This document shows, piece after piece, positions 1-64,000 of a DNA stretch of 64,000 nucleotides. The notes under the pieces are model-generated. The model was given only the letters and a program-made list of their open reading frames with translations, was not told the origin of the DNA and searched no databases. The DNA comes from Porphyra umbilicalis (lineage: Eukaryota; Rhodophyta; Bangiophyceae; Bangiales; Bangiaceae): assembly GCA_002049455.2 (NCBI GenBank), contig KV918969.1:62001-126000 (forward strand), in the 5' to 3' direction. A program made the position numbers and the translations under genes. Numbering within the stretch: position 1 is the first letter of the stretch; the number at the start of each line of letters is the position of its first letter.

Positions 1-1630
1 GAATAGAGCTGTCAGAGAATTGATGAACGGGGGGCTGCCCTGGCTCCCCTTCTACGGAAGATTTGGTCCGAACATGACTCGAAAAGATCTGAAGGTCGCA
101 CAAGGTGCACCGCACTATTGTCGCAGTGCACGTCTCTCAGGCCATTCTGCCTGGATCTGGCCTGTCTTGCAGAACTTCGGGGCCCCGGAGCCCGCATCTG
201 ATGCAGATCCGAGGCGGAACGCCCGAGAAACGACGAGAAACGACGAGAAACGAAGGGAAACGACGGGACTGCGAGGGGGCCCGAATGACCTGGGTCGGGC
301 CGCAACACACGCCGACTGTCGGAAGGGGACCCTCTTTACAGCTCCACACCTGCTGATTGGCTGGGACGCAAGATCCTTGCACATTTAATTCGGTCGCTGA
401 TTGGCTGTCCGTTGCTGCTCGCGCGTTGTCGTCTTCGTCTTCGCCGCGCTGCTGTCCCTCCCCCTCCAAGTGGCGCAACAGTTGGGATCATTGCTCACGT
501 CCCGGCGAAAGAGGGGGAAAGACTACCCACGTAGCGGGAGAGTGACCAAAGAGGGAAGAAAAAGACGGCGCGTCTGCCTGTGTTGTTTTTGAGTGCGATC
601 CAGTGCATGGGCAGATTTGACTCTTCACGCCCTCCCACCCCCACCGCCGCTGTCCACGCCGCTCGCCAGAACCCCCCACTGAGCGTGAACCAGAATGCCC
701 CATGTTTCCCAGACGCGCCTACATGGACGGCGGACACAAACAAGGGAGGGGGGGGGGGCACATTGACGACTCAAGCAGAGAGTACAGGCTGATGACACAC
801 CATGTTCACGACCGATGTCGCGCGCGACAGGGAAGGGGCCAAAATTTACAACAAAAGCACACAGAGACAAGCAAAGCAGCACAGCATCAACGATCGCGCC
901 TGCCGCCATGCAATGAGCACCCGTGCGCCCCCCCCCCCCTCCCCGCCCCCCCCGAAAAGAGAAGCGGACCCCCTGGAGTGTGCGCGAACGACGCATACCT
1001 CCGTGAGACACCCTGTCCCAGCAAAAGGGCGACAGCTGCCCGCGATCGGCGGAGCGACGGGGGCGCCGGCGATAGTGACGGGCGGGGGCAAGCGGGGGGG
1101 GGGGTGGGGGGGTGCGGCGCAGCTGTCGGCACGACGGCGGCCGGGTCCCCGACCGCCGGCTCTTGTACCGGCTCCAGATTCAATTCCATTTACTCGCCGA
1201 CTTGCTGTGAAACATGCCTGGATATATGCCATATAAGTGCGGAGTTATCAAAAATGTTTGAAAACACATGAGTGCTTGTGTTCTTGTTCGGATCGGCCAA
1301 AATTGGGCGGTCTGCAATAAACGGGGCGGGTGACTGGGAGAGAAGCGGCATGCAAAATGCACTGATATAGTCTATGGAATGCGATGCGACAAAGAAAAAA
1401 AGCAGCTCGGAAGCACTAGCAGGCGCTGATTGTGACCGTCACTGTGAACGACGGTCGATATTCGGCCGGTGCGCGACGGGGGGCCTATGCAGCGAGTGAG
1501 GGCGTTCCATGGCGCGCGTCATACGTCGGCCAGACGCTATGGCCGCATTCAACGCCCCCTGCCACTCATCCGCGACCAACGCGGCAAAGTCTCTGTGCGG
1601 GGGTGGGTTGCCGCCGTCGATTCCTAAGAA
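1..1630. other. Non-coding or unresolved GC-rich stretch
   Basis: No reading frame here looks like a conserved protein. The stretch holds homopolymer G and C runs (around 750, 930-950 and 1090), a short decamer repeat near 221, and GC-rich open frames that change frame freely. I see no RNA gene. Confidence 0.5.
221..266. repeat. Short tandem decamer repeat
   Basis: The decamer CGACGAGAAA is repeated about four times with small changes. It is too short to be informative beyond being a simple tandem repeat. Confidence 0.7.
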
Positions 1631-1636
1631 GCAAAA

Positions 1637-1963
1637 TTAGAACGTCGCGGCAGCCGACGGGGCGGCTGACTTTGCGGCCGACGGCGTGGCCTCCGACAAG
1701 GTGGCGGCGGGCGGCGTGGCGGCCGACGGGGTGGCGGCAATCGTGGTGGCGGCGGACGCGGTGGCGGCCGACGGGGTGCCGGCCGAAGGGGTGGCGGCTG
1801 ATGGGGTGGTGACCAACGGGAAGGCGCCAGACGGGTTGGCGGCCGACTGGGTGGCGGCGGCCCATGAGCGGCTGGCCGTAGCCACTTGCGGGACGTCCCG
1901 CACGTCGTCGTAAATGGTGCTCAAGGTTGACGCCGTACGCGCCGAGGGCTCCACGGTCGCCAT
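1637..1963 (-). CDS. Hypothetical Ala/Thr/Pro/Ser repeat protein
   Basis: A 108-codon frame that begins with ATG. The first ~45 residues are of mixed composition; the rest consists of Thr-Pro-Ser-Ala-Ala-like pentapeptides produced by a 15-bp minisatellite. No known domain is visible. The + strand of the same DNA is also open (an Ala-Asp-Gly-Val repeat), so the frame may be only a side effect of the repeat. It could be a small cell-surface or disordered protein, but nothing in the neighbourhood supports a role. Confidence 0.25.
   Translation of the reverse strand: MATVEPSARTASTLSTIYDDVRDVPQVATASRSWAAATQSAANPSGAFPLVTTPSAATPSAGTPSAATASAATTIAATPSAATPPAATLSEATPSAAKSAAPSAAATF
1665..1865. repeat. 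15-bp GC-rich minisatellite
   Basis: About 13 diverged copies of a unit close to GCCGACGGGGTGGCG. Fifteen bases is five codons, so the repeat keeps all frames open and encodes pentapeptide repeats on either strand. Confidence 0.75.
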
Positions 1964-4340
1964 GACTGGGGGACACCAGGTGTTGGATAAATGCTACTCA
2001 AAAACGGTTGCTGAGGCCAGCGGCCGACAGATCACAGGGGTCGACGACACGAGCAAAGAAGCGGCCAGCAGGCCAAGCGCGTGACCAAAGTGGGCCAAGC
2101 GAGAGAGCCAACGCGGCAGCGAGCGGGCCAAGAACCCGGCCGGCGCGCCCAAGGGACACAACACAGTCATTGTATTGAGTGTCCGTTTCGGGATCAATTG
2201 GATGTCCAATCAAAATCGAGCGCCGAGCGGCACAAGGCAAAACTGCTCGGGCGACTCGCGAGTACAAAAGCAACTGCTCGCGTTCTCTACTTGAGGATGA
2301 GCATCATTGGAGCTGCAAAGCCCTGCTCGGGATTATGCAGTTGATCTGCGGACATTAAAAGGGGGGCGAGTTTGTCGATTGAGGGTTCTTCTTGAAAAAA
2401 CCCGGCCAATCGCAATCTGTCAAACGAACAGGAGCTCTCTTCTTGTCTTGCTATTTCTTTGCGCTCGCCCAAGATGAGACTAAAGCCGGCTGTTTTGCCG
2501 TACCTGTAGGCCGGTCGGCCTCTTGTCGCCCCGTGGATGTCATGCATCCGCACCAGGGCAAACTGCACTTTGTTTTTGCTCGTGCCGCGTTCGTGCAACA
2601 GGACGCGTCAAGGGAGCATGTTAGAAGAGTGTGTAGGAAGCGAGAAAGACACAGCGCGTGGGTAGGAAAGCAGCCATTTACGACACAAACGTGACGTGGC
2701 CGCCCGGCCCTCCCTCCCCTATCGTACGAAGGAAAAAAGATACACTGCGTCGAGCCCACTCCAATGCAAACAGATAAAAGCAAGGCACACAAGCAAGAAA
2801 TTTATCCACACATGCACGACAAGGAGAAGGCAGAATTGCCGTACTTGGACACTTACAGCGCCAAGCTCTTGTAAAGTGCATGCCAGGTGTTGATGAAGGA
2901 CCTTTGGGAATGGTGGCCACCCAGTACAGAGCCCGTCCGCGACGGTTGGCCACGCCGCCCCAAGGCCGTGTCGGAACTGCTGTCGTCACTAGAAGAACGT
3001 CCAGCTTCGGGCGGAGACGAGGGTGGGCTCGGCGTGTCCGTGCCGTAGCGCGTAGCGTCGTCCACGTCAATGGCCGGAGCGATCGTTGGTCTGCTCACCC
3101 AAGGCCCACCTGGCCTTCTATGGGCCCTCACTTGGTTGATGATTTACTGTGCCCCGTCTCGGCTTTAGAGCTTCTTTGAACCCGTCGCACGAGGTGGTCC
3201 CGGCCGCCTCGGGCGGCAATAGTATCGACAGGTTTCGCACAAACACGAGGCATATTGAGCACGCAGGGCGGCCTCGTTGTGGGCGCTACGTTGTCAAGGC
3301 CGCGAGCCACGAATGCAACATCACTGAGGGAGATTGTCTCCAGATCGACTTGAGCCGCCACGCATTGGGTTCAGACGCCACGCGTCGGGTCATTTGCGTC
3401 CCTTTCTACATCTCGACAGGTGGTGATTTTCCAAAATGAACAACGATCGCGCCATATTCGGAGTGTTCAAGCTTGTAGCCTCCTTCTAACCGTCAACGTG
3501 TCTTCTTTATTCATGATGATCGATTGGCCTCTTAGATCAACAGCGGAAGATACATCGTGTGTGCCACTCAATCGGCTTCATATCATGCACCCACCGCATC
3601 CGCCCTTTTCTCGACACTACGGGTTCGGTTCGAATGCACCTTGCTGGACTGTCCGTTCCCAAATCGAACAGCACATGTAGCCCCCTATTCTATCAAGTAC
3701 TTTTCTTTTTTCAGCATATTCGCTGCATCAGCTCGTATCGCGTCAAGCAGCCAATGACAGGGTGACAACGGCCCACATCGTGGTGCTCTGAAACCGATGG
3801 TATAGGGAAAGAAGCAGACGTTGATGAACGTGCCCTGACCGTGTGCGAGATTTTCTGGAATATCTCGCACACGAAAACGCGTGGCGAGGCCATCAGATGA
3901 TCCCATGTCCGTGTTTGGACCCGGGCCGACTGTCAGAAAGTAATGCCCACACGTGACCGACCACGATACGAGGCACCACACAACGGGGGCAGAGATGGAT
4001 GATCGTCACTGACTGGGCGCTTGCGGCCGCGGCTCTCGCTTGTTTCACAGCAACCGAGATCGCGAGGCTGGCGTCCATCGATCTCTTTTTCACCCGATTT
4101 GCGAACATTTCTGCTGCGCCGTCAAGACCACACCCACCCCAGCACGACGAAAAACAGGACTTAAGTGTCATATTCGGGTCGATCACGTTCACATGTGCTC
4201 ACCGTCAAGACAAGGCCTAAGTCCGTCGAGCACGCGTGATTCGACAACCGCTGTCTTGACGGGCCACCAAAACTGTCGTGATGAGATTGAGTGCGAAAAG
4301 ACACTCGGTTAGTCTACGTTCCCCGATGGGTCATGAGTGG

Positions 4341-4356
4341 AGGTCTACGTAGACCT
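4341..4356. repeat. Perfect 16-bp palindrome
   Basis: AGGTCTACGTAGACCT is a perfect palindrome. Its half-site recurs on both sides in direct orientation as GTCTACGTTCCC near 4312 and 4386. It could be a dimeric protein-binding site or a repeat remnant. Confidence 0.55.
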
Positions 4357-4699
4357 GCACACACGGGCTGCATTCACACACAAGGTCTACGTTCCCACAA
4401 CACCATTCAGGCCACACCAATCCCCCCCCCTGTCACATGATCGCAGGCACGGGTCTTCAGGCTTGGAGTTACCGCACCGCAGGAGTGACGCCCAACTCCA
4501 AGTCTTCAACAGCTCTGCCTATCCGAGACACTCCATAGAATATCCCAAGCGACGCGCAGCAAACGCTTCAGCATAACGATTATCGACATCCACAATGTCA
4601 AAAGAATACCGGAACGGGGACACTGTGGCAGTGCCGACCGTGAGGGTTCTGCTCAATGGCAGCGGGGACTGGCGGATGGACAGCGCGGTGAGGACAGTA

Positions 4700-4815
4700 G
4701 TGTGCGGGGAACGAGGTGCTGGGGAGGGGGGGGGGCTGAGGGGGGAGGGGGAAGCGGAGAGAGGGGAGCGGGGAGCGGGGAGCTGGGAGAGGGGGGCGGA
4801 GAAGAGGGGGAGATA
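4700..4815. repeat. Polypurine (G/A) block
   Basis: Nearly uninterrupted purines on the + strand with several G runs of four or more and short GGGGAGC repeats. Such sequence can form G-quadruplex or triplex DNA. It also creates spurious Pro-rich frames on the minus strand. Confidence 0.7.
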
Positions 4816-5172
4816 GGGCGCGGCGGTTCTGCGACGGACACGGTGCTTGAGTCACCGGCCATAGAGGGCCGAGTTGGCCACTCCACGACCACGGGCGGAG
4901 GTCGGGCAGATGGGAGACGACAATGAGGGTCCATGGAACGGCATCTATCAAGTAAAAAGAATCGCAGAATAAAATACGGAAGAGGAGGCGGCCGGTCACG
5001 AGGTAGAGGGAGGGCGGGGTGGAGGTCAGGGGAAGGGCAGCACAGAGAGCGGACGGGGGCATGTGTGGATGCTTTTTGACAGCGGTCGCGTGCGGCGGAG
5101 TACCTAGCGGCATGGCAGGCAAAAGCGAGGCTGGTACATAGGGGAGGGCTGTGTGACCGTGGTGGTACAACT

Positions 5173-5202
5173 GGACGTCAATGACGTCCGGTGATGACGT
5201 CA
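5173..5202. promoter_or_regulatory. Cluster of CRE/bZIP-like GACGTC sites
   Basis: Three GACGTC cores lie within 30 bp. Two form a symmetrical GGACGTCA-A-TGACGTCC, and the third is the perfect CRE octamer TGACGTCA at 5195-5202. TGACGTCA is the classic binding site of CREB/ATF-type bZIP factors in eukaryotes. No convincing gene starts next to it, so a promoter role is a guess. Confidence 0.3.
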
Positions 5203-6603
5203 GCGGCAGAACGAAGGCAGGTCAACGTCGATTAGGGAATGAAAATTGCAGGCCTGCAAAGACCTGCGGGTGCATTTGAAGGCGGTCGCCTCGCCGCGAT
5301 CGACTCAGCTTCGGCGGGCCAGTGACGCGGATCAGCACCCACACATCGGCGCTGTGATTGGTTAGATCTGAACAATTGTCGCCACCACGGACAGTCTACA
5401 CGCTGATTGGAGAAGACTTGGCGCCTGAATTATGCAGAAAGCGCGCACTTCCGGAGCAGCCACCGCCCTGAGGCCCAAAGAGGGCTTCGGCAGCGGCCCC
5501 ATCATCTCTGCTTCTACCTGCCGCGTCCTCTTCCCTTGCCCCCACCGTCGGGTTGAACCACCCCTCTTGCGTCCGCCCCCCCCTCCCCCTCCGCCTTTCC
5601 CCCCGGTCGACCCTCCGCCGCTTCGCATACAGCTTCCGCCGCGGTGTCCTAGACTCTGACCGCCACCACCCGCCCCCTCTGCTGGAGCTGCGTCCCGTCC
5701 TCTACCCCCCTGCGAACCGCGGTCCCGTCTTGTATTTTTCTGAGGGCCCCGTAATCTTGTTGTTGTACCTGCCTGCATCCCCCGCCGCTCCGTCCTCCGC
5801 TTACCCGTTGCCACGCTGGCCGCCACGCCTCATCGGTTCTGTTGTATCCCCACCTCACTCGTACCATTCAGCGCTCCACCTACGCTCCGCAGAGCTTGTC
5901 TGGCACTGCCCATGCGTCCCCGGTCCCCTGTTGCCTTCAATTGACCCGAGCGTCAGTCGCCGGGTGCAAAGCGACCGGCAACCTGCCTACCAGCCCCGTC
6001 ACTGCCAGCGCGTCATAGGGAAGATCATTTCAGACGCCACATCTGACACACAAGCAAAACGGAATACTGATGCTTTCGATTTCCACATCCCAACATTTGA
6101 CTAAAAGCCGGTTCTATGGTCGCGAAGACCGTCTTCGAGGGCGCCCAACTTCAGGGCCATACTATAGCCGTATTATGGAGCTTTTCCGGGCTACCTTGGG
6201 ACTCGCGCCCCGTCCTCCGAGGACCGGCAGCGCGCGCGCCGCGCCGACCTCCGTGAGAGCAAGTCTAGCCGTGCGCCATTGCGCTGCCGCCATATCGCCA
6301 TATGTTTTGTCGATAGCACAGCGCATCTCTATCAGTCAATTCTTTCGCCATATCCTGAAGTGGAACCTCATCACCCTCTTTGATGGCCTATGCCTCCTGA
6401 ATGGACAAAGGAGAGCGCTCCAGCACACGAGATCGCCTTGCAATGGAACAGGTCCCCGCGTGGGGTCGCTGAGGGATGGGGCCGTTGACAACGTCACTCC
6501 TGGTGGACACGAGACTGAAGTATATCCCATTCTATCAGACACGTGGTGCTGTGAGGCCTATCGTTGGCGTGCTTGCTCCAAACGGTTTCAAATTACCTGG
6601 CCT
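5203..6603. other. No gene recognised
   Basis: Contains pyrimidine-rich blocks (5540-5760) and one ATG-started 186-codon frame (6070-6630, +) without visible domains. In GC-rich DNA a frame of that size is expected by chance, so it is not called as a gene. Confidence 0.4.
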
Positions 6604-6718
6604 GTAGGACAGGGTGCTCTCAAAGTGTAGTGATGCACACATTTACGTAGATCAAGGGACTTGCTCGCCGCTTCAGAGGTGGCAGTCTGCTTTCGTGTTC
6701 TCAGGGATCTGGGGGCGG
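6604..6718. repeat. Dispersed direct repeat A, copy 1
   Basis: About 115 bp starting with TAGGACAGGGTGCTCTCAAA are repeated with moderate divergence at 8361-8475 in the same orientation. Both copies end just after a TCAGGGATCTG segment. Probably part of a dispersed, non-coding repeat. Confidence 0.75.
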
Positions 6719-7787
6719 GCCAGAGCAAGCCCAGCGGTGCGCACCAACACCATAATATGGTGATTTATCCTGGATTCGTGGCGTGATGGCAGTGGCTCCG
6801 CTATACTGTGGTGCAGCCGATAACCGTTGCGGTCCAGCGGTGCGCGCACCATATGTAACGCGGAAGGTTGTGCTGGAATCTTCGCATCTATTGTACATCT
6901 TCCATCCAATTGTATCATTTACATCAATCCACTGGCCTGCTTCTGCACCATGCAGGAGGCCTTGATGGTGTGCCACCGCACTTTACAGGCCCGAGCAGTG
7001 CCCTCAACGACGCTGGTCGAGGCTGCCCCCGGACGCCGGCTGGGAGCTGGCTGCAGGTGGCGCACGCGCCACAAAAAGAATGCGATTGCGCCGCTGTTGC
7101 GCGGTCGCTGTTCGGCCGCCCCTAACGATAGCATCATGGAGCACGAGGGGGGCCGTGTCAGTGAAGGCGAGCAACTCAGGAGGAGACTACCCCAAATCAC
7201 GGCCCGGGTCGACCACCTTCTTGACAGTTGGCTTCATGGCGGACGATGGCTATGAGAGCTCGCCGCACGTTGACAAGGCAGGACAGTGGCACTTTGTGGG
7301 GCTGCGAAGGTGTCGTCGGCGTCCTTCTGCGCGTTAACGGCATCTACGAGGACATGATAAGTTGAAAAGCACAATCTTTAATCATGCCGCTGCCATGACC
7401 TGCCCTGTCGACCTGTGAAGGCCTGCTGGACTATCAAAGTGGCAGTCAAAGATGATGTGGCAGTGAGGAATTTGGACACTTGGCAAGCGGAGACGGCTTG
7501 GCGCGGGATTGCGAGCGTTGTAGCACGCAATGATGCACAATGGTTGGTCACAATCCAATGGTTTGACTCTTTCCGAACGGGGGTCTCCCCCATACGCTGC
7601 ACCAAACGCTGGGATGGTGCAGATCTGACACCAAACCACCGGATTATGGTGTCGGATCGACACCATCCCAACACTTGGTGCAGATCGTGCATTATAAATC
7701 TGACCGCTGAGCACCCTTCCGCACAATAATTTGGTGCTGCACTATGGTTTGGTGCAGGATCCGCACCGGTGGGCTAGCTCTCAGCGT
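6719..7787. other. Non-coding stretch with TGGTGC-rich inverted motifs
   Basis: Between the first copies of direct repeats A and B. The motif TGGTGC and its complement GCACCA occur many times (notably 7610-7770), and around 6750 the sequence GGTGCGCACC is palindromic. This looks like remains of a small inverted-repeat element rather than a gene. Confidence 0.35.
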
Positions 7788-8335
7788 TGAAAGGGTCGCG
7801 ATGACGGTAAAAGCGAATAGAGTAACGTGGCTGACAAGGACTATCCTGCCACAAGGGTCACAGGGCCCAGACGGCGCCTGTCCCCCTGCCCCCCCCCCCG
7901 CCCCAAGTTGCGCGCGGCGACCGCGTGCAGCGGCATCCGGGGTTTGGGGCGCCCGCGAAGACCCGCGGGTGATCGTGCCTGCGCGCCAGCTTTGTTTGCG
8001 GCGGCATGTCGCCGGTTTCTAACGCCATCTCGCGGCACGGTCTGAGGCGCCCCGTCGCGCGGTGGTCGATCCCATCCGCCCGCCCATGCGCCTTGTCGGC
8101 CGCACTTAGGTGCGCTGCGCGGCGAGGTGACGGCCCGGCCCGTAGGCATTCCACCACGCCGGCGGGCAGCAGCCGCGGCGGCGGCGGCATCCCTTACCCC
8201 GCCCCACGCCCCCCCCGCCACGGCAACGTGGCTGCACGTGCTCCCGTGCGTGCTCGCGGCCATGGAGCCGGCCGGCTTACCCGATATCTATGCGTCGCCG
8301 AGCGCGCCACCGCCCTAAAGGCCAGGGTATTGCAC
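7788..8335. repeat. Direct repeat B, copy 1
   Basis: About 550 bp that recur at 8485-9052 with many small differences. They start at a GTTGCGATGA/GTCGCGATGA segment, contain matching landmarks through the GC-rich middle, and end near a GCGTCGCCGAGCGC segment. Reading frames in the two copies are not conserved, so this is treated as non-coding repeat sequence. Confidence 0.75.
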
Positions 8336-8360
8336 GTACGTGCCTGCAAAACCCTGACCG

Positions 8361-8475
8361 TTAGGACAGGGTGCTCTCAAAGTGTAGTGATGCACACACA
8401 TACTGAGATTAAGGGACTCGCTTTCCGCTTCAGAGGTGGCAGGGCGGCATTCAAGTCCTCAGGGATCTGAGGGCG
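8361..8475. repeat. Dispersed direct repeat A, copy 2
   Basis: Second copy of the 115-bp segment found at 6604-6718. It sits exactly between the two copies of repeat B, so A and B are interleaved (A ... B A B). Confidence 0.75.
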
Positions 8476-8484
8476 TGTCGATGT

Positions 8485-9052
8485 GGAAAAGGTTGCGATG
8501 AAGCTAAAAGCGAATATAGTTACATGGCTGAGAAGGACTATCCTGCATCCGAGGTCACAGGGCTCGGACGGCCGCAGCCCCCCTGTCCTCCCCGATCGCC
8601 CCGAGTTGCACCCAGAAACCGCGCGCAGCGACATCCGGGGCTCGATGCGCCCACGATAACCCGCGGGCGATCTTGCCTGCGCGCCGGCTTTTGTTTCGGC
8701 GGCTCGCCGGCAGTTCCTGACGCTATCGAGCGGCGAGGTTAGAGGCGCCCCGTCGCGCGTGGTCGATCCCACCCGCCCGCCTGTGCGCCTTGCCGACCGC
8801 CCCGTCCGCCGCGCGCAGATGTGCTGCGCGGCGGAGTGAAGGCCCCTCCCGTGGGTGTCGCGAGACGCCGGCGGGCCGCCGCCGCTGCGGTGGCGGCGGC
8901 AGCACCCCTCTCCCTGCCTCACGCGCCCCCCGCCACTGCAACGTGGCTGTACGTGCCCCCGCGCGCGCTCGCGGCTATGGAGCTGGCCGGCGTGTCCGGT
9001 GTCGATGCGTCGCCGAGCGCTCCACCGCATCGAAGGCCGGGGCATGTCATGC
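8485..9052. repeat. Direct repeat B, copy 2
   Basis: Diverged second copy of 7788-8335, about 700 bp downstream in the same orientation. The two copies differ by indels in homopolymer runs and by many substitutions, so the duplication is old. Confidence 0.75.
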
Positions 9053-12000
9053 AGATGCCTGGAATTTTGTAGTAACCTTTGATGACGGGTTCCGCGCGAG
9101 GTCACCAAAAGTCACGTCGAGAAACGCAGTTCATCGGCCGCTGCGGTGTGTACACCTCCGTCGGCATCGGTCTGGTCCCACAGGTACCGTCCGTTTCGGA
9201 CCATCGCACATTTGTTCGAATCCGATTCGAACTTGATACCAACTTGAGGGGCTTCTTTGCTCAGCTTCAAAGAGACAAGAGATCAACTCGCGATGCTCGC
9301 GCGACCACATCCAAGGATTTTCGATGCCGGAAGCGCCGCGCATCATAAATTGAAGCGCTGGCGCCAAGCAAGCCGTCTTGACATGCTACAATCTGTGACT
9401 CCCACGAAATCTATTGCACACAAGAAATCCGCTTGCAACATGCTGTTGATGCGGCCGAGCTATAGCCAGGCAAAAACATTCCTATTCTGAATGGTCTAAT
9501 AGAATGGGATAGACTTTAGGATTGCACGCGACGCCCTTACTTCGGGGTCGTCAGGGGCGCGCGATGTATGAGACGACTGAGAGCAAGCCCAGCGGTGCGC
9601 CGAAAACGCATGCTGTACCATTTTCGAAGAGAAACGTGGATGACGCTGAGTGGACTGCCATAACCGATAGTATAGGTGGCGTTGACAGGAACCCAGCGCT
9701 GCAGGACGCATGACGGAGGATCCAAGTGCTCAGGTGTAGAAGTTTATTCCGAAATACTCGCCTCTTTCGGTGGCTTGACACAGCTTTCACACTTCCATCA
9801 TGCCAGCCACCGCAGAATCTCACGCCGCCGGCCAGACGCAGCCATCCGTCCGCACGAGCCGCCATCGCTCGTCAGTTCGACCACAGCCCCCATGCGCGGT
9901 GTCACGATGGCGGCTACCGTTGACACTACTGTGCAGCGAGGGGGGGGGGAGGCGCCGGGGGGAGGAGGCGGGCGGAGGACAAAGGGGGAAGGGCGCCAGG
10001 GGGAAGGCGCCCCCACCCCCAGCTCAGGCCCCACCGGGGGGGAAGGGGCCGCGCGTGGAGCTGCGCTTGGGCGTGGAGGACTTGGGCGACGGCGATGCGG
10101 GTGGCGACGCGCGCACAGCCGTCGGGGCCATCGTCGGGGGGGGGGGGGGGGCATTGTGCGCACGCAGGGGTGGCCGCGTGCAAAAAGGGTGTGGGGAGGT
10201 CGCAGTTTGGAGAAACTCGGGAGCGTGGCGTCGGTTGTGGGGGAAGGGAGGGGTGAGGCCACAGGGGTGGGGTTCCGTCTGCTAGGGATCATCTTGGAGA
10301 CACGCAGGGTTGCGTGGGATCACAACGTTGCGTCGGAGAGAAAATATCACTGTTGAAAGTGTCTGGCCAGGCGCACACGACAGGGGGGGTGCTCTTCGTC
10401 GTGGCACTCAAAGTACTGAAAGCATGGATTTCTTGTTGCCTTCATTTGATCTATATTCGCTCTTTCGAAGTGCAACTGGTCGCAAAGGACGGATGCAAAG
10501 CACAGAATAGGCCACATTCGATCGCAAATGGCCTGGTTATAGGGAAGGATCTGGCACATACCTGTTCTTAGGGGCGGTCCCCACTTTTAGGGAACTACCG
10601 CTGAGAACGTGCCCTTACCCTAAAACTGACGTTTGCGATCGATTGCGTCGCAAAATCCGCTCCGCTGGGCTCTTAGAGCACACCCGAAAACGTCGGTTGC
10701 GAACCGCTTTTTCGTATTATACATGAAACGTGGCATATTCGCTAGATATGGGCAGAGGTACGGGAAAAAACGTCATCCCACCAATGTCGCGAACCAGATC
10801 CGCGCACAGAGCGACTGATGTGCCAGAAATAAGCTCAACCGGATACAGTGCGTTTTTGTTACATTCATTGCTCTCTTGTTCAAGGGGGTGGCGCACTATG
10901 TAGCCCTCATGATAATTTACGAAAGATTGAGCAACCTTGTCTGAATCCATAACCATCAGAGGGCGGCAGCACGCTCGATCTTGGACTTGCGTTTCAAATT
11001 CTAGAGTCACTCACCCATAGACAAAATATTGCTTTTGGGCCGGTTCTGAAGGGGTCCTGGCGGCGGTACATCGCCAATGTCAAACCTACTTGACACCAAA
11101 GATTACTTGATCGCGGATCTTCACCAAACAATCGCGTCAACTGCACTGCAAGTGCGGTGAGTCTCACGCGAGGGCGATCGAGTTGCGCTCATTTTTATAA
11201 TGGGTATCATTCAAGCGGGTCGTCTATAAGTGCGCAATGACTGTACAAGGGACAGCTGACTCAGCTCAATATGAATAAAAGTGGCCTACAAGGACTGGAA
11301 TGGATGACTTGTGACCCATGTTTGCTTGCAGTCGATTTTCTTGTATCAAGAACGCGCTGTCATATGGCGCTCGTTCGTAGGAGGTTCGCATTTTTCCATC
11401 GGCCGACCATATCACTGGCATTTGGGCACATGTTTGTGCACTTTCGAGCGTTGTGCGAACCGAATGTGTCTGCAGTTGTGTCGAAACGGGGGTCAAACAC
11501 CCCAATCGGGACGAGCGCAGTCAAACACACGTTGCGTTCACGATCGCACAGGCGTTTCAAGATATGAAATTCGGGAGCATGCGGTCGCGAGCGGCCGCAG
11601 ATTCCATTTGAGACGCAGGCGGCGCTCCTTGCCGGGCCCTGTGGAAGGGGGTCGGACGGGACACGGATCTTCTTGGGGGACATCCGCCGCCACGTGCGAT
11701 TCTGGGTCGGGCCCCCCACGACTGAACGGTTTGATCAGGGGGGGGAGCCGCCTGGAGGCACTGTCGCATGGGTGGGCGCGCGGCGCTATGCGGTCGTGCA
11801 TCGGAAATCTTTGGCGGGGTGGCCCCCAGTTGACGCGCTGCTGGTGCCAACAGCTTGCCCTGGGAGCCAATCGGGAGGGGGTTCCGCGCAGAGCAAACTT
11901 CTGAGGCGGGCATCTGACTGTCCGCGCGCAGCCTCTCCGGCGGGAATGGGCCCTGCATGGGCGTTTTCGGGCAGTGCCGCGCAGCCCAAAATTTTGGTCA

Positions 12001-12312
12001 CGCGGCCGCCACGGAAAATGGCGGCACAATCACGGAATCTGCCAATTGCGCATTGTGTGGGGGGTAAGGCGCGGAGCCACATATCGACGGGGTGCGCCCG
12101 CCACAAGCGCCGCGTAGATGACACCGTCGTCGTCGAGGGGAGCGCGATTGCGGCACCGTCGTCGTTGGCGTCGTCCATCCCGTTTTCCCGTTCTGCCCGT
12201 CTCCTTCGCCGGCGCAGCCGCCGTGAGCCGCCGTGAGCGGCCGTGTTGACGGCTGCCTTTGCGGCCGCTTTCGCGGCCTCTCTAGCTCTCCTGACGTCGG
12301 CTGCACTTGTGG
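9053..12312. other. No gene recognised
   Basis: Contains a purine-rich GC block (9930-10280) with a 16-base G run, AT-richer DNA around 10300-11500, and GC-rich frames at 11540-12300 just upstream of the Harbinger transposase. A minus-strand ATG frame (11557-11958, 133 codons) could be a second Harbinger-encoded protein, but no Myb/SANT pattern is visible and I do not call it. Confidence 0.35.
10136..10151 (+). repeat. G16 homopolymer
   Basis: Sixteen consecutive G residues inside a purine-rich block. A likely site of sequencing or replication slippage and of quadruplex formation. Confidence 0.9.
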
Positions 12313-13634
12313 ATGGAGATGGACGCGTTTACTGATGATGGGTCTGGGTCGTCGAGCGATACCGGCCGCGGGCAGTCGGAGGGCTCCGCGGACGAGCTGC
12401 TTGCGGCCGTCATCGGAGCGCGATATCTGCTCCTGATGCGCCGTCATCGCAGGAATGCGGCGCAGTCGTCGGGTCTGTGGCCGAGCGGCGTGCCAACCGG
12501 CCACGTGGTTTCGACCAGGGTATGCGCGGCATCATGCCGGATTATTTTGGTGTTGATGATCAGAAGCCTGTGTATGGAGAAGAGACGTTTTAGCGTCTCT
12601 TTCATGTGCCACGGTCTGTTCGTATGAGCATTTACGAGGCCATCCGCAACCGGCCTTTTTGGCGGCAGAGCATCAATGCGACGGGGCGGCCACAAGCTCA
12701 TATTTTGCGGATGCTGGTGGCCGCCTTCTGTGTCCTCGCGTGCAGGGAATCGTATGATCGTGCGGATGAGTATGTCCGGCTGTCCAGGTCTACAATTGAG
12801 GTGGGCACCCAAGAAGCTGATTGAGTGTATTGTTGAGGAGTGGGAGCCCGTCTACCTGCGGCCTCCTAACGACGAGGAGGTCGAGGGCATGCTGGAGCGC
12901 AACGCAGCACGGAATGCATTGGCAGCCTCGATTGTTGTCACTAGGAGTGAGCCGCGTGCCCGAAGGGGCCTTCTGGGCAGTACCAGAAGCGAAAGAAGCG
13001 GCGCCCCATTGTCACGGACACGGTTTGTAATGAGGACCTTTAAATCTTGCATTTCTTTATCGGGACGTCGGCGAGCCTCAATGACCTCAACGTGTTGCGC
13101 ATCTCATTGTTGTATTTTGATGTGTTGGAGGGTGTGTGGCCGCCGAAGTCATTCTCTTTCTGTGTTTATGGTCGTTCACGTCGTTTGTTGTATTATCTTA
13201 CTGACGGTGTTTTTTCCAAGTACCCATTTTTTGTTTCTCCGTAGCCCAACCCCATCACACCCAGAGAAAACATTTTCAACCGGCTCCAGGAAGCGCTGCG
13301 CAAAGATGTCGAGCGGCTGTACGGGGTTCTGACCGCGGGGTTCCACATTCTTCTGCACCTTGGCCGCTTTGACTCAGTTGAGCAGATGATGCTTGCCGGT
13401 AAGGCGGCCGCCATTCTGCACAACATGGACGTTGAGAAGAGGCGTGGCAGGTATGTTGCTCATGAGCGTATGGCAGCGGCGGCGGCCGCAAGAGATGGCG
13501 AACCTGCGGCCGCCGCCGGTGATGTCCATCAGGGGCTTCGGAAAAATGATTCGGATACAGCACCGTTCTGTAACCAGCGGCATCCTGCTCGCAGCAACAT
13601 CTTATGTGCATCAGTCGTTCCACACAGAGCCTGA
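12313..13634 (+). pseudogene. PIF/Harbinger-type (Plant_tran family) transposase, decayed
   Basis: DNA transposase of the PIF/Harbinger superfamily, which cuts and pastes its element with a DDE catalytic triad. The frame starts at ATG 12313 with an acidic Ser/Asp-rich N-terminus, then changes frame to a segment around 12530-12820 (PDYFGVDDQ; then YEAIRNRPFW; then DEYVRLSRSTIEV). After another frame change comes the catalytic core. First Asp: codon 12930, in GSLDC. Second Asp: codon 13083, in SLNDLNVL. Glu: codon 13311, in RKDVERLYGVL. The ending AAAILHNM is typical of the family. Lesions: frame changes near 12520, 12815 and 12910; in-frame stops at 12591, 12942, 12948, 13038 and 13242. Two of the stops replace the Trp codons expected in the conserved HWEW stretch. 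Family assignment is strong; the copy cannot make a full protein. Confidence 0.85.
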
Positions 13635-13639
13635 CCATG

Positions 13640-13757
13640 AAGTGAGATTTCGAGCAGTGTCTTCCGTATTGCTCTCACATTAAATGTCGAGAAGATTTTA
13701 ACGGCTATATCCGGATATATCTGAATAGCTCCCAGATTCTGCTGAAAACCTCGGCCG
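13640..13757 (+). repeat. 3' terminal region of the Harbinger element
   Basis: The sequence after the transposase (GAAGAT...TATCCGGATATATC...CCCAGATTCTGCTGAAAA) recurs elsewhere. It lies inverted at 39664-39915 together with transposase-flanking DNA, and its last part lies inverted at 27312-27350. It contains the palindrome TATCCGGATA. It probably marks the element end and contains part of its terminal inverted repeat; I could not find a matching 5' end upstream. Confidence 0.55.
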
Positions 13758-16700
13758 CCGGCGGTGGCACGCCAGCAGGCGGGAGTGGCAAAGTAGGAGC
13801 TGACGATGCGGGCATCACCGCCACGGCAGCCAATTTTGGTAGCTAGGCGGCGGCCGCTGGCGGTAGCTCTCCAGCAGGCGTTGGTGCCGAGGAAGGAGCT
13901 GACGCTGCGGGTGCTGCCGCCTCGGCCGCCGACTTTGGTGGCTCGGTGGTGGCAGCCGGTGGTGGCTCGCCAGCAGGCGAGGGTTGCGAAGTAGGAGCTG
14001 GCGCTGCGGGCGTCGCCGTCGCGGCCGTCAAGTTTGGTGGCTCAGCGGCGGCCGTCTGCGGTTTCTTGCCAGCATCCGTGAGTGGCGAGGTAGCAGGTGA
14101 CTGTGCCGATTCCGCCGCCGCGGCCACCAATTTCGGTGGCTCGGCGGCCGCCGCCGGCGGTGGCTCGCCAGCAGGCGCTGGTGGCGAAGGAGCTGCTAAC
14201 GGTGCGGAAGTCGCCGCCGCGGCCGCCGACTTTGGTGGCTCCGCGGCGGCCGCCGGCGGTGTCTCGCCAGCAGGCGTGGCTGGCGAAGTAGGAGCTGTCG
14301 GTCCAGGCGTCGCCTCCGCGGCCGCCCACTTTGGTGGCTCGGCGGAGGCCGCTGACCGGTACGCGCCAGAAAGTGTGGGTAGCAGAGGAGTGGCTGCGGG
14401 TACGGGTGCCTCCGCCGCAGCTGACAACTTTCGTTTGCTTGGCTGCGACCACGGGTGGTGGCTCGCCAACAGGCGTGGGTGGCGAAGGATGTTCTGACTG
14501 TGCAGGCGTCGCCGCAGCTGCCGCAAACTTTGGTGGCTTGGCGGTGGCCGCTGGCGGGGACGCGCCAGCAAGTGTGGGTGGCGGAGGAGGAACTGACGGT
14601 GCGAGTGCCGCGGCCGCGGCCGCCGAATCTGGTGGCGCAGCAGCGGCCGCTGGCGGTGGCTCGCCAGCAGGCGTGGGAAGCGAAAGAAAAGCTGGCGGTG
14701 CGGGAGTGGCGGCCGCAGCTGCCAACTTTGGTGGCTCGGCTGCGGCCGCCGGCTGTGGCTCGCGAGCCGCCGTGCGGGGCAAGAAAGGAGCTGACGGTGC
14801 GGGTGGCGCCGCCTCGGCCACCGACTGTGGTGGCTCGGCAGCGGCCGCGGACGGTAGTCAGCCAGCACGCGTGGGTGGCGAAGAAGCTGCCCACGGAGCA
14901 GGCGCCGCCGCCGCTTCCGCCGCCTTTGGCGGCTTGGCGGCGGCCGCTTGCGGGGGCGCGCCAGCAAGCGTTGATGGAGTAGGAGCTGATGACATTGCGG
15001 GAGCCGCTGTCGCGGCCGCCAACTTCGGTGACTTCGCGGCGGCGGCCAGCGGTGGCTCGCTGGCAGTTGCCGGTGGCGCGGGAAGAGCTCACGGTATGTG
15101 CGCAGCCGCCGCGGCCACTGACTTTGGTGCCTCGGCGGCGGGCGCCGGCAGTGGTTCTCAAGCAGTCGTGAGAGGCGAGGGAGCTGCTTAAGCTGTAGTT
15201 GCCGACGCCGCGGCCGCCGGATTTGATGGCTTCGTGGCGGCCGCCAGCGGAAGCCCGCCAGAAGTCCTGTGTGGCGAAGAAGGAGCTGACGGTGCGGGCG
15301 CCGCCGCCGCGGCCGCTAACTTTGGTTGCTCCGCGGCTGCCGCCGGCGGTGGCTCGCCATCAGGCGTTGGTTGCGAAGCAGGAGCTGACGGTGCGGGCGT
15401 CGCAGCTGCGGCTCCCAGCTTTTATGGCTCGGAGGCGGCCGCCGGTGGTAGCTTGCCAGCAGGCGTGGTTGTCGATTTACCAGCTGACTGTGCGGATGAT
15501 GCCGCCGCGGCCGCCGACTACGGTGGCTCGGCGGCGGCCGCCGGCGGTGGCACGCCAGCACTCGTGGGTGGAGAAGAAGGAGCTGACGCTGCGGGCGTCG
15601 CGGGCGCGGCCACTGACCTTGGTGGCCCCGCGGCGGCCGCCGGCGGTGGCTCGCCAGCAGACCGAGACGGCGAAAGAGGACCTGACGGCGCGGGCGGCGC
15701 CGCCTTGACCGCCGACTTTGGTCGCTCGGCGGCGGCCGACGGCGGTGGCTCGCCAGCAGACGTTGGTGTCAAAGGAGAATCTGGCGATGCGGGCGTGGCC
15801 ATCGACTCCGCCGACTTTGATGGCTCGGCGGCGGCCGCCCGCGGTGGCTCGCCAGCATGCGTGGGTGACCAAGGAGCTGCTGACGGTGCAGGCGCGGCCG
15901 CTGCAGCCGCCGACTTTGATGGCTCGGCGGCGGCCGCTGGCGGGGGCGCGCCAGCAGCCGTAGGTTGCCAGGTAGGAGCTGACGGTGCGGGCGCCGCCGC
16001 CGCGGCCGCCGACTCCGGTGGCTCGGCGGCGGGCGCCAGCGCTGGATCGCCAGAAGGCGTGGGTCGTGAAAAATAAGCTGAAATTGCGGGCGCCGCCGCT
16101 GCGTCCGCGGACTTTGGTGGCACGGCGGCGGCCGCTGCCGGTAGCTCGCCAGCAGGCGTGGGTAGCGCAAGAGGAGCTGGCAGCTCGGGAGTCGCCGCCA
16201 GGGCCGCGAACTTTGATTGCTCGGCGGCGGCCACCGGCAGTGGCTCATGAGCAGTCGTTGGAGACGCGACAGAAGCTGACGTTGCGAGTGCCGCCGCCTC
16301 GACCGCCGACTTTGGTGGTTCGGCGGCGGCCGCCGGCGGTGGCTCGCTAGCAGGCGTGGATGGCAAAGAAGCTGATTATGGAGCGGGCGCCGCCACCGCG
16401 GCCGCCGACTTCGGTGGCTCCGCGGCCGCCGCCGGCGGTGCCTCGCCAGCGGGCGTGGGATGTGGGTGCGGACGGTGCGGGCGCCGCCGCCGCGGCCGCC
16501 ATATTCCAAAGCTCGGCGGCGGGCGCCCACGGTGCATCGCAAGCAGGCGTAAGTAGCAATTAAGGACGTCGCGGTGCTGTCGTCGCGGCCGCGTCCGCAC
16601 ACATTGGTGGCTCGGCGGTGACCGCCGGCGGTGGCTCGCCAGCAGGCGTTGGTGGCGATGGAGCTGCTGACGGTGCGGGCGCCGCCGCCGCGGCCGCCGA

Positions 16701-16900
16701 CTTTGGTGGCTCCGCGGCGGCCGCCGGCTATGGCTTACCAGCATGCGTGGGTTGCGGAGGGGAAACGTATGATACGGGCGCCGCCGCCGCTGCCGCTGGC
16801 CTTGTCGGTTCGACTGCGGCCGCTGGCGGTGGCTTGTCAGCCGCAGGACCGGCCGCTGATGCTGCCGCCGCGGCGATCGCAGCTCCCCGCTTGGCGCCTT
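13758..16900. repeat. 96-bp GC-rich minisatellite, about 32 copies
   Basis: Imperfect tandem repeat of a 96-bp (32-codon) unit rich in GCGGCCGC. Because the period is a multiple of three and stops are rare, several frames stay open on both strands. The + strand encodes Gly-Ala-rich units with SPAGVGGE and ADFGGSAAAA cores; the minus strand encodes Pro-Ala-rich units with PTPAGEPPPAAAA and EPPKSA cores, plus Arg-rich frames. Indels break every frame into pieces of up to ~370 codons. The + strand is mildly favoured, because the repeat there leads directly into a protein-like C-terminus (see 16618-17073). Confidence 0.85.
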
Positions 16901-17073
16901 TGCCGCATGTTCCCGTAGAGGTGGGCGGCGCGGACCCCCTGCCAGGTTCTTTACTGTTCAAGTTGCGGGCTTGTCAGATCGCCACAAATAGAGCTGAATT
17001 ATTCTCTCTCCGCGACGACCTGGTGGCCCATATCTTCGTTGATCTCGGATCTCTTCTGAAGCCATATCTGTAG
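16618..17073 (+). CDS. Putative C-terminal part of a repeat protein
   Basis: The last frame of the 96-bp repeat region. After two to three Gly/Ala-rich repeat units it runs into a ~60-residue non-repetitive tail of normal composition (segments LAPLPHVPVEVGG and ELFSLRDDLVAHIFVDLG) and stops at 17071. A tail of this kind is hard to explain as repeat noise and suggests that the minisatellite was once, or is, part of a + strand coding exon. No start codon or splice junction was identified upstream, and the minus strand is also open over the repeats. Function unknown. Confidence 0.35.
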   Translation: MTAGGGSPAGVGGDGAADGAGAAAAAADFGGSAAAAGYGLPACVGCGGETYDTGAAAAAAGLVGSTAAAGGGLSAAGPAADAAAAAIAAPRLAPLPHVPVEVGGADPLPGSLLFKLRACQIATNRAELFSLRDDLVAHIFVDLGSLLKPYL

Positions 17074-17478
17074 CGTTCAACGGCTTTTTTTGCCATCATG
17101 GTTTTATTTTTTTGCCTCACTCATTTGTGCGTCGGCCGCGGCCACTATGCCGACCCGGGATAGCAAAGACCCTTGGACGGCCTCCATTTTGTCCGGGAGG
17201 GCGGGCGAGGCCGTCGCTCTGTGTGGCGTGGGCAGATCTCCGCGAGTGTCTTAAACTTTCATGCTGCAGTATTACTGGTGTACAAGGTAGGGGATCATGC
17301 CGTGCTCGCTTCTTAGACGAAGTGGCAGGGTCGGACAGAGTCAGTGTGTAGGAAAAAAAAAAAACCGGCGAAGGAGAAAAAAGAATCCTGTATGATTGTG
17401 GCGCAATAGTCGATGCAATTGTTGAGCACTCCATACGTGCACAGAACCGACTGTCACCAACGTAAAAAGACATCAAAC
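17074..17478. other. Intergenic, T- and A-runs
   Basis: Short spacer between the convergent + strand repeat ORF and the minus-strand frame ending at 17479. It contains a T-rich stretch (17080-17115) and an A12 run at 17350. No gene seen. Confidence 0.4.
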
Positions 17479-20400
17479 TCAAGCCAAGTCACCATACGCA
17501 CAATCGCTGTCACTTGTACCACAGGCAGCGTCCTCCGCGTCGTCGTTCGACTCTCCAGCGGCCGCAGTATGCGGCCGCGGCGTCATAAAAGGGCCCGGAC
17601 CCGAGACGGCGTTCCTGGCCGCCGTGAAGCGGGCCAGATTGGTCTGCAGCGAGTTCCAGCATCGCTCCTTTTCCCGCTTGACCATGCCGATACCGGCCGA
17701 GGCCGCAGCGCGGCGGGAAACGGCTGCGCTTGCGGCCGCGGCTGGAAATGCGCCGCGGCGACGCCTCGACGCCGCCACTGGGAAACGATGCAGACACAGA
17801 CAATGCGGCCGCACTCATGGCCGCGCAAGGCGCCTTCGAGCCGACCGTGCGGCCTGCGGCCGGCGCCAGAGTGGCCACTTTGCGGCAATTAACAGCCGCG
17901 ACGCCGTGAGTAGCGGGCGCTTCGCCAGACCCGGGAGACGCTGCTACACCGCCACTTGGGGAAACTGCAGATGCTGGCGATGGGGCCCCACTTGGAGCCC
18001 GACCTGCGGCCGCACCCGCCGCCGCCTCAGCGGCCGCGGTGGCGGCCGCAGAGCTGCACGACATGGACGGCGCCGTTGATATCGAGCGAGACGCGAGCCG
18101 TGACTCCGCTGCCTTGGCCTTGATCAGTCTTGCGTTAAGGGGCAGAAGCGACCGCTTCATCTCGTTCTTGCGCCACTGCTCCGCCTCACCCGTCTCACGT
18201 ACGTCCTCGGCCTTCCAAAATTCATTGTCAGCGCGGTCGATATCTGTTTCAGACAAGGACTAGTGGGCGGCCGCCGTCGTGGCGGCCTCTCTTCAGATAG
18301 CAATGTTAGTCGAGGCCGCCGCTTTGGCGGTCTTCGTACCGATAGGCTGCTCTCGAAAGAGGCCGCGCAGCCTGCTCACCGGGGAGCTCGAGTCGTCGTC
18401 CTCAATGTCCTCGAATCCTCCGTCTGGCACAGCACGGCGGCCGCGAGCGGCGGCCGCCGCGGCGGCCGCCCTGGGCCAGCTGAACTTGTTCAACCTGCGC
18501 ATGACCCTCCAACACTTGACCCAATAGCTCAACTCTTGCCGCCCTTCTTCATTACCAACACAGACGCGTCCTCGTCATTGTCGTCCACCTGCACGAGCTC
18601 ATAAAAGTTCTCGACGTCCAAGTGCGCGTTGGCCATGCGTAACAGGTCCTCGTCGGTCAAATTGCCCGTCATCAAGCGACGCCCGACGCCCACCATAGAG
18701 AATGAAATGCGTTGAACGCTCTTAAAAACTGCATAGCGCAGTTCATGGTCGCGGCGGTGTCTGTGCGCGCCCCTCATACAGGGCCCATAGGGCAATGGGA
18801 CTGACACCCGTTGACAATTGCAGCGGCAAAAGCACCCCGGCAACCGCTGCACCGCGGCCACCTGGAGTGCAGCACCCTCCAAGTGCTCCGCGCCTGCCCG
18901 CTTCGCGACCTCGGACTGCATGCCTGGCATCGGCGCCAAGGGTAGCATCTGCGACGCCGCCTCCACCGCAGCAGTTGGCGCCGATTGGTCCGCCGCTTGC
19001 ACGTCCACGTCCGCGGCCTCGCCCAAGCACTGTTGACTTCCCGCGACGGGGTTCTCACCGCGGCCAGCGACGCTTCTGCTTTGAGGGGCCTCGACATCTC
19101 CGTCAGCGCTGCGGTCTGCCGTCGTGGCGGCGGCGTCGGGGGCCGCACGATCGGCGGCCCCGCCGGCCGCGGCCGAGGAGGCGGTACGCGACCTTGTATC
19201 ACCTGCGGCCGCCTTTTCCGCCGCGGCTCCCACCAAGTGCTCTTCTACAGGGAGTCCGGACTGCCATTCCGCAGCAGCTATTGCACCGTCCGGTCCCCGT
19301 TATGCGCTCTGCGGGCAAGCCCCTGCAGCTCCCACAGTTCCCCTGCGGCCACCGGTGGCGGCTGCGCCGGGGGCGGCCGCCAGGAGGACCGAGATGTGCC
19401 ACGACGAACGGAGCTCCCCGGACCCGAATGTGACGGCCGGAACTGGTGAGGGGTTGCGCTTGCCCGATTTGGGCTCGCCGGTGGCTGCGAGCCTCGTTAC
19501 AGCTGAAATGTGCGAGTAGGGCTCGGCAGCAACGCGGGCGTTGGCCACCGATGAGGGGGACGCAGTCCTTAACGAATCGGGCTTGGCGGTCTCTGCGGAG
19601 GCGGCCGCCAGTCGGAAGAGTGAGGGCCTTGACGGCGCGGGCTCGGCGGCCGACACGGGGCCGGCCGGCAATCGGGGGGACGCAGGCCTTAATAGGGCGG
19701 GCTTGGCGGCCGACAAGGTCCTGGCGGCCACTCGGGGGAATGGAGGGCTTGAGGAAGCGGGCACGGGGGCCGCTGCAGCGGCGGCCGCCAGTCGGAAGGG
19801 CACTGGCCTTGGCGGGGCAGGCTTGGCGGCCGGCACGGTCCCGGCCTTTTGTCCGGGGGACCCGGGCGTTGACGGGATGGGATGGGCGGCGGTGTCGGCG
19901 GGGGCCGTCACGCGGGGGGACGCGCGTACTGAAGAAGCGGGCTTGGCTGTCGTGACGGCAGTGGGGTGGCTTCTTGGCCCCAGACGCTCGTGGTGGAGCC
20001 TCTGAGATGGGCCGAGAGCGCGCCGCCCACGGACACGGACAGGAGGGCGCTCACAGAACGTGATCGTCACCGAAGCCCAGCGTGCGTCGGCACAACCGGC
20101 AGAACTGCTGCAGACCGCACCGGCGCTTCGGTTTTGATATTGGACGCAGCGCGGATAGAACCACGCTGCCGCAACGGACGGTCCTCGCACAGTCCGGCAC
20201 CTCGTGGGCAGCGAGCGAAAGGCGGCCGCTTGTGCACAGAGCGGCCGCCAAAAAGGTGAGGCAGCCCGCCTTCCGCCGCACCCTCCCTCGAGAACTGTCG
20301 TGTACCAGCGGCGGGAACAGAGAAAGACGGCCGTCAAGAGCAGCGCGCACGCGCACACGGTGCCGCTGCGGCCGTCAACGACAGTTGTGGCAGCAAAAAA

Positions 20401-20556
20401 GCGCACGAACACACATGTCGTCTCTCCCGTGATACAACGCGGCCTCCAATGAAAAGGGCGACCGCTACAAAGCACGCGCGCACGACGTCTCCTCTCCCGC
20501 GCTGCAACGGCGGCCGCTGGCAACGCTTGCGTCTGCACGTACGCACGCGGTTGCAC
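17479..20556 (-). pseudogene. Decayed or multi-exon Cys- and Ala-rich gene, function unknown
   Basis: A series of minus-strand segments that read like one protein. Reading downstream: 20556-19303 and 19299-18529 share one frame, broken by a single TAA at 19300; 18532-17860 continues in another frame with two stops (18293 and ~18258); 17814-17479 ends in a third frame. Protein-like parts include a Cys-rich patch (CFCRC, then GPCMRG, around 18780-18840), an acidic segment before 18529 (NLTDEDLLRMANAHLDVENF), a charged segment (DRADNEFWKAEDVRETGEAE, ~18200) and an acidic C-terminus ending DCAYGDLA. A Pro/Ala section is built on a 60-bp minisatellite. A different frame at ~20055-20130 has another CxxC patch (FCRLCRR). 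No GT-AG introns repair the frame clearly, so I treat it as decayed. No known family recognised. Confidence 0.4.
19530..19965. repeat. 60-bp minisatellite, about 7 copies
   Basis: Units of 60 bp, typified by GCGGGCTTGGCGGCCGACA, are repeated tandemly with about 20-30 percent divergence by eye. It encodes 20-residue repeats on either strand (minus strand: Ala-Lys-Pro-Ala type) and lies inside the decayed minus-strand gene. Confidence 0.8.
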
Positions 20557-20860
20557 ACGGCTCTTTTCTCGGCGCCAAACGGGTCACGGCGCCGGGGCCG
20601 GTGCCCCCGGCGCTGCGACCCCGCCGACAAATGGTCCACAAACAGAGTCTTTCCCCAAAGCAGCCGCTCATTCCAGACGATCCCGCGGCGCCACCACCCT
20701 ACCACTGCGTATACGATCAGAAAGCGGCCTGCAAGTTTCCACCACGAACGTTCTCGACGGTGTTGCAGGTGGCACGACCTCGCAGTACGCTCCCAAAACA
20801 GGCGGCCGCCCCCGATCTCCGCCTCGCTTGGGGGGAATCGGGCGGTCGCCTTTTTAGCCT

Positions 20861-20921
20861 GTCACGCTCGGGGCTAAGCAGGCCACGCCGAGCGTGACGC
20901 TGCGCTCTACGCGTGGCCTGC
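20861..20921. repeat. Two interleaved perfect inverted repeats
   Basis: GTCACGCTCGG (20861-20871) pairs with CCGAGCGTGAC (20888-20898), and GCAGGCCACGC (20878-20888) pairs with GCGTGGCCTGC (20911-20921). The arms overlap in the order a-b-a'-b', the topology of a pseudoknot. Both pairs are perfect over 11 bp. Confidence 0.75.
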
Positions 20922-23900
20922 CGGAACTGCTGGCCTCGATCAACCGCCATAGTGCTCCCTGCGCCACATGTGGCGCCCGGTCGACCGTTCACGGTGGACA
21001 GCCATTCGAGGGTGTGGCCGGGGAGCTGCACAGGGAGAGCGCGTCTGACTAATGAGCATGCGATTCGCTGACACAAAAATCGGAGGGGACCGCACGATTC
21101 TGCCGCTCCGCAAGGGACAAGATCGTACGTGGCCCCTGCCGCGTCTCGGCAAACTCGCAGGCCGGGCCGCCCGACCGCCGCAGGCGGCCACGTGGAAGAC
21201 CGCCCTGCATCACGGTGACCGGCAGACACCACGCGGTCGCCTCACAGCACGCCTATTTAAGAGCCAATGTACCTGCTCTTCTGGGTATTCAAGAGTATTG
21301 TCGGTCCCGGTCGGTCATCGCTTCAAATGCGACAGACCATTGGTCGCCCTCGCCGTTGTCAGCAATCACAGATATCATTCAAAAAAGGCACATTTGTTTC
21401 ATGCCGACATTCAACGCGTAGAGCCTCCACTGCTCAGGTTGGCAATCAGGAGCCGGTACAGACGAGGTGCTTCTGATCGTATGATGCAAAACTGGGATGG
21501 TATTGAATCCCTCACGGCACACGCAAATAGTCCCTAACGGCATCTTACGCACGCGGGAAGGAAATGGGCGGAGCATTATCCACGACGCTGCGCTTCTATC
21601 GCCTGGCGATGGGGCATAACTCCGGCTCGATAAACGCGTACCGACTGTTTTTTGACGCATCTGATAGGTCTCGATGAGAACAACTTATGGGTGCTGTCAA
21701 GGTAATGCCAAATTGTCTCAAGTGCAGCCGGTCGGTGTTTTTGTGTAAGAGCGGCACACGAAAGCACGTGGCCACCAGAGTGCCGGAGGTGCTAGGATTA
21801 GTTTTTTGCCGGTAGAAACAGGCTCAGGGGCCCCTCGGTCCCCTGTCATGCATAGGGGCAGCTTCTGAGTGCGTGACCTGAAGCGTCCGTGCAGATCCAA
21901 TGTGCGCTTGAAGCTAAACGCTGCCATTCATCGGATGGCAATCGGAAATATCTCCGGCTATATAATTGTGTTCAAACTGTTCTTTGGCGCATCTGATAGG
22001 TCACGCTGAGAGGAACGGCGGGGAGTTGTCTAATTTTAATGACCGTTTTTCCTACTCCTTCCCCGCAGTTGGCTTGAGGAGATGGCGCTGGCAGTCAACG
22101 CATTGGTACGCCCATATCCTGCCGCGAAACGCCTGCACGATATCTGTTATCGTTGCCCTATATTTGTCACGAGAAAGTGAACCATACATGGGAATGGTAC
22201 CGGATAGCCAGTGGAGCCGGGCCGCGAATAGAGGCAGGGTAGGGAAGAGGAGGTGAGCCTGTTTATCTCATCATATCTGCAGCGTGCCAATGTGTGTCTC
22301 ATCTCGGCTCCTTGCCCCCCCGCTCCCCCCTCAATTAGTATCTTCAACAGGCACACATCGACTGAACTAACGTCCGGTCGTCATCGTCATCCACCATGTT
22401 GAGCCCCACAACAGGAAGACAGCAACTGCACAGCGACTTCAATGCCACCTGTGAAAGCGCCTGAAAGCGACAGGCGCAGAAAAGCGCGGGCAAGACGGGA
22501 TCCGCCGTGGATCACGATACGCCGTCCGCGGATCATCCTGGGTTATGAACCAAGTACCAGTCTCACAGAGGCTGTGAAGATCTAGAAACTTGGAACGCGT
22601 CCTAGAAATTTGGAACGCGTCCCAATCGCTCTCGACCAGTGGATCTTTAGCACGTTGCAGCTTGGCTTTCAACTGGCCTGTGTAAGGCTCAGACCGAGAA
22701 GAGCAGCCTTAACTAGGCGTGACTGGCGCTTCAGAATGCTGCAGTCTCGGTCGAGGTGAAAGCGCCACCAGATTACACGCACGATGTACGCCTGCCCGCT
22801 GGAATGAACCAATAAGAGACCTACATGTCACTGCAGTCGGTCGTGAAATGCAACCGTGCGGCGAGATGATGTCAGATACGGCCAACGTGTCTCCGACATT
22901 TGTGCGTTTGACGTCTTCGTGTCTACTCGATCGCAAAAGTTTGCGGCCTATTTCGCTGCGTGTCTCACTTGACCGTGTTATTTTCTGACGATTGGGGCCC
23001 AGATGAACGTGATCGCGAGGTCGATCGATAGTATGTTTTGCATGAATTCTAGCATTGGACTGTCAAAATGTGGACATCTTACGGGGAAGCCGTTCGCAGC
23101 CTCCATTTCGCAGGTCATCAATGAAGCAACGTCACCTCCTCCGTTTCATAAACACAGCGATCTGCCGACATAAAAAAACAATTACTCTGGATCCGAGCGG
23201 AGCAGGCTCTCAGAGCCTGCGCATATCGCTGCCCAAACAATTTTGGCCACTCACAGGCGCACACGATTCGCCCATAAACAGTTGGCAGATGGTTCGCATT
23301 CGACGTTTCGGGCATGCTCTTACTGACGCCACATTAGGCAGCGAAGATGCCGTTACGATGCCCCGAGTAGCACCCTCAGTATTCGCAAGGTGGCTCAAGT
23401 GGCACCCACACAATGCTCTTTTATGTCATTTTCTGTGTCAAGACTGGGTTCCTGTCCCCAACAAAGATGCACAGCTGCAACCTGCTGAATGAAGTAGACC
23501 TCCGTAAAAACGTTCTCTTGGCGACGTGTTGCTGACGCCGTTTTGAGTAGGGCCGATACGGGCGCGCGACGTCCAAATGACGTCCTGGTGACGCCCTAAA
23601 CGACTCCCTTAATGACGCCCCGGGCGTTCTGACCAACCCTCACGAGACACCTGTCACCCTACCCTGCCATTGGCACACGATTTTAGCGAAGAGGGCATCT
23701 TTGGTCATCGTTCTTGCTATCCTGTGCAGATGTGGCGAAGGCGATGGCTCGATATCGCTATATACGGCGAAATGGCTCACCAAATGAATGCCTTTCGCCA
23801 TCCGCCGTCGCAGAATTGCAAAAAGGCGCACCGATAGACTTGGTCTGAAGGGGATAGGAGCACAATGCCGCTTTTGCCTCCCGACACTTGTGGAGCAGCT

Positions 23901-24210
23901 TCGTGGGACGAGCACACATTTCTGTGGCTGCACCCACAAGAGCACCCACAGTCAGGCATGGCACCAATGAAATGCATGCACTGAATTGAATCGGTTTAAT
24001 ACATGTTCAATCGACATTTATATGACAGATTGCAGTGTGTTTTCGTCCTAAGAGATTCGTTTACAAGAGAATTTAGGTCTCGAGTCTTCCGTTCCGGACC
24101 ATGTAGGCCAATTTCTATTTCTTTTGAGGTGAATGAGATGTCTCTTACAACGAGAACGCACAGTCATCAGTTGCCGTTTTTTTGATATTTATGTGTTTCT
24201 ATTCTGAATG
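20922..24210. other. No gene recognised
   Basis: AT-richer than its neighbours. No frame longer than ~150 codons has a domain. It contains a 20-bp tandem duplication at 22582-22621, a 9-bp-arm palindrome at 23202-23220 and several TGACGYCC motifs at 23568-23615. Confidence 0.4.
22582..22621. repeat. 20-bp tandem duplication
   Basis: Two adjacent copies of CTAGAAACTTGGAACGCGTC that differ by one base. Confidence 0.85.
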
Positions 24211-24504
24211 CTAGTGTCCATTCTACTGACCGCCTCATTTGAGCCTCTCAGGCTCATTTGAGCCTATTTTTGATGCCTCTCTGTGACCAGGCTCCGGCCT
24301 CGGCTGCTCTTTCTGAGAATAGATCTGGACTCAGCGCAGTCCACTTGCCTATGGGCCAATTCGGCGGCTGTGTACGATGAAAACTCGAAGAGGGTGCCCC
24401 AGACACCCCAAAAGGGCCGCGTTTCCAGGCAATATGAGAGGCAGCCTCATTTGAGCCTCATCTGAGGCTCATTTGAGCCACGGGAGCAGTAGAATGGACA
24501 CTAG
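24211..24504. mobile_element. MITE with 18-bp perfect terminal inverted repeats
   Basis: A 294-bp segment begins with CTAGTGTCCATTCTACTG and ends with its exact reverse complement. Inside both ends lie repeated CTCATTTGAGCCTC-type motifs that can also pair, so the element can fold into a long hairpin. No coding capacity. The outermost CTAG is itself palindromic; if the true ends are one or two bases in, the element is flanked by TA, as expected for Tc1/mariner-mobilised MITEs. A mariner-type transposase occurs at 36.2-37.2 kb, but I could not match its ends to these. Confidence 0.75.
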
Positions 24505-25308
24505 AGGGCTTTTGCCTCGGGTCTCGGCCGCTGTCTGTGGTGCGACACGCGTATGGGTGGCTGACGGTGCGGAGGTGGGGTGGTCACAACGGTGGAGAGT
24601 GGCAGCGGAGGGCGGCGTCAGCTACAGTAGCGGCTCCCTCTCACCCTCACCTCGCACTGGAAGCCCCGCCCCCGACCAAATCCGATCTACCCGAGATCTG
24701 GACAGATCATTTCCTTGTTGGCCCGGATCGGGATATTTTGGGACGGCCCCCGGGGGTGTGCTGTCCCTAGCGGAGGGGCCACGCCCCTTTCAAGTGGAGG
24801 ACCCCCGACCGCCACAAACACAAAGCAAGGGGGGGGAGACGACCCAAAACGATTGAAGCATCACCGGAAGGGAGTACATGGGGGGGGAAGGGGTGTTAGC
24901 AGGAAACGCAGAGAGACACACAGAGTGCGAAAGCGGTGTGTGGAGGTAAAGCTACGGTAAGAATGCGACCCAGCTAGAAAACTGGTATCTATTACCAACA
25001 AATTGGAAGATAGAGCCAACATAATGAGCAGAGTGTGTCCGGGGCGGTGGCGGTGGGGGGGCGGGGGTGGGGGGGATGCAAAACAGGGGGCCATGAGGCT
25101 GGAAAAGAGAACACGGAGTTCTGTAAAGTAGCGTTGTGCAACACGTATCTCTTTTGAAAGCGTGCGGTCGTGACACGTTAAGACACGCCCGAGACACGCC
25201 CTCAATCACGAAGCAGGCCCAACACGCCCAAAATTAACACCCGTAAAGACTCCAAGTAACACGTACCAATGTTTTGCCGAAACTGCTCCATACGATACAC
25301 AATCTTAC
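24505..25308. other. No gene recognised; may contain an intron of the adjacent minus-strand gene
   Basis: Contains G-rich runs and a C/G-rich tract near 25050. If the donor at 25308 is real, the following minus-strand exon should lie in or beyond this stretch, but I could not identify it. Confidence 0.3.
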
Positions 25309-25629
25309 CACGTCGTTTCAAACGCATCCTTGAGCAGCACGTTGATCCGACGGAAACCGCGGCCGACGCCTGCCGCGCGCGACGCTTCACCCACCGCAGT
25401 TGCGACACCCTCCGTGCCGACGCTCCGCGCCACGTAGGCATCGCAAATGCTCACAGGATCAGGCTCTCGGAATCGAGGCGGCTGGGTGGCGCCGTTGACC
25501 TCCGACGCTTCTTCGTTCGCTGTCGCCCCTCCCCGCTCACCATTTGCGTGGAATACCTCTTCCAATTCTTGCGGTAAGCTTATGGCGTGCGATGCCTCAT
25601 GTCCTGATGTGGCGCGTCGAGGCCCTTCT
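25309..25629 (-). CDS. Internal exon of an unrecognised gene
   Basis: An open minus-strand frame of about 105 codons with balanced, protein-like composition (segments ASHAISLPQELEEVFHANGE, SICDAYVARSVGTEGVATAV and RRINVLLKDAFETT). It runs straight into a consensus donor, ACGTG|GTAAGATTG, with the last exon base at 25309. Upstream, the frame opens after a stop near 25630, next to a pyrimidine-rich stretch that could be an acceptor. No known domain. It lies head to head with the + strand coding-like region that starts near 25600. The call rests on composition plus the donor; neighbouring exons were not found. Confidence 0.4.
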
Positions 25630-27311
25630 CAGAAAAGATGACGGACAAAAGAAGGCTGCCTGCGGCACGGCTGGCGAGGAGGATGGGACGTGAGAGGAGG
25701 ATGCGCAGGGCCATGAGGAAGGGGAGCAAGACAAGGACAGCCTGAAAAAGGACCCTTGGACAAAGCTGAGCGCGGGGCGGGCGGCGACACGGCGGCGGGC
25801 AAGAACAAAGAGTGGGAAAGCGACGCGAAGGACGACCACGTGGCGCTCGCCGCCGACGTCGCTGTGGTGTTTTGAGAAGAAAACACCCCGGCCGAGACAC
25901 TGAACCCCGTTCAGTGTACGTGGGACGCCAACGCACCATTGCGCATTCACGCCGACGTCCTCGTCGAGCCGGCACTGCTGGAAACGGGCGGCGCGCGAGC
26001 AGCCGCCCGCCTCTGCGACCTCATGCTCTCAACAGAACTCCACATTCCCTCGTCGGCAGCTTCCAACGTCAAGCTTGCTGTCTTCGTGCGGGCACTGGTC
26101 GTCGACTTGTCCACCGTGTGGGCACCCGGCGACCAGTTGGGCGCAGTAAAGGGGCACATTAAGACGCTGTCTGCCGAGAACATTTCGTTGCTTGACGTGG
26201 CGGGCACCCTCAGCCGAGCTGACGTGACGAAGCAGCGATTGCTTTGTGGCGCCGTTGCCTGTCTCGGGCCCGCCTTTTGCCTCTCTCCGCGCGTGCCGGA
26301 GCTGTTCGTCGGCGTTCTCACTGCCAAAAAGGAACCTGCAAGGCTTACGACAGGCACGTCGCCAACGCGAAAAACTACGCCGACGACGAACCCAATGCGG
26401 CGGGTGATCGCGGCGCGCGCGACGAGAGCGGCGACGGCACTGACAACGAAATGGGCGTTGACGGCGCCAGACCCAATAACGACAGCAACGGTGGCACCGA
26501 CGACAGGGGCGTAGGCGGCACCAAGGGCGACAAGCGCCGCGGCGGGGGCAGGCCCAGCTCCTTCATGAAGATGTCATTGGCCCACCTGAGCCACACCTTC
26601 ACGCCGCAGAAGTAAACGGAGACGTTGCTGATGGGGGAGGCCACCAAGGCCGGGTACCGCGCCGTGTACAACGAGCTGGGGGACCAAGGCAACGATTACC
26701 TGAGAGCGAGCGTCTGGGCGCCGGGCCTGCCGTGCCATTGTGTCATGCCGTGATATGTGGAGGCAGCGAGCGCACAGGCAGACGCGCCCGACTGCCAATA
26801 CGATATGGGCAAGAAAAACAGACGAACGGCGGGCACGGTTGGCGTGAACTGCAACTGTGCTCCCTTCACGTTCGTTGAGGTGGTCGTGCTAGAAGGCGTG
26901 GAGGGGCAGCGCATGCCGATTGAGTTCATCGTGTATCGGGTTGCGTCACTACGTGATGACATCGTGTCTGCTTCGTGCAGGGGCAAGCCTCAAGACGGCC
27001 TCGATGCGGCTGCCGTACGTCGCAAAGCGGGAGGCCATGCGCGTCCACCGGTTTCACTCGCGCAAGAACTATAAAGACAGCACCAAGGAAATGTGCCCTG
27101 ACTCGTACGTGGCAATTGACTGGGCCAACAGCTCCTCGTCCGAGGAGAAAAACGCGCTGGCGCGGCGGCAGCAGCACCATCTCTGGCAGATCAACCAGAA
27201 ACACTTCCTCCTCTTCAGCGTTTACCAGCTGGCGCTCTGGAACGTCAACGCACTGAACCGAGACAACTTGGACGAGCGCACGATGCGCAAGTGGCCACCA
27301 GGGCCTTTCAG
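25600..27311 (+). pseudogene. Decayed unrecognised protein-coding gene
   Basis: Successive + strand frames that read like one large protein interrupted by stops and frame changes. First a charged N-terminal part (25600-25870; stops at ~25690 and ~25875). Then a 130-residue well-composed segment (25880-26335; LVEPALLETGGARAAARLCD and KTLSAENISLLDVAGTLSRA). Then a Gly/Asp-rich linker (26340-26540) ending in a basic stretch. Then further segments to ~27290 (CNCAPFTFVEVVVLEGVEG and HHLWQINQKHFLLFSVYQLA). I recognise no family. The amount of decay resembles that of the transposases, so it could be an old transposon protein. It ends where a Harbinger-type terminal sequence begins. Confidence 0.4.
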
Positions 27312-27385
27312 AATCCGGGGTTTTCAGCAGAATCTGGGATATATCCAGATATACAGTCTTTCACCAGAAAATCCCGCAGTCCCAG
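27312..27385. repeat. Harbinger-type terminal sequence, isolated copy
   Basis: The first ~40 bp (GGTTTTCAGCAGAATCTGGG and the following GGATATATCC) are the inverse of the end of the Harbinger element at 13757. The next ~45 bp, ending TCACCAGAAAATCCCGCAGTC-like, match the inverse of 39664-39715. It links the two other copies and is probably the end of a related non-autonomous element. Confidence 0.55.
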
Positions 27386-28371
27386 AAGCTAACATGTGCA
27401 GGCAACACTTCTCACTCGAACAAAGTGGCCAATTTTCGACCGGAACCTGGTGACAATCTGCCCATTTTCCTGAGGACTTCCAAAACAGGAGTGGACCACC
27501 ACGCTTCATGAGCTGCCAGAGGCTGTCTCAGGATGTACTCGCGAGATATGATCAGAACCCTGACGCCGCAGTTCACGTGACAACGATCATTCGTGCCGAT
27601 ATTAATGACGTGGCGTTGGCTTCAGCTTTCAGGAACGACAAGAGTGCGTTTGGGGCAACGATATGGAGCACTGTTGCGATGGGTTGGAAACACTGCCACA
27701 CATGTGCCGATGTCAGTCATCTGTCATAGGCTGACCAGCAGCACAGCAGAAGCTGCGTAGCAACAGGCCAATGAACGTTCGGGAACCGACATCTTCGGGA
27801 ACAGTTGCCATCAACTCTTCTCCACATGATACCCTCTCAGAAGCGTCTGTGGGCCAGGGAGTCCACTTGCCCGAAAAGAAGGACCAACAGATCACTTTTT
27901 TTGGCCGGCTGGCACACTCTCGTCTGCAGTTTTCCTGACCATGCCGCCGATCGAAGGGAACCGTGCTCGCACCTGTCTGGCATGCGCAAACGCTCTGCGC
28001 GTGGTCTGCCCGCAGCTGATCGAGTGCGCCCGGGCCCGCTTGCATCAGACCTTGCACGTCCTGCGTGTCACATGAATCACGAGGGTCATTGAGACACTGG
28101 TTGCATGGCCGATAAGCATGACCTCTCCATTTTGAGCAGTCATGTCTAATTCGAGTCGGTTAGCACACGATAGCATCGCGGCACGCAAAAATCCAATGCA
28201 ACTGACACAACTGCACTGTTGCGTTGCACTAATCGCTGCAAGCAAAGATGATCAACATCTGTGACACATCAGTTCCAAAGTGCAATATAACGCGGACGAA
28301 ATGTGAATCGTCGTCGCACATCTACGAATATGTGTGGCCCGCATTCGTTCACACCACCGCACGGGACGATC
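27386..28371. other. No gene recognised
   Basis: Mixed-composition DNA with only short open frames and no domain, RNA gene or repeat that I can name. Confidence 0.4.
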
Positions 28372-29582
28372 CAGTGACCTCGTTTGAAGCGCCACCACCC
28401 GGTGGGGGGGGATGCACCACCACCTAGCCGGGTGCGGTGGAGCGTGTGCCAGCCACCTTCTCCACGACCGTCGTCCCTGTTACGCGCATCAATGGCTGAT
28501 CTTCCTTCGCCCTTCCCGCGCGACACCGTGACCTTACCCGTGTGGATACAGGTATGCTTAGACACGCACCCTATCTTTGTATGCCTCTGATTTGTATCCT
28601 CGGCTACATGTTCAGCTGAGCATGTGGTTAGTGATGATGTTGTGACTGGCCTGGATTGGATGATGTTCCTCACGTACTTTCGGAGATGCATGGCTACAGA
28701 GGTGCTAACACGTGTCTCCTTTCGTTGTTCCTGGTCATCGTTTCTCCATACCATTGCGGCGCGTGCATCCCCAGTGCCGCGACCTTGTTTGAGGCGCCAC
28801 CACCCGGTGGGGGGGGTGCAACACTACCAAGCCGGGTGCGGTGGAGCGTGCGCCAGCCTCCTTCTCCACGACCGTCGTCCCTGTTACGCGCATCAATGGC
28901 TGATCTTCCTTCGCCCTCCCCGCGCGACACCGTGACCTTACCTGTGTGGAAACAGGTATGCTTAGAAACGCACCCTATCTTTGTATGCCTCTGATTTGTA
29001 TCCTCGGCTACATGTTCAGCTGAGCATGTGGTTAGTGATGATGTTGTGACTGGCCTGGATTGGATGATGTTCCTCACGTACTTTCGGAGATGCATGGCTA
29101 CAGAGGTGCTAACACGTGTCTCTTTTTGTTGTTCCTGGTCATCGTTTCTCCATACCATTGCAGCGCGTGCGTCCCCAGTGCCGCGACCTTGTTTGCGGCG
29201 CCACCACCCGGTGAGGGGGGGTGCAACACCACCTAGCCGGGTGCGGTGGAGCGTGCGCCAGCCTCCTTCTCCACGACCGTCGTCCCTGATACGCGCATCA
29301 ATGGCTGATCTTCCTTCGCCCTCCCCGCGCGACACCGTGACCTTACCTGTGTGGTTACAGGTATGCTTAGACACGCACCCTATCTTTGTATGCCTCTGAT
29401 TTGTATCCTCGGCTACATGTCCAGCTGAGCATGTGGTTAGTGATGATGTTGTGACTGGCCTGAATTGGACGATGTTCCTCACGTTCTTTCGGAGATGCAT
29501 GGCTACAGAGGTGCTAACACGTGTCTCTTTTTGTTGTTTCTGGTCATCGTTTCTCCATGCCATTGCGGCGCGTGCATCCCTC
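28372..29582. repeat. Three tandem copies of a ~405-bp unit
   Basis: The landmark GTGATGATGTTGTGACTGGC occurs at 28631, 29035 and 29440, giving a period of 404-405 bp. Copies are nearly identical apart from substitutions and the length of a G run. The minus strand is open for 289 codons over more than two units (28694-29563); the + strand gives a repeated frame of 103-123 codons beginning at GTG. In each unit, CAG|GTATGC is followed 60-65 bp later by TTCAG, which looks like a small intron, but joining these sites does not keep one frame open. Whether it is coded is open. Confidence 0.8.
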
Positions 29583-29866
29583 CTACACCAACTCGTCTCT
29601 TTCTCGCGCTGTGCTCTCTGTGCTTATTTTTTGCTGCGCTGTACAAACTGCTTGGTCTCGATGGAAAAGCCGCACCGAGCAAGAAGTTGGCATATGCCGC
29701 CGCGGTCGTCTTCCTTTGCGTGCCTCTTTTCAACATTGTTCATGCGAGGACTGTTCTTTTGTCTGGCCTCCCTCCCCGCCCTTTTTTTTCACGCTTTTCC
29801 GTTCAACATAAACTCTTTTTTCACCATACTCCGGCGCGCTGCTCGACTCTTGTTCACAGTCACTGA
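29583..29866 (+). CDS. Possible small membrane-protein fragment
   Basis: Directly after the tandem array, a + strand frame encodes two hydrophobic stretches of ~17-20 residues (LFLALCSLCLFFAALYKLLG and LAYAAAVVFLCVPLFNIVHA). They are separated by a short loop with three Lys residues, as in a two-helix membrane hairpin. It ends at 29866 and has no clear start, because upstream it runs into the repeat. It may be a fragment or chance. Confidence 0.2.
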
Positions 29867-30586
29867 TGTAGCAATTCACGGTTGTCCTCATGGGCGCGTC
29901 GGCAATGAGCAAGTGCATATAGGGTTCCTCATGAGTGGGACAGACCATGTTACTCGTCGATGCATCGACTTGGTCGCCGGTGTGCCTTCGTGGTACTACC
30001 TGGGTCAACGACCCTAAGCAGCTTAAAACCAAGCTAAATTGCCCTAATGGACCACATTCGCGTGAAGTCTGGATGAACCACGATGGGGGCCACTCTTCGT
30101 GACTGTGTCCATGCAAATCGGAGTAAGTCATGAATATGTGACGACGTAAATTTACAAAACAGGACGGAGCAACCCGCTCAATTCTCAAGTCCCAGCCCTC
30201 AGAAACAATTTCGGCATGATTGCTGCCGCCTGCATCTCCCAAACATCGACTGCTGCCACTGCACCATATGAGACTGGCATTTTGAGTGCATCCTAGCGCC
30301 CAGGACGCGCCAGCGAATTGGCATATGCTATCACGCTGGCTTGTCAACCTGTTCAGGATGCTTGCCCGGCTGCATTTCCGGTTTACCACAACCAGGCAGT
30401 ATGCCGGCGCGGCTGAGGGCGGTAGGTTCACGTGTCAGGTCTGTGGGCTCTCATACGATCATGTAGACAGCACGGCCTGGTTTCTTTTCCAGCTCCATTA
30501 TTTTGGACGGATCAACAGCAGCTTTAGCTCAAAGGCGGGATGATTGAAGACGTTTACACCGGGGGATGTCTTATTTGCACTGATCA
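29867..30586. other. No gene recognised
   Basis: No conserved-looking frame on either strand and no repeat noted. Confidence 0.4.
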
Positions 30587-33239
30587 TTGCTGACGCACCT
30601 TCTACGTGCGCACCGGCTGCGCGCGTGCATGCCACGGCGGCGCGCCCTGGATCTGACGCACACAAGGCAGAGGCCTGTTGGCCATAGTAGACCGGCGTGG
30701 TGGCCATCGCGGCCTCTGCAGCCTCCCTGTGCTCCACCCGTCCGTGATGGTGGCCGACGCATTTGCAGAGTTCGCTATACTATATGGGCCTGGCGGGGGC
30801 GCCCCCGCCGCCTCCAGCAGGTGGCGGCAGAGGCGGCGACGCGTCCTCGACCGAGGGTGTCCACGCTCCGCCCGGCTCGGCCGCGTCACCGCCCGCTGCG
30901 GCACGGCCGGCGGCGGCGCCGGAATCCACTTGGGCGGGGCCCGCGGACCAAATTGGGACAATTCATCCAGAGTGGTCTCCCTGTTTTGAGTGTTTGCTTC
31001 CCCCCCCCTCCCGCCCCCCACCCCCCCCTTCCCTGCCCCCGCCACACAACCCTGCCTGGGCGCGTGCCGGCGCGCCCCCGGCGGGCGACGCGAACGTTCT
31101 TCACGAAATGGCGCCGCCGCTGCCCTCGACGGCCCCTCGTCCGTCGGTGGCCGCCAATGCCGCCGCCGCCGCGGACGAGCGCGCCGCCGCGGACGCGCCG
31201 GCGTTCGGCGCGCTGCTGCTGGCGCTGCCACGTGCCCGGGCCGCCTCGCCGTTTGGCGGCGCCCCCCCCCCCCATGACTCGCCACCGCCGGGTGTTTGCC
31301 AATGGCGCCGGTGCCTGCCGTCGCCGCCGCGCCTTCCGCCCCGCCGCCTCCGCCGTCCACTCAGCCCCTAACCGACACAGAGGCCGGCCGCGGCTGGGCA
31401 GCCGACCGCGTCGGCTCGGGCTAGCTCCTGCCGCTCGCCCTCGTCGCGGCGGCGGCGCCGACGCCGCACACAAGCGCGGCGTCGGCCCCTTCAGGTGGTG
31501 GTGGGCGGCCTTCGCAGCCCCTCCTCCCGTCGATGGCCGCGGCGGCTACGCCGGGGCCGCGCTTTCCCTGCCCGCCCCCCCACCCGCACACCCGCGGCCG
31601 GCGGCCGCCTGGGCCGCCGCTAGGCAGGCTGCTGCTGGCGCCGCCGTGGCGCCAAGACCCTTTCTGCGCGGTGCGCTGACGCCGACGCCACGAGCCGCAT
31701 GGCCTCGCTGGCGGCGACTGCGCCGCCGCTGCCGTCACCGACGCTCTTGACGCCCACCGCGCCTCCGCCGCGACTGCCATCCCGGCGGTCGACGCGCGTG
31801 GGCTCCAGCCGTCGGACGCAGCCACCCCAGCCGGTGCCGCTCACGAAGCCGCCTGCGCGCCGCCAGCAGCCGCCACGGCTCGCTGCTTATCGCGCGCCTG
31901 GCGGCGCCGCGGTCGCAACGTGCGCCGCTTGCCTGGCGCGACCGCGCCGCGGCGTCGGCTGCCACGTGACAATTGGCGCAAACGGCGCGACGCCGACCGC
32001 GACGCGCGCTGCGTCGCGGTTCGCCGCCGCGGGTTTTCCACCCGGCGCTGCCGCACCAGCCTTCCCTCCGCCGCTGCTCGCATGCGGCGGCGCCGACGCA
32101 GCAGGCGACCGCGGGTGGCGAGCGTGGCCGGTGGCAGACATTCAACAAGCGTCGGTCGCCTCGCCGGGCGCGCACGACACACCGAAGTCGCCGTGCCTTG
32201 GCATTGCGGCGCCGCCGCCGCCACCTTTTTGGGCGCCGCCGACTCCCCCGGCGGAGGGACGGTTTGGGGCGGAACACCCTGCCACCGCTGCGTCGCTTTT
32301 TTCGCCTGCCCCCTCGCCACCAGTGGCCGCCGCCGACGGCCATCAAGTTTCGCACGTGTGCGTCGACGCGCTGCAAGCGCGCACGCGCGCCGACGCGCGC
32401 TGGCGGCCGCCGCCAACCACCTCCGCCGGTGCCACCAGCGCATGCGTGCCGGTTCCCCCGCCCCCTCCTCAGGTCGGCGCCGCCCAAACCGCCGTTCCCG
32501 CCGGGAACGACAATGCCACACCTTCACGGCGGCTGCCGGTCGGTTCGGGTGCCGCCGGCACGCTGCCCTTGAAACCGGCCGCTGCGTCGCTGCCTCACGC
32601 GCCGAGCCCTCCACCCGCAGGAACAGCCGCCGCCCTCAGCGCCATGAGGCCGCCCAGCGCCGCCGCTGCCGCCCGCGCCGCTCCTCACGGCCACACGGCA
32701 CCGGCGTCGGCCCGCTCGGCCGCCCCTGCATGCGCCTCCTAGGCCGTGGCGCGCCTGGGTGACGGGAGGGCAGAGGGCGGTCGGGCGGGGTCATGCGCCG
32801 GCGCTTTGCCGTCGCCAACGTGGGCCGCCTTGCTACCGCTGACCGCTGGCCACACCGCCGTGACGCCGCCACCCTGCGTCGCCCAGCCGCCGTCGCCTGC
32901 CGCCAGGCGATCCTTCTGCCTCAAATAAGTACCCCCGTCTTGTTATCAACTGCCAACCAGTGGTGCGTGGCCCCCGCCGACGTCCCGAGTGGCTGCTCTC
33001 ACGGTGCTCAGACATTACGATGCCGCCTCGCTGACCGAGCTGGTCACATTGTTCGCTACCAGGGTGCTGCGCGCTCTTCGCTCTTGCGGCTGCTCGTAGC
33101 AGAATCGATCGGTGGCCTCACCGTCGGCGATGTAGAATGCAAGCTCTTCTTCTCTATGTTAGCGGAGACGCTGGCAGCGACAGCGGTCGCTACCGTTTTC
33201 TCGGTAATGGCCTCTCCCAGCCTGTCACGCGTGCTTTAG
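30587..33239. other. Very GC-rich region with long overlapping open frames
   Basis: Both strands and nearly all frames are open for long stretches (up to 387 codons on the + strand). All are rich in Arg, Pro, Ala or Gly, as expected from GC content alone. Short pieces read more naturally, for example an Ala/Asp-rich stretch around 31735-31890 (+) and 32095-32190 (+), which suggests a decayed or frame-broken GC-rich gene. No domain recognised and no single frame can be defended. Confidence 0.35.
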
Positions 33240-34823
33240 GAAGAGACTGAAACGAATGTTGAGGTGAATGTGTACGTCAGCAGTCTCTGACACGCTCAGC
33301 TTTCGGATGAAAAGGCTGCGCAGTAGGCATCGGCGCTCTGACGCCCTCGCCACGATACAGACGTGTAGCAGCTAGCGGAGCGCGCGACGATAATTAACCG
33401 ACCTTTGGAAGCGATCCGCGTGCACGTGGTGTAGAATATGGCTTCTTGTAGCAGCATGGCACCCTTAAACTAGCCGGCTGTCTTTCATGCTGGTCCGACT
33501 GCCACACACACCGGAAAGTGGCCGGCTATTCTTTTTGCGGCCCGCTGTGACCTTGTGGATCGCACTGTCTTGCCCTTTACGTGCCATCCTGCCTCATCGG
33601 GCGCCAACATTCTCGCATGTGCCTCAGACGAACGCCACAGTCGGGTTCTCCTGACTCTATCGGCCTCCATTGGGATGCCACAGGCTTTCAGCGAATCAAA
33701 AGGGCGCGGCACTTGCCTCCACGTGACCTCACGGCACCTCGGTCAATGCCGGTGCCAGCAGGGCGTGGCGAGTGTCTACTCTCCCCTCCCAGCTGCGCCT
33801 CAACTGTCCTGCCAATACCATTCAGGTAAGAGCCTTCTTATCGACATCAAATGGACCTGTTCGGCAAATGGGCGAGCCTGGGTCGCCCCTCGCCGGTCGG
33901 CCCGGCAATATGCTGCGCTAATGCCGCCACGGAGTGCCACTCAGGGAAAGCAGCCAGCCACCAACTGCTGAAGGTGGGGAACCTTTTGGGCGCCACGTGA
34001 CCCTGTACTGTCGCTCCCGCCTGTCTGCAAGATCCAGGCCGCACTTGCACCTACCTGATGAGAGGAGAGCTCGCGGGAGCGGCCACTATGCCACAAGCCG
34101 TGTCAGATGCGACTGAAGTCCCTTTCCGGCTAGTACACAGCCAGATGGCGCCGCGGCTTGCCTTCACGTCGGAGGTGGATAGTGCGACTCCTCAAGTGTC
34201 TGACTGGCCGCACAGCTGGGCACCGGCTCCATTGGTACGCGCATGCAGCGCACCCCCGCATGCGTCAGCCGCGCATGTCACGCAGCGGTTCCCTGGCAGC
34301 GAGCCCGCCGCGAGTGACACCTCATCCGGTGCGCTCGTCGCTCTCCTGAGGTCGACGCCGCTTCCCAGTGGGCGGCCGCGGCGCAATATATTGGTTTCGT
34401 ACGTGTGCGCGCCCTTCTGCAGTATGTCTGCTTGCGCCGGGGGTGCCACTGATAGTGTTGATATCGCACAGTCTGACCCGAAATGCTAATTTGTGACATC
34501 GCTTGAGACTCCACGCCGCGTCATCATGACGCGCTCAATTTCTTGGCCATTCCGTCATCAGGTACCGCTGACGCTGACAGCGCATTGGCGCTTCGGCAGT
34601 GTCAGCCGGGCACGGTAAGCGTAGTGCTTTGACGCGTCGAACGGCACGGTTGAAAAGCTAGCCCCGCTACCACTACAGCATTAGCGACTTCTTGTCGTGA
34701 GCCTGTCCAACATCGCGGTGGTTATCGTAAGGCTCTCGCCTGGCAAGGGGTAGCTGCGCCGGCCGCACGCTACAAGGGCTCACATGCCGCCAACGCTGCC
34801 GCTGTACGATCTGATTAACCCCC
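33240..34823. other. No gene recognised; one small ATG frame
   Basis: An ATG-started 143-codon frame (34058-34489, +) of ordinary composition is present, without domain or splice evidence. Nothing else stands out. Confidence 0.3.
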
Positions 34824-35033
34824 ATGCGCACTCGCGTGACGGTCACGGTGACGGCCGCCGGGTGGACTGCGGTACGGTATGATTCACTTCCCCCGCAGAT
34901 GAATACAAGTGACGGCGCGTCTTTGGTACGAGCCGCTTACGTGGCCGCCGGTAGGGTGGCCGTGAGGGACGCCCGAAACCAGGGATTGGGCTTCACACTC
35001 GCCTACGTCCGCGACCGCGCCGCCAAGGCGTGA
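34824..35033 (+). CDS. Small hypothetical ORF or first exon
   Basis: Seventy codons from an ATG, of balanced composition (starts MRTRVTVTVTAAGW). No domain. It lies upstream of the exon-like frame at 35561 and could be part of the same gene, but no donor site that would join them was identified. Confidence 0.2.
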   Translation: MRTRVTVTVTAAGWTAVRYDSLPPQMNTSDGASLVRAAYVAAGRVAVRDARNQGLGFTLAYVRDRAAKA

Positions 35034-35560
35034 CGAGGCGAGCAGCCGGGTGAATGGACTTTTGGCTGCCGGCGTCAGAAGGTCAGCTATGAGCCCCGAG
35101 ACCTTTTGCAGCGTGGTGCGGCCGTAAGCGGTCGGACACACGCCGGAGTAGCTGCACCTGCGCTGCGCTCACTCAATCAGGGACGTGCCCGCGGCGCAGA
35201 GCTTTGATCTGGGGTTGGGCGGCAGCTAGCGGTGTGATAGCTTGTTCCCATTGCCGCACCTACGAGACGGCCGGTCACCGCCGGTGAGGCACGGACACAG
35301 GGCCGTTTCCATCCTCGAAGGCGCTACTGACCCGCTATCGCTACCTTTATTGTCCCGGGTCGCCGTCTTTGTTGTGAAGCCCGAGGCGCCTTAGCACGTT
35401 CCTCCGACGCACCAGCAGCAGCCGAGAACCTGCCTACAGTGGAGCACGTCACGTGTGGGACCGCATGTGGCGCAGACCTCACGTGACTAAGCCTCTGGTT
35501 TCTGACAACTGCGCGCATCTGGTAGCATATTCAAGGCCTCCGCTCCACCTATCCTTTCAG

Positions 35561-35939
35561 GGGTGTGCCGCACGTGCCGCCTGAAGAAGACCGGCCGCGC
35601 GACATTATCGACGACACGCTTAATCGCGTGCCCCGTGTCGCGGCCCCTGGCCCCTTCAGGCTCTGCGTGGGGCGCCTGAGGGTCTCGGTCGTCACCGGGC
35701 AGGCAGCTTTGGCGGCATTCGTCCGAATGCTCTCCGAGGCTGAGGTGCCGCGATTAGCAGCACCGCTGCAGTTCGGCGATTGCGTGCCAAAACTGTGCCA
35801 GAAGGTTCTTCAGGAGCCCGCCGTAGGGCCCACTTGGCGCCCGTTCAAGACTCTTCTCGACCTTGGCGATGGAGCGTGGAAAGTGTTACATGCGAACTCC
35901 TTTGACCTGGCATCGTGCCATTACATAAAAGCTGCATAA
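35561..35939 (+). CDS. Exon-like frame of an unrecognised gene
   Basis: An open frame of about 125 codons with normal protein composition (segments RPRDIIDDTLNRVPRVA, FVRMLSEAEVPRLAAPL and KTLLDLGDGAWKVLHANSFD), ending at a TAA at 35937. Its 5' edge is a convincing acceptor: the pyrimidine-rich CCTATCCTTTCAG ends at 35560. The upstream exon is not found and no ATG lies in frame near the start. No known family. It is separated from the mariner-type transposase by ~220 bp. Confidence 0.35.
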
Positions 35940-36158
35940 CATTGATTGTGATGGTGGATGAGTACCGGCCATTCCTGTCCGCACAGTCGAAACGGCCCGC
36001 GACAAGTGACGGACCGATAGCCGTCTTCAAATGATACTGAGGGGCTACTTTCGATGCGCCTGCGTCACTAGTGCAGGACAAGACGCAGTAGGGGCCTTCG
36101 ACCCGAGCTTGGTGCCCGTGTGTGTGCACCAAGCACCCGTCTGGTGCTGTTTGTCATC

Positions 36159-37242
36159 ATGTTCGACGACACGGCGCGTTAGTTGGCGGTATTACGAGTC
36201 CTCTTTGAGGGCGAGAGCAAGACGACGGCGGCCAAGCGCCTACTTTGCGACCGGAGCACGGTGGCAGCTTGGATTAAAGAGTACAAGGACACGGGAGAGT
36301 GGTGGCCTGACGGCCATCGGGAATCATCACGCCGACAACGTTCTCTTCGATGAGCAATTCGTCCAAGCTGTGACCGCTGTTGTGATGTCGGATCCGGAGC
36401 AGTTGTTAGGAGAAATGAAGGACGTCTTTTTGTTTTTATCTACTTTGCCAGGTTACCGCGACGCGTACAAGTGCTCCATCGCCACCCTCGACCGAGTGCT
36501 GCGGGCGGCGGGCTCCTTGTACAAGCAGCTCTACCGAATGTGTCGTGAACGAGACCAAGCAAGACGAGAGGCTTTCGCTAAACTGCTCTTGGCGGTTCCT
36601 CTAAGGTGCTTAGTTTCTGCTGACGAGACGCACAAGGACGGTGGGGATTTGCGGCGTCGGCGGGGTCGGTGGCTGCGTGGCGTGCGCTACGAGTGCCAGT
36701 CGCGTGACCAACGGGCAATGCTTATGACATCCACCATGATGGCGGTTTCCTACACAAGCGGGGTTCTGCACTCGGTGACTACCCCATCTCCCCCGTCCAA
36801 AAACGCTGACGATTGGATACTGTTCCTCAACGGGCTGTTGCCGACAATGAACCGGTTTCTACCTGGTCTACCTTGGGTGTTGCAACCCGACCGATGTGTT
36901 CTACTTTACGACAATGCGCCCATCCACTCGGCGGAGGCGGACGCTTTCATCGGCGCCAATTGAATCTTTCCTCCGCGGCTCCCCCCGTACAGCCCCGAGC
37001 TCCAACCTATCGAGGAGGTGGTTAGTGAGTATTCACACCAACTAAAGTCGGCTCACCACTCGCATTCCGGTTTACATGAAGCGCTCCTACACGCGGTGGC
37101 CCTCACCAAGCTGACGGTGCCCAATATAGCGTCTCATTTTGACCACAGCTTGTTAGAGGCTGTGCGAAACGTTCCGGAGCTGTGTGGGCCGGGTGGACCG
37201 TGGGAAGGTCTGTTTGCATCTCTGCCTGACGTACGTGAGTAA
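36159..37242 (+). pseudogene. Tc1/mariner/IS630-type transposase (DDE_3 fold), broken
   Basis: Cut-and-paste transposase. The N-terminal part (ATG 36159 to ~36330) encodes a helix-turn-helix (TTAAKRLLCDRSTVAAWIKE) but has a TAG at 36180. A frame change near 36320 leads to the catalytic frame. Catalytic residues: Asp at codon 36622 (SADETHKDGG, followed by an Arg-rich RRRRGRW), Asp at codon 36910 (LLYDNAPIHS), Glu at 37012 or 37015 (PPYSPELQPIEEV). The last pair is about 34 residues apart, as in DD34E elements. A TGA at 36961 interrupts the catalytic domain. The reading ends at 37242, about 60 bp from the convergent stop of the spliced gene. Terminal inverted repeats were not found. Confidence 0.85.
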
Positions 37243-37301
37243 AACGGCCCAAATGTTGTTACTAGACGCATAGCATGAATGATGGGTATGACAACAAGAT
37301 A

Positions 37302-39032
37302 CTAGCGACGGTGGGACTTGACCCACGACAACACCAAATCACGCAGTCCGAGCGGGAGGGACGGAACATCTGGATGTGGCTCGCCTTGGTCGCCCCACTT
37401 GGACAAAACCAACACAACCACCTCCATCGCACTCACGGTCGACCCACACACGGTGTGACAACGCAAGAGACCGGCCGCCATACCGCGACGGGCCTTCTCC
37501 AAAAAAGAAGCACGCTCTGGGTTCTCCTCAGGCCCGAAAGAAAACGAGGCCAAGTCCTCAGCTACAGCAGCTGCTCCCAGCTTGCGAAAGCCAGCCTCGC
37601 GTGACCCGTCGGCGACCGATTCGGCGCCACCTGGGACGGCAGGCCCGGCAGCGGCGGCGGCACTTTCCGACGGAGGGGGCGGGGGGAGGCTTTCCCCAGC
37701 GTACAGTGCCTGCCTGAGGATTGTGCAATCGAACAGCAGGCGATCATGAGAAGGACCAAAAACACCACTGCTAGACAGCAAAGTTACAATGGCAAGTCAC
37801 ATACCGGCTTAGAGATTGCACAACGCGCCAAGAATAGCACATGGTGCGACACAACGCACACCAGACAGAAAAGAAACGGAAACTTACACTCGGATGGACG
37901 AACTGGTCCCACCCACACTGCCGAGTCGACCCTTAATCCTGGCAACTTGCGCGATCCGCTTCTCCGCGGCAGCTTCCGCCAAGCTCTTACGAACTGCTCG
38001 ACGCACAAAAGTGGAGCTGGGGGCCTCCCGACTCAACGAATCACCGAAGTCAACCCCTGCTTGGCTCGCCCCGGCGTACAAAAGCGCCACGTCACGTGGC
38101 ATCCCCGCTGACAGGCCAGTCGCCAACGACGAGCGGTAGACTGCTGCGCGCGGATTGCGCACCACTGCAGCGCGAGCGTTGGGACCCGACAGCGCTGCGG
38201 CTGCCCGAGCCATATTGGCTCCGCGAGCCACATCTGGTTGCTCCGAAACGTCCGATTGGAGAGCATCTCGACGGCCAGCGACCTCAGCCTGCGCCTCGTC
38301 AGTGGCCGTTGTCGCCGATCGCAAAGCGGCCGCTGCTACTTGGGTCAGTTGTGCGTCAGTAGTTTTGGCGCACACCATCGATTCCGCACACCAGCGGACA
38401 CCCTTCTTTCGGCGCACCGACAACTTTCCTGTTGGGGTAAAAGACAGATCAAAAGCCTTCGACAGCGACATAGTATGAGGAAGATGGCCCTTTTGCAGAC
38501 ACAAGTGGCAACTGAGGAAATTATTATGGCGCCACGACACACAAGGAGACAGAACTTCGAGTCAGAATCTTGTTGGGCCATGCATGCTCACCAAAGAGGT
38601 GCACCACAAGACGAAAGAGGCCAACCCATCCCAAACTTACTGTGCATTGAGTGTGCCTCGCTTCGCTTTGGCAGCGGAGCAGGTGCAGATCTGGGACCGG
38701 AATGGAGCTGGCACGTTCTGGCTCGCGGTGCATTCACGGACATTGGCCTCGCATGAGCCGAAGTTGTGGCCATCGTCGGCGAAGCGTCGGCGATACCCAC
38801 AAATAGAACAAGCATTTGCCGAGGAGGCACCGACGTCTGCCACGTCATCGTCGGCAGGAGTCAGCCGTTGGTGCTCCGCATTCGCCGTCTCGGGACGCGC
38901 CCCAGGCGCCCGACCGTGGGATCCAGACCCGCTGTCCTCTTCTTCCGACGATGATGAGGATCGGCCAGCACCGAGGCCGGCCGCCTCTCGAGCCGCCGTC
39001 AAAATTTGTTCAATATCAGAGTCGGATGACAT
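37302..39032 (-). CDS. Three-exon gene, Cys/His-rich 494-residue protein of unknown function
   Basis: The clearest gene of the window. It starts at ATG 39032 and ends at TAG 37302. Exons 39032-38641, 38511-37888 and 37770-37302 join to 1485 bases, exactly 495 codons. Both introns have GTAAGT donors and pyrimidine-rich AG acceptors, and both junctions keep the frame. Residues 1-70: acidic, Ser-rich, probably disordered. Residues 75-143: Cys/His cluster (CSIC at 75-78, Cys94, Cys101, CTC at 116-118, then HCHLC and HLPH), likely zinc-binding. Residues ~160-330: Ala-rich, predicted helical. The C-terminal third includes Pro/Ala stretches and ends LSWVKSHRR. No family recognised. Unlike its neighbours it has no internal stop. 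It is convergent with the mariner transposase and could be a host gene or a transposon-borne accessory gene. Confidence 0.7.
37771..37887 (-). other. Intron 2 of the spliced gene (117 bp, NAGNAG acceptor)
   Basis: Donor GT|GTAAGTTTCC, acceptor TGCTGTCTAG|CAG. The acceptor is a tandem TAGCAG, and use of either AG keeps the frame, so one Ser codon could be optional. Confidence 0.7.
38512..38640 (-). other. Intron 1 of the spliced gene (129 bp)
   Basis: Donor GCACA|GTAAGTTTGG, acceptor AATTTCCTCAG|TTGCC. Removal joins two Cys/His-rich halves in frame and creates the HCHLC motif across the junction. Confidence 0.75.
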
Positions 39033-39663
39033 GGCGAAAGAGCGATTGACAGGTGGAAGGGGGTGTCGGAGAAGGTGAGATGGGGAGAGGAGGTTGGCTC
39101 GGCACTGGAAAACGGACGACAGGTGCAGTCGACGCGAATGGATCGTGGAGATGACAGTGGATGCAGCACGGAATCACAAGAGATCTCAGTGTCTGTGAAC
39201 GAATATGCGCGGACAAACTTTTCACGGGATGGTGCTTCTGCCTGCGCGCTCCTTTGCCCAGTGGCGCACGTCATCCCGTTGTGTCCAGAATCTGTCAAAA
39301 ACTTTTCATGCTCGCGTCCCCAGCCGCAGACACCTAGTTATGGAAATCAGAAGGTCACCGCAATATAGCATTGAAGTCGTTCTCTCATTATTAGCAACTT
39401 GGTCTTCATGAGCCCCTCATATCCGTCATGCTTGAAGTGCATCAGTGTCAGCTGCGAACCGCACATGAGATATATACATGTGGTAGGTGCCATAATCTCG
39501 TGCCGCCACACCGTGTCCTATATTTGGACCGCCGCAAGATGCGAGCTGGAAGTCAGAGGCTTGCACGGACCGCATCTTCAAAAAGCGGGCCACGTTGCCA
39601 CAAAATCAAGCCGACGTCTATATGTTTGGAGAATTCCAACTGTTAGAACTGAGCTCTGTCACA
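39033..39663. other. Upstream region of the spliced gene; no other gene
   Basis: Probably holds the promoter of the minus-strand gene, but I see no TATA box or other element that I would defend. Only short open frames. Confidence 0.35.
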
Positions 39664-39915
39664 GTCCGCGACTGCGGGATTTTTTGGTGAACGGCTGTAT
39701 CCGGATATATCCGTCAGAATCTTCTCTCCATCCAGTGTGAGAGCAATACGGAAGACACTTCTGGAAAGCTCACTTCATGCTCAGGCTCTTTGTGGGAAGA
39801 CTGATGTACATCAGATGTTGCTTCGAGCAGGATGCCGCTGCTGACAGAGCGGTGCTTGATCCGAATCATCATTCCGAAGCCCCTGGTGGCCACAGTGGTT
39901 TTGCAGGGTGCACTT
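39664..39915 (-). mobile_element. Relic of the 3' end of a Harbinger element
   Basis: Read on the minus strand, this segment is similar to 13520-13740 over most of its length. It includes the end of the transposase region and the non-coding end with TATCCGGATA. It begins with GACTGCGGGATTTTTTGGTG, also seen inverted at ~27380. No catalytic domain remains. Confidence 0.6.
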
Positions 39916-40636
39916 GGACGGTGACAAATAAACTATGGAGACATTTCTTTATTTTCTGCTTGTCAACGATGCACAAGCAGCAACAAGAACTCAGCACGAC
40001 GTGGGGGGGGAAGAAAGTGTGGGGATGGACCCATTATGCTTTGTGAACTCAAAGGAGCAGAGGGGGGTGCACTATAACATGTCACAGGGAAGTCTACAGT
40101 CCGCCGACGTCAGGACAGCGCGGTGGCTGGCGGGGCAAGGGCGACGTGGCGGCCACATCCAGCTTCTCCGGCACCACAGACTTTGGCGCCACCGCCCCGC
40201 GCCACCGCGCTGCCTGCAGGGCTGAAACGGCCCTTGCGATACTACCGCCACCACGCTGTGGTGCTTGAAGGGGGGTCGCACGCATCCGGAAGATTCGTTC
40301 ACTGTTGACCGCAAGATGATGCGGACCCCCACAGCACGACACCATAATCGAAGACTTTTGACCTATTTCACCTCATCTTGCTGCGTTTCATGTTTCCTGG
40401 AACCCGTCAGAGCTGTCCGTAAACCTGCCGAAGCGTCTGAAGGCGACTCGATTAGCTTCAAGCATCGCCAGAGTGCAATCACTCCACTGTGCGCTTCACG
40501 CGGCAACCGAAAAAGCCTGTAGCGCCTCCCTGCGCAGAGACATGCGGCAGCTGTCAGCAATTGATCGCTTGCGGCTTTAAAAACTGGCTACCTAAGGCAA
40601 TGCCTCCTTGTGGCATCACAGTGAGCCGATAAGAAG
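39916..40636. other. No gene recognised
   Basis: Short frames only; no domain, RNA gene or repeat seen. Confidence 0.4.
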
Positions 40637-41091
40637 ATGGCGGAGACCTTTGACTACGAGGAGACACAAGATGACTGCCAACCACGACATGCAATGCCCG
40701 TCCACTCCCTGGTGCATTTTCTGCTGCCCGACGATGCTCCTCCCAGCCACGCCACATCGAAGACTATAGAACCAGAACCGTACCTCCTGGTCTACATCAG
40801 AGCCTTCCCCCACAACGCCCCGCCACGCCCCTGCAGGCTGTGATGCGCCACTCCTTTCGCCGCACAAAGGCCTCAGCATGCGACAGGCACGTCGTTGCCC
40901 ACAGCGGAGGTGCCGCTGTTCTCCGAGACGTCCTCCCCGTGCTTGCTCTGATACGGGAACCAACCTTCACGCTTGTCCACGTCGTTATTGGCACCCAGGC
41001 CGTCATCCGCCACAACGTCGGCGCTGTAGTATATCTCTGCTTCCAATTCGCAATTGCCCACAAGTAGCGCCCTTGATGGGCCAAAGCCCAT
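40637..41091. CDS. Coding-like region, strand uncertain
   Basis: On the minus strand an ATG frame (41091-40873, 72 codons) is acidic and natural-looking (starts MGFGPSRALLVGNCELEAEI) and stops normally. On the + strand an ATG frame (40637-40843, starting MAETFDYEETQDD) ends in a TGATG overlap with a second frame (40843-41067) that is also well composed and ends FQFAIAHK. Only one strand is likely to be real. No domain recognised. Confidence 0.25.
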
Positions 41092-41651
41092 GTATTGTGG
41101 GAATTAGCCTGTCGCATGCCCCTTTGGGGGTTACTTCCACGCCGTTCATTTTTTATTGTTTGCTTGCTCGCCTGTATTTTTCTGTCTGCCGGCACTCAAT
41201 ACGATCGCTTGTGATCGGACGGTCGATCGATCGGCGCCCTCGTTTATATTAATTCACCGTGGGTCCGGGGTCGCCGTTGTGGGAACAACCCGGCTGCTCA
41301 TCGGATGCCCTTCAACAAAAAATCCTTACTGCTCTCCGCGACGGCAATAGAACTCGCTTTATTGCTTGGCTACGGTCGGTCTCAATACACTGGTAAATGC
41401 ACCAACGTTAGTAATACCACATTTGGTGGAACAGCACGGGATACTCTGGCCTTCATCGTGCCTTACGGTACGGTGTTCCCGAGAACTTTCTCGCTGTCTC
41501 GTGCTATTGTGACGGTGTCGATATGGTCGCTTGGCGCGCGGGGCCTAAGCCATGGACTTTTGGGCGTGGTGCCAAGGGCATCACGGTTATGATCTTCGAC
41601 GTTGGCACGCAGGACGTTTGGCAAGTAGAGACACTTTCTTCAGGTCCCGGT
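41092..41651. other. Leader region upstream of the gypsy gag; LTR not identified
   Basis: A 5' LTR of the gypsy element should lie here. A TGTGGGAACAACC sequence at ~41276 resembles common gypsy LTR starts, but no second copy was found downstream, so no LTR is called. Confidence 0.3.
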
Positions 41652-43234
41652 ATGTCGCCCGGTGGTACCGGCGGCACTCGGCGAGCCAGAAACTGCAAAT
41701 TGCCTGCTGGCTACCGGCCGCCAGGCGGGGACCAAGGCACTCCTGCCGCCTCCGACTCCCCAACATACGGAGCTCCTACTCCTCCTATCCCTGCGGATCA
41801 AGCCGCCCCCGGGCAGATGCAGGTGGTGGAGAGCCTGAAGGCAGCCGTTAAAGAACTTCAGCGACGCCTTACGGCCCAAGAACGGACAAACGAGTCTCTG
41901 GCGCGAGCCAATGACAAGTTGGCTGACGACGTCGAGGCCCTGCGCAAGGTCGACTCCCACGAGGAGGAACATCGTATGGCTAAATCTCGCCGTTAGTCGG
42001 GCGACCAGACCAAGACCGTCAAGAAGACAAGCAAAGTGAATAAAGACAAGTCCGTCCGCAAGGACGATCCGGCTAACGCCGCGCCTTCCTCATCTTCCGA
42101 TGATTCTGCCTCTGGGTCAAACACGACGTCGTCGGACGACGACAACTCTCACGCGACGGCCAGGTCATCTGCAAACGATGGCCACGAGCCGCCAGGCCCT
42201 CCGTGGCCCTCAAGTGCGTCCTCACTGAGCGATAGCTCGAGCGAGTCGGACGCGACCGCACGCAAGCGCCCGCGACCCCCATCAAACGGAAGGAGCGACT
42301 TGAAAAAGCCCATCAGACTAAGGTCATCTGCCTTGCTAATAGCCGCTTCAAGACACTTGTGGACTACAGGACGTACTTGTTCATCCACCGTCAACTGACG
42401 TATACGCCTGAGGGGGAACAACGATCGCATCGTTTCAACAAACGTTTAGACGGAGCGTTCCATGGGCAACAGCCAATCACGGGATCCCTGCCTTTGGGCA
42501 TCCTCACGTTCTTCACGACATTTCGCCGTGCGTGCGACGCGGCAGGGCTAACGCACGGTCAAGCGCTTCCGGTCATAGTCTTTCGACAAGGCGGCAACGC
42601 CAAGATGGCGGTCTCCGGCGCGCTGAACAGCACCCTCGGACGTTAGCGTTATGCGGTCCGTACATACGGAGATGCTGTCAACTGGAGTGTTTCGAAGTAT
42701 GCCACACACGCAAATATGGCAAATGCGTACCAAAACATCATTACGATGAAGCAGCAAGACAACGAGGCGCCCACGACCTTTGATCACCGCGTGGAAGCGC
42801 AATACGATCTTCTGAACGGGTTGTTCGACATCCAAGACGTTGAGTACGTCTTCATCACGTGTCTGTCGGACCTTGTGCAATTGCACGTTTCGGTCTTGAA
42901 TGACCAATTTCCGGTTCGGTCTCTTTCCGAGACGGTTGCTACAGCCCAGATGTACTGGAACGGCACCAACAAGCTGCGCTTGCAGCTCAAGATGATCCGC
43001 CGAACGGCAATTGAAGTCGCTTACGCGCCACAGAATCAGCGGACGACGACGGAACGACCGTTCATACCGGTTCGCAGGCCGCCGCCGCCTCGGGCCGCCT
43101 TCCCTCAAGCTAATCGGGCTGACATCTGTTACAATTTAAACCTGCCGGGGCACTTCGCCGCACAGTGTGGCGAGCCATATCGCCCTCTCGATCGTCGCCA
43201 ACCGTCTATGGGCGGTTATGCAATTGCAGACTAG
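41652..43234 (+). pseudogene. gag: Ty3/gypsy gag polyprotein, decayed
   Basis: Capsid/nucleocapsid part of the gypsy element. From ATG 41652 (MSPGGTGGTRR) it encodes a Pro-rich start, a coiled-coil-like helix (LKAAVKELQRRLTAQERTNE), and after a TAG at 41994 a Lys- and Ser/Asp-rich linker. Near 42300 the frame changes to a capsid-like helical region (VDYRTYLFIHRQL; AYQNIITMKQQDNEAPTTF), with one stop at 42644. It ends with a zinc-knuckle remnant, CYNLNLPGHFAAQC, in which the second Cys of the CCHC motif is replaced by Leu. The stop is at 43232. The pol frame follows in the same orientation. Confidence 0.8.
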
Positions 43235-43421
43235 ATTCATCATCCGGCCGACGCCGTTGAGGACTCGAAAAAAGGCCTTGGCCGGGTGCCCAACTTGGGG
43301 TTGCCCGGCGGATCGCGAAATCGGACGGTGATAAGATTGTTGCTCCGCGCCTAACGGCACAACAAGATCGCCGCCACACTCGGCCCGTGCATGCCTGTGA
43401 TGCGGAGCGGCCGCCCTGAAC

Positions 43422-46400
43422 TTGAACACGGGCGCCGGGGTGAACATAGTGCGAACTAGTGTTCTTCCTGCTAACTGGATGGCTTTCGCCAAGAAGTTGA
43501 TCAAGCTGCTGCGCACCTGCCATGCAAACAACAACAGTCTCGTGACGAATTATGCCATACATCTGTTTGTAGACACCAGTGGTGTACGTCTATGTGACCA
43601 ATCCCTTGTTTTCGACAATTTGTCAGTCCCGTGCATTCTTGGCACCAATTTCATTGAACAAAACATCGAGACGATCTTGCCGCGTTTGCATAAGATCGTC
43701 TGGCAAGAGCACGTGCGCTGCACGGAGGAACTACATCAACGAACCCCGATCTTAGCTTGTCTTAACGTCAGCACGTGGGACCGCCACTGGCAAGATAGAC
43801 CAGCTCGGGTTAGAGCCCGTAAACAGGGACGTGTCGACGGACAAGAAGAGCAGTGGATCATGGCCACATGTGACACCCCTGGTATGGTAACCATCACACC
43901 GAACGCTCGGTTATGCCGACACAAGGCAATGGCGGTCGCCCGCTGCCTTGCCATCGTCAATCCCGACGAACCTTTCTTAGTCAAGTTATGCGACTTTGGC
44001 GAGGACAAAGTCATGGTTCGCAAGGCCTCAACCTTGGGGTTTGCAGAGCCCTACCAGGGGCCGATGTTGTCCACCGTCTTGGATGACAACCATCCAAAGG
44101 ATGGTACCGATACTTCATCGGACGACGCGAGTCATGACCCCCTCGAGGACCTCAACCTCAGTGAGGCTCCCGAGTTTCTGCACATGCAGATTTGTGACAT
44201 GCTCAAAACCCATTCGTCGATGTGGGATGGAACCCTTGGCGTCATCCGTGCTACGGAGCACGCCATCGTCACTTCTCCAGACGCTCTTCCCATACGGGCC
44301 CAACCCTACCGGACCGGGCCGTTCAAACGGCAGATCATTGCTGATCAGATCAACAAAATGTTGAAGCTCAACTTCATTGCGCCAAGTCATAGTGCTTGGG
44401 CGAGCCCTGTGGTAATTGTACCGAAGAAGAACAGCAAAGCCCGATTCTGTGTCGACTATCGTCGGTTAAACAACATCACAAAGAAGGATGCTTATCCCTT
44501 GCCTCTGATGAAGGACTGCCTTAACTCCTTGGGAGATTCTCAGGTGTTCACGTCTCTCGACTGCACAGCGGGGTACTGGCAAGAGCCCTGACGCAAGGAC
44601 GACCAAGAGAAGACGGCTGTCGAATCGCATTGTGGTATATACCACTGGTTACCAATGCATTTCGGCTTAACGAACGCGCCTGCCACCTTTGGGCGTGCGT
44701 TGTATATGATCCCATCCAGCGTAAAGTGGCAGATATGCCTTGTCTACTTAAACAATGTCATCATCTTCTCCTTGAAGGCGGGACAACACGTTAAAGACGT
44801 TGACACGGTTCTGCACCGTCCGCGCGAAGCAGGGCTTACCCTGAATTCGAAAGAGTGCACATGGTTCTCCGACGAAGTCGAATACCTCGGACACATTGTC
44901 CGCCCAGGGCAACTGCACGTGCAAAACAAGAACATGGATGCTCTGCAGCACGCCAAGTTGCGAACGTCGAAGTCCCATCTGAAAATCTTCCTGTGCATGT
45001 GCAACGTCTATCGACGTTTTTTCAAGGACTCTGCCAAACGCGCGAAGCCCCTGAACGCCTTGACTAGGCCCGAGATCCCACGGGATCTACCACCAACAAC
45101 AAACGTGGCCATCGCCGCGTTCCAAGACCTTTACAACGCACTGTTGTGCCCACAGGAACTTGCCTTGCCATATGCCAACCGAAAGCTCGTCGTCGACGTT
45201 GACGCATGTGCTGACCAAGTCGGCTGTACAATCCCCCAGAAGGACTCGGGCGACTTACCTCATCCTGTAGGATATTGAAGCCGAGGTGTCAATGCTGCCG
45301 AGAGAAACTACTTCACCACGGAGCGCGAATGCCTCGGCGTCGTGTGGGCTGTCCTCAATTTGAGGCACTTCCTCGATGGGCGACGGTTCCTCATCCGAAC
45401 GGATCAGCAAGCACTCAGCTGGATCTACAGCACGACCGACTCAAGCGGACGCTTGATGCGATGGCGACTTTGCCTCTCGGAGTACCCATACGATATGGTT
45501 GATAAACCAGGTGCATCGCACCACTTGCCCGACTTCCTGTCGCGCGCCTCTACGGTGCCGCCGCCAGAAGATATTCATCATGAAATACCTTGCCTGGCAC
45601 TGGCCGAGACGGCGAACGGCTTAAGAACGGGGAGGAACACAGGTAACGACACACCGGAACCGGTGGAGTTCGACGACATTGTCGACGCACAACAAACAGA
45701 CGACTACTGGGTCGAGATGTCCACTTGCGTGAAACGCGGAACGGCCAAGGCTTTCTGCCGCAACGAGCATCACGCTCTGTATCGCCGAACGCCTTACGGC
45801 AACCAATTGGTCATACCAAAATCAGCAAGCGATTGCTTCTTGATGCTCGAGCACCACGCCACAGTGGCAGCCCATCCTGGTATGAACCAGATGGTCTACA
45901 TCATGCGAAAGGTATATGACTGGCCTTCGAAGGTAACGGACATCCACACCACCATCACCAAGTGCAAAATTTTGTGCCCAAAACCGCCTCGCCTTGCGGC
46001 GAAACACCACGCCTTTGACGCTGTTTCTGGTTACTGAGCCTCTCACGGCGCGGTCCGTTGACATATTCGGGCCCATCCTGGCCTCCAAGAAGGGCAATCG
46101 ATTCATCTTGGTTTTCACCGACCGCTTCACCAAGCTCACAAAGTGTGTCGCCTTACGGCGAATGACGGCCATGTCCGTGGCGTCAGCCATCATCGACGCG
46201 TGGCTGTCCTCCTGCGGGCCACCGTACCGGGTCCCATTGGACAAAGGGCCCCAGATCATGTCGAACTTCTTGATCGCTGTGATGAAAATGCTTGGCATTG
46301 AAAAGGTTCGCACCACGGTGTATCACCCCAAAACAAATGGGCAAATTGAACGGTACAGCCGTACCATTGCTACTCAGCTGCGACAATACGTCGCTGATGA

Positions 46401-46854
46401 CCCAGCACGATTGGAAGAGCTACTTTTGACAATCAGCATGGCATATAATAACCAACCACGCCGGTCTACGGGTATCGCACCATTTGAGCTTGTTATCCCG
46501 AGGCGGATCCCCAACCTCACGGTTTGCAAGTTGCCCCCGGGCACTCCGCTGACCAATCAGGGAGCGCTCAAAGATGGGTTACCCCAAGCTCGTAAACGCG
46601 AGGTCATGGCCCGCCTGCGCAAGCAAATCACCATCTTAGTCAAGGCCTTACGTAAGACGCAACAACATTGCAAACGTACCTTCGACCATCGGGAAGCAAC
46701 CCGCAATGCGGACGTCAAAATCGGCGACTTCGTATACACGACCAACCACGATCGGCAGAACAAGCTTCACAGAGAAGCCATTGAACCCTTAGTGGTCATT
46801 GTCGCAGACGCGGATGCCTCCACGTTTGAAATTTCCATTGACAGGGAGGAATAA
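43422..46854 (+). pseudogene. pol: Ty3/gypsy pol: protease, RT, RNase H, integrase, decayed
   Basis: Domains in the usual order. Protease: LNTGAGVNIV at 43422, where the catalytic Asp codon reads AAC (Asn). Reverse transcriptase: FCVDYRRLNN, then motif A with TSLDCTAGYWQ, but the catalytic YxDD reads YLNN (codons 44751 and 44754). RNase H: VDVDACADQVG, ECLGVVWAVLNLRHFL, RTDQQALSWIYS. Integrase: a degenerate HHCC (HHATVAAHPG; KCKILC), then a core with DIFGP, LDKGPQ and KTNGQIERYSRT, so D, D and E are all present. Stops: TGA at 44589, 45276 (in place of the Trp expected in GYWSRG) and 46035. A frame change lies near 45995, and the frame ends at TAA 46852. The chromodomain that should follow is displaced to 51.2 kb by an inserted element. 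Confidence 0.92.
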
Positions 46855-46870
46855 CGCGCTAGCAGGGACA

Positions 46871-46892
46871 ATCGTCGGCAACCGCGCCCACC
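46871..46892 (+). repeat. Left TIR of element 1
   Basis: Starts ATCGTCGGCAACCGCGCCCA. Matches the right end (51160-51181) with one mismatch and the ends of element 2 with one mismatch. Confidence 0.85.
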
Positions 46893-47842
46893 GCATCTCA
46901 GCCGCATCTCACTGCACTTCGGCTGCATTTCGCAGACAATCGCATTTTCGGAAGCTTCGCACGACCGGAATGCAGATCTCGTCATATGTGAGTCCAGATG
47001 CATGGATTCTTTGCAAAGCAATGTCATCCGTTTAACCGGCTGCGGCGGGAGGATGTATAATTTGATTCATTTATTTCCTACTTCATTTAAGCCTTGACGG
47101 CTGGCTAATTCTTGTTCTGTCATCTGCCGGTTATCACGTCTCGGATGGACCTCAACGCCACTTACTGTCACTTGCATCAAGTTATCGCCACTTGTCTCGG
47201 GCTGACTTCCAGGCAGGCCACTTGACAGCCTGATATCAGCGGCCTACTGTGTCTGGCACCCGTGTCGGATGATCAGATACACCCTCACAGACACCGGGCC
47301 CACCGCCTTGACACTGTCGTGTCCGGGAGCACAGCCGTGGCTGCTTCTGAACTGCGGTGCTGGGGCTCCAGGCGAGTTCGGGCCGGCAACGGGCGAAGTC
47401 GAATAGGTCAAAGTGCATTGATAGTGCATCTGCACTGCCTCTCCGTCAACACATCCGCCACAGGCGCGGGCGCTATTTCCCGATCGCGTGCAGACAAACG
47501 GGACCATTACAGGCAGCCAAGAGAAGCAAGAACAGAAAAGGGAGCAGGGGAGGCGTCAGTTTGTGCGATCACGAGAATCACCAGGTCGCGATCCCCCCCC
47601 CCCGCCTTGGAAGGCCGTGGCCTCACGCCCCTCCCCTCCCCCAGCCCCCAAATCCACACGCGCTATAGCGGGCGGCGTCTACCTCCCCTTACACCGACGC
47701 CCAGGCGGCGGCGGCGACGGCGGCGGCAGCGGCGTCAGCGGCCGCACACACATCCAATCGCGAAACCCCCTGCGCGTTTGCAAGCAGTCAGTAAGGGTGA
47801 AGTAAAGTCGGTAGACACATGGATTGAGAACTGATATGGGCT

Positions 47843-48517
47843 TCATGACGAAGCCCCAATGCATGTCAGTTGCTGTCCATATGACATAACAAGACTCAGA
47901 TGCAGTCGAGATGGCACCGGAATTCCACAGTCGCCACAGTAAGGCAATAAGACAGGCCCACACCAGCCGCGCGACTGTACCGAGTCCCTGCTTGACACTT
48001 CTTCACCCCCGCCGTGACCACCACCGGATCGCCGCAGGCGCGGCCCGCGGAGGCCACCGCCACCCCCCCGCGCCGCGACCACCACTGGATTGCCGCCGGC
48101 GCCGGCCGCCGACGCCCACCAGTCACCCGCCACCTCCGCTGCCGCGACCAGCACCGGACCGCCGCCGGCCCAGCCGGCGCCGCCAGCCGAGTCACCTGCC
48201 GCCCTTTCCGGTGCGACCACCACCGGATCGCCGCCGGCACTGCCGGCGCCGCCCGCCGAGTTACCTGCCGCCTCCTCCGCCGCGGCTTCCGCCGGATCGC
48301 GGCCGGCCCCGCCTGTCGAGTCGCTCGCGGCCTCCCCGACCACGGCCACCACCGGATCGCCGTCGGCGCCGTTCACCGTGTCACGGGCCGCGTCCCCTAC
48401 CGTTACGAACACCAAATTGCCGCCGGCGCCGCCTACCGAGACAGCCGCCACCGCCCTCGTCCTCTGAGCGCTGCCACGACACGTGCAGGGCCAGAGGCGG
48501 GGGTGGCCTGCGCTCAA
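47843..48517 (-). CDS. Gly/Ala-rich repeat ORF in element 1
   Basis: A 224-codon minus-strand frame with about five diverged repeats of 22-26 residues built on a GGAGGDPVVVA core followed by EAAGDSAGGAG. The unit is degenerate at DNA level but keeps its peptide pattern, which gives slight support to this strand. It has only a TTG start candidate and ends inside less repetitive sequence. The corresponding part of element 2 is longer and different. Could be a cargo gene or repeat noise. Confidence 0.3.
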   Translation of the reverse strand: MSAGHPRLWPCTCRGSAQRTRAVAAVSVGGAGGNLVFVTVGDAARDTVNGADGDPVVAVVGEAASDSTGGAGRDPAEAAAEEAAGNSAGGAGSAGGDPVVVAPERAAGDSAGGAGWAGGGPVLVAAAEVAGDWWASAAGAGGNPVVVAARGGGGGLRGPRLRRSGGGHGGGEEVSSRDSVQSRGWCGPVLLPYCGDCGIPVPSRLHLSLVMSYGQQLTCIGASS

Positions 48518-49411
48518 CCCCCCATCTCCTCGCCGTGATAGAGGGGGAGACCCTGCGAGCCACCTGAAGACATGCAGATTGATCGCGATCTCTAGTTGGC
48601 CACGCAGTTCACAGGGCTATGTAGAAAACAACGTCGAGCACTGATGAAAAACTGAGAAACGATTTCCATTTGAGAACAAGAAATCGAATTTCAACTACGA
48701 GAAATAGCCGCCGAAGATGTGAAGAAATATTCTGGTAGTGCAATTGCGTTATTTTAAGGCCATTCACAATGCTTATAGAGAACAATTACACAAAAACGAC
48801 TTACTCAAGGAGGCTTAATCATTGAAATATCCTCAAGAAAGTTTTTTTGCACCTGACTATTCGTGATATCCGTTCTATGAATGCTCTTCGATAGTTCTTT
48901 GTGGCGTGCTCGTGATTGACCGTTGCAGCGGCGGCCGCCCAGACTGTGTCGGCGGCAACGGACGCGGATGCAAACAGTTTGTCAAGCACGGCGACTCTTG
49001 TGGGCGAGACGACACACGTGTGGCCGCGACAGTCGCGACAGTGCACCGCACTGTCCGCCATCCTCCCGCCGGACCGTCCGCCATCCCTTCGCCCCACCTT
49101 TCGCCCTGCTCCACTGCGCCGCGCCTCCCTGCCCCCGCATAACCCCCTTCTTACCCGCCACTGCGCTACAGGCGCCGCCGCTGTGGCCGGCGCCCACCCC
49201 ACCGAACTCCTCTTTTCCTCCCTTCGCCTTCCCCCCGTTTTGGTGGCGCGCTACCCTCCAACTTCCCTTTCGCACGGCCCCCGAACCCACCATTGGCGGC
49301 GGCGGCACCTTCGGAAGCGCCTCTCCCCCCCCCCCGCGGCCCCCCCCCGCACGGTTCGTCGATCACCTCGACGTGCGGCTGGCCCGCCGCAGGGCCGCCC
49401 CCTCAGGGTAG

Positions 49412-49882
49412 GTGGCCGCCCGCGTCGCACCCGTTGCCGCCGCGGAGCTCGCCAATGTCATGAGGGGGCGGCTGGACGTGGCCGCAGCCGACGCGGACCT
49501 GGCCCCGCACGTCGCCGCCGTGCGTGTGGGCGATCGTGCGGACAAAAATGACCTTGAGGGGTGGGCGGGTGGGGGGAAGGGGCGGGGGCGGAGGGGTGAC
49601 GCGGTTTGTGCGCCCCGCCGACACGGACCTCCACGTACACACGTACGTCCTGGAGGGGGGTTCCGACTGGAGGGGGGTTCCGCCACCGTCGGCGTGGGGG
49701 GTGGCGTCGCCGATGGCGACGCGGGCCCCGACGACGACGCTCTTGACGGCGCCGAAATCAGAGCCTCAATCACTGCCAAACGTGTGATAGAGATGCTCTC
49801 AGACGGCTTCAAAGGCGAATTTTCTGAGGCTTCCGCACAGCCTCAGGCATTCGGGAGTGTCTTGGCCGTGAGACCTGTGTAA
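49412..49882 (+). CDS. Conserved unidentified ORF of the TIR elements
   Basis: A 156-codon frame. Its first part (ELANVMRGRLDVAAADADLA, then VRVGDRADKND) has a homologue on the minus strand of element 2 (54300-54190; MAAADADLVPHVATMRVGD). It ends with a distinctive peptide (ITAKRVIEMLSDGF, then QAFGSVLAVRPV) found again at 50462 and in element 2. The middle Gly/Arg-rich part crosses G runs where the two elements differ in frame, so the true frame may switch there. No known domain. It may be the remains of the element's own protein. Confidence 0.4.
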   Translation: MAARVAPVAAAELANVMRGRLDVAAADADLAPHVAAVRVGDRADKNDLEGWAGGGKGRGRRGDAVCAPRRHGPPRTHVRPGGGFRLEGGSATVGVGGGVADGDAGPDDDALDGAEIRASITAKRVIEMLSDGFKGEFSEASAQPQAFGSVLAVRPV

Positions 49883-50461
49883 GCATCTACTGCTGATCTT
49901 CAAAGCTTGGCGGTGGCAGAGTGGTTGCAATCATTCAACAGCGTACGTGGACCAATGGAAAGGCTAGGAATCATGTGAGCTCCTTATAAAGTCTCCTCAT
50001 GCAGTTCTGCGCACTGGAAACGCACATCAGGATCGCAGGAAATCTGAAGTAATTTGTTGATCACATAAGAAACCACAGCTCTGTCTCAGAACCCTCTCCA
50101 TGCCCTCCTCAGGCCCAAGCGAGCGGCCCAAAAATCTCAGGAGATCTCATTGTGGGTTGGAATGGATTTGCGTGACTCCTGCAAGACACGTTGATTGGCT
50201 CGCAAGATTACAGGTGGCAACTCTCAACCAATAGTACGCTCGTGGCTTATCAAATAGCCAATCCGACTTCGTTTCTATGCTGCGTCGTCGGCTCTGCCTC
50301 CCTTCTCTCTGCAACCTGCAATTTTTGGTTGTTAGCAATACATGTTTTTGCTGACGTTGTACTGCATTGGATGACATTGAATGACATCTCACCCTGTCAC
50401 ACTTCATCCACGAGTGAGAGCTCTTTGGGTCCTTGCCACACCAAAGTCCTGAATCACTGCC

Positions 50462-50659
50462 AAGCGTGTGATGGACATGCCCTCAGACCGCCTCCAAGGC
50501 TTTTTTCCTGAGGCTCGCGCACAGGCTAAGTCATTCGGAAGTGTCTTGGCCGTGAGAGCTGTTCAACCCAGAATCGTGGTCGCATTAGAGACGCCCGTCC
50601 TTGCCGTGGGTCTCTCTGGTGGCGTCGAGAAGGCACACCTGCGTGATTGGCGATTATGA
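50462..50659 (+). CDS. Conserved peptide of the TIR elements, second copy
   Basis: About 65 codons. It repeats the ITAKRV-type peptide as AKRVMDMPSDRL and QAKSFGSVLAVRAV, then continues PRIVVALETPVLAVGLSGGV and ends KAHLRDWRL. The inverted copy in element 2 (53763-53572) differs by one residue. It is too short to be a complete protein; probably a C-terminal exon or a fragment. Confidence 0.4.
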   Translation, partial: KRVMDMPSDRLQGFFPEARAQAKSFGSVLAVRAVQPRIVVALETPVLAVGLSGGVEKAHLRDWRL

Positions 50660-51159
50660 GACCACAGGTCCAGCAAATCATCTGCAATCAGTCCTGCACG
50701 GACTCCGTTTACTTCCTGTAGCCCCCCAGCAATTGGTCAAAAAACGTTCCTCGCGCTCATTCACATGCACGGCGACGCCCACTTCGGCCACTGGACGCAC
50801 TGGGGTGGATTGAGGACCCACCCTAACGCTTGAGATGCAGTGGAAATGCTGTCCTAACCGGATCGGAGAACTCCAGCCGACACAGTTGTTGCGGATGGCC
50901 GGATGGTTGCACGCATTTGCCTGCCTTTGGTATCATGATGGACTGCCCTAAGGTCAGGTTGGCGGTCAAGTCCTCACGCTCTCAGTCTTAGAATCGACCG
51001 GTCGCGGCCGAGGACAATGCAGCAGAGAAATGACATATACGGACTAGAAAATGATGACAAGATGCAAGCATGTATTTCTTGGAGCACGTCGAGAGCCATC
51101 CCGATGTCGTGTACAGCGCTCGAGATGCAGTGCAATGCAGAAAATGACATCCAGATGCA

Positions 51160-51181
51160 GGTGGGCGCGGATGCCGACGAT
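51160..51181 (-). repeat. Right TIR of element 1
   Basis: Reverse complement starts ATCGTCGGCATCCGCGCCCA. The gypsy reading frame resumes immediately after it. Confidence 0.85.
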
Positions 51182-52375
51182 TTCAACCCAGCCCCTTGTC
51201 CAACAACGACGGAGACGGTGCCACACCCCCTGCTAGATGGTCTAGACCAGCGCAAGCCACCCCTGGCGACTGCCGACGAGTACGTGATTGACAATCCCCT
51301 AGGCTTGCGCCACACTGGCGACAGCTGTAGCGCTAAGGTTCGCTGGTTCGACTACGCGTCGAAGGACGACACCTGGAAACCCCTGGAGAATCTTTCACGC
51401 AACCTGGTGGTGTGCTTTTTTAGACAGAAAAAGGAGCACGTATCAGGGTTTGAATGGCAAACATCAACACGGCGAAGTCTCCGACAAGCCGGGCTCACAA
51501 CCGTGGCCAACATCGTCATGAAATCAACGTCGATACTCAATATCCAGCATGTGCATGTTACCGGTGACGAAATTATCCATGACAATGTCTCGTGGACAGA
51601 TTGAACTACCGCCGCCGCAATTAATGATTTTTTTCCTGTCGCGTGGCTTGAGTTGACTCTAGCCACCATGACGCGCAACTTTGCGTATGATCCGCAACTT
51701 GCCTTGCGGCAATGTTCTCGGCTAAACTGTGCTTACGATCCGTACACTTATGTGTGGCCAAAATTCGCTCAAGCGACACTGATCGAGTCCGATCCTTCGG
51801 TTCCAGCGCTTCTCAACTGGTTCATCGTGCGGCCGGTACAGCATTTCGATTCAATCCGTCGCCATCTGGCGACCTCCACCGAGAAAGCGTCCGTGGTCAT
51901 CCCACAATGGAGAAACACCAGTTGGTACGCAACCGCCATACGCGCGTGTTTCGAGTACGAAGTACTTTTATCAACAAACGCAAGGGATACGAATCCCACA
52001 CCATGGGCCATGCTGGCCTGCCACTTCCTCCATCGCTATGATGATAAACAGAAAAACTGTGAAGTGGATACGAACATGTCAAACGACAAACAATCACAAT
52101 ACGAAGAAACATCAACACCTGAAAGACGTAAGCGTCAGACATTGGCACACCCTTCCAAGAGGGTCAGCCGAGCAAGTCACTTAACAGTGAACCCTACTAC
52201 TCTTCCTCCTCATCGCTACGACGCGAGTCGCGACAGAGAAGGTGGCGACAGCCAACGCTGGCAGTTAACTCCTGGGAAACGCTACGCGCACGCGTGTTGC
52301 CCGCCGACGGCGGAGCCCCGCCTGACGGCCCCCCGGCCGCATGGGCGCGACGCCTCAGGACGCTCTGAGCGTTAA
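51182..52375 (+). pseudogene. pol: Gypsy chromodomain and extra C-terminal module
   Basis: Continuation of the interrupted gypsy polyprotein. After a Pro/Thr linker, a chromodomain is clear (YVIDNPLGLRHT, then KVRWFDYASKDDTWKPLENL); such domains target chromoviral integrases to modified histones. One TGA at 51602 separates it from an in-frame module of ~240 codons (51605-52375). This has WFIVRPVQHFDSIRRHL followed by SVVIPQWRNTSWYATAIRA. That layout resembles the Dam-like/W-motif regions found in some retroelement polyproteins, but the NPP[FYW] of an N6-adenine methyltransferase is not present at the expected place. The end is Arg-rich and low complexity. Confidence 0.75.
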
Positions 52376-53049
52376 AGCGCGTCGACACTATCGCCTTCTC
52401 TGGCTGAACAGCCTCGACGTGCTGAGCAAAGGGCTCGTAGTTCGCAGCGCCATCAACGGCGCGAGCCACGGCCTGCCCAATGATGACCAAGTCCGACTCA
52501 ACCCTTCGCCCGTCTGCGCGCAGCACGAAACGGTAAAAGCCGGTCATTTGATCCACCCAGGCATGCGCCACCGCTGACACAGCAGCCGCACGGTGCGCGC
52601 GAAGGTGCACGTCGCGCATGCGCGCCTATCCAAACAGAGAAACCGCCGCGGAGGAAGTGACACGCGTCGGCCAAGTGGCCTCGACGGCCCGTGGCGCCGT
52701 CATCGACCGCCAGCGATCACGACGTGGCGACCGCGAGCGATCGTGAAACGGCGAACGCGGACGGAAGTCACCACCACGATCGCCAATGATGGCATAAGCC
52801 CCCCCCGGATGGGTCTGCCGTCCGCGACGCCACACCCCGAGGTGACTCGGAGGAACCGGTGGCACATGGGCAGGCGCGTTCGAATCAGGTGCTCAGTCGA
52901 AATCCTCACACGAGTGTCGAAGGCAAACGCCGAACCGCTCAGTTGCATCGACAGATACGCGCACGTGTCGCGCCGTGCCGGAGTCTTGGTCCCGACGGAC
53001 CACGTCCTTAAGGACGACCCCCCAAGGAGACATGAACATTGCGCGGCGC
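52376..53049. other. 3' untranslated part of the gypsy element; LTR not identified
   Basis: Should hold the polypurine tract and 3' LTR. A G/A-rich AAGGAGACATGAACATTG lies just before element 2, but no sequence here matches the region upstream of gag, so the LTR is either truncated by element 2 or too diverged to see. Confidence 0.3.
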
Positions 53050-53071
53050 ATCGTCGGCAGCCGCGCCCACC
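53050..53071 (+). repeat. Left TIR of element 2
   Basis: ATCGTCGGCAGCCGCGCCCA plus two bases; identical to the inverse of 58395-58416. Confidence 0.88.
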
Positions 53072-53571
53072 TGCATCTGGATGTCACTTTCTGCATCGCA
53101 CTGCATCTCGAGCGCTGTACACGACATCGGGATGGCTCTCGACGTGCTCCAAGAAATACATGCTTGCATCTTGTCATCATTTTCTAGTCCGTATATGTCA
53201 TTTCTCTGCTGCATTGTCCTCGGCCGCGACCGGTCGATTCTAAGACTGAGAGCGTGAGGACTTGACCGCCAACCTGACCTTAGGGCAGTCCATCATGATA
53301 CCAAAGGCAGGCAAATGCGTGCAACCATCCGGCCATCCGCAACAACTGTGTCGGCTGGAGTTCTCCGATCCGGTTAGGACAGCATTTCCACTGCATCTCA
53401 AGCGTTAGGGTGGGTCCTCAATCCACCCCAGTGCGTCCAGTGGCCGAAGTGGGCGTCGCCGTGCATGTGAATGAGCGCGAGGAACGTTTTTAGTTCACGT
53501 GCTGAGGGGCTACAGGAGGTAAACCGAGTCCGTGCAGGACTGATTGCAGATGATTTGCTGGACCTGTGGTC

Positions 53572-53790
53572 TCATAATCGCCAATCACGCAGGTGTGCCT
53601 TCTCGACGCCACCAGAGAGACCCACGGCAAGGACGGGCGTCTCTAATGCGACCATGATTCTGGGTTGAACAGCTCTCACGGCCAAGACACTTCCGAATGA
53701 CTTAGCCTGTGCGCGAGCCTCAGGAAAAAAGCCTTGGAGGCGGTCTGAGGGCATGTCCATCACACGCTTGGCAGTGATTCAGGACTTTGG
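53572..53790 (-). CDS. Conserved peptide of the TIR elements, element 2 copy
   Basis: Inverted copy of 50462-50659. It encodes the same ~63 residues with one change (Ile to Met after PR). A further, more diverged copy of the leading peptide lies at ~54020-53890 (minus; EMLSDGLKGSFSETCAQPQA). Confidence 0.4.
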
Positions 53791-54006
53791 TCTGGAGAGG
53801 ACCTGAAGAGCTGTCACTCGTGAAAGAGGTCTGACGGGTGAGATGTCATCCAATGTCATCCAATGCAGTATAATGTCAGCCAAAACATGTAGATGCTAAC
53901 AGAGGTCTCACGGCCAACACACTTCCGAATGCCTGAGGCTGTGCGCAAGTCTCAGAAAAAGAGCCTTTGAGGCCGTCTGAGAGCATCTCTGTCACGCTTT
54001 TGGCAG

Positions 54007-54300
54007 TTATTCAGGCTCTGATTTCGGCGCCGTCAAGGGCGACGCCGTCGGGGCCCGCGTCGCCATCGGCGGCGCCGCCCCCCCCGCCGGCGGCTGTGGA
54101 ACCCTCCTCCTTCCGAAACCTCCCTCTAGGGCGTTCGTGTGTACGTTGAGGGCCGCGTCGGCAGGGCGCACCAACAGCGGCACCCCCCCCCTCCGGCCCT
54201 TTTCCCCAGCCGCCCACCCCCCCAGGACATTTTCGTCCCCAATGTCGCCAACGCGCATGGTGGCGACGTGCGGCACCAGGTCCGCGTCGGCGGCGGCCAC
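54007..54300 (-). CDS. Conserved unidentified ORF, element 2 copy
   Basis: A minus-strand frame homologous to the 49480-49690 part of element 1. It reads MAAADADLVPHVATMRVGDI, then LVRPADAALNVHTNALEGGF in one frame, whereas element 1 needs a frame switch across a G run. Further upstream on the minus strand (~54780), MCALRVFSMACSCLTAAAAA looks like a signal peptide but continues into low-complexity sequence. Function unknown. Confidence 0.35.
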   Translation of the reverse strand: MAAADADLVPHVATMRVGDIGDENVLGGWAAGEKGRRGGVPLLVRPADAALNVHTNALEGGFGRRRVPQPPAGGAAPPMATRAPTASPLTAPKSEPE

Positions 54301-55353
54301 GTCCAGCCGCCCCCTCCAAAAAGGGGGGCGGCGGGGGGGGGGGAAGGCGCCGCCGACGGTTCCGCTGCCACCGCCCGTGGTGGGTTCGGGGGCCGGAGGG
54401 CAGGGGGGTTGGAGGGTAGCGCGCCGCCATAACCAAAAAATGGCGGAGCGAGGAAAAGAGGCGATGGGGGGGGAGGGGGCCGGCCAGAGCGGGGGCGCCT
54501 GTCGGGCAGTGGCGTGTTAGGAGAAGGGTTATGCGGGGGCGGGGAGGCGCGGCGGGGTGGGGCGGGGCGAAAAGTGGGGCGAAGGGATGGCGGACAGTCG
54601 GGCGGGGGGATGACGCACAGTGGGGTGGACTGTCGCGACCGTCGCGGCCACACAGGTGTCGTCTCGCCCACAAGAGTCGCCGTACCTGACGAACTGTTGG
54701 CACCACGTCCGTTGCGGCCGCCATAGTCTGGACGGCCGCCGCTGCAGCGGTCAAGCACGAGCACGCCATGGAGAACACCCGAAGAGCACACATGGAACTG
54801 ATCTCAAGGATAGTCAGGTGCTCAAAACTTTCTTGAGAATTTTTTTCATTCTCAAGCATCCTCGAATGAGTCTTTTACCAGTATGTACTTCTTTGTGTAA
54901 CTGTTCTCTATGAGCATTGTGATTGGCCGTAGAATCTCACAATTGCACTACCGAAGTATTTCTTCACCTCTTCGGCGGCTATTTCTTGTTTTCAAATTCC
55001 GCTTTCTTCTTCTTGAATGGAAATCGTTCGTCATTTGTATATCAGAGCTCGATGTTGTTTTGTAAATAGTTCTGTCAACTCCGTGGTGATCTGCAGATCG
55101 GGCCAAGTCTGTATGTTTTGAGGGAGCTCGCAAGATCTCCCCGTCGATCATGGCGAGGAAATTGGGGGGGGCGGCCGCCGCTGCCGCCGCCGCCGCCGCC
55201 GCCGCCGCCGCGCACCGCCCCGCCTCGCCGCCGCGCACGCGGCTCGCCGTGACGCCCCGCGCGCCGGGGCGGCCGGCGGCGGCGGCGGCGGCGGCGGGGC
55301 GGCCACGCGCCGCGCCGCGCCATCCGTGACACGACGGCGGTCGACGGCCGCCT

Positions 55354-57092
55354 TTGCGGCGGCGGCCACCAGCGGCACCGGCACCGCCCTCTCCCTCCTC
55401 CGTGCCACCCACCTGCCCTCTGCCACAAGGGCGGCGGCGGCGGCGACGGCGGCAGTGGTGGCGTCCCCGCGCAGCCCCGCCACCACACGTGGACGGCCAT
55501 GGCCTCGTGCCGCCGCCTGCTCTTCACCGCCCTCCTCGCCGCTGCCATCATGGCTGCCGTCGGCATGGCGGAAGGCCCCCCCGCCGTCGGCGGTGGGGTG
55601 GTCGGCGCGCCCGCCGCGACTGCTACCACCGCCGCCGCCGACGCAGCCGCCGCGTCCGCCGCCGCTGCCACCCGGCGCCTGCCCACGCCGCCCGGCCGCG
55701 GGCAGGCGGCGGTTGTGGAGACACCGCGGAACGGCGGGGCGGCCGCGATGACCTCGGCGGCGACGGCGGCGACCGCCGCGGCAAGAGAGGCGACGGCGGC
55801 GGCGACGGCGGCGACGGCGCCGGCGGCGGCAGGGGCGGCGGTGACGGCGGTGACGGCGGCGGCGGCGGCAGCCGCAAAGGCGGCGGCGACGGCAGCGGCG
55901 GCGGTAATGGCGACACAGGCGCCGACGGCGGCAAAGACGACGGCGGCGGCGGCAGGGGCTGCGGCAATGGCGGCAACGGTGGCGGCAGCGACGACGCCGA
56001 CGGCGGTGACGGCGGCGGCAAGGGCAGTGGCGACGAAAACGGCAGCGCCCGCGACGGCAGCAGCAATGGCAAAGGCGGTGGCAGCGGCAACGCCCCCAAC
56101 GGAGGCGGCTACGGCGGTGGCGGCAGCAACGGCGCTGACGACGCCGATGGCGGCGGCAATGGCGGTCGCGGCGGCAACGGCGACGCCCCCGACGGCGGCG
56201 GCAACGGCGGTGGCGACGGCGACGGCGACCCCCCCCCCTTCCCCCCTCCCACCCCCCACCACACACGTCGACACAGGCGGCCTCGACCTCCAGGGCGACG
56301 ACGATTGGGCGGCGGACCCCCCCCCCCCCGACGCCCACCCCTGGTCTGCGGCGGCGGTGCGCGTGGAGATGCGCGCCCCCCCCCCTTCCCCACCACCCCC
56401 ATCCCGCCAACAACCTCAACGACGGCACATGCGGGCAGCGCAACAGACAAATCGCGTCGCTCCTCAACGTCGTGGCCCTCGCCCCCGCCCTCGCCGTCGA
56501 CATGGCGGCGGTGAGGGGGCAGTCGCCCCCACCCCCGCCCCCCAGCATCGTCGTGCCGCGCATGTCGGCAGGCTCGGATACCTGGCGCAAAGCGCAGGCG
56601 ACGCTACGTCCGACGGTAACGCCTCTCGCGATACCGCCGCCGCGGCCGCCGCCCCCGACGCCGCGCGTCGACCGGTCGGCGGCGGGCGCGCGCGCGCTCG
56701 CGGCAGCAGCGGCGGCGGTGCCGCCGCCACCGCCTCCGCCGCCGCCACCACCCGAGGCGACTGTCCCACCACGGCCCTTTCGGCGTATCTACTTTCACGG
56801 CGCCGCCGGGGCGGCGCCGGTGCCCGGGTGCGGCGGCACCGAGCCCGTCAACGGCCTCGCCGGCTATTTCACGCTCTCGAGCCTAGTCCTCGCGCTCCCC
56901 GTCGACAATGCTGTCGGCACCTTCGCCGGGCGTTGCGTCGCCGCCGCTGCGGCAGCGCCAGGCGTCGTCTGCCTCCTACCCAGCGCGAGCCTCGGGGTCA
57001 CCTCGGGGGGCTCTTCCGTTCGCGCCGCCCGCAGCGGCTCCTACTCCGACGCGGACGGCGGGAGCGTGACGGTCGGCCCCTCCGTCGGTTAG
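55354..57092 (+). CDS. GC-rich Gly-rich coding region (cargo?) of element 2
   Basis: Several + strand frames overlap. One starts MASCRRLLFTALLAAAIMAA at 55499, a good signal-peptide candidate. A second, staggered frame (55354-56514) is strongly Gly/Asp/Asn-rich with GGGNGG-type repeats and ends in a His/Pro/Arg tail. A third (56472-57092) ends in a normal-looking 90-residue segment with EPVNGLAGYFTLSSLVLALP, one Cys pair and a terminal GSVTVGPSVG. Together they suggest a secreted Gly-rich protein with a C-terminal domain, broken by frame changes in GGC repeats. None of the three frames alone is convincing; the minus-strand frames (up to 480 codons) are Arg-rich shadows. Confidence 0.3.
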
Positions 57093-58394
57093 AGCTGCGC
57101 CTCGTGGGCGCCCCGGTCGCACGCGCCAGGCCTCTGCTGGCTCCGCCCCGCCTCGGCCGCTGCGGTCGGGGCGGTGATGGCGACCGCGTCGGCCAGTAGG
57201 GTGCCCGCCGACGTGTTGCACGTCGCCTCCCCGTTTCAGCCAGGGGGGGGGCGGGACGGGAAGAGGCCGCGCTCGGCGCTGCCGCGCACCATCGGAGGTG
57301 GCGGCGGCGGCGCGGATGCGCGCGCGGTTTGTCGGGGGGAGGTCGGGGGGGGGTGTAAGACCACTGGGGTGGCAGCGCAGCCCGCGGTTTGGGGCGTTGA
57401 TCGGGAAGAGGGAAGCAAGAGGCCGCATGCAGGTGTAGGTGTGCGTTTGGGGGGGAGGGGGTGGGGGCGGTAGGCCACGGCCTGCCGCATGTTTGGGCGT
57501 AGGTGGGGGGGGAGGGCGGGGGGCGGCCGCCCTCGGCGCCGCCGCTTACCTGGGACGGTTGGCCACGAAGGTGGCGGCAGAGGCACGGGTGTGGGTGCAA
57601 GTTGGGGTGGGGGGGGGGGGGGTGGGGCTGTGTGTATGGGGGGGGGGCGCGACCTGGTGCTTTTTATGGTCGCACGAACTGACGCCTCCCCGGCGCCCTT
57701 TTCTCGTCCTGTGCTACTCTTGGTTGCCTGTGATGGCCCCATTTTCGTGCACGCGCTGGGTAAATGACGTCCGCGCCTGTGGCGGGTGAATTGGCCAGGA
57801 GATACGTGGGAGGCACGCACCTGTGCTGAGGTTGACATGAACGGAGATGCCGTGCAGGTGCACTATAAATGCAACCTGATCAATTCGACTTGGCCCTTGT
57901 ACAGCCCTCACTCGCCCGGAGCCCCAGCACCGCTGTTCAGAAGCTGCCACGGCTGTGCTCCCGGACACGGCCGTGTCAGGGCGGTGTGCCCGGTTTCTGC
58001 GACAGTGTGTCTGACCACCCGACACGGGTGCCAGACACAGCAGGCCGCTGATGTCAGGCTGTCAAGTGGCCTGCCTGGAAGGCAGATAAAGTCAAGTGGC
58101 GACAACTTCATGCAAGTGACGGCAAGTGGCGGCAAGCTCCATCCGTGACGGGATAACCGGCGGATGGCTGAACAAGAATTAGCGAGCCGTTAAGGCTTGA
58201 ATATAGTAGGAAATAAATGAATCAAATTATACATCCCCCCGCCGCAGCCGGTTAAACGGATGACATTGCTTTGCAAAGAATCCATGCATCTGGACTCACA
58301 TATGCCGACATCAGCAGAGCTGTCGTGCGGAGCTTTCGAAAGTGCGATGGTCTGCGAAATGCAGCCGAAGTGCAGTGACATGCGGCTGAGATGC

Positions 58395-58416
58395 GGTGGG
58401 CGCGGCTGCCGACGAT
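58395..58416 (-). repeat. Right TIR of element 2
   Basis: Exact reverse complement of 53050-53071. TGCATTT-like subterminal motifs lie just inside. Confidence 0.88.
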
Positions 58417-58830
58417 CTTGCCATAAAAGGCATGTGCCGCCTTGCCGTCAGGCGCCTCATGCATTTTGGACGTGTCCAGAACGACTGAGTGACGAAGTGT
58501 GTTCTCATCCAGACGGACAAAGACCTTGTCCTCTTGAAGGGTGCGAATCCAAGCAGTAATCAGATTTCAGGAGTCCTCCGAGTGCACGATTTGCCGAGCA
58601 TAACTACTTTGTTTCGCAGCGAGTCCGCCAGGTACAACACCACAACCGGGGTCGCCACCCAAATATCGATATTGGGCTACTAGTCGGGGTCTGACGGAAG
58701 CCAGCGAGTGACGCTGCGTCTCTGATTCGGTGGATCGTTCGACATCGGGTCCAAACTTTCACGGCGTGGGCTACGGGCGCCTCACCGTTGGCATTGCCGT
58801 CGTCCACCGCCATAACTGCGTGATCCACCA
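58417..58830. other. Unassigned sequence between element 2 and the copia insertion site
   Basis: Short minus-strand frames of ordinary composition (for example 58604-58858), without domain. Possibly older transposon remains. Confidence 0.3.
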
Positions 58831-58940
58831 TGCTGGAAGCTGGGTGCTCAGCCCGCACCGCCCGCCGTTGTCCCCGCGCCGCAAGGCAAATCGCCCGCGC
58901 CGCCGGCCGTAGTCGCCACGCCGCAAAGGAAACCGCCCGC
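58831..58940 (+). CDS. Pro/Ala repeat frame interrupted by the copia element (5' part)
   Basis: An open + strand frame with repeats of a PAPPAVV core separated by P-Q-x-K spacers. It is cut at 58940 by the copia element and resumes in the same frame at 63901 once one copy of the 5-bp duplication is discounted. No start codon identified. The region is GC-rich and may be coding or only a repeat. Confidence 0.3.
58936..58940 (+). repeat. Copia target-site duplication, left copy
   Basis: CCCGC immediately before the element; repeated at 63901-63905. Five bp is the usual length for copia integrases. Confidence 0.85.
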
Positions 58941-59358
58941 TGTTGAATCGCAGTGGGGATAGGGGTTGGGGGACCACGTTAAAGTGGTTGAGTGGCTTGA
59001 GCTTGTGTGTGTGTGTGCAAACGTGCTTTGTTGGTTGCCCGTAGGTTCGCCCGCCTCTCCAAACCGAGAGCACCTCTCAAATAGTCCCCACCGGCCCAAG
59101 TGCTCCCTCCTCTCGCGCCCACACCGACGCCCACGCCCTCGCACCAAATCGAATCACTCACCAAATCAAAATCCACTAGAGCAAAGCGAAGATCAAATCC
59201 AAAACATGCCAAAAGTAACGCCCCAAGATCACCCAACACGAATGTTTGCAACTTGACCACGTCTTGCAAATGTACCATGTGGGGTACCATATGGGTCACC
59301 GACCATCATCCATCCGCGAAGCGCCAGTGGAGTCGGCGACGAGCATCACAGTCCAACA
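58941..59358 (-). repeat. Copia 3' LTR
   Basis: 418 bp, begins TGTTGAATCG and ends AGTCCAACA on the + strand, so ends are TGTTG...CAACA. Contains a (TG)n stretch. About 97 percent identical to the other LTR by eye. Confidence 0.95.
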
Positions 59359-59367
59359 CTCCTTTTT
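59359..59367 (-). other. Copia polypurine tract
   Basis: On the minus strand AAAAAGGAG directly abuts the 3' LTR; primes plus-strand DNA synthesis. Confidence 0.75.
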
Positions 59368-59393
59368 GCCTGTTGCCGCGGTGGTTCTTGTAT

Positions 59394-60962
59394 TCAGCAA
59401 AGCCCCATGGCTTCAACATGCTTGTCGTGCTTGGTCTTGCCGAGCTCCTTCGTCATCGGGTCCGCCACCATGTCGTCAGTTGCACAATGCTCAGGTGTCA
59501 CCTTGTCCGTCGTGATGGCCTCGCGCACGAAGTGGTATCGAATGTCGATGTGCTTTGTGCGCTTGTGCTCGACGGGGTTTTTGAAGAAGTCAATGCACCC
59601 GCTGTTGTCGACCTTGATGTTGATCGGCCCGCCAGAGATCGCTGTTCGCAGCCCTTGGGATCCCACGCTTTGCACGAGCTTGTTGAGCCAAACAGATTCC
59701 TTGCTGGCCTCACATAAACCCATGTACTCAGCTTTCATCGTCGACAGCGCCACTGTCTTCTGCAACTTAGAACCCCAGCTGACGACTGCTCCGCCAAAGA
59801 CGAAGGTGAAGCCCGTCGTAGATCGTTGCGTCTCGTGGTCACCCGCCCAGTCGGCATCACTATAGCCTTGTAGAAAACAGGAAGAGTTCTTGTCGAAGAC
59901 CAGCCCCTTGTCCATTGAACCCTTGACATACCGTAGAACGCGCTTGATCGCCGCCCAATGCTCCTCTCCGTAGCACGAGACAAACCGACTCAGCTTCCCG
60001 ATGGCGAAGGCGAGGTCAGGACGCGTCCAGACCATCAGGTACATTAGGCTGCCGACGGCTTTGCGGTAGGGCAGCGCGTCGTCGCTCTCGCCGGCCTTGA
60101 CCAGCTGCAGGCCCACCTCCAGCGGCGTTCCGATCGGGTTGCACTCCGCCATCCCGAACTTCTCCAGCACTTGCCCTACGTACTTTCCCTGCGACAGCTT
60201 GAGGGTGCCCAACGCCTTTTCACGTCTTCTCTTTCGCCCGAGGATGACCGTCGCCTCGCCCAGGTCCTTCATCTCAAAACGCTTGTGCAGAGCGTCCTTA
60301 ATCTTGTAGATCGCTGCCAGACTTGATGCCACCAAAAGAAGATCGTCGACGTACACCAGGCAGATGATGATTTCGCCGTCATCCATAAGGAGGTAGAGGC
60401 ATGCATCCGGGTCAATGTTGTCAAACCCCTGCGACTTGAGGAAGGCGTCAAGCTTGGCGTACCATATCTTGGGGGCTTGCTCCAGCCCATACAGCGCTTG
60501 CAGGAGACGACACACCTTGTCAGGATACGTCGGATCGACATAGCCGTCTGGCTGCTCCATGTAGACCTCCTCGTCAAGGTCGCCGTTGAGGAATGCCGTC
60601 GTGACGTCCATCTGATGTAGCTCCCATCCGTTCGCCGCCGTCATCGCCAGGATGCATCGAATGGTGGTGAACTTGGCCACCGGCGCGAACGTCTCGATGA
60701 AGTCGAGCTCCTTGATCTGCCGGTGCCCCATGAAGCACAGGCGCGCCTTGTCCCGCGTCGTGTTGTTCCCGTTCTCGTCAACCTCGTTCTTGACCTTGTC
60801 AACCAACTGCCCTTCAGCACGACGCGACTGGCCGGGCGATCCGTCAAGCGCCAAGTTTTGTTCTTGTGGATGGCCTCCATCAACTCGACCATGGCAATCT
60901 TTCACTTGGACGATTCTTGCCCTTGAACGGCTGACACGTACGTCGTGGGCGCCTCGCGCCAA
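59394..60962 (-). CDS. pol: Copia reverse transcriptase and RNase H
   Basis: A 522-codon frame. The first ~55 residues are out of frame with the real polyprotein (AIHKNKTWRL is found in another frame at ~60860), showing local indels. From residue ~55: KARLCFMGHRQ, FAPVAKF, LHQMDVTTAFLNGDLDEEVY (motif A), QALYGLEQAPKIWY, CLVYVDDLLLVAS with the catalytic YVDD intact, then the RNase H region GYSDADWAGD, MKAEYMGLCEA, VDNSGCIDFFKNP and HIDIRYHFVREA. Ends at 59394 just before the polypurine tract. Length is normal for copia RT-RNase H, so this is the best-preserved part. Confidence 0.93.
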   Translation of the reverse strand: MARGAHDVRVSRSRARIVQVKDCHGRVDGGHPQEQNLALDGSPGQSRRAEGQLVDKVKNEVDENGNNTTRDKARLCFMGHRQIKELDFIETFAPVAKFTTIRCILAMTAANGWELHQMDVTTAFLNGDLDEEVYMEQPDGYVDPTYPDKVCRLLQALYGLEQAPKIWYAKLDAFLKSQGFDNIDPDACLYLLMDDGEIIICLVYVDDLLLVASSLAAIYKIKDALHKRFEMKDLGEATVILGRKRRREKALGTLKLSQGKYVGQVLEKFGMAECNPIGTPLEVGLQLVKAGESDDALPYRKAVGSLMYLMVWTRPDLAFAIGKLSRFVSCYGEEHWAAIKRVLRYVKGSMDKGLVFDKNSSCFLQGYSDADWAGDHETQRSTTGFTFVFGGAVVSWGSKLQKTVALSTMKAEYMGLCEASKESVWLNKLVQSVGSQGLRTAISGGPINIKVDNSGCIDFFKNPVEHKRTKHIDIRYHFVREAITTDKVTPEHCATDDMVADPMTKELGKTKHDKHVEAMGLC

Positions 60963-62164
60963 ACCAGGCTCACCGGGCGCCAGTACTCGAGAGGTGGTCG
61001 CCTCGCTCTGCCGCTCCGACGCAGCTTGTCTTGAGAGCCGCCACTACCTTGATTCTCGCCCGCGGACTCGTCAGATCCATCGTCTCGCTTGTAATCCTTG
61101 TCGTCATTGTCAGCATCTACGTCTTCGCCGTCGCTTGCAGACCGCAAGATCGTCTCGAATTCGACAACTTCGTTTTTGGGAAGCTCCTCCGCAACTTCTG
61201 CGACCTCGGATACGTTCGTCTCGGCGAGCACAACACTTCGTGCCTTGACGACCTTGCCGTCGTCGAAGACGACTTTAAACGCCTTGCTGCCGTCAAGATA
61301 GCCTAAGAAGACGCCCTTCGCCGCCTTGTCGCCAAACTTGCCGTCGATGTGACTCTTGTGCAGCACGACTCAGCATGTCAACCCAAAAACCAGCATGTGG
61401 CTTACGTTGGGCTTATTCCTGGTCCACAGCTCAAAAGGCGTCTTGCCGACGGGAAGCGCCCGGCTGGTGACGCGGTTCTTGATGTACACCGCTGTCTTGA
61501 TGGCCTTCGCCCAAAGATCCTGATCGACGTCCTTGTGTCGCATCATGGCGGGAGCCATCAACACGAGAGCTCGGTTGAGCCGCTCAGAAACTCCGTTCTG
61601 CTGCGGCGTGTCGGGCACCGTGGTCTGGTGCATCGTGCCGTTCTCATCGTGAAGAGCTTTGAATGCGTTCGACACGTACTCGCCGCCATTGTCGGATCGC
61701 ATGATCTTGTTTTTGGTTCCTGTGTGCAGCTGGGCCTGAGTCACCCACTTCTTGTACTCAGAGAGCAAATCGCTCTTCTTCTGCACGAAGACCACGTCGG
61801 TCCAGCGGGAAACGTCGTCGGAGAAGGTGCCGAAGTAGAGCGCACCGCCACGCGACGGCTCCGACATTGGCCCGCCCAGGTCCGAGTGCACAAGCTGCAG
61901 GCGCTTGGTCACTCGACCTCCTCGTGCACTAGGCATAGGCGTCATAGCCGCCTTCTCATACACGCGCGGCTCGCAAAAGTCCTTGACCGACATCGAAGAG
62001 CACCTGAGTCCATTGATGTCCTTGTTCTTTATCATCCGTTTAACGCCAGCCACGTTGACATGCCCAAGGCGCTCAAGCCATCGCTGAAGAGAGAGGCCAC
62101 CGCAGCAATATCCGACATAGGGGCCATGTCCAGGTGGTAAAGCCCGCTTTTCAGCGTGCCGCAC
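60902..62164 (-). pseudogene. int: Copia integrase
   Basis: Frame from ~62164 to 60902, broken by a TGA at 61370. The gag-pre-integrase zinc finger is damaged: RLGHVN is present but the first His reads as part of WLE, and CEPRVY has Arg for the second Cys. The catalytic core is intact in sequence: VHSDLGGPM (Asp), RSDNGGEYVSN (Asp), PQQNGVSERLNRAL (Glu). Downstream come TPFELW, the KAAKGVFLGY segment and an acidic linker leading to the RT. It integrates the cDNA with a 5-bp stagger, matching the observed duplication. Confidence 0.88.
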
Positions 62165-63321
62165 GCAGCGACCTTGTCGCTGATCTTAGTGATCGTCTGA
62201 CCGCCATTGAATGACACATCCGCACCACGCTCCTCCATCATGCCGACCGACATGAGGTTGAAGCCCATTGAAGGAACATGGAGTACCTTCTCCAATTTGA
62301 TCTTGCGCGTCTTGCCGTGAACGATGACATTGAGCACGACGGTTCTGACGCCCGCCGTGGCTATGGACCCCTTGTCACCCATCGTGACGCTCCGTCCCGT
62401 GGTCGTATGGTAGTCGGCGAAGCACCCGCGCATCCAGCACATGTGTGCAGACGCCGCAGAGTCGACAAGCCACGACTTGGACCTGTCATCGGTGTCAGCT
62501 GCATTGCCCACCAGGCAGATGGCGTCGTCGCTGTCGCTACCATCTTCAGCCGCAATCGCGGCCACCTTGTCCTGTCTCTGCTTCTTGGCATTGAGCTCTG
62601 GGCAATCGCGAGAGATGTGCCCAAACGTATGACAGTAGTAGCACTCGATCTTGGAGAGGTCACCACGGCGGCCTTGACCTCGATTGTTGGCGCAAACGAG
62701 TGCCATGTCGCCAATGCGCTTCGTCGCCGGTGACTTGTCCGCCTGACGCCGCTCCTCCTGAAGCAAGCGGCTCTTGACAAAGTCGAGGCTCAGCTTGTTC
62801 TCGCCCTTGGCGTCGAGAGCAACCAGCAGGTTCTCGTACTTGGACGTCAGCCCATTGAGGACGCTCATGGCAGCGTCCAGCTCCGTCACCTCGCCGCCCA
62901 TGGCATTGAAGTTCTCGCCGAGGTTGCGCACGCGGTTGATGTAGCCCAGCATGCCCTCGCCGACGGTCATTTCGACGGTGTAGAACTTGCATCGCGCCTT
63001 CATCTTGTTCATCAAACTTTTGCGATAGAAGACACCTTGCAGCGTCGAACAGATCTCCGCCGTTGTCTTGCAGCCCGAAACGTGCTCGAGCTGCTCAGAC
63101 CCGAGGGTGAGCCCGATGATGGCACTCGCCTTCGTGTCTCGGCGCTTCCACACCGCCAACTCGCGGGTCCTCGCGTCCGTCGGCTTGCCGTCTTCGTCAA
63201 TCATATCGTCCAGGTCGCGCAGCGCGAGGACCACCTGAATGCGCTGACGCCACTCATGGAAGTTCGTCTCCGTCAAGTTGTCGATCTTGATGCCGCCCAT
63301 GCCGGCAGCACTTCTGTCCAT
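62032..63321 (-). CDS. gag: Copia gag and protease
   Basis: A 429-codon frame from ATG 63321. Residues 1-195 form the capsid-type region (UBN2/gag-like: NFHEWRQRIQ, then YENLLVALDAKGENKLSLDF). Residues 227-240 are a perfect CCHC zinc knuckle (CYYCHTFGHISRDC). Residues 284-293 hold the copia protease motif WLVDSAASAH, where DSAAS replaces the more usual DSGAS; the catalytic Asp is present. The frame then enters the gag-pre-integrase region and ends at 62032 after a frame change near 62100, which puts the rest of the domain in the next frame. Confidence 0.9.
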   Translation of the reverse strand: MDRSAAGMGGIKIDNLTETNFHEWRQRIQVVLALRDLDDMIDEDGKPTDARTRELAVWKRRDTKASAIIGLTLGSEQLEHVSGCKTTAEICSTLQGVFYRKSLMNKMKARCKFYTVEMTVGEGMLGYINRVRNLGENFNAMGGEVTELDAAMSVLNGLTSKYENLLVALDAKGENKLSLDFVKSRLLQEERRQADKSPATKRIGDMALVCANNRGQGRRGDLSKIECYYCHTFGHISRDCPELNAKKQRQDKVAAIAAEDGSDSDDAICLVGNAADTDDRSKSWLVDSAASAHMCWMRGCFADYHTTTGRSVTMGDKGSIATAGVRTVVLNVIVHGKTRKIKLEKVLHVPSMGFNLMSVGMMEERGADVSFNGGQTITKISDKVAACGTLKSGLYHLDMAPMSDIAAVASLFSDGLSALGMSTWLALNG

Positions 63322-63466
63322 GATGTCTTCTTGTTGTAGTGCCGGACCTTGCCCAGCCGTGCGCCTTGACCGTCACGTCCTTGAACCACCTTGACCTCGT
63401 TCTCTTCGCACTTGCCGCGACCGCAGCGGCACCAGCCGGCACACCTTGCTCTTGTCACAGCCCCGG

Positions 63467-63482
63467 CTCTGGGCCCATAACC
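63467..63482 (-). other. Copia primer-binding site (internal initiator-tRNA type)
   Basis: On the minus strand, GGTTATGGGCCCAG directly follows the 5' LTR. It is complementary to the anticodon stem-loop region of initiator tRNA-Met (the loop contains CAU), not to a tRNA 3' end. Drosophila copia uses this site with a cleaved half tRNA as primer. Confidence 0.75.
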
Positions 63483-63900
63483 TGTTGAATCGCAGTGGGG
63501 ATAGGGGTTGGGGGACCACGTTAAAGTGGTTGAGTGGCTTGAGCTTGTGTGTGTGTGTGCGAACGTGCTTTGTTGGTTGTCCTAAGGTTCGCCTGCCTCT
63601 CCCAACCGAGAGCACCTCTCAAATAGTCCCCACCGGCCTAAGTGCTCCCTCCTCTCGCGCCCACACCGACGCCCACGCCCTCGCACCAAATTGAATCACT
63701 CATCAAATCAAAAGCCACTAGAGCAAAGCGAAGATCAAATCCAAAACATGCCAAAAGTAACGCCCCAAGATCACCCAACACGAATGTTTGCAACTTGACC
63801 ACGTCTTGCAAATGTACCATGTGGGGTACCATATGGGTCACCGACCATCATCCATTCGCGAACCGCCAGTGGAGTCGGCGACGAGCATCACAGTCCAACA
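63483..63900 (-). repeat. Copia 5' LTR
   Basis: 418 bp, same termini as the 3' LTR. It should carry the promoter on the minus strand; no TATA box is asserted. Confidence 0.95.
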
Positions 63901-63905
63901 CCCGC
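63901..63905 (+). repeat. Copia target-site duplication, right copy
   Basis: CCCGC immediately after the element, matching the left copy. Confidence 0.85.
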
Positions 63906-64000
63906 GCCGCCGGCCGTTGCCGCCCACGCCGCCGGCCTCGACGCCCTTGCTCCCGGCCTCACCGCCATTGCCGCCGCCGCGCTTAGCCGCCGGGCTTGCC
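63901..64000 (+). CDS. Pro/Ala repeat frame interrupted by the copia element (3' part)
   Basis: Continues the PAPPAVV-type frame from 58940 and turns into an Ala/Leu-rich sequence that is still open at the window end. Partial. Confidence 0.3.

Follow-up and report, generated by a model that had tools for sequence, protein, structure and literature searches.

Two inverted non-autonomous transposons within a red-algal Gypsy retrotransposon, very probably moved by a Plavaka-type transposase

Fungal Plavaka elements have been described as lineages with different ends: the accessible text of PMC12730594 gives the termini TGT..ACA for PlavakaA and CATCA..TGATG for PlavakaB, with a target duplication of 2–3 bp for Plavaka and of 2–5 bp for the CMCT clade. 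The same text reports CAC..GTG ends and 3-bp duplications for fungal EnSpm families, duplication of TA by ESTA and an 8-bp duplication for Zisupton, and it places Transib and its relative RAG1 in the same transposase clade. Plavaka-type elements also occur in an alga, the EnSpm-Plavaka elements of the green alga Auxenochlorella (PMC12633428, in the part accessible), as they do in the genome studied here. Among the paper titles that we found, none links Plavaka with red algae, and EnSpm does not occur in the red-algal repeat papers listed.

Here we describe two elements of Porphyra umbilicalis, A and B, that are very probably non-autonomous cut-and-paste transposons of sister subfamilies, moved in trans by the Plavaka-type DDE transposase of long copies. 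They lie in the window, the whole 64,000-nucleotide stretch analysed, which corresponds to C209:62001-126000 of an 83.8-Mb, 665-contig genome; genome-wide searches were run on the same contigs. The pattern ATCGTCGGCAGCCGCGCCCACC, with up to 3 mismatches, matched four times in the window (46871+, 51160-, 53050+ and 58395-) and not once in 100 shuffles, which confirms at all four ends the related 4.3- and 5.4-kb segments with terminal inverted repeats (TIRs) that a first-pass annotation had paired. The internal blocks that it had seen in both segments are borne out by long inverted alignments (789 nt at 97%, 576 nt at 88%, 336 nt at 84% and others), with A and B having in common a 576-bp left block (88% identity), a right block of about 850 bp (97%) and inner blocks at 75–89% identity. 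The elements stand in opposite orientation with their right ends facing each other, the right end being the side on which long copies hold the transposase gene. GCATCT-type repeats, seen but uncounted, adjoin the ends. The first-pass statement that no transposase is recognizable also holds for A and B: we found none when selected frames of the window were compared with Pfam, and at E 1e-5 nothing in the window matched the transposase frames from the copy on C203. Each element is a non-autonomous member of its own subfamily (Table 1).

Table 1. Features of the window and membership of the two subfamilies. Lengths of A and B exclude the flanking AT.
Feature	Position in the window, or member copies	Strand	Remarks
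Gypsy pol frames (reverse transcriptase, RNase H, integrase)	43422..46854	+	Beside A's insertion point, outside the elements
AT target duplication, left copy of A	46871..46872	.	Joined flanks align to Gypsy copies
Element A	46873..51179	+	Non-autonomous, subfamily alpha, 4307 bp, TIR CGTCGGCA..TGCCGACG
Left terminal block of A	46873..47446	+	In B and at least 38 other places, 87–100% identity
GC-rich array in A, 60–69 bp units	48037..48456	+	Repeated matches in 8 other alpha copies
Insert of about 440 bp in A	49890..50330	.	Missing from 7 other aligned alpha copies; part inverted in the C203 copy (L067)
Right terminal block of A	50330..51179	+	96.6% identical to B's right block
AT target duplication, right copy of A	51180..51181	.	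End survey and joined-flank alignment
Spacer, Gypsy retrotransposon sequence	51182..53049	+	In neither element
AT target duplication at B's right end (low coordinate)	53050..53051	.	2-bp step in paralogue L019, GT on B's strand
Element B	53052..58414	-	Non-autonomous, subfamily beta, 5363 bp; right end is the low coordinate
GC-rich interior of B	55169..57637	.	Without counterpart in A; varies among beta copies
AT target duplication at B's left end (high coordinate)	58415..58416	.	Paralogue comparison
Subfamily alpha	A, C1, C4a, C4b, C30, C99, C94, C179, C182		3295–4307 bp
Subfamily beta	B, C134, C135, C13a, C13c, C26, C35, C56, C66, C92		4238–6314 bp

Searched genome-wide, as the first-pass annotation had proposed, the 22-bp end marks a dispersed family, with 166 occurrences at up to 3 mismatches compared with 21 for a reversed control; 43 of these carry no mismatch and 34 carry one (77 together). 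The left block was scored in at least 40 places (best 40 of 54 candidates, A and B included), as was the right block (best 40 of 53 candidates). Nineteen full-length copies were extracted, A and B among them. The flanks of C4a and C4b are alike, at 98.5% on the right and 92% over 158 bp on the left, and the two copies are probably products of a segmental duplication. Apart from the family, profile searches of the genome returned 10 light-harvesting rows and 11 Phycobilisome rows, ten of the latter on the plastid-like contig C665 (eight nearly full length and two being pieces of one frame) and one on C128, as would suit a red alga; Fungal_trans had no genome match, and the control was likewise without match, so that this result says little about a fungal host.

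The right-end loci of four copies (on C203, C410, C292 and C33) have in common a coding region that begins where the right block gives way to the interior. A spliced protein from C203 matched the genome at these four loci, with its last-exon part also matching on C39 and a second-exon piece on C95. By subtraction of match positions, the transposase match ends 1521–1523 bp from the right end in five of these six copies (C203, C410, C292, C33 and, by the last-exon part only, C39). Left ends in matching orientation lie 24.9 kb (C33), 19.8 kb (C410) and 15.5 kb (C292) from the right ends; these copies of 15–25 kb are paired by position alone, because reading covered the C203 copy (L067) and 1.5 kb inward of the other right ends. 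In a genome profile search the Plavaka family PF18759 exceeded its cut-off of 26.3 bits in all three long copies (C33, 42.5 bits; C292, 36.2 bits; C410, 28.9 bits). At least 123 Plavaka rows were found in the genome (best 123 of 169 candidates), and C203 and C39 are not among the matches listed; the profile had no match up to E 5 in the lesioned L067, whether searched as single frames or as the spliced protein. The first-pass annotation had suggested a transposase not recognizable by eye, which was right in substance: this is a cut-and-paste family whose enzyme is encoded elsewhere, in its longer copies, and is recognized by the Plavaka profile.

The spliced C203 protein has a large set of related genes in this genome, with 73 rows of related protein matches. 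One relative, on C84 (L071), itself scores above the Plavaka cut-off (31.8 bits) and keeps DQPEER, CTPC, H(4)H and NEALHK; its alignment has three main stretches, with identities of 63, 60 and 49%. In L067 the corresponding motifs are D (YSDG), D (SDQPEERD), CTPC, HRAVSH and E (NEALHK), the first catalytic D having been read in this copy only. Compared by eye with the motifs that the accessible text of PMC12730594 describes, the predicted D, D, C(2)C, H(4)H and E residues fit the EnSpm-Transib-Plavaka (CMCT) clade. An intron directly after FGFDRLH appears to occupy the same place in the C203 and C84 genes. Values of dN/dS of 0.42–0.75 among four copies over 214 codons suggest that the transposase is under some constraint, although the four copies compared all carry lesions in the third exon, either stops or a small deletion, with a frame change as well in L067. 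A search for relatives among viral contigs gave 11 stretches that fit a pattern, none of them confirmed. Because the alpha and beta interior is not listed among the matches in the transposase copies (best 40 of 57 candidates), only the terminal blocks link A and B to these copies.

Given the many other transposases in this genome, with at least 150 Transposase_21 rows beside those of Plavaka, and given that the long-copy ends are paired by position, the Plavaka gene might be a nested passenger in a family moved by another transposase. We regard this as very unlikely: the spacing from gene to right end is constant in five of the six copies, no Transposase_21 match falls in the C33, C410 or C292 intervals among the best 150 of 176 candidates, and the 2-bp duplication described below agrees with the 2–3 bp printed for Plavaka in the accessible text of PMC12730594. 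The family also resembles the giant repeats of Amoebidium, in which, in the part of PMC11244446 consulted, a Plavaka transposase likewise stands beside long repeats. Those repeats differ in holding many tyrosine recombinase genes, and a cargo of that type was rejected here, as 0 of 18 Phage_integrase rows in the genome fall in the three long copies.

We examined the ends of the family against uninterrupted paralogues of the insertion sites. For C94, C1 and C56, such paralogues hold one AT between the two flanks, and for B, paralogue L019 holds GT (AC on the other strand) at the insertion point, again a single 2-bp step. On the left side of C21, the only side compared, paralogue L031 agrees with AT and another paralogue has AC. 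When A's flanks were joined by one AT, 32 of 40 scored rows aligned 302/302 query bases in exactly 302 and the remaining 8 aligned over 297–300 bases (best 40 of 287 candidates, judged by alignment lengths and positions rather than letters). A 2-bp step is therefore present at five empty sites, those of A (lengths only), B, C94, C1 and C56, and it rules out Helitron-like or blunt insertion. Because the empty sites show a single 2-bp step at this point, AT is read as the target duplication and the TIR starts CGTCGGCAG. The 22-bp repeat of the first-pass annotation thus loses its outermost AT to the target; its remark that no clear target duplication is visible is overturned, the AT lying inside the 22-bp end; and its boundaries, which it had said non-matching empty sites would refute, agree with the empty sites of both A and B.

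From an end survey of 67 rows we removed a spurious internal match and the two rows that came from the duplicated C4 copy; of the 64 ends left, 63 adjoin AT and 57 then continue with exactly CGTCGGCA. Outside the AT, C was enriched at -1 (43/64, p 2.7e-10) and at -4 (31/64, p 7.7e-4), A at -2 (26/64, p 1.4e-4) and G at -5 (35/64, p 4.1e-5), with left and right ends pooled and read from outside inwards, positions tested singly and p values uncorrected. At C94, C1 and C56, the empty site too has the C that precedes AT. These preferences suggest that the target is a palindromic setting, roughly GC.AC-AT-GT.GC. The letters would formally be the same, with AT at all but one end, if AT were part of the element and 2 bp of target were lost on insertion; this seems very unlikely to us, as it needs AT to be replaced by AT each time, with AT present in the paralogues at three of four two-sided sites, whereas a 2-bp duplication is simpler and lies within the 2–5 bp printed for the clade (PMC12730594, accessible text).

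The interiors of A and B are rich in GC and have long frames on each strand, and the first-pass annotation had considered that they carry unusual Gly/Ala-rich cargo. We compared five conserved blocks in six frames each. The most open frame was open in 7/10 copies in B 751-1050 (300 bp), in 4/10 in B 2551-3300 and in at most 3/8 elsewhere. In B 2551-3300, substitutions by codon position were uneven (348/241/296) and 21 of 31 indels were multiples of 3; in the four other blocks, substitutions were nearly even and indels divisible by 3 numbered 2/37, 2/31, 10/22 and 8/23. Cargo-bearing transposons that encode repetitive Gly/Ala-rich proteins would account for the long frames, for the frame of B 751-1050 and for the pattern in B 2551-3300, yet the longest frames differ from copy to copy, the other blocks show little sign of conserved coding, no Pfam family exceeded its cut-off in the interior frames tested, and indels of 3 bp arise without coding in triplet-like sequence such as that of B 2551-3300. 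Cargo of this kind is therefore not supported and highly unlikely, and we read the interiors as mostly non-coding, which is the less certain part of the analysis.

A and B both sit in one Gypsy retrotransposon, A inserted just past its integrase frame and B further along. In the pol frames, RVT_1 and RT_RNaseH exceeded their Pfam cut-offs and Integrase_H2C2 and rve fell below; near 51.3 kb the spacer has a weak Chromo match (21.3 bits, below the cut-off of 25.1). Ten further window frames outside the elements had no Pfam family over cut-off. The copy on C39 has its right end at the same Gypsy position as A's left end, so this point was hit twice. Of 67 flank rows, 15 match Gypsy sequence of this window (including the 4 rows that belong to A and B themselves), which the abundance of Gypsy may explain. 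At their right ends A and B reach 96.8% identity, which ranks third among 171 pairs, and three stretches of 100 bp there round to 1.00, whereas their left ends, at 88.2%, are near the median of 88.3%; judged from these identities, gene conversion between the right ends of the neighbouring inverted copies is likely. Although its arms are long and largely mirror images, a single large element spanning 46871-58416, with inverted arms of 4–5 kb and a 1.9-kb centre, is extremely improbable and ruled out by the empty sites, as the Gypsy sequence of the centre runs on into the outer flank on either side (L019 has 52288-53050 directly followed by 58417-58708), A's joined flanks match at least 40 places, and A-like and B-like copies occur singly elsewhere, each with its own ends.

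Together, these results suggest a model for the two non-autonomous elements. Long copies elsewhere in the genome would supply a Plavaka-type DDE transposase in trans, which would bind the CGTCGGCAGCCGCGCCCACC ends, perhaps also the adjoining GCATCT-type repeats, cut both ends and join them to a staggered AT, preferably in the palindromic setting described above. A and B would each have entered the same Gypsy copy in this way, and gene conversion probably later replaced the right end of one with that of the other.

Within the accessible descriptions, the family resembles Plavaka in having PF18759 over cut-off in three long copies, a D-D-E arrangement with C(2)C and H(4)H, and a 2-bp duplication. 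Unlike PlavakaA and PlavakaB, it has the termini CGTCGG..CCGACG and AT at nearly every end, and unlike fungal Plavaka it has a red-algal host, candidate autonomous copies of 15–25 kb and a palindromic target preference. EnSpm/CACTA and ESTA, as given in PMC12730594, have the same catalytic residues together with C(2)C and H(3-4)H, and ESTA also duplicates a fixed dinucleotide, TA rather than AT; EnSpm/CACTA differs in its ends, in its duplication and in its Transposase_21 profile, none of whose best 150 matches falls in the three long-copy intervals. KDZ/Zisupton differs in its 8-bp duplication, and no KDZ row appears in the Pfam results for the L067 frames, the spliced protein or the C84 relative.

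A and B are thus ordinary in kind and can be assigned to the Plavaka type, with ends and an AT duplication unlike those of the two lineages described in the accessible text. More tentatively, and with less confidence than doubt, they may represent a third Plavaka lineage, known so far from this genome, that combines CG termini, an AT-only duplication, a palindromic target and giant autonomous members of 15–25 kb feeding two abundant GC-rich non-autonomous subfamilies. The analysis assigns an enzyme and a target duplication to repeats that had no classification, so that they can be annotated. It also widens the range of Plavaka ends and duplications, in a single red-algal genome rich in Plavaka matches. 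An AT-only enzyme would be a useful comparison for target choice in the clade that, in the accessible text of PMC12730594, includes Transib and RAG1.

The inverted neighbours A and B, both non-autonomous Plavaka-type elements, share 96.8% identity at their right ends (50330-51179 in A and 53052-53901 in B), whereas identity at their left ends is only 88.2%. The right ends are so much closer to each other than the left ends are that gene conversion probably occurred between the two elements at their right ends. A also carries an insert; a locus elsewhere in the genome (L064) diverges from the family at the same point, and an inverted copy of the insert, interrupted by a 404-bp repeat, is present in L067, a long transposase-bearing copy.

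Several copies of this transposon family are hosted by one Gypsy family. A and the copy on contig C39 struck the same Gypsy position in opposite orientations (L031; window 46870), and a second position is common to the C1 copy and both C4 copies (L034, L039 and L047; window 43179). The Copia element begins 525 bp beyond the outer end of B, and its LTRs are 97.1% identical.

Repeats and insertions in the window
Feature	Position	Description
GC-rich tandem array	13752-16841	99-bp unit, ~31 copies
Tandem 405-bp units	28376-29580	three units, ~95% mutual identity
Insert in A	49890-50330	~440 bp
Copia retrotransposon	58941-63901	two 419-bp LTRs (58941-59359 and 63483-63901)

Genome-wide, the Transposase_21 profile gave at least 150 matches (150 scored of 176 candidates) and the Plavaka profile at least 123 (123 of 169), with many of these scored matches falling within open frames several hundred residues long.
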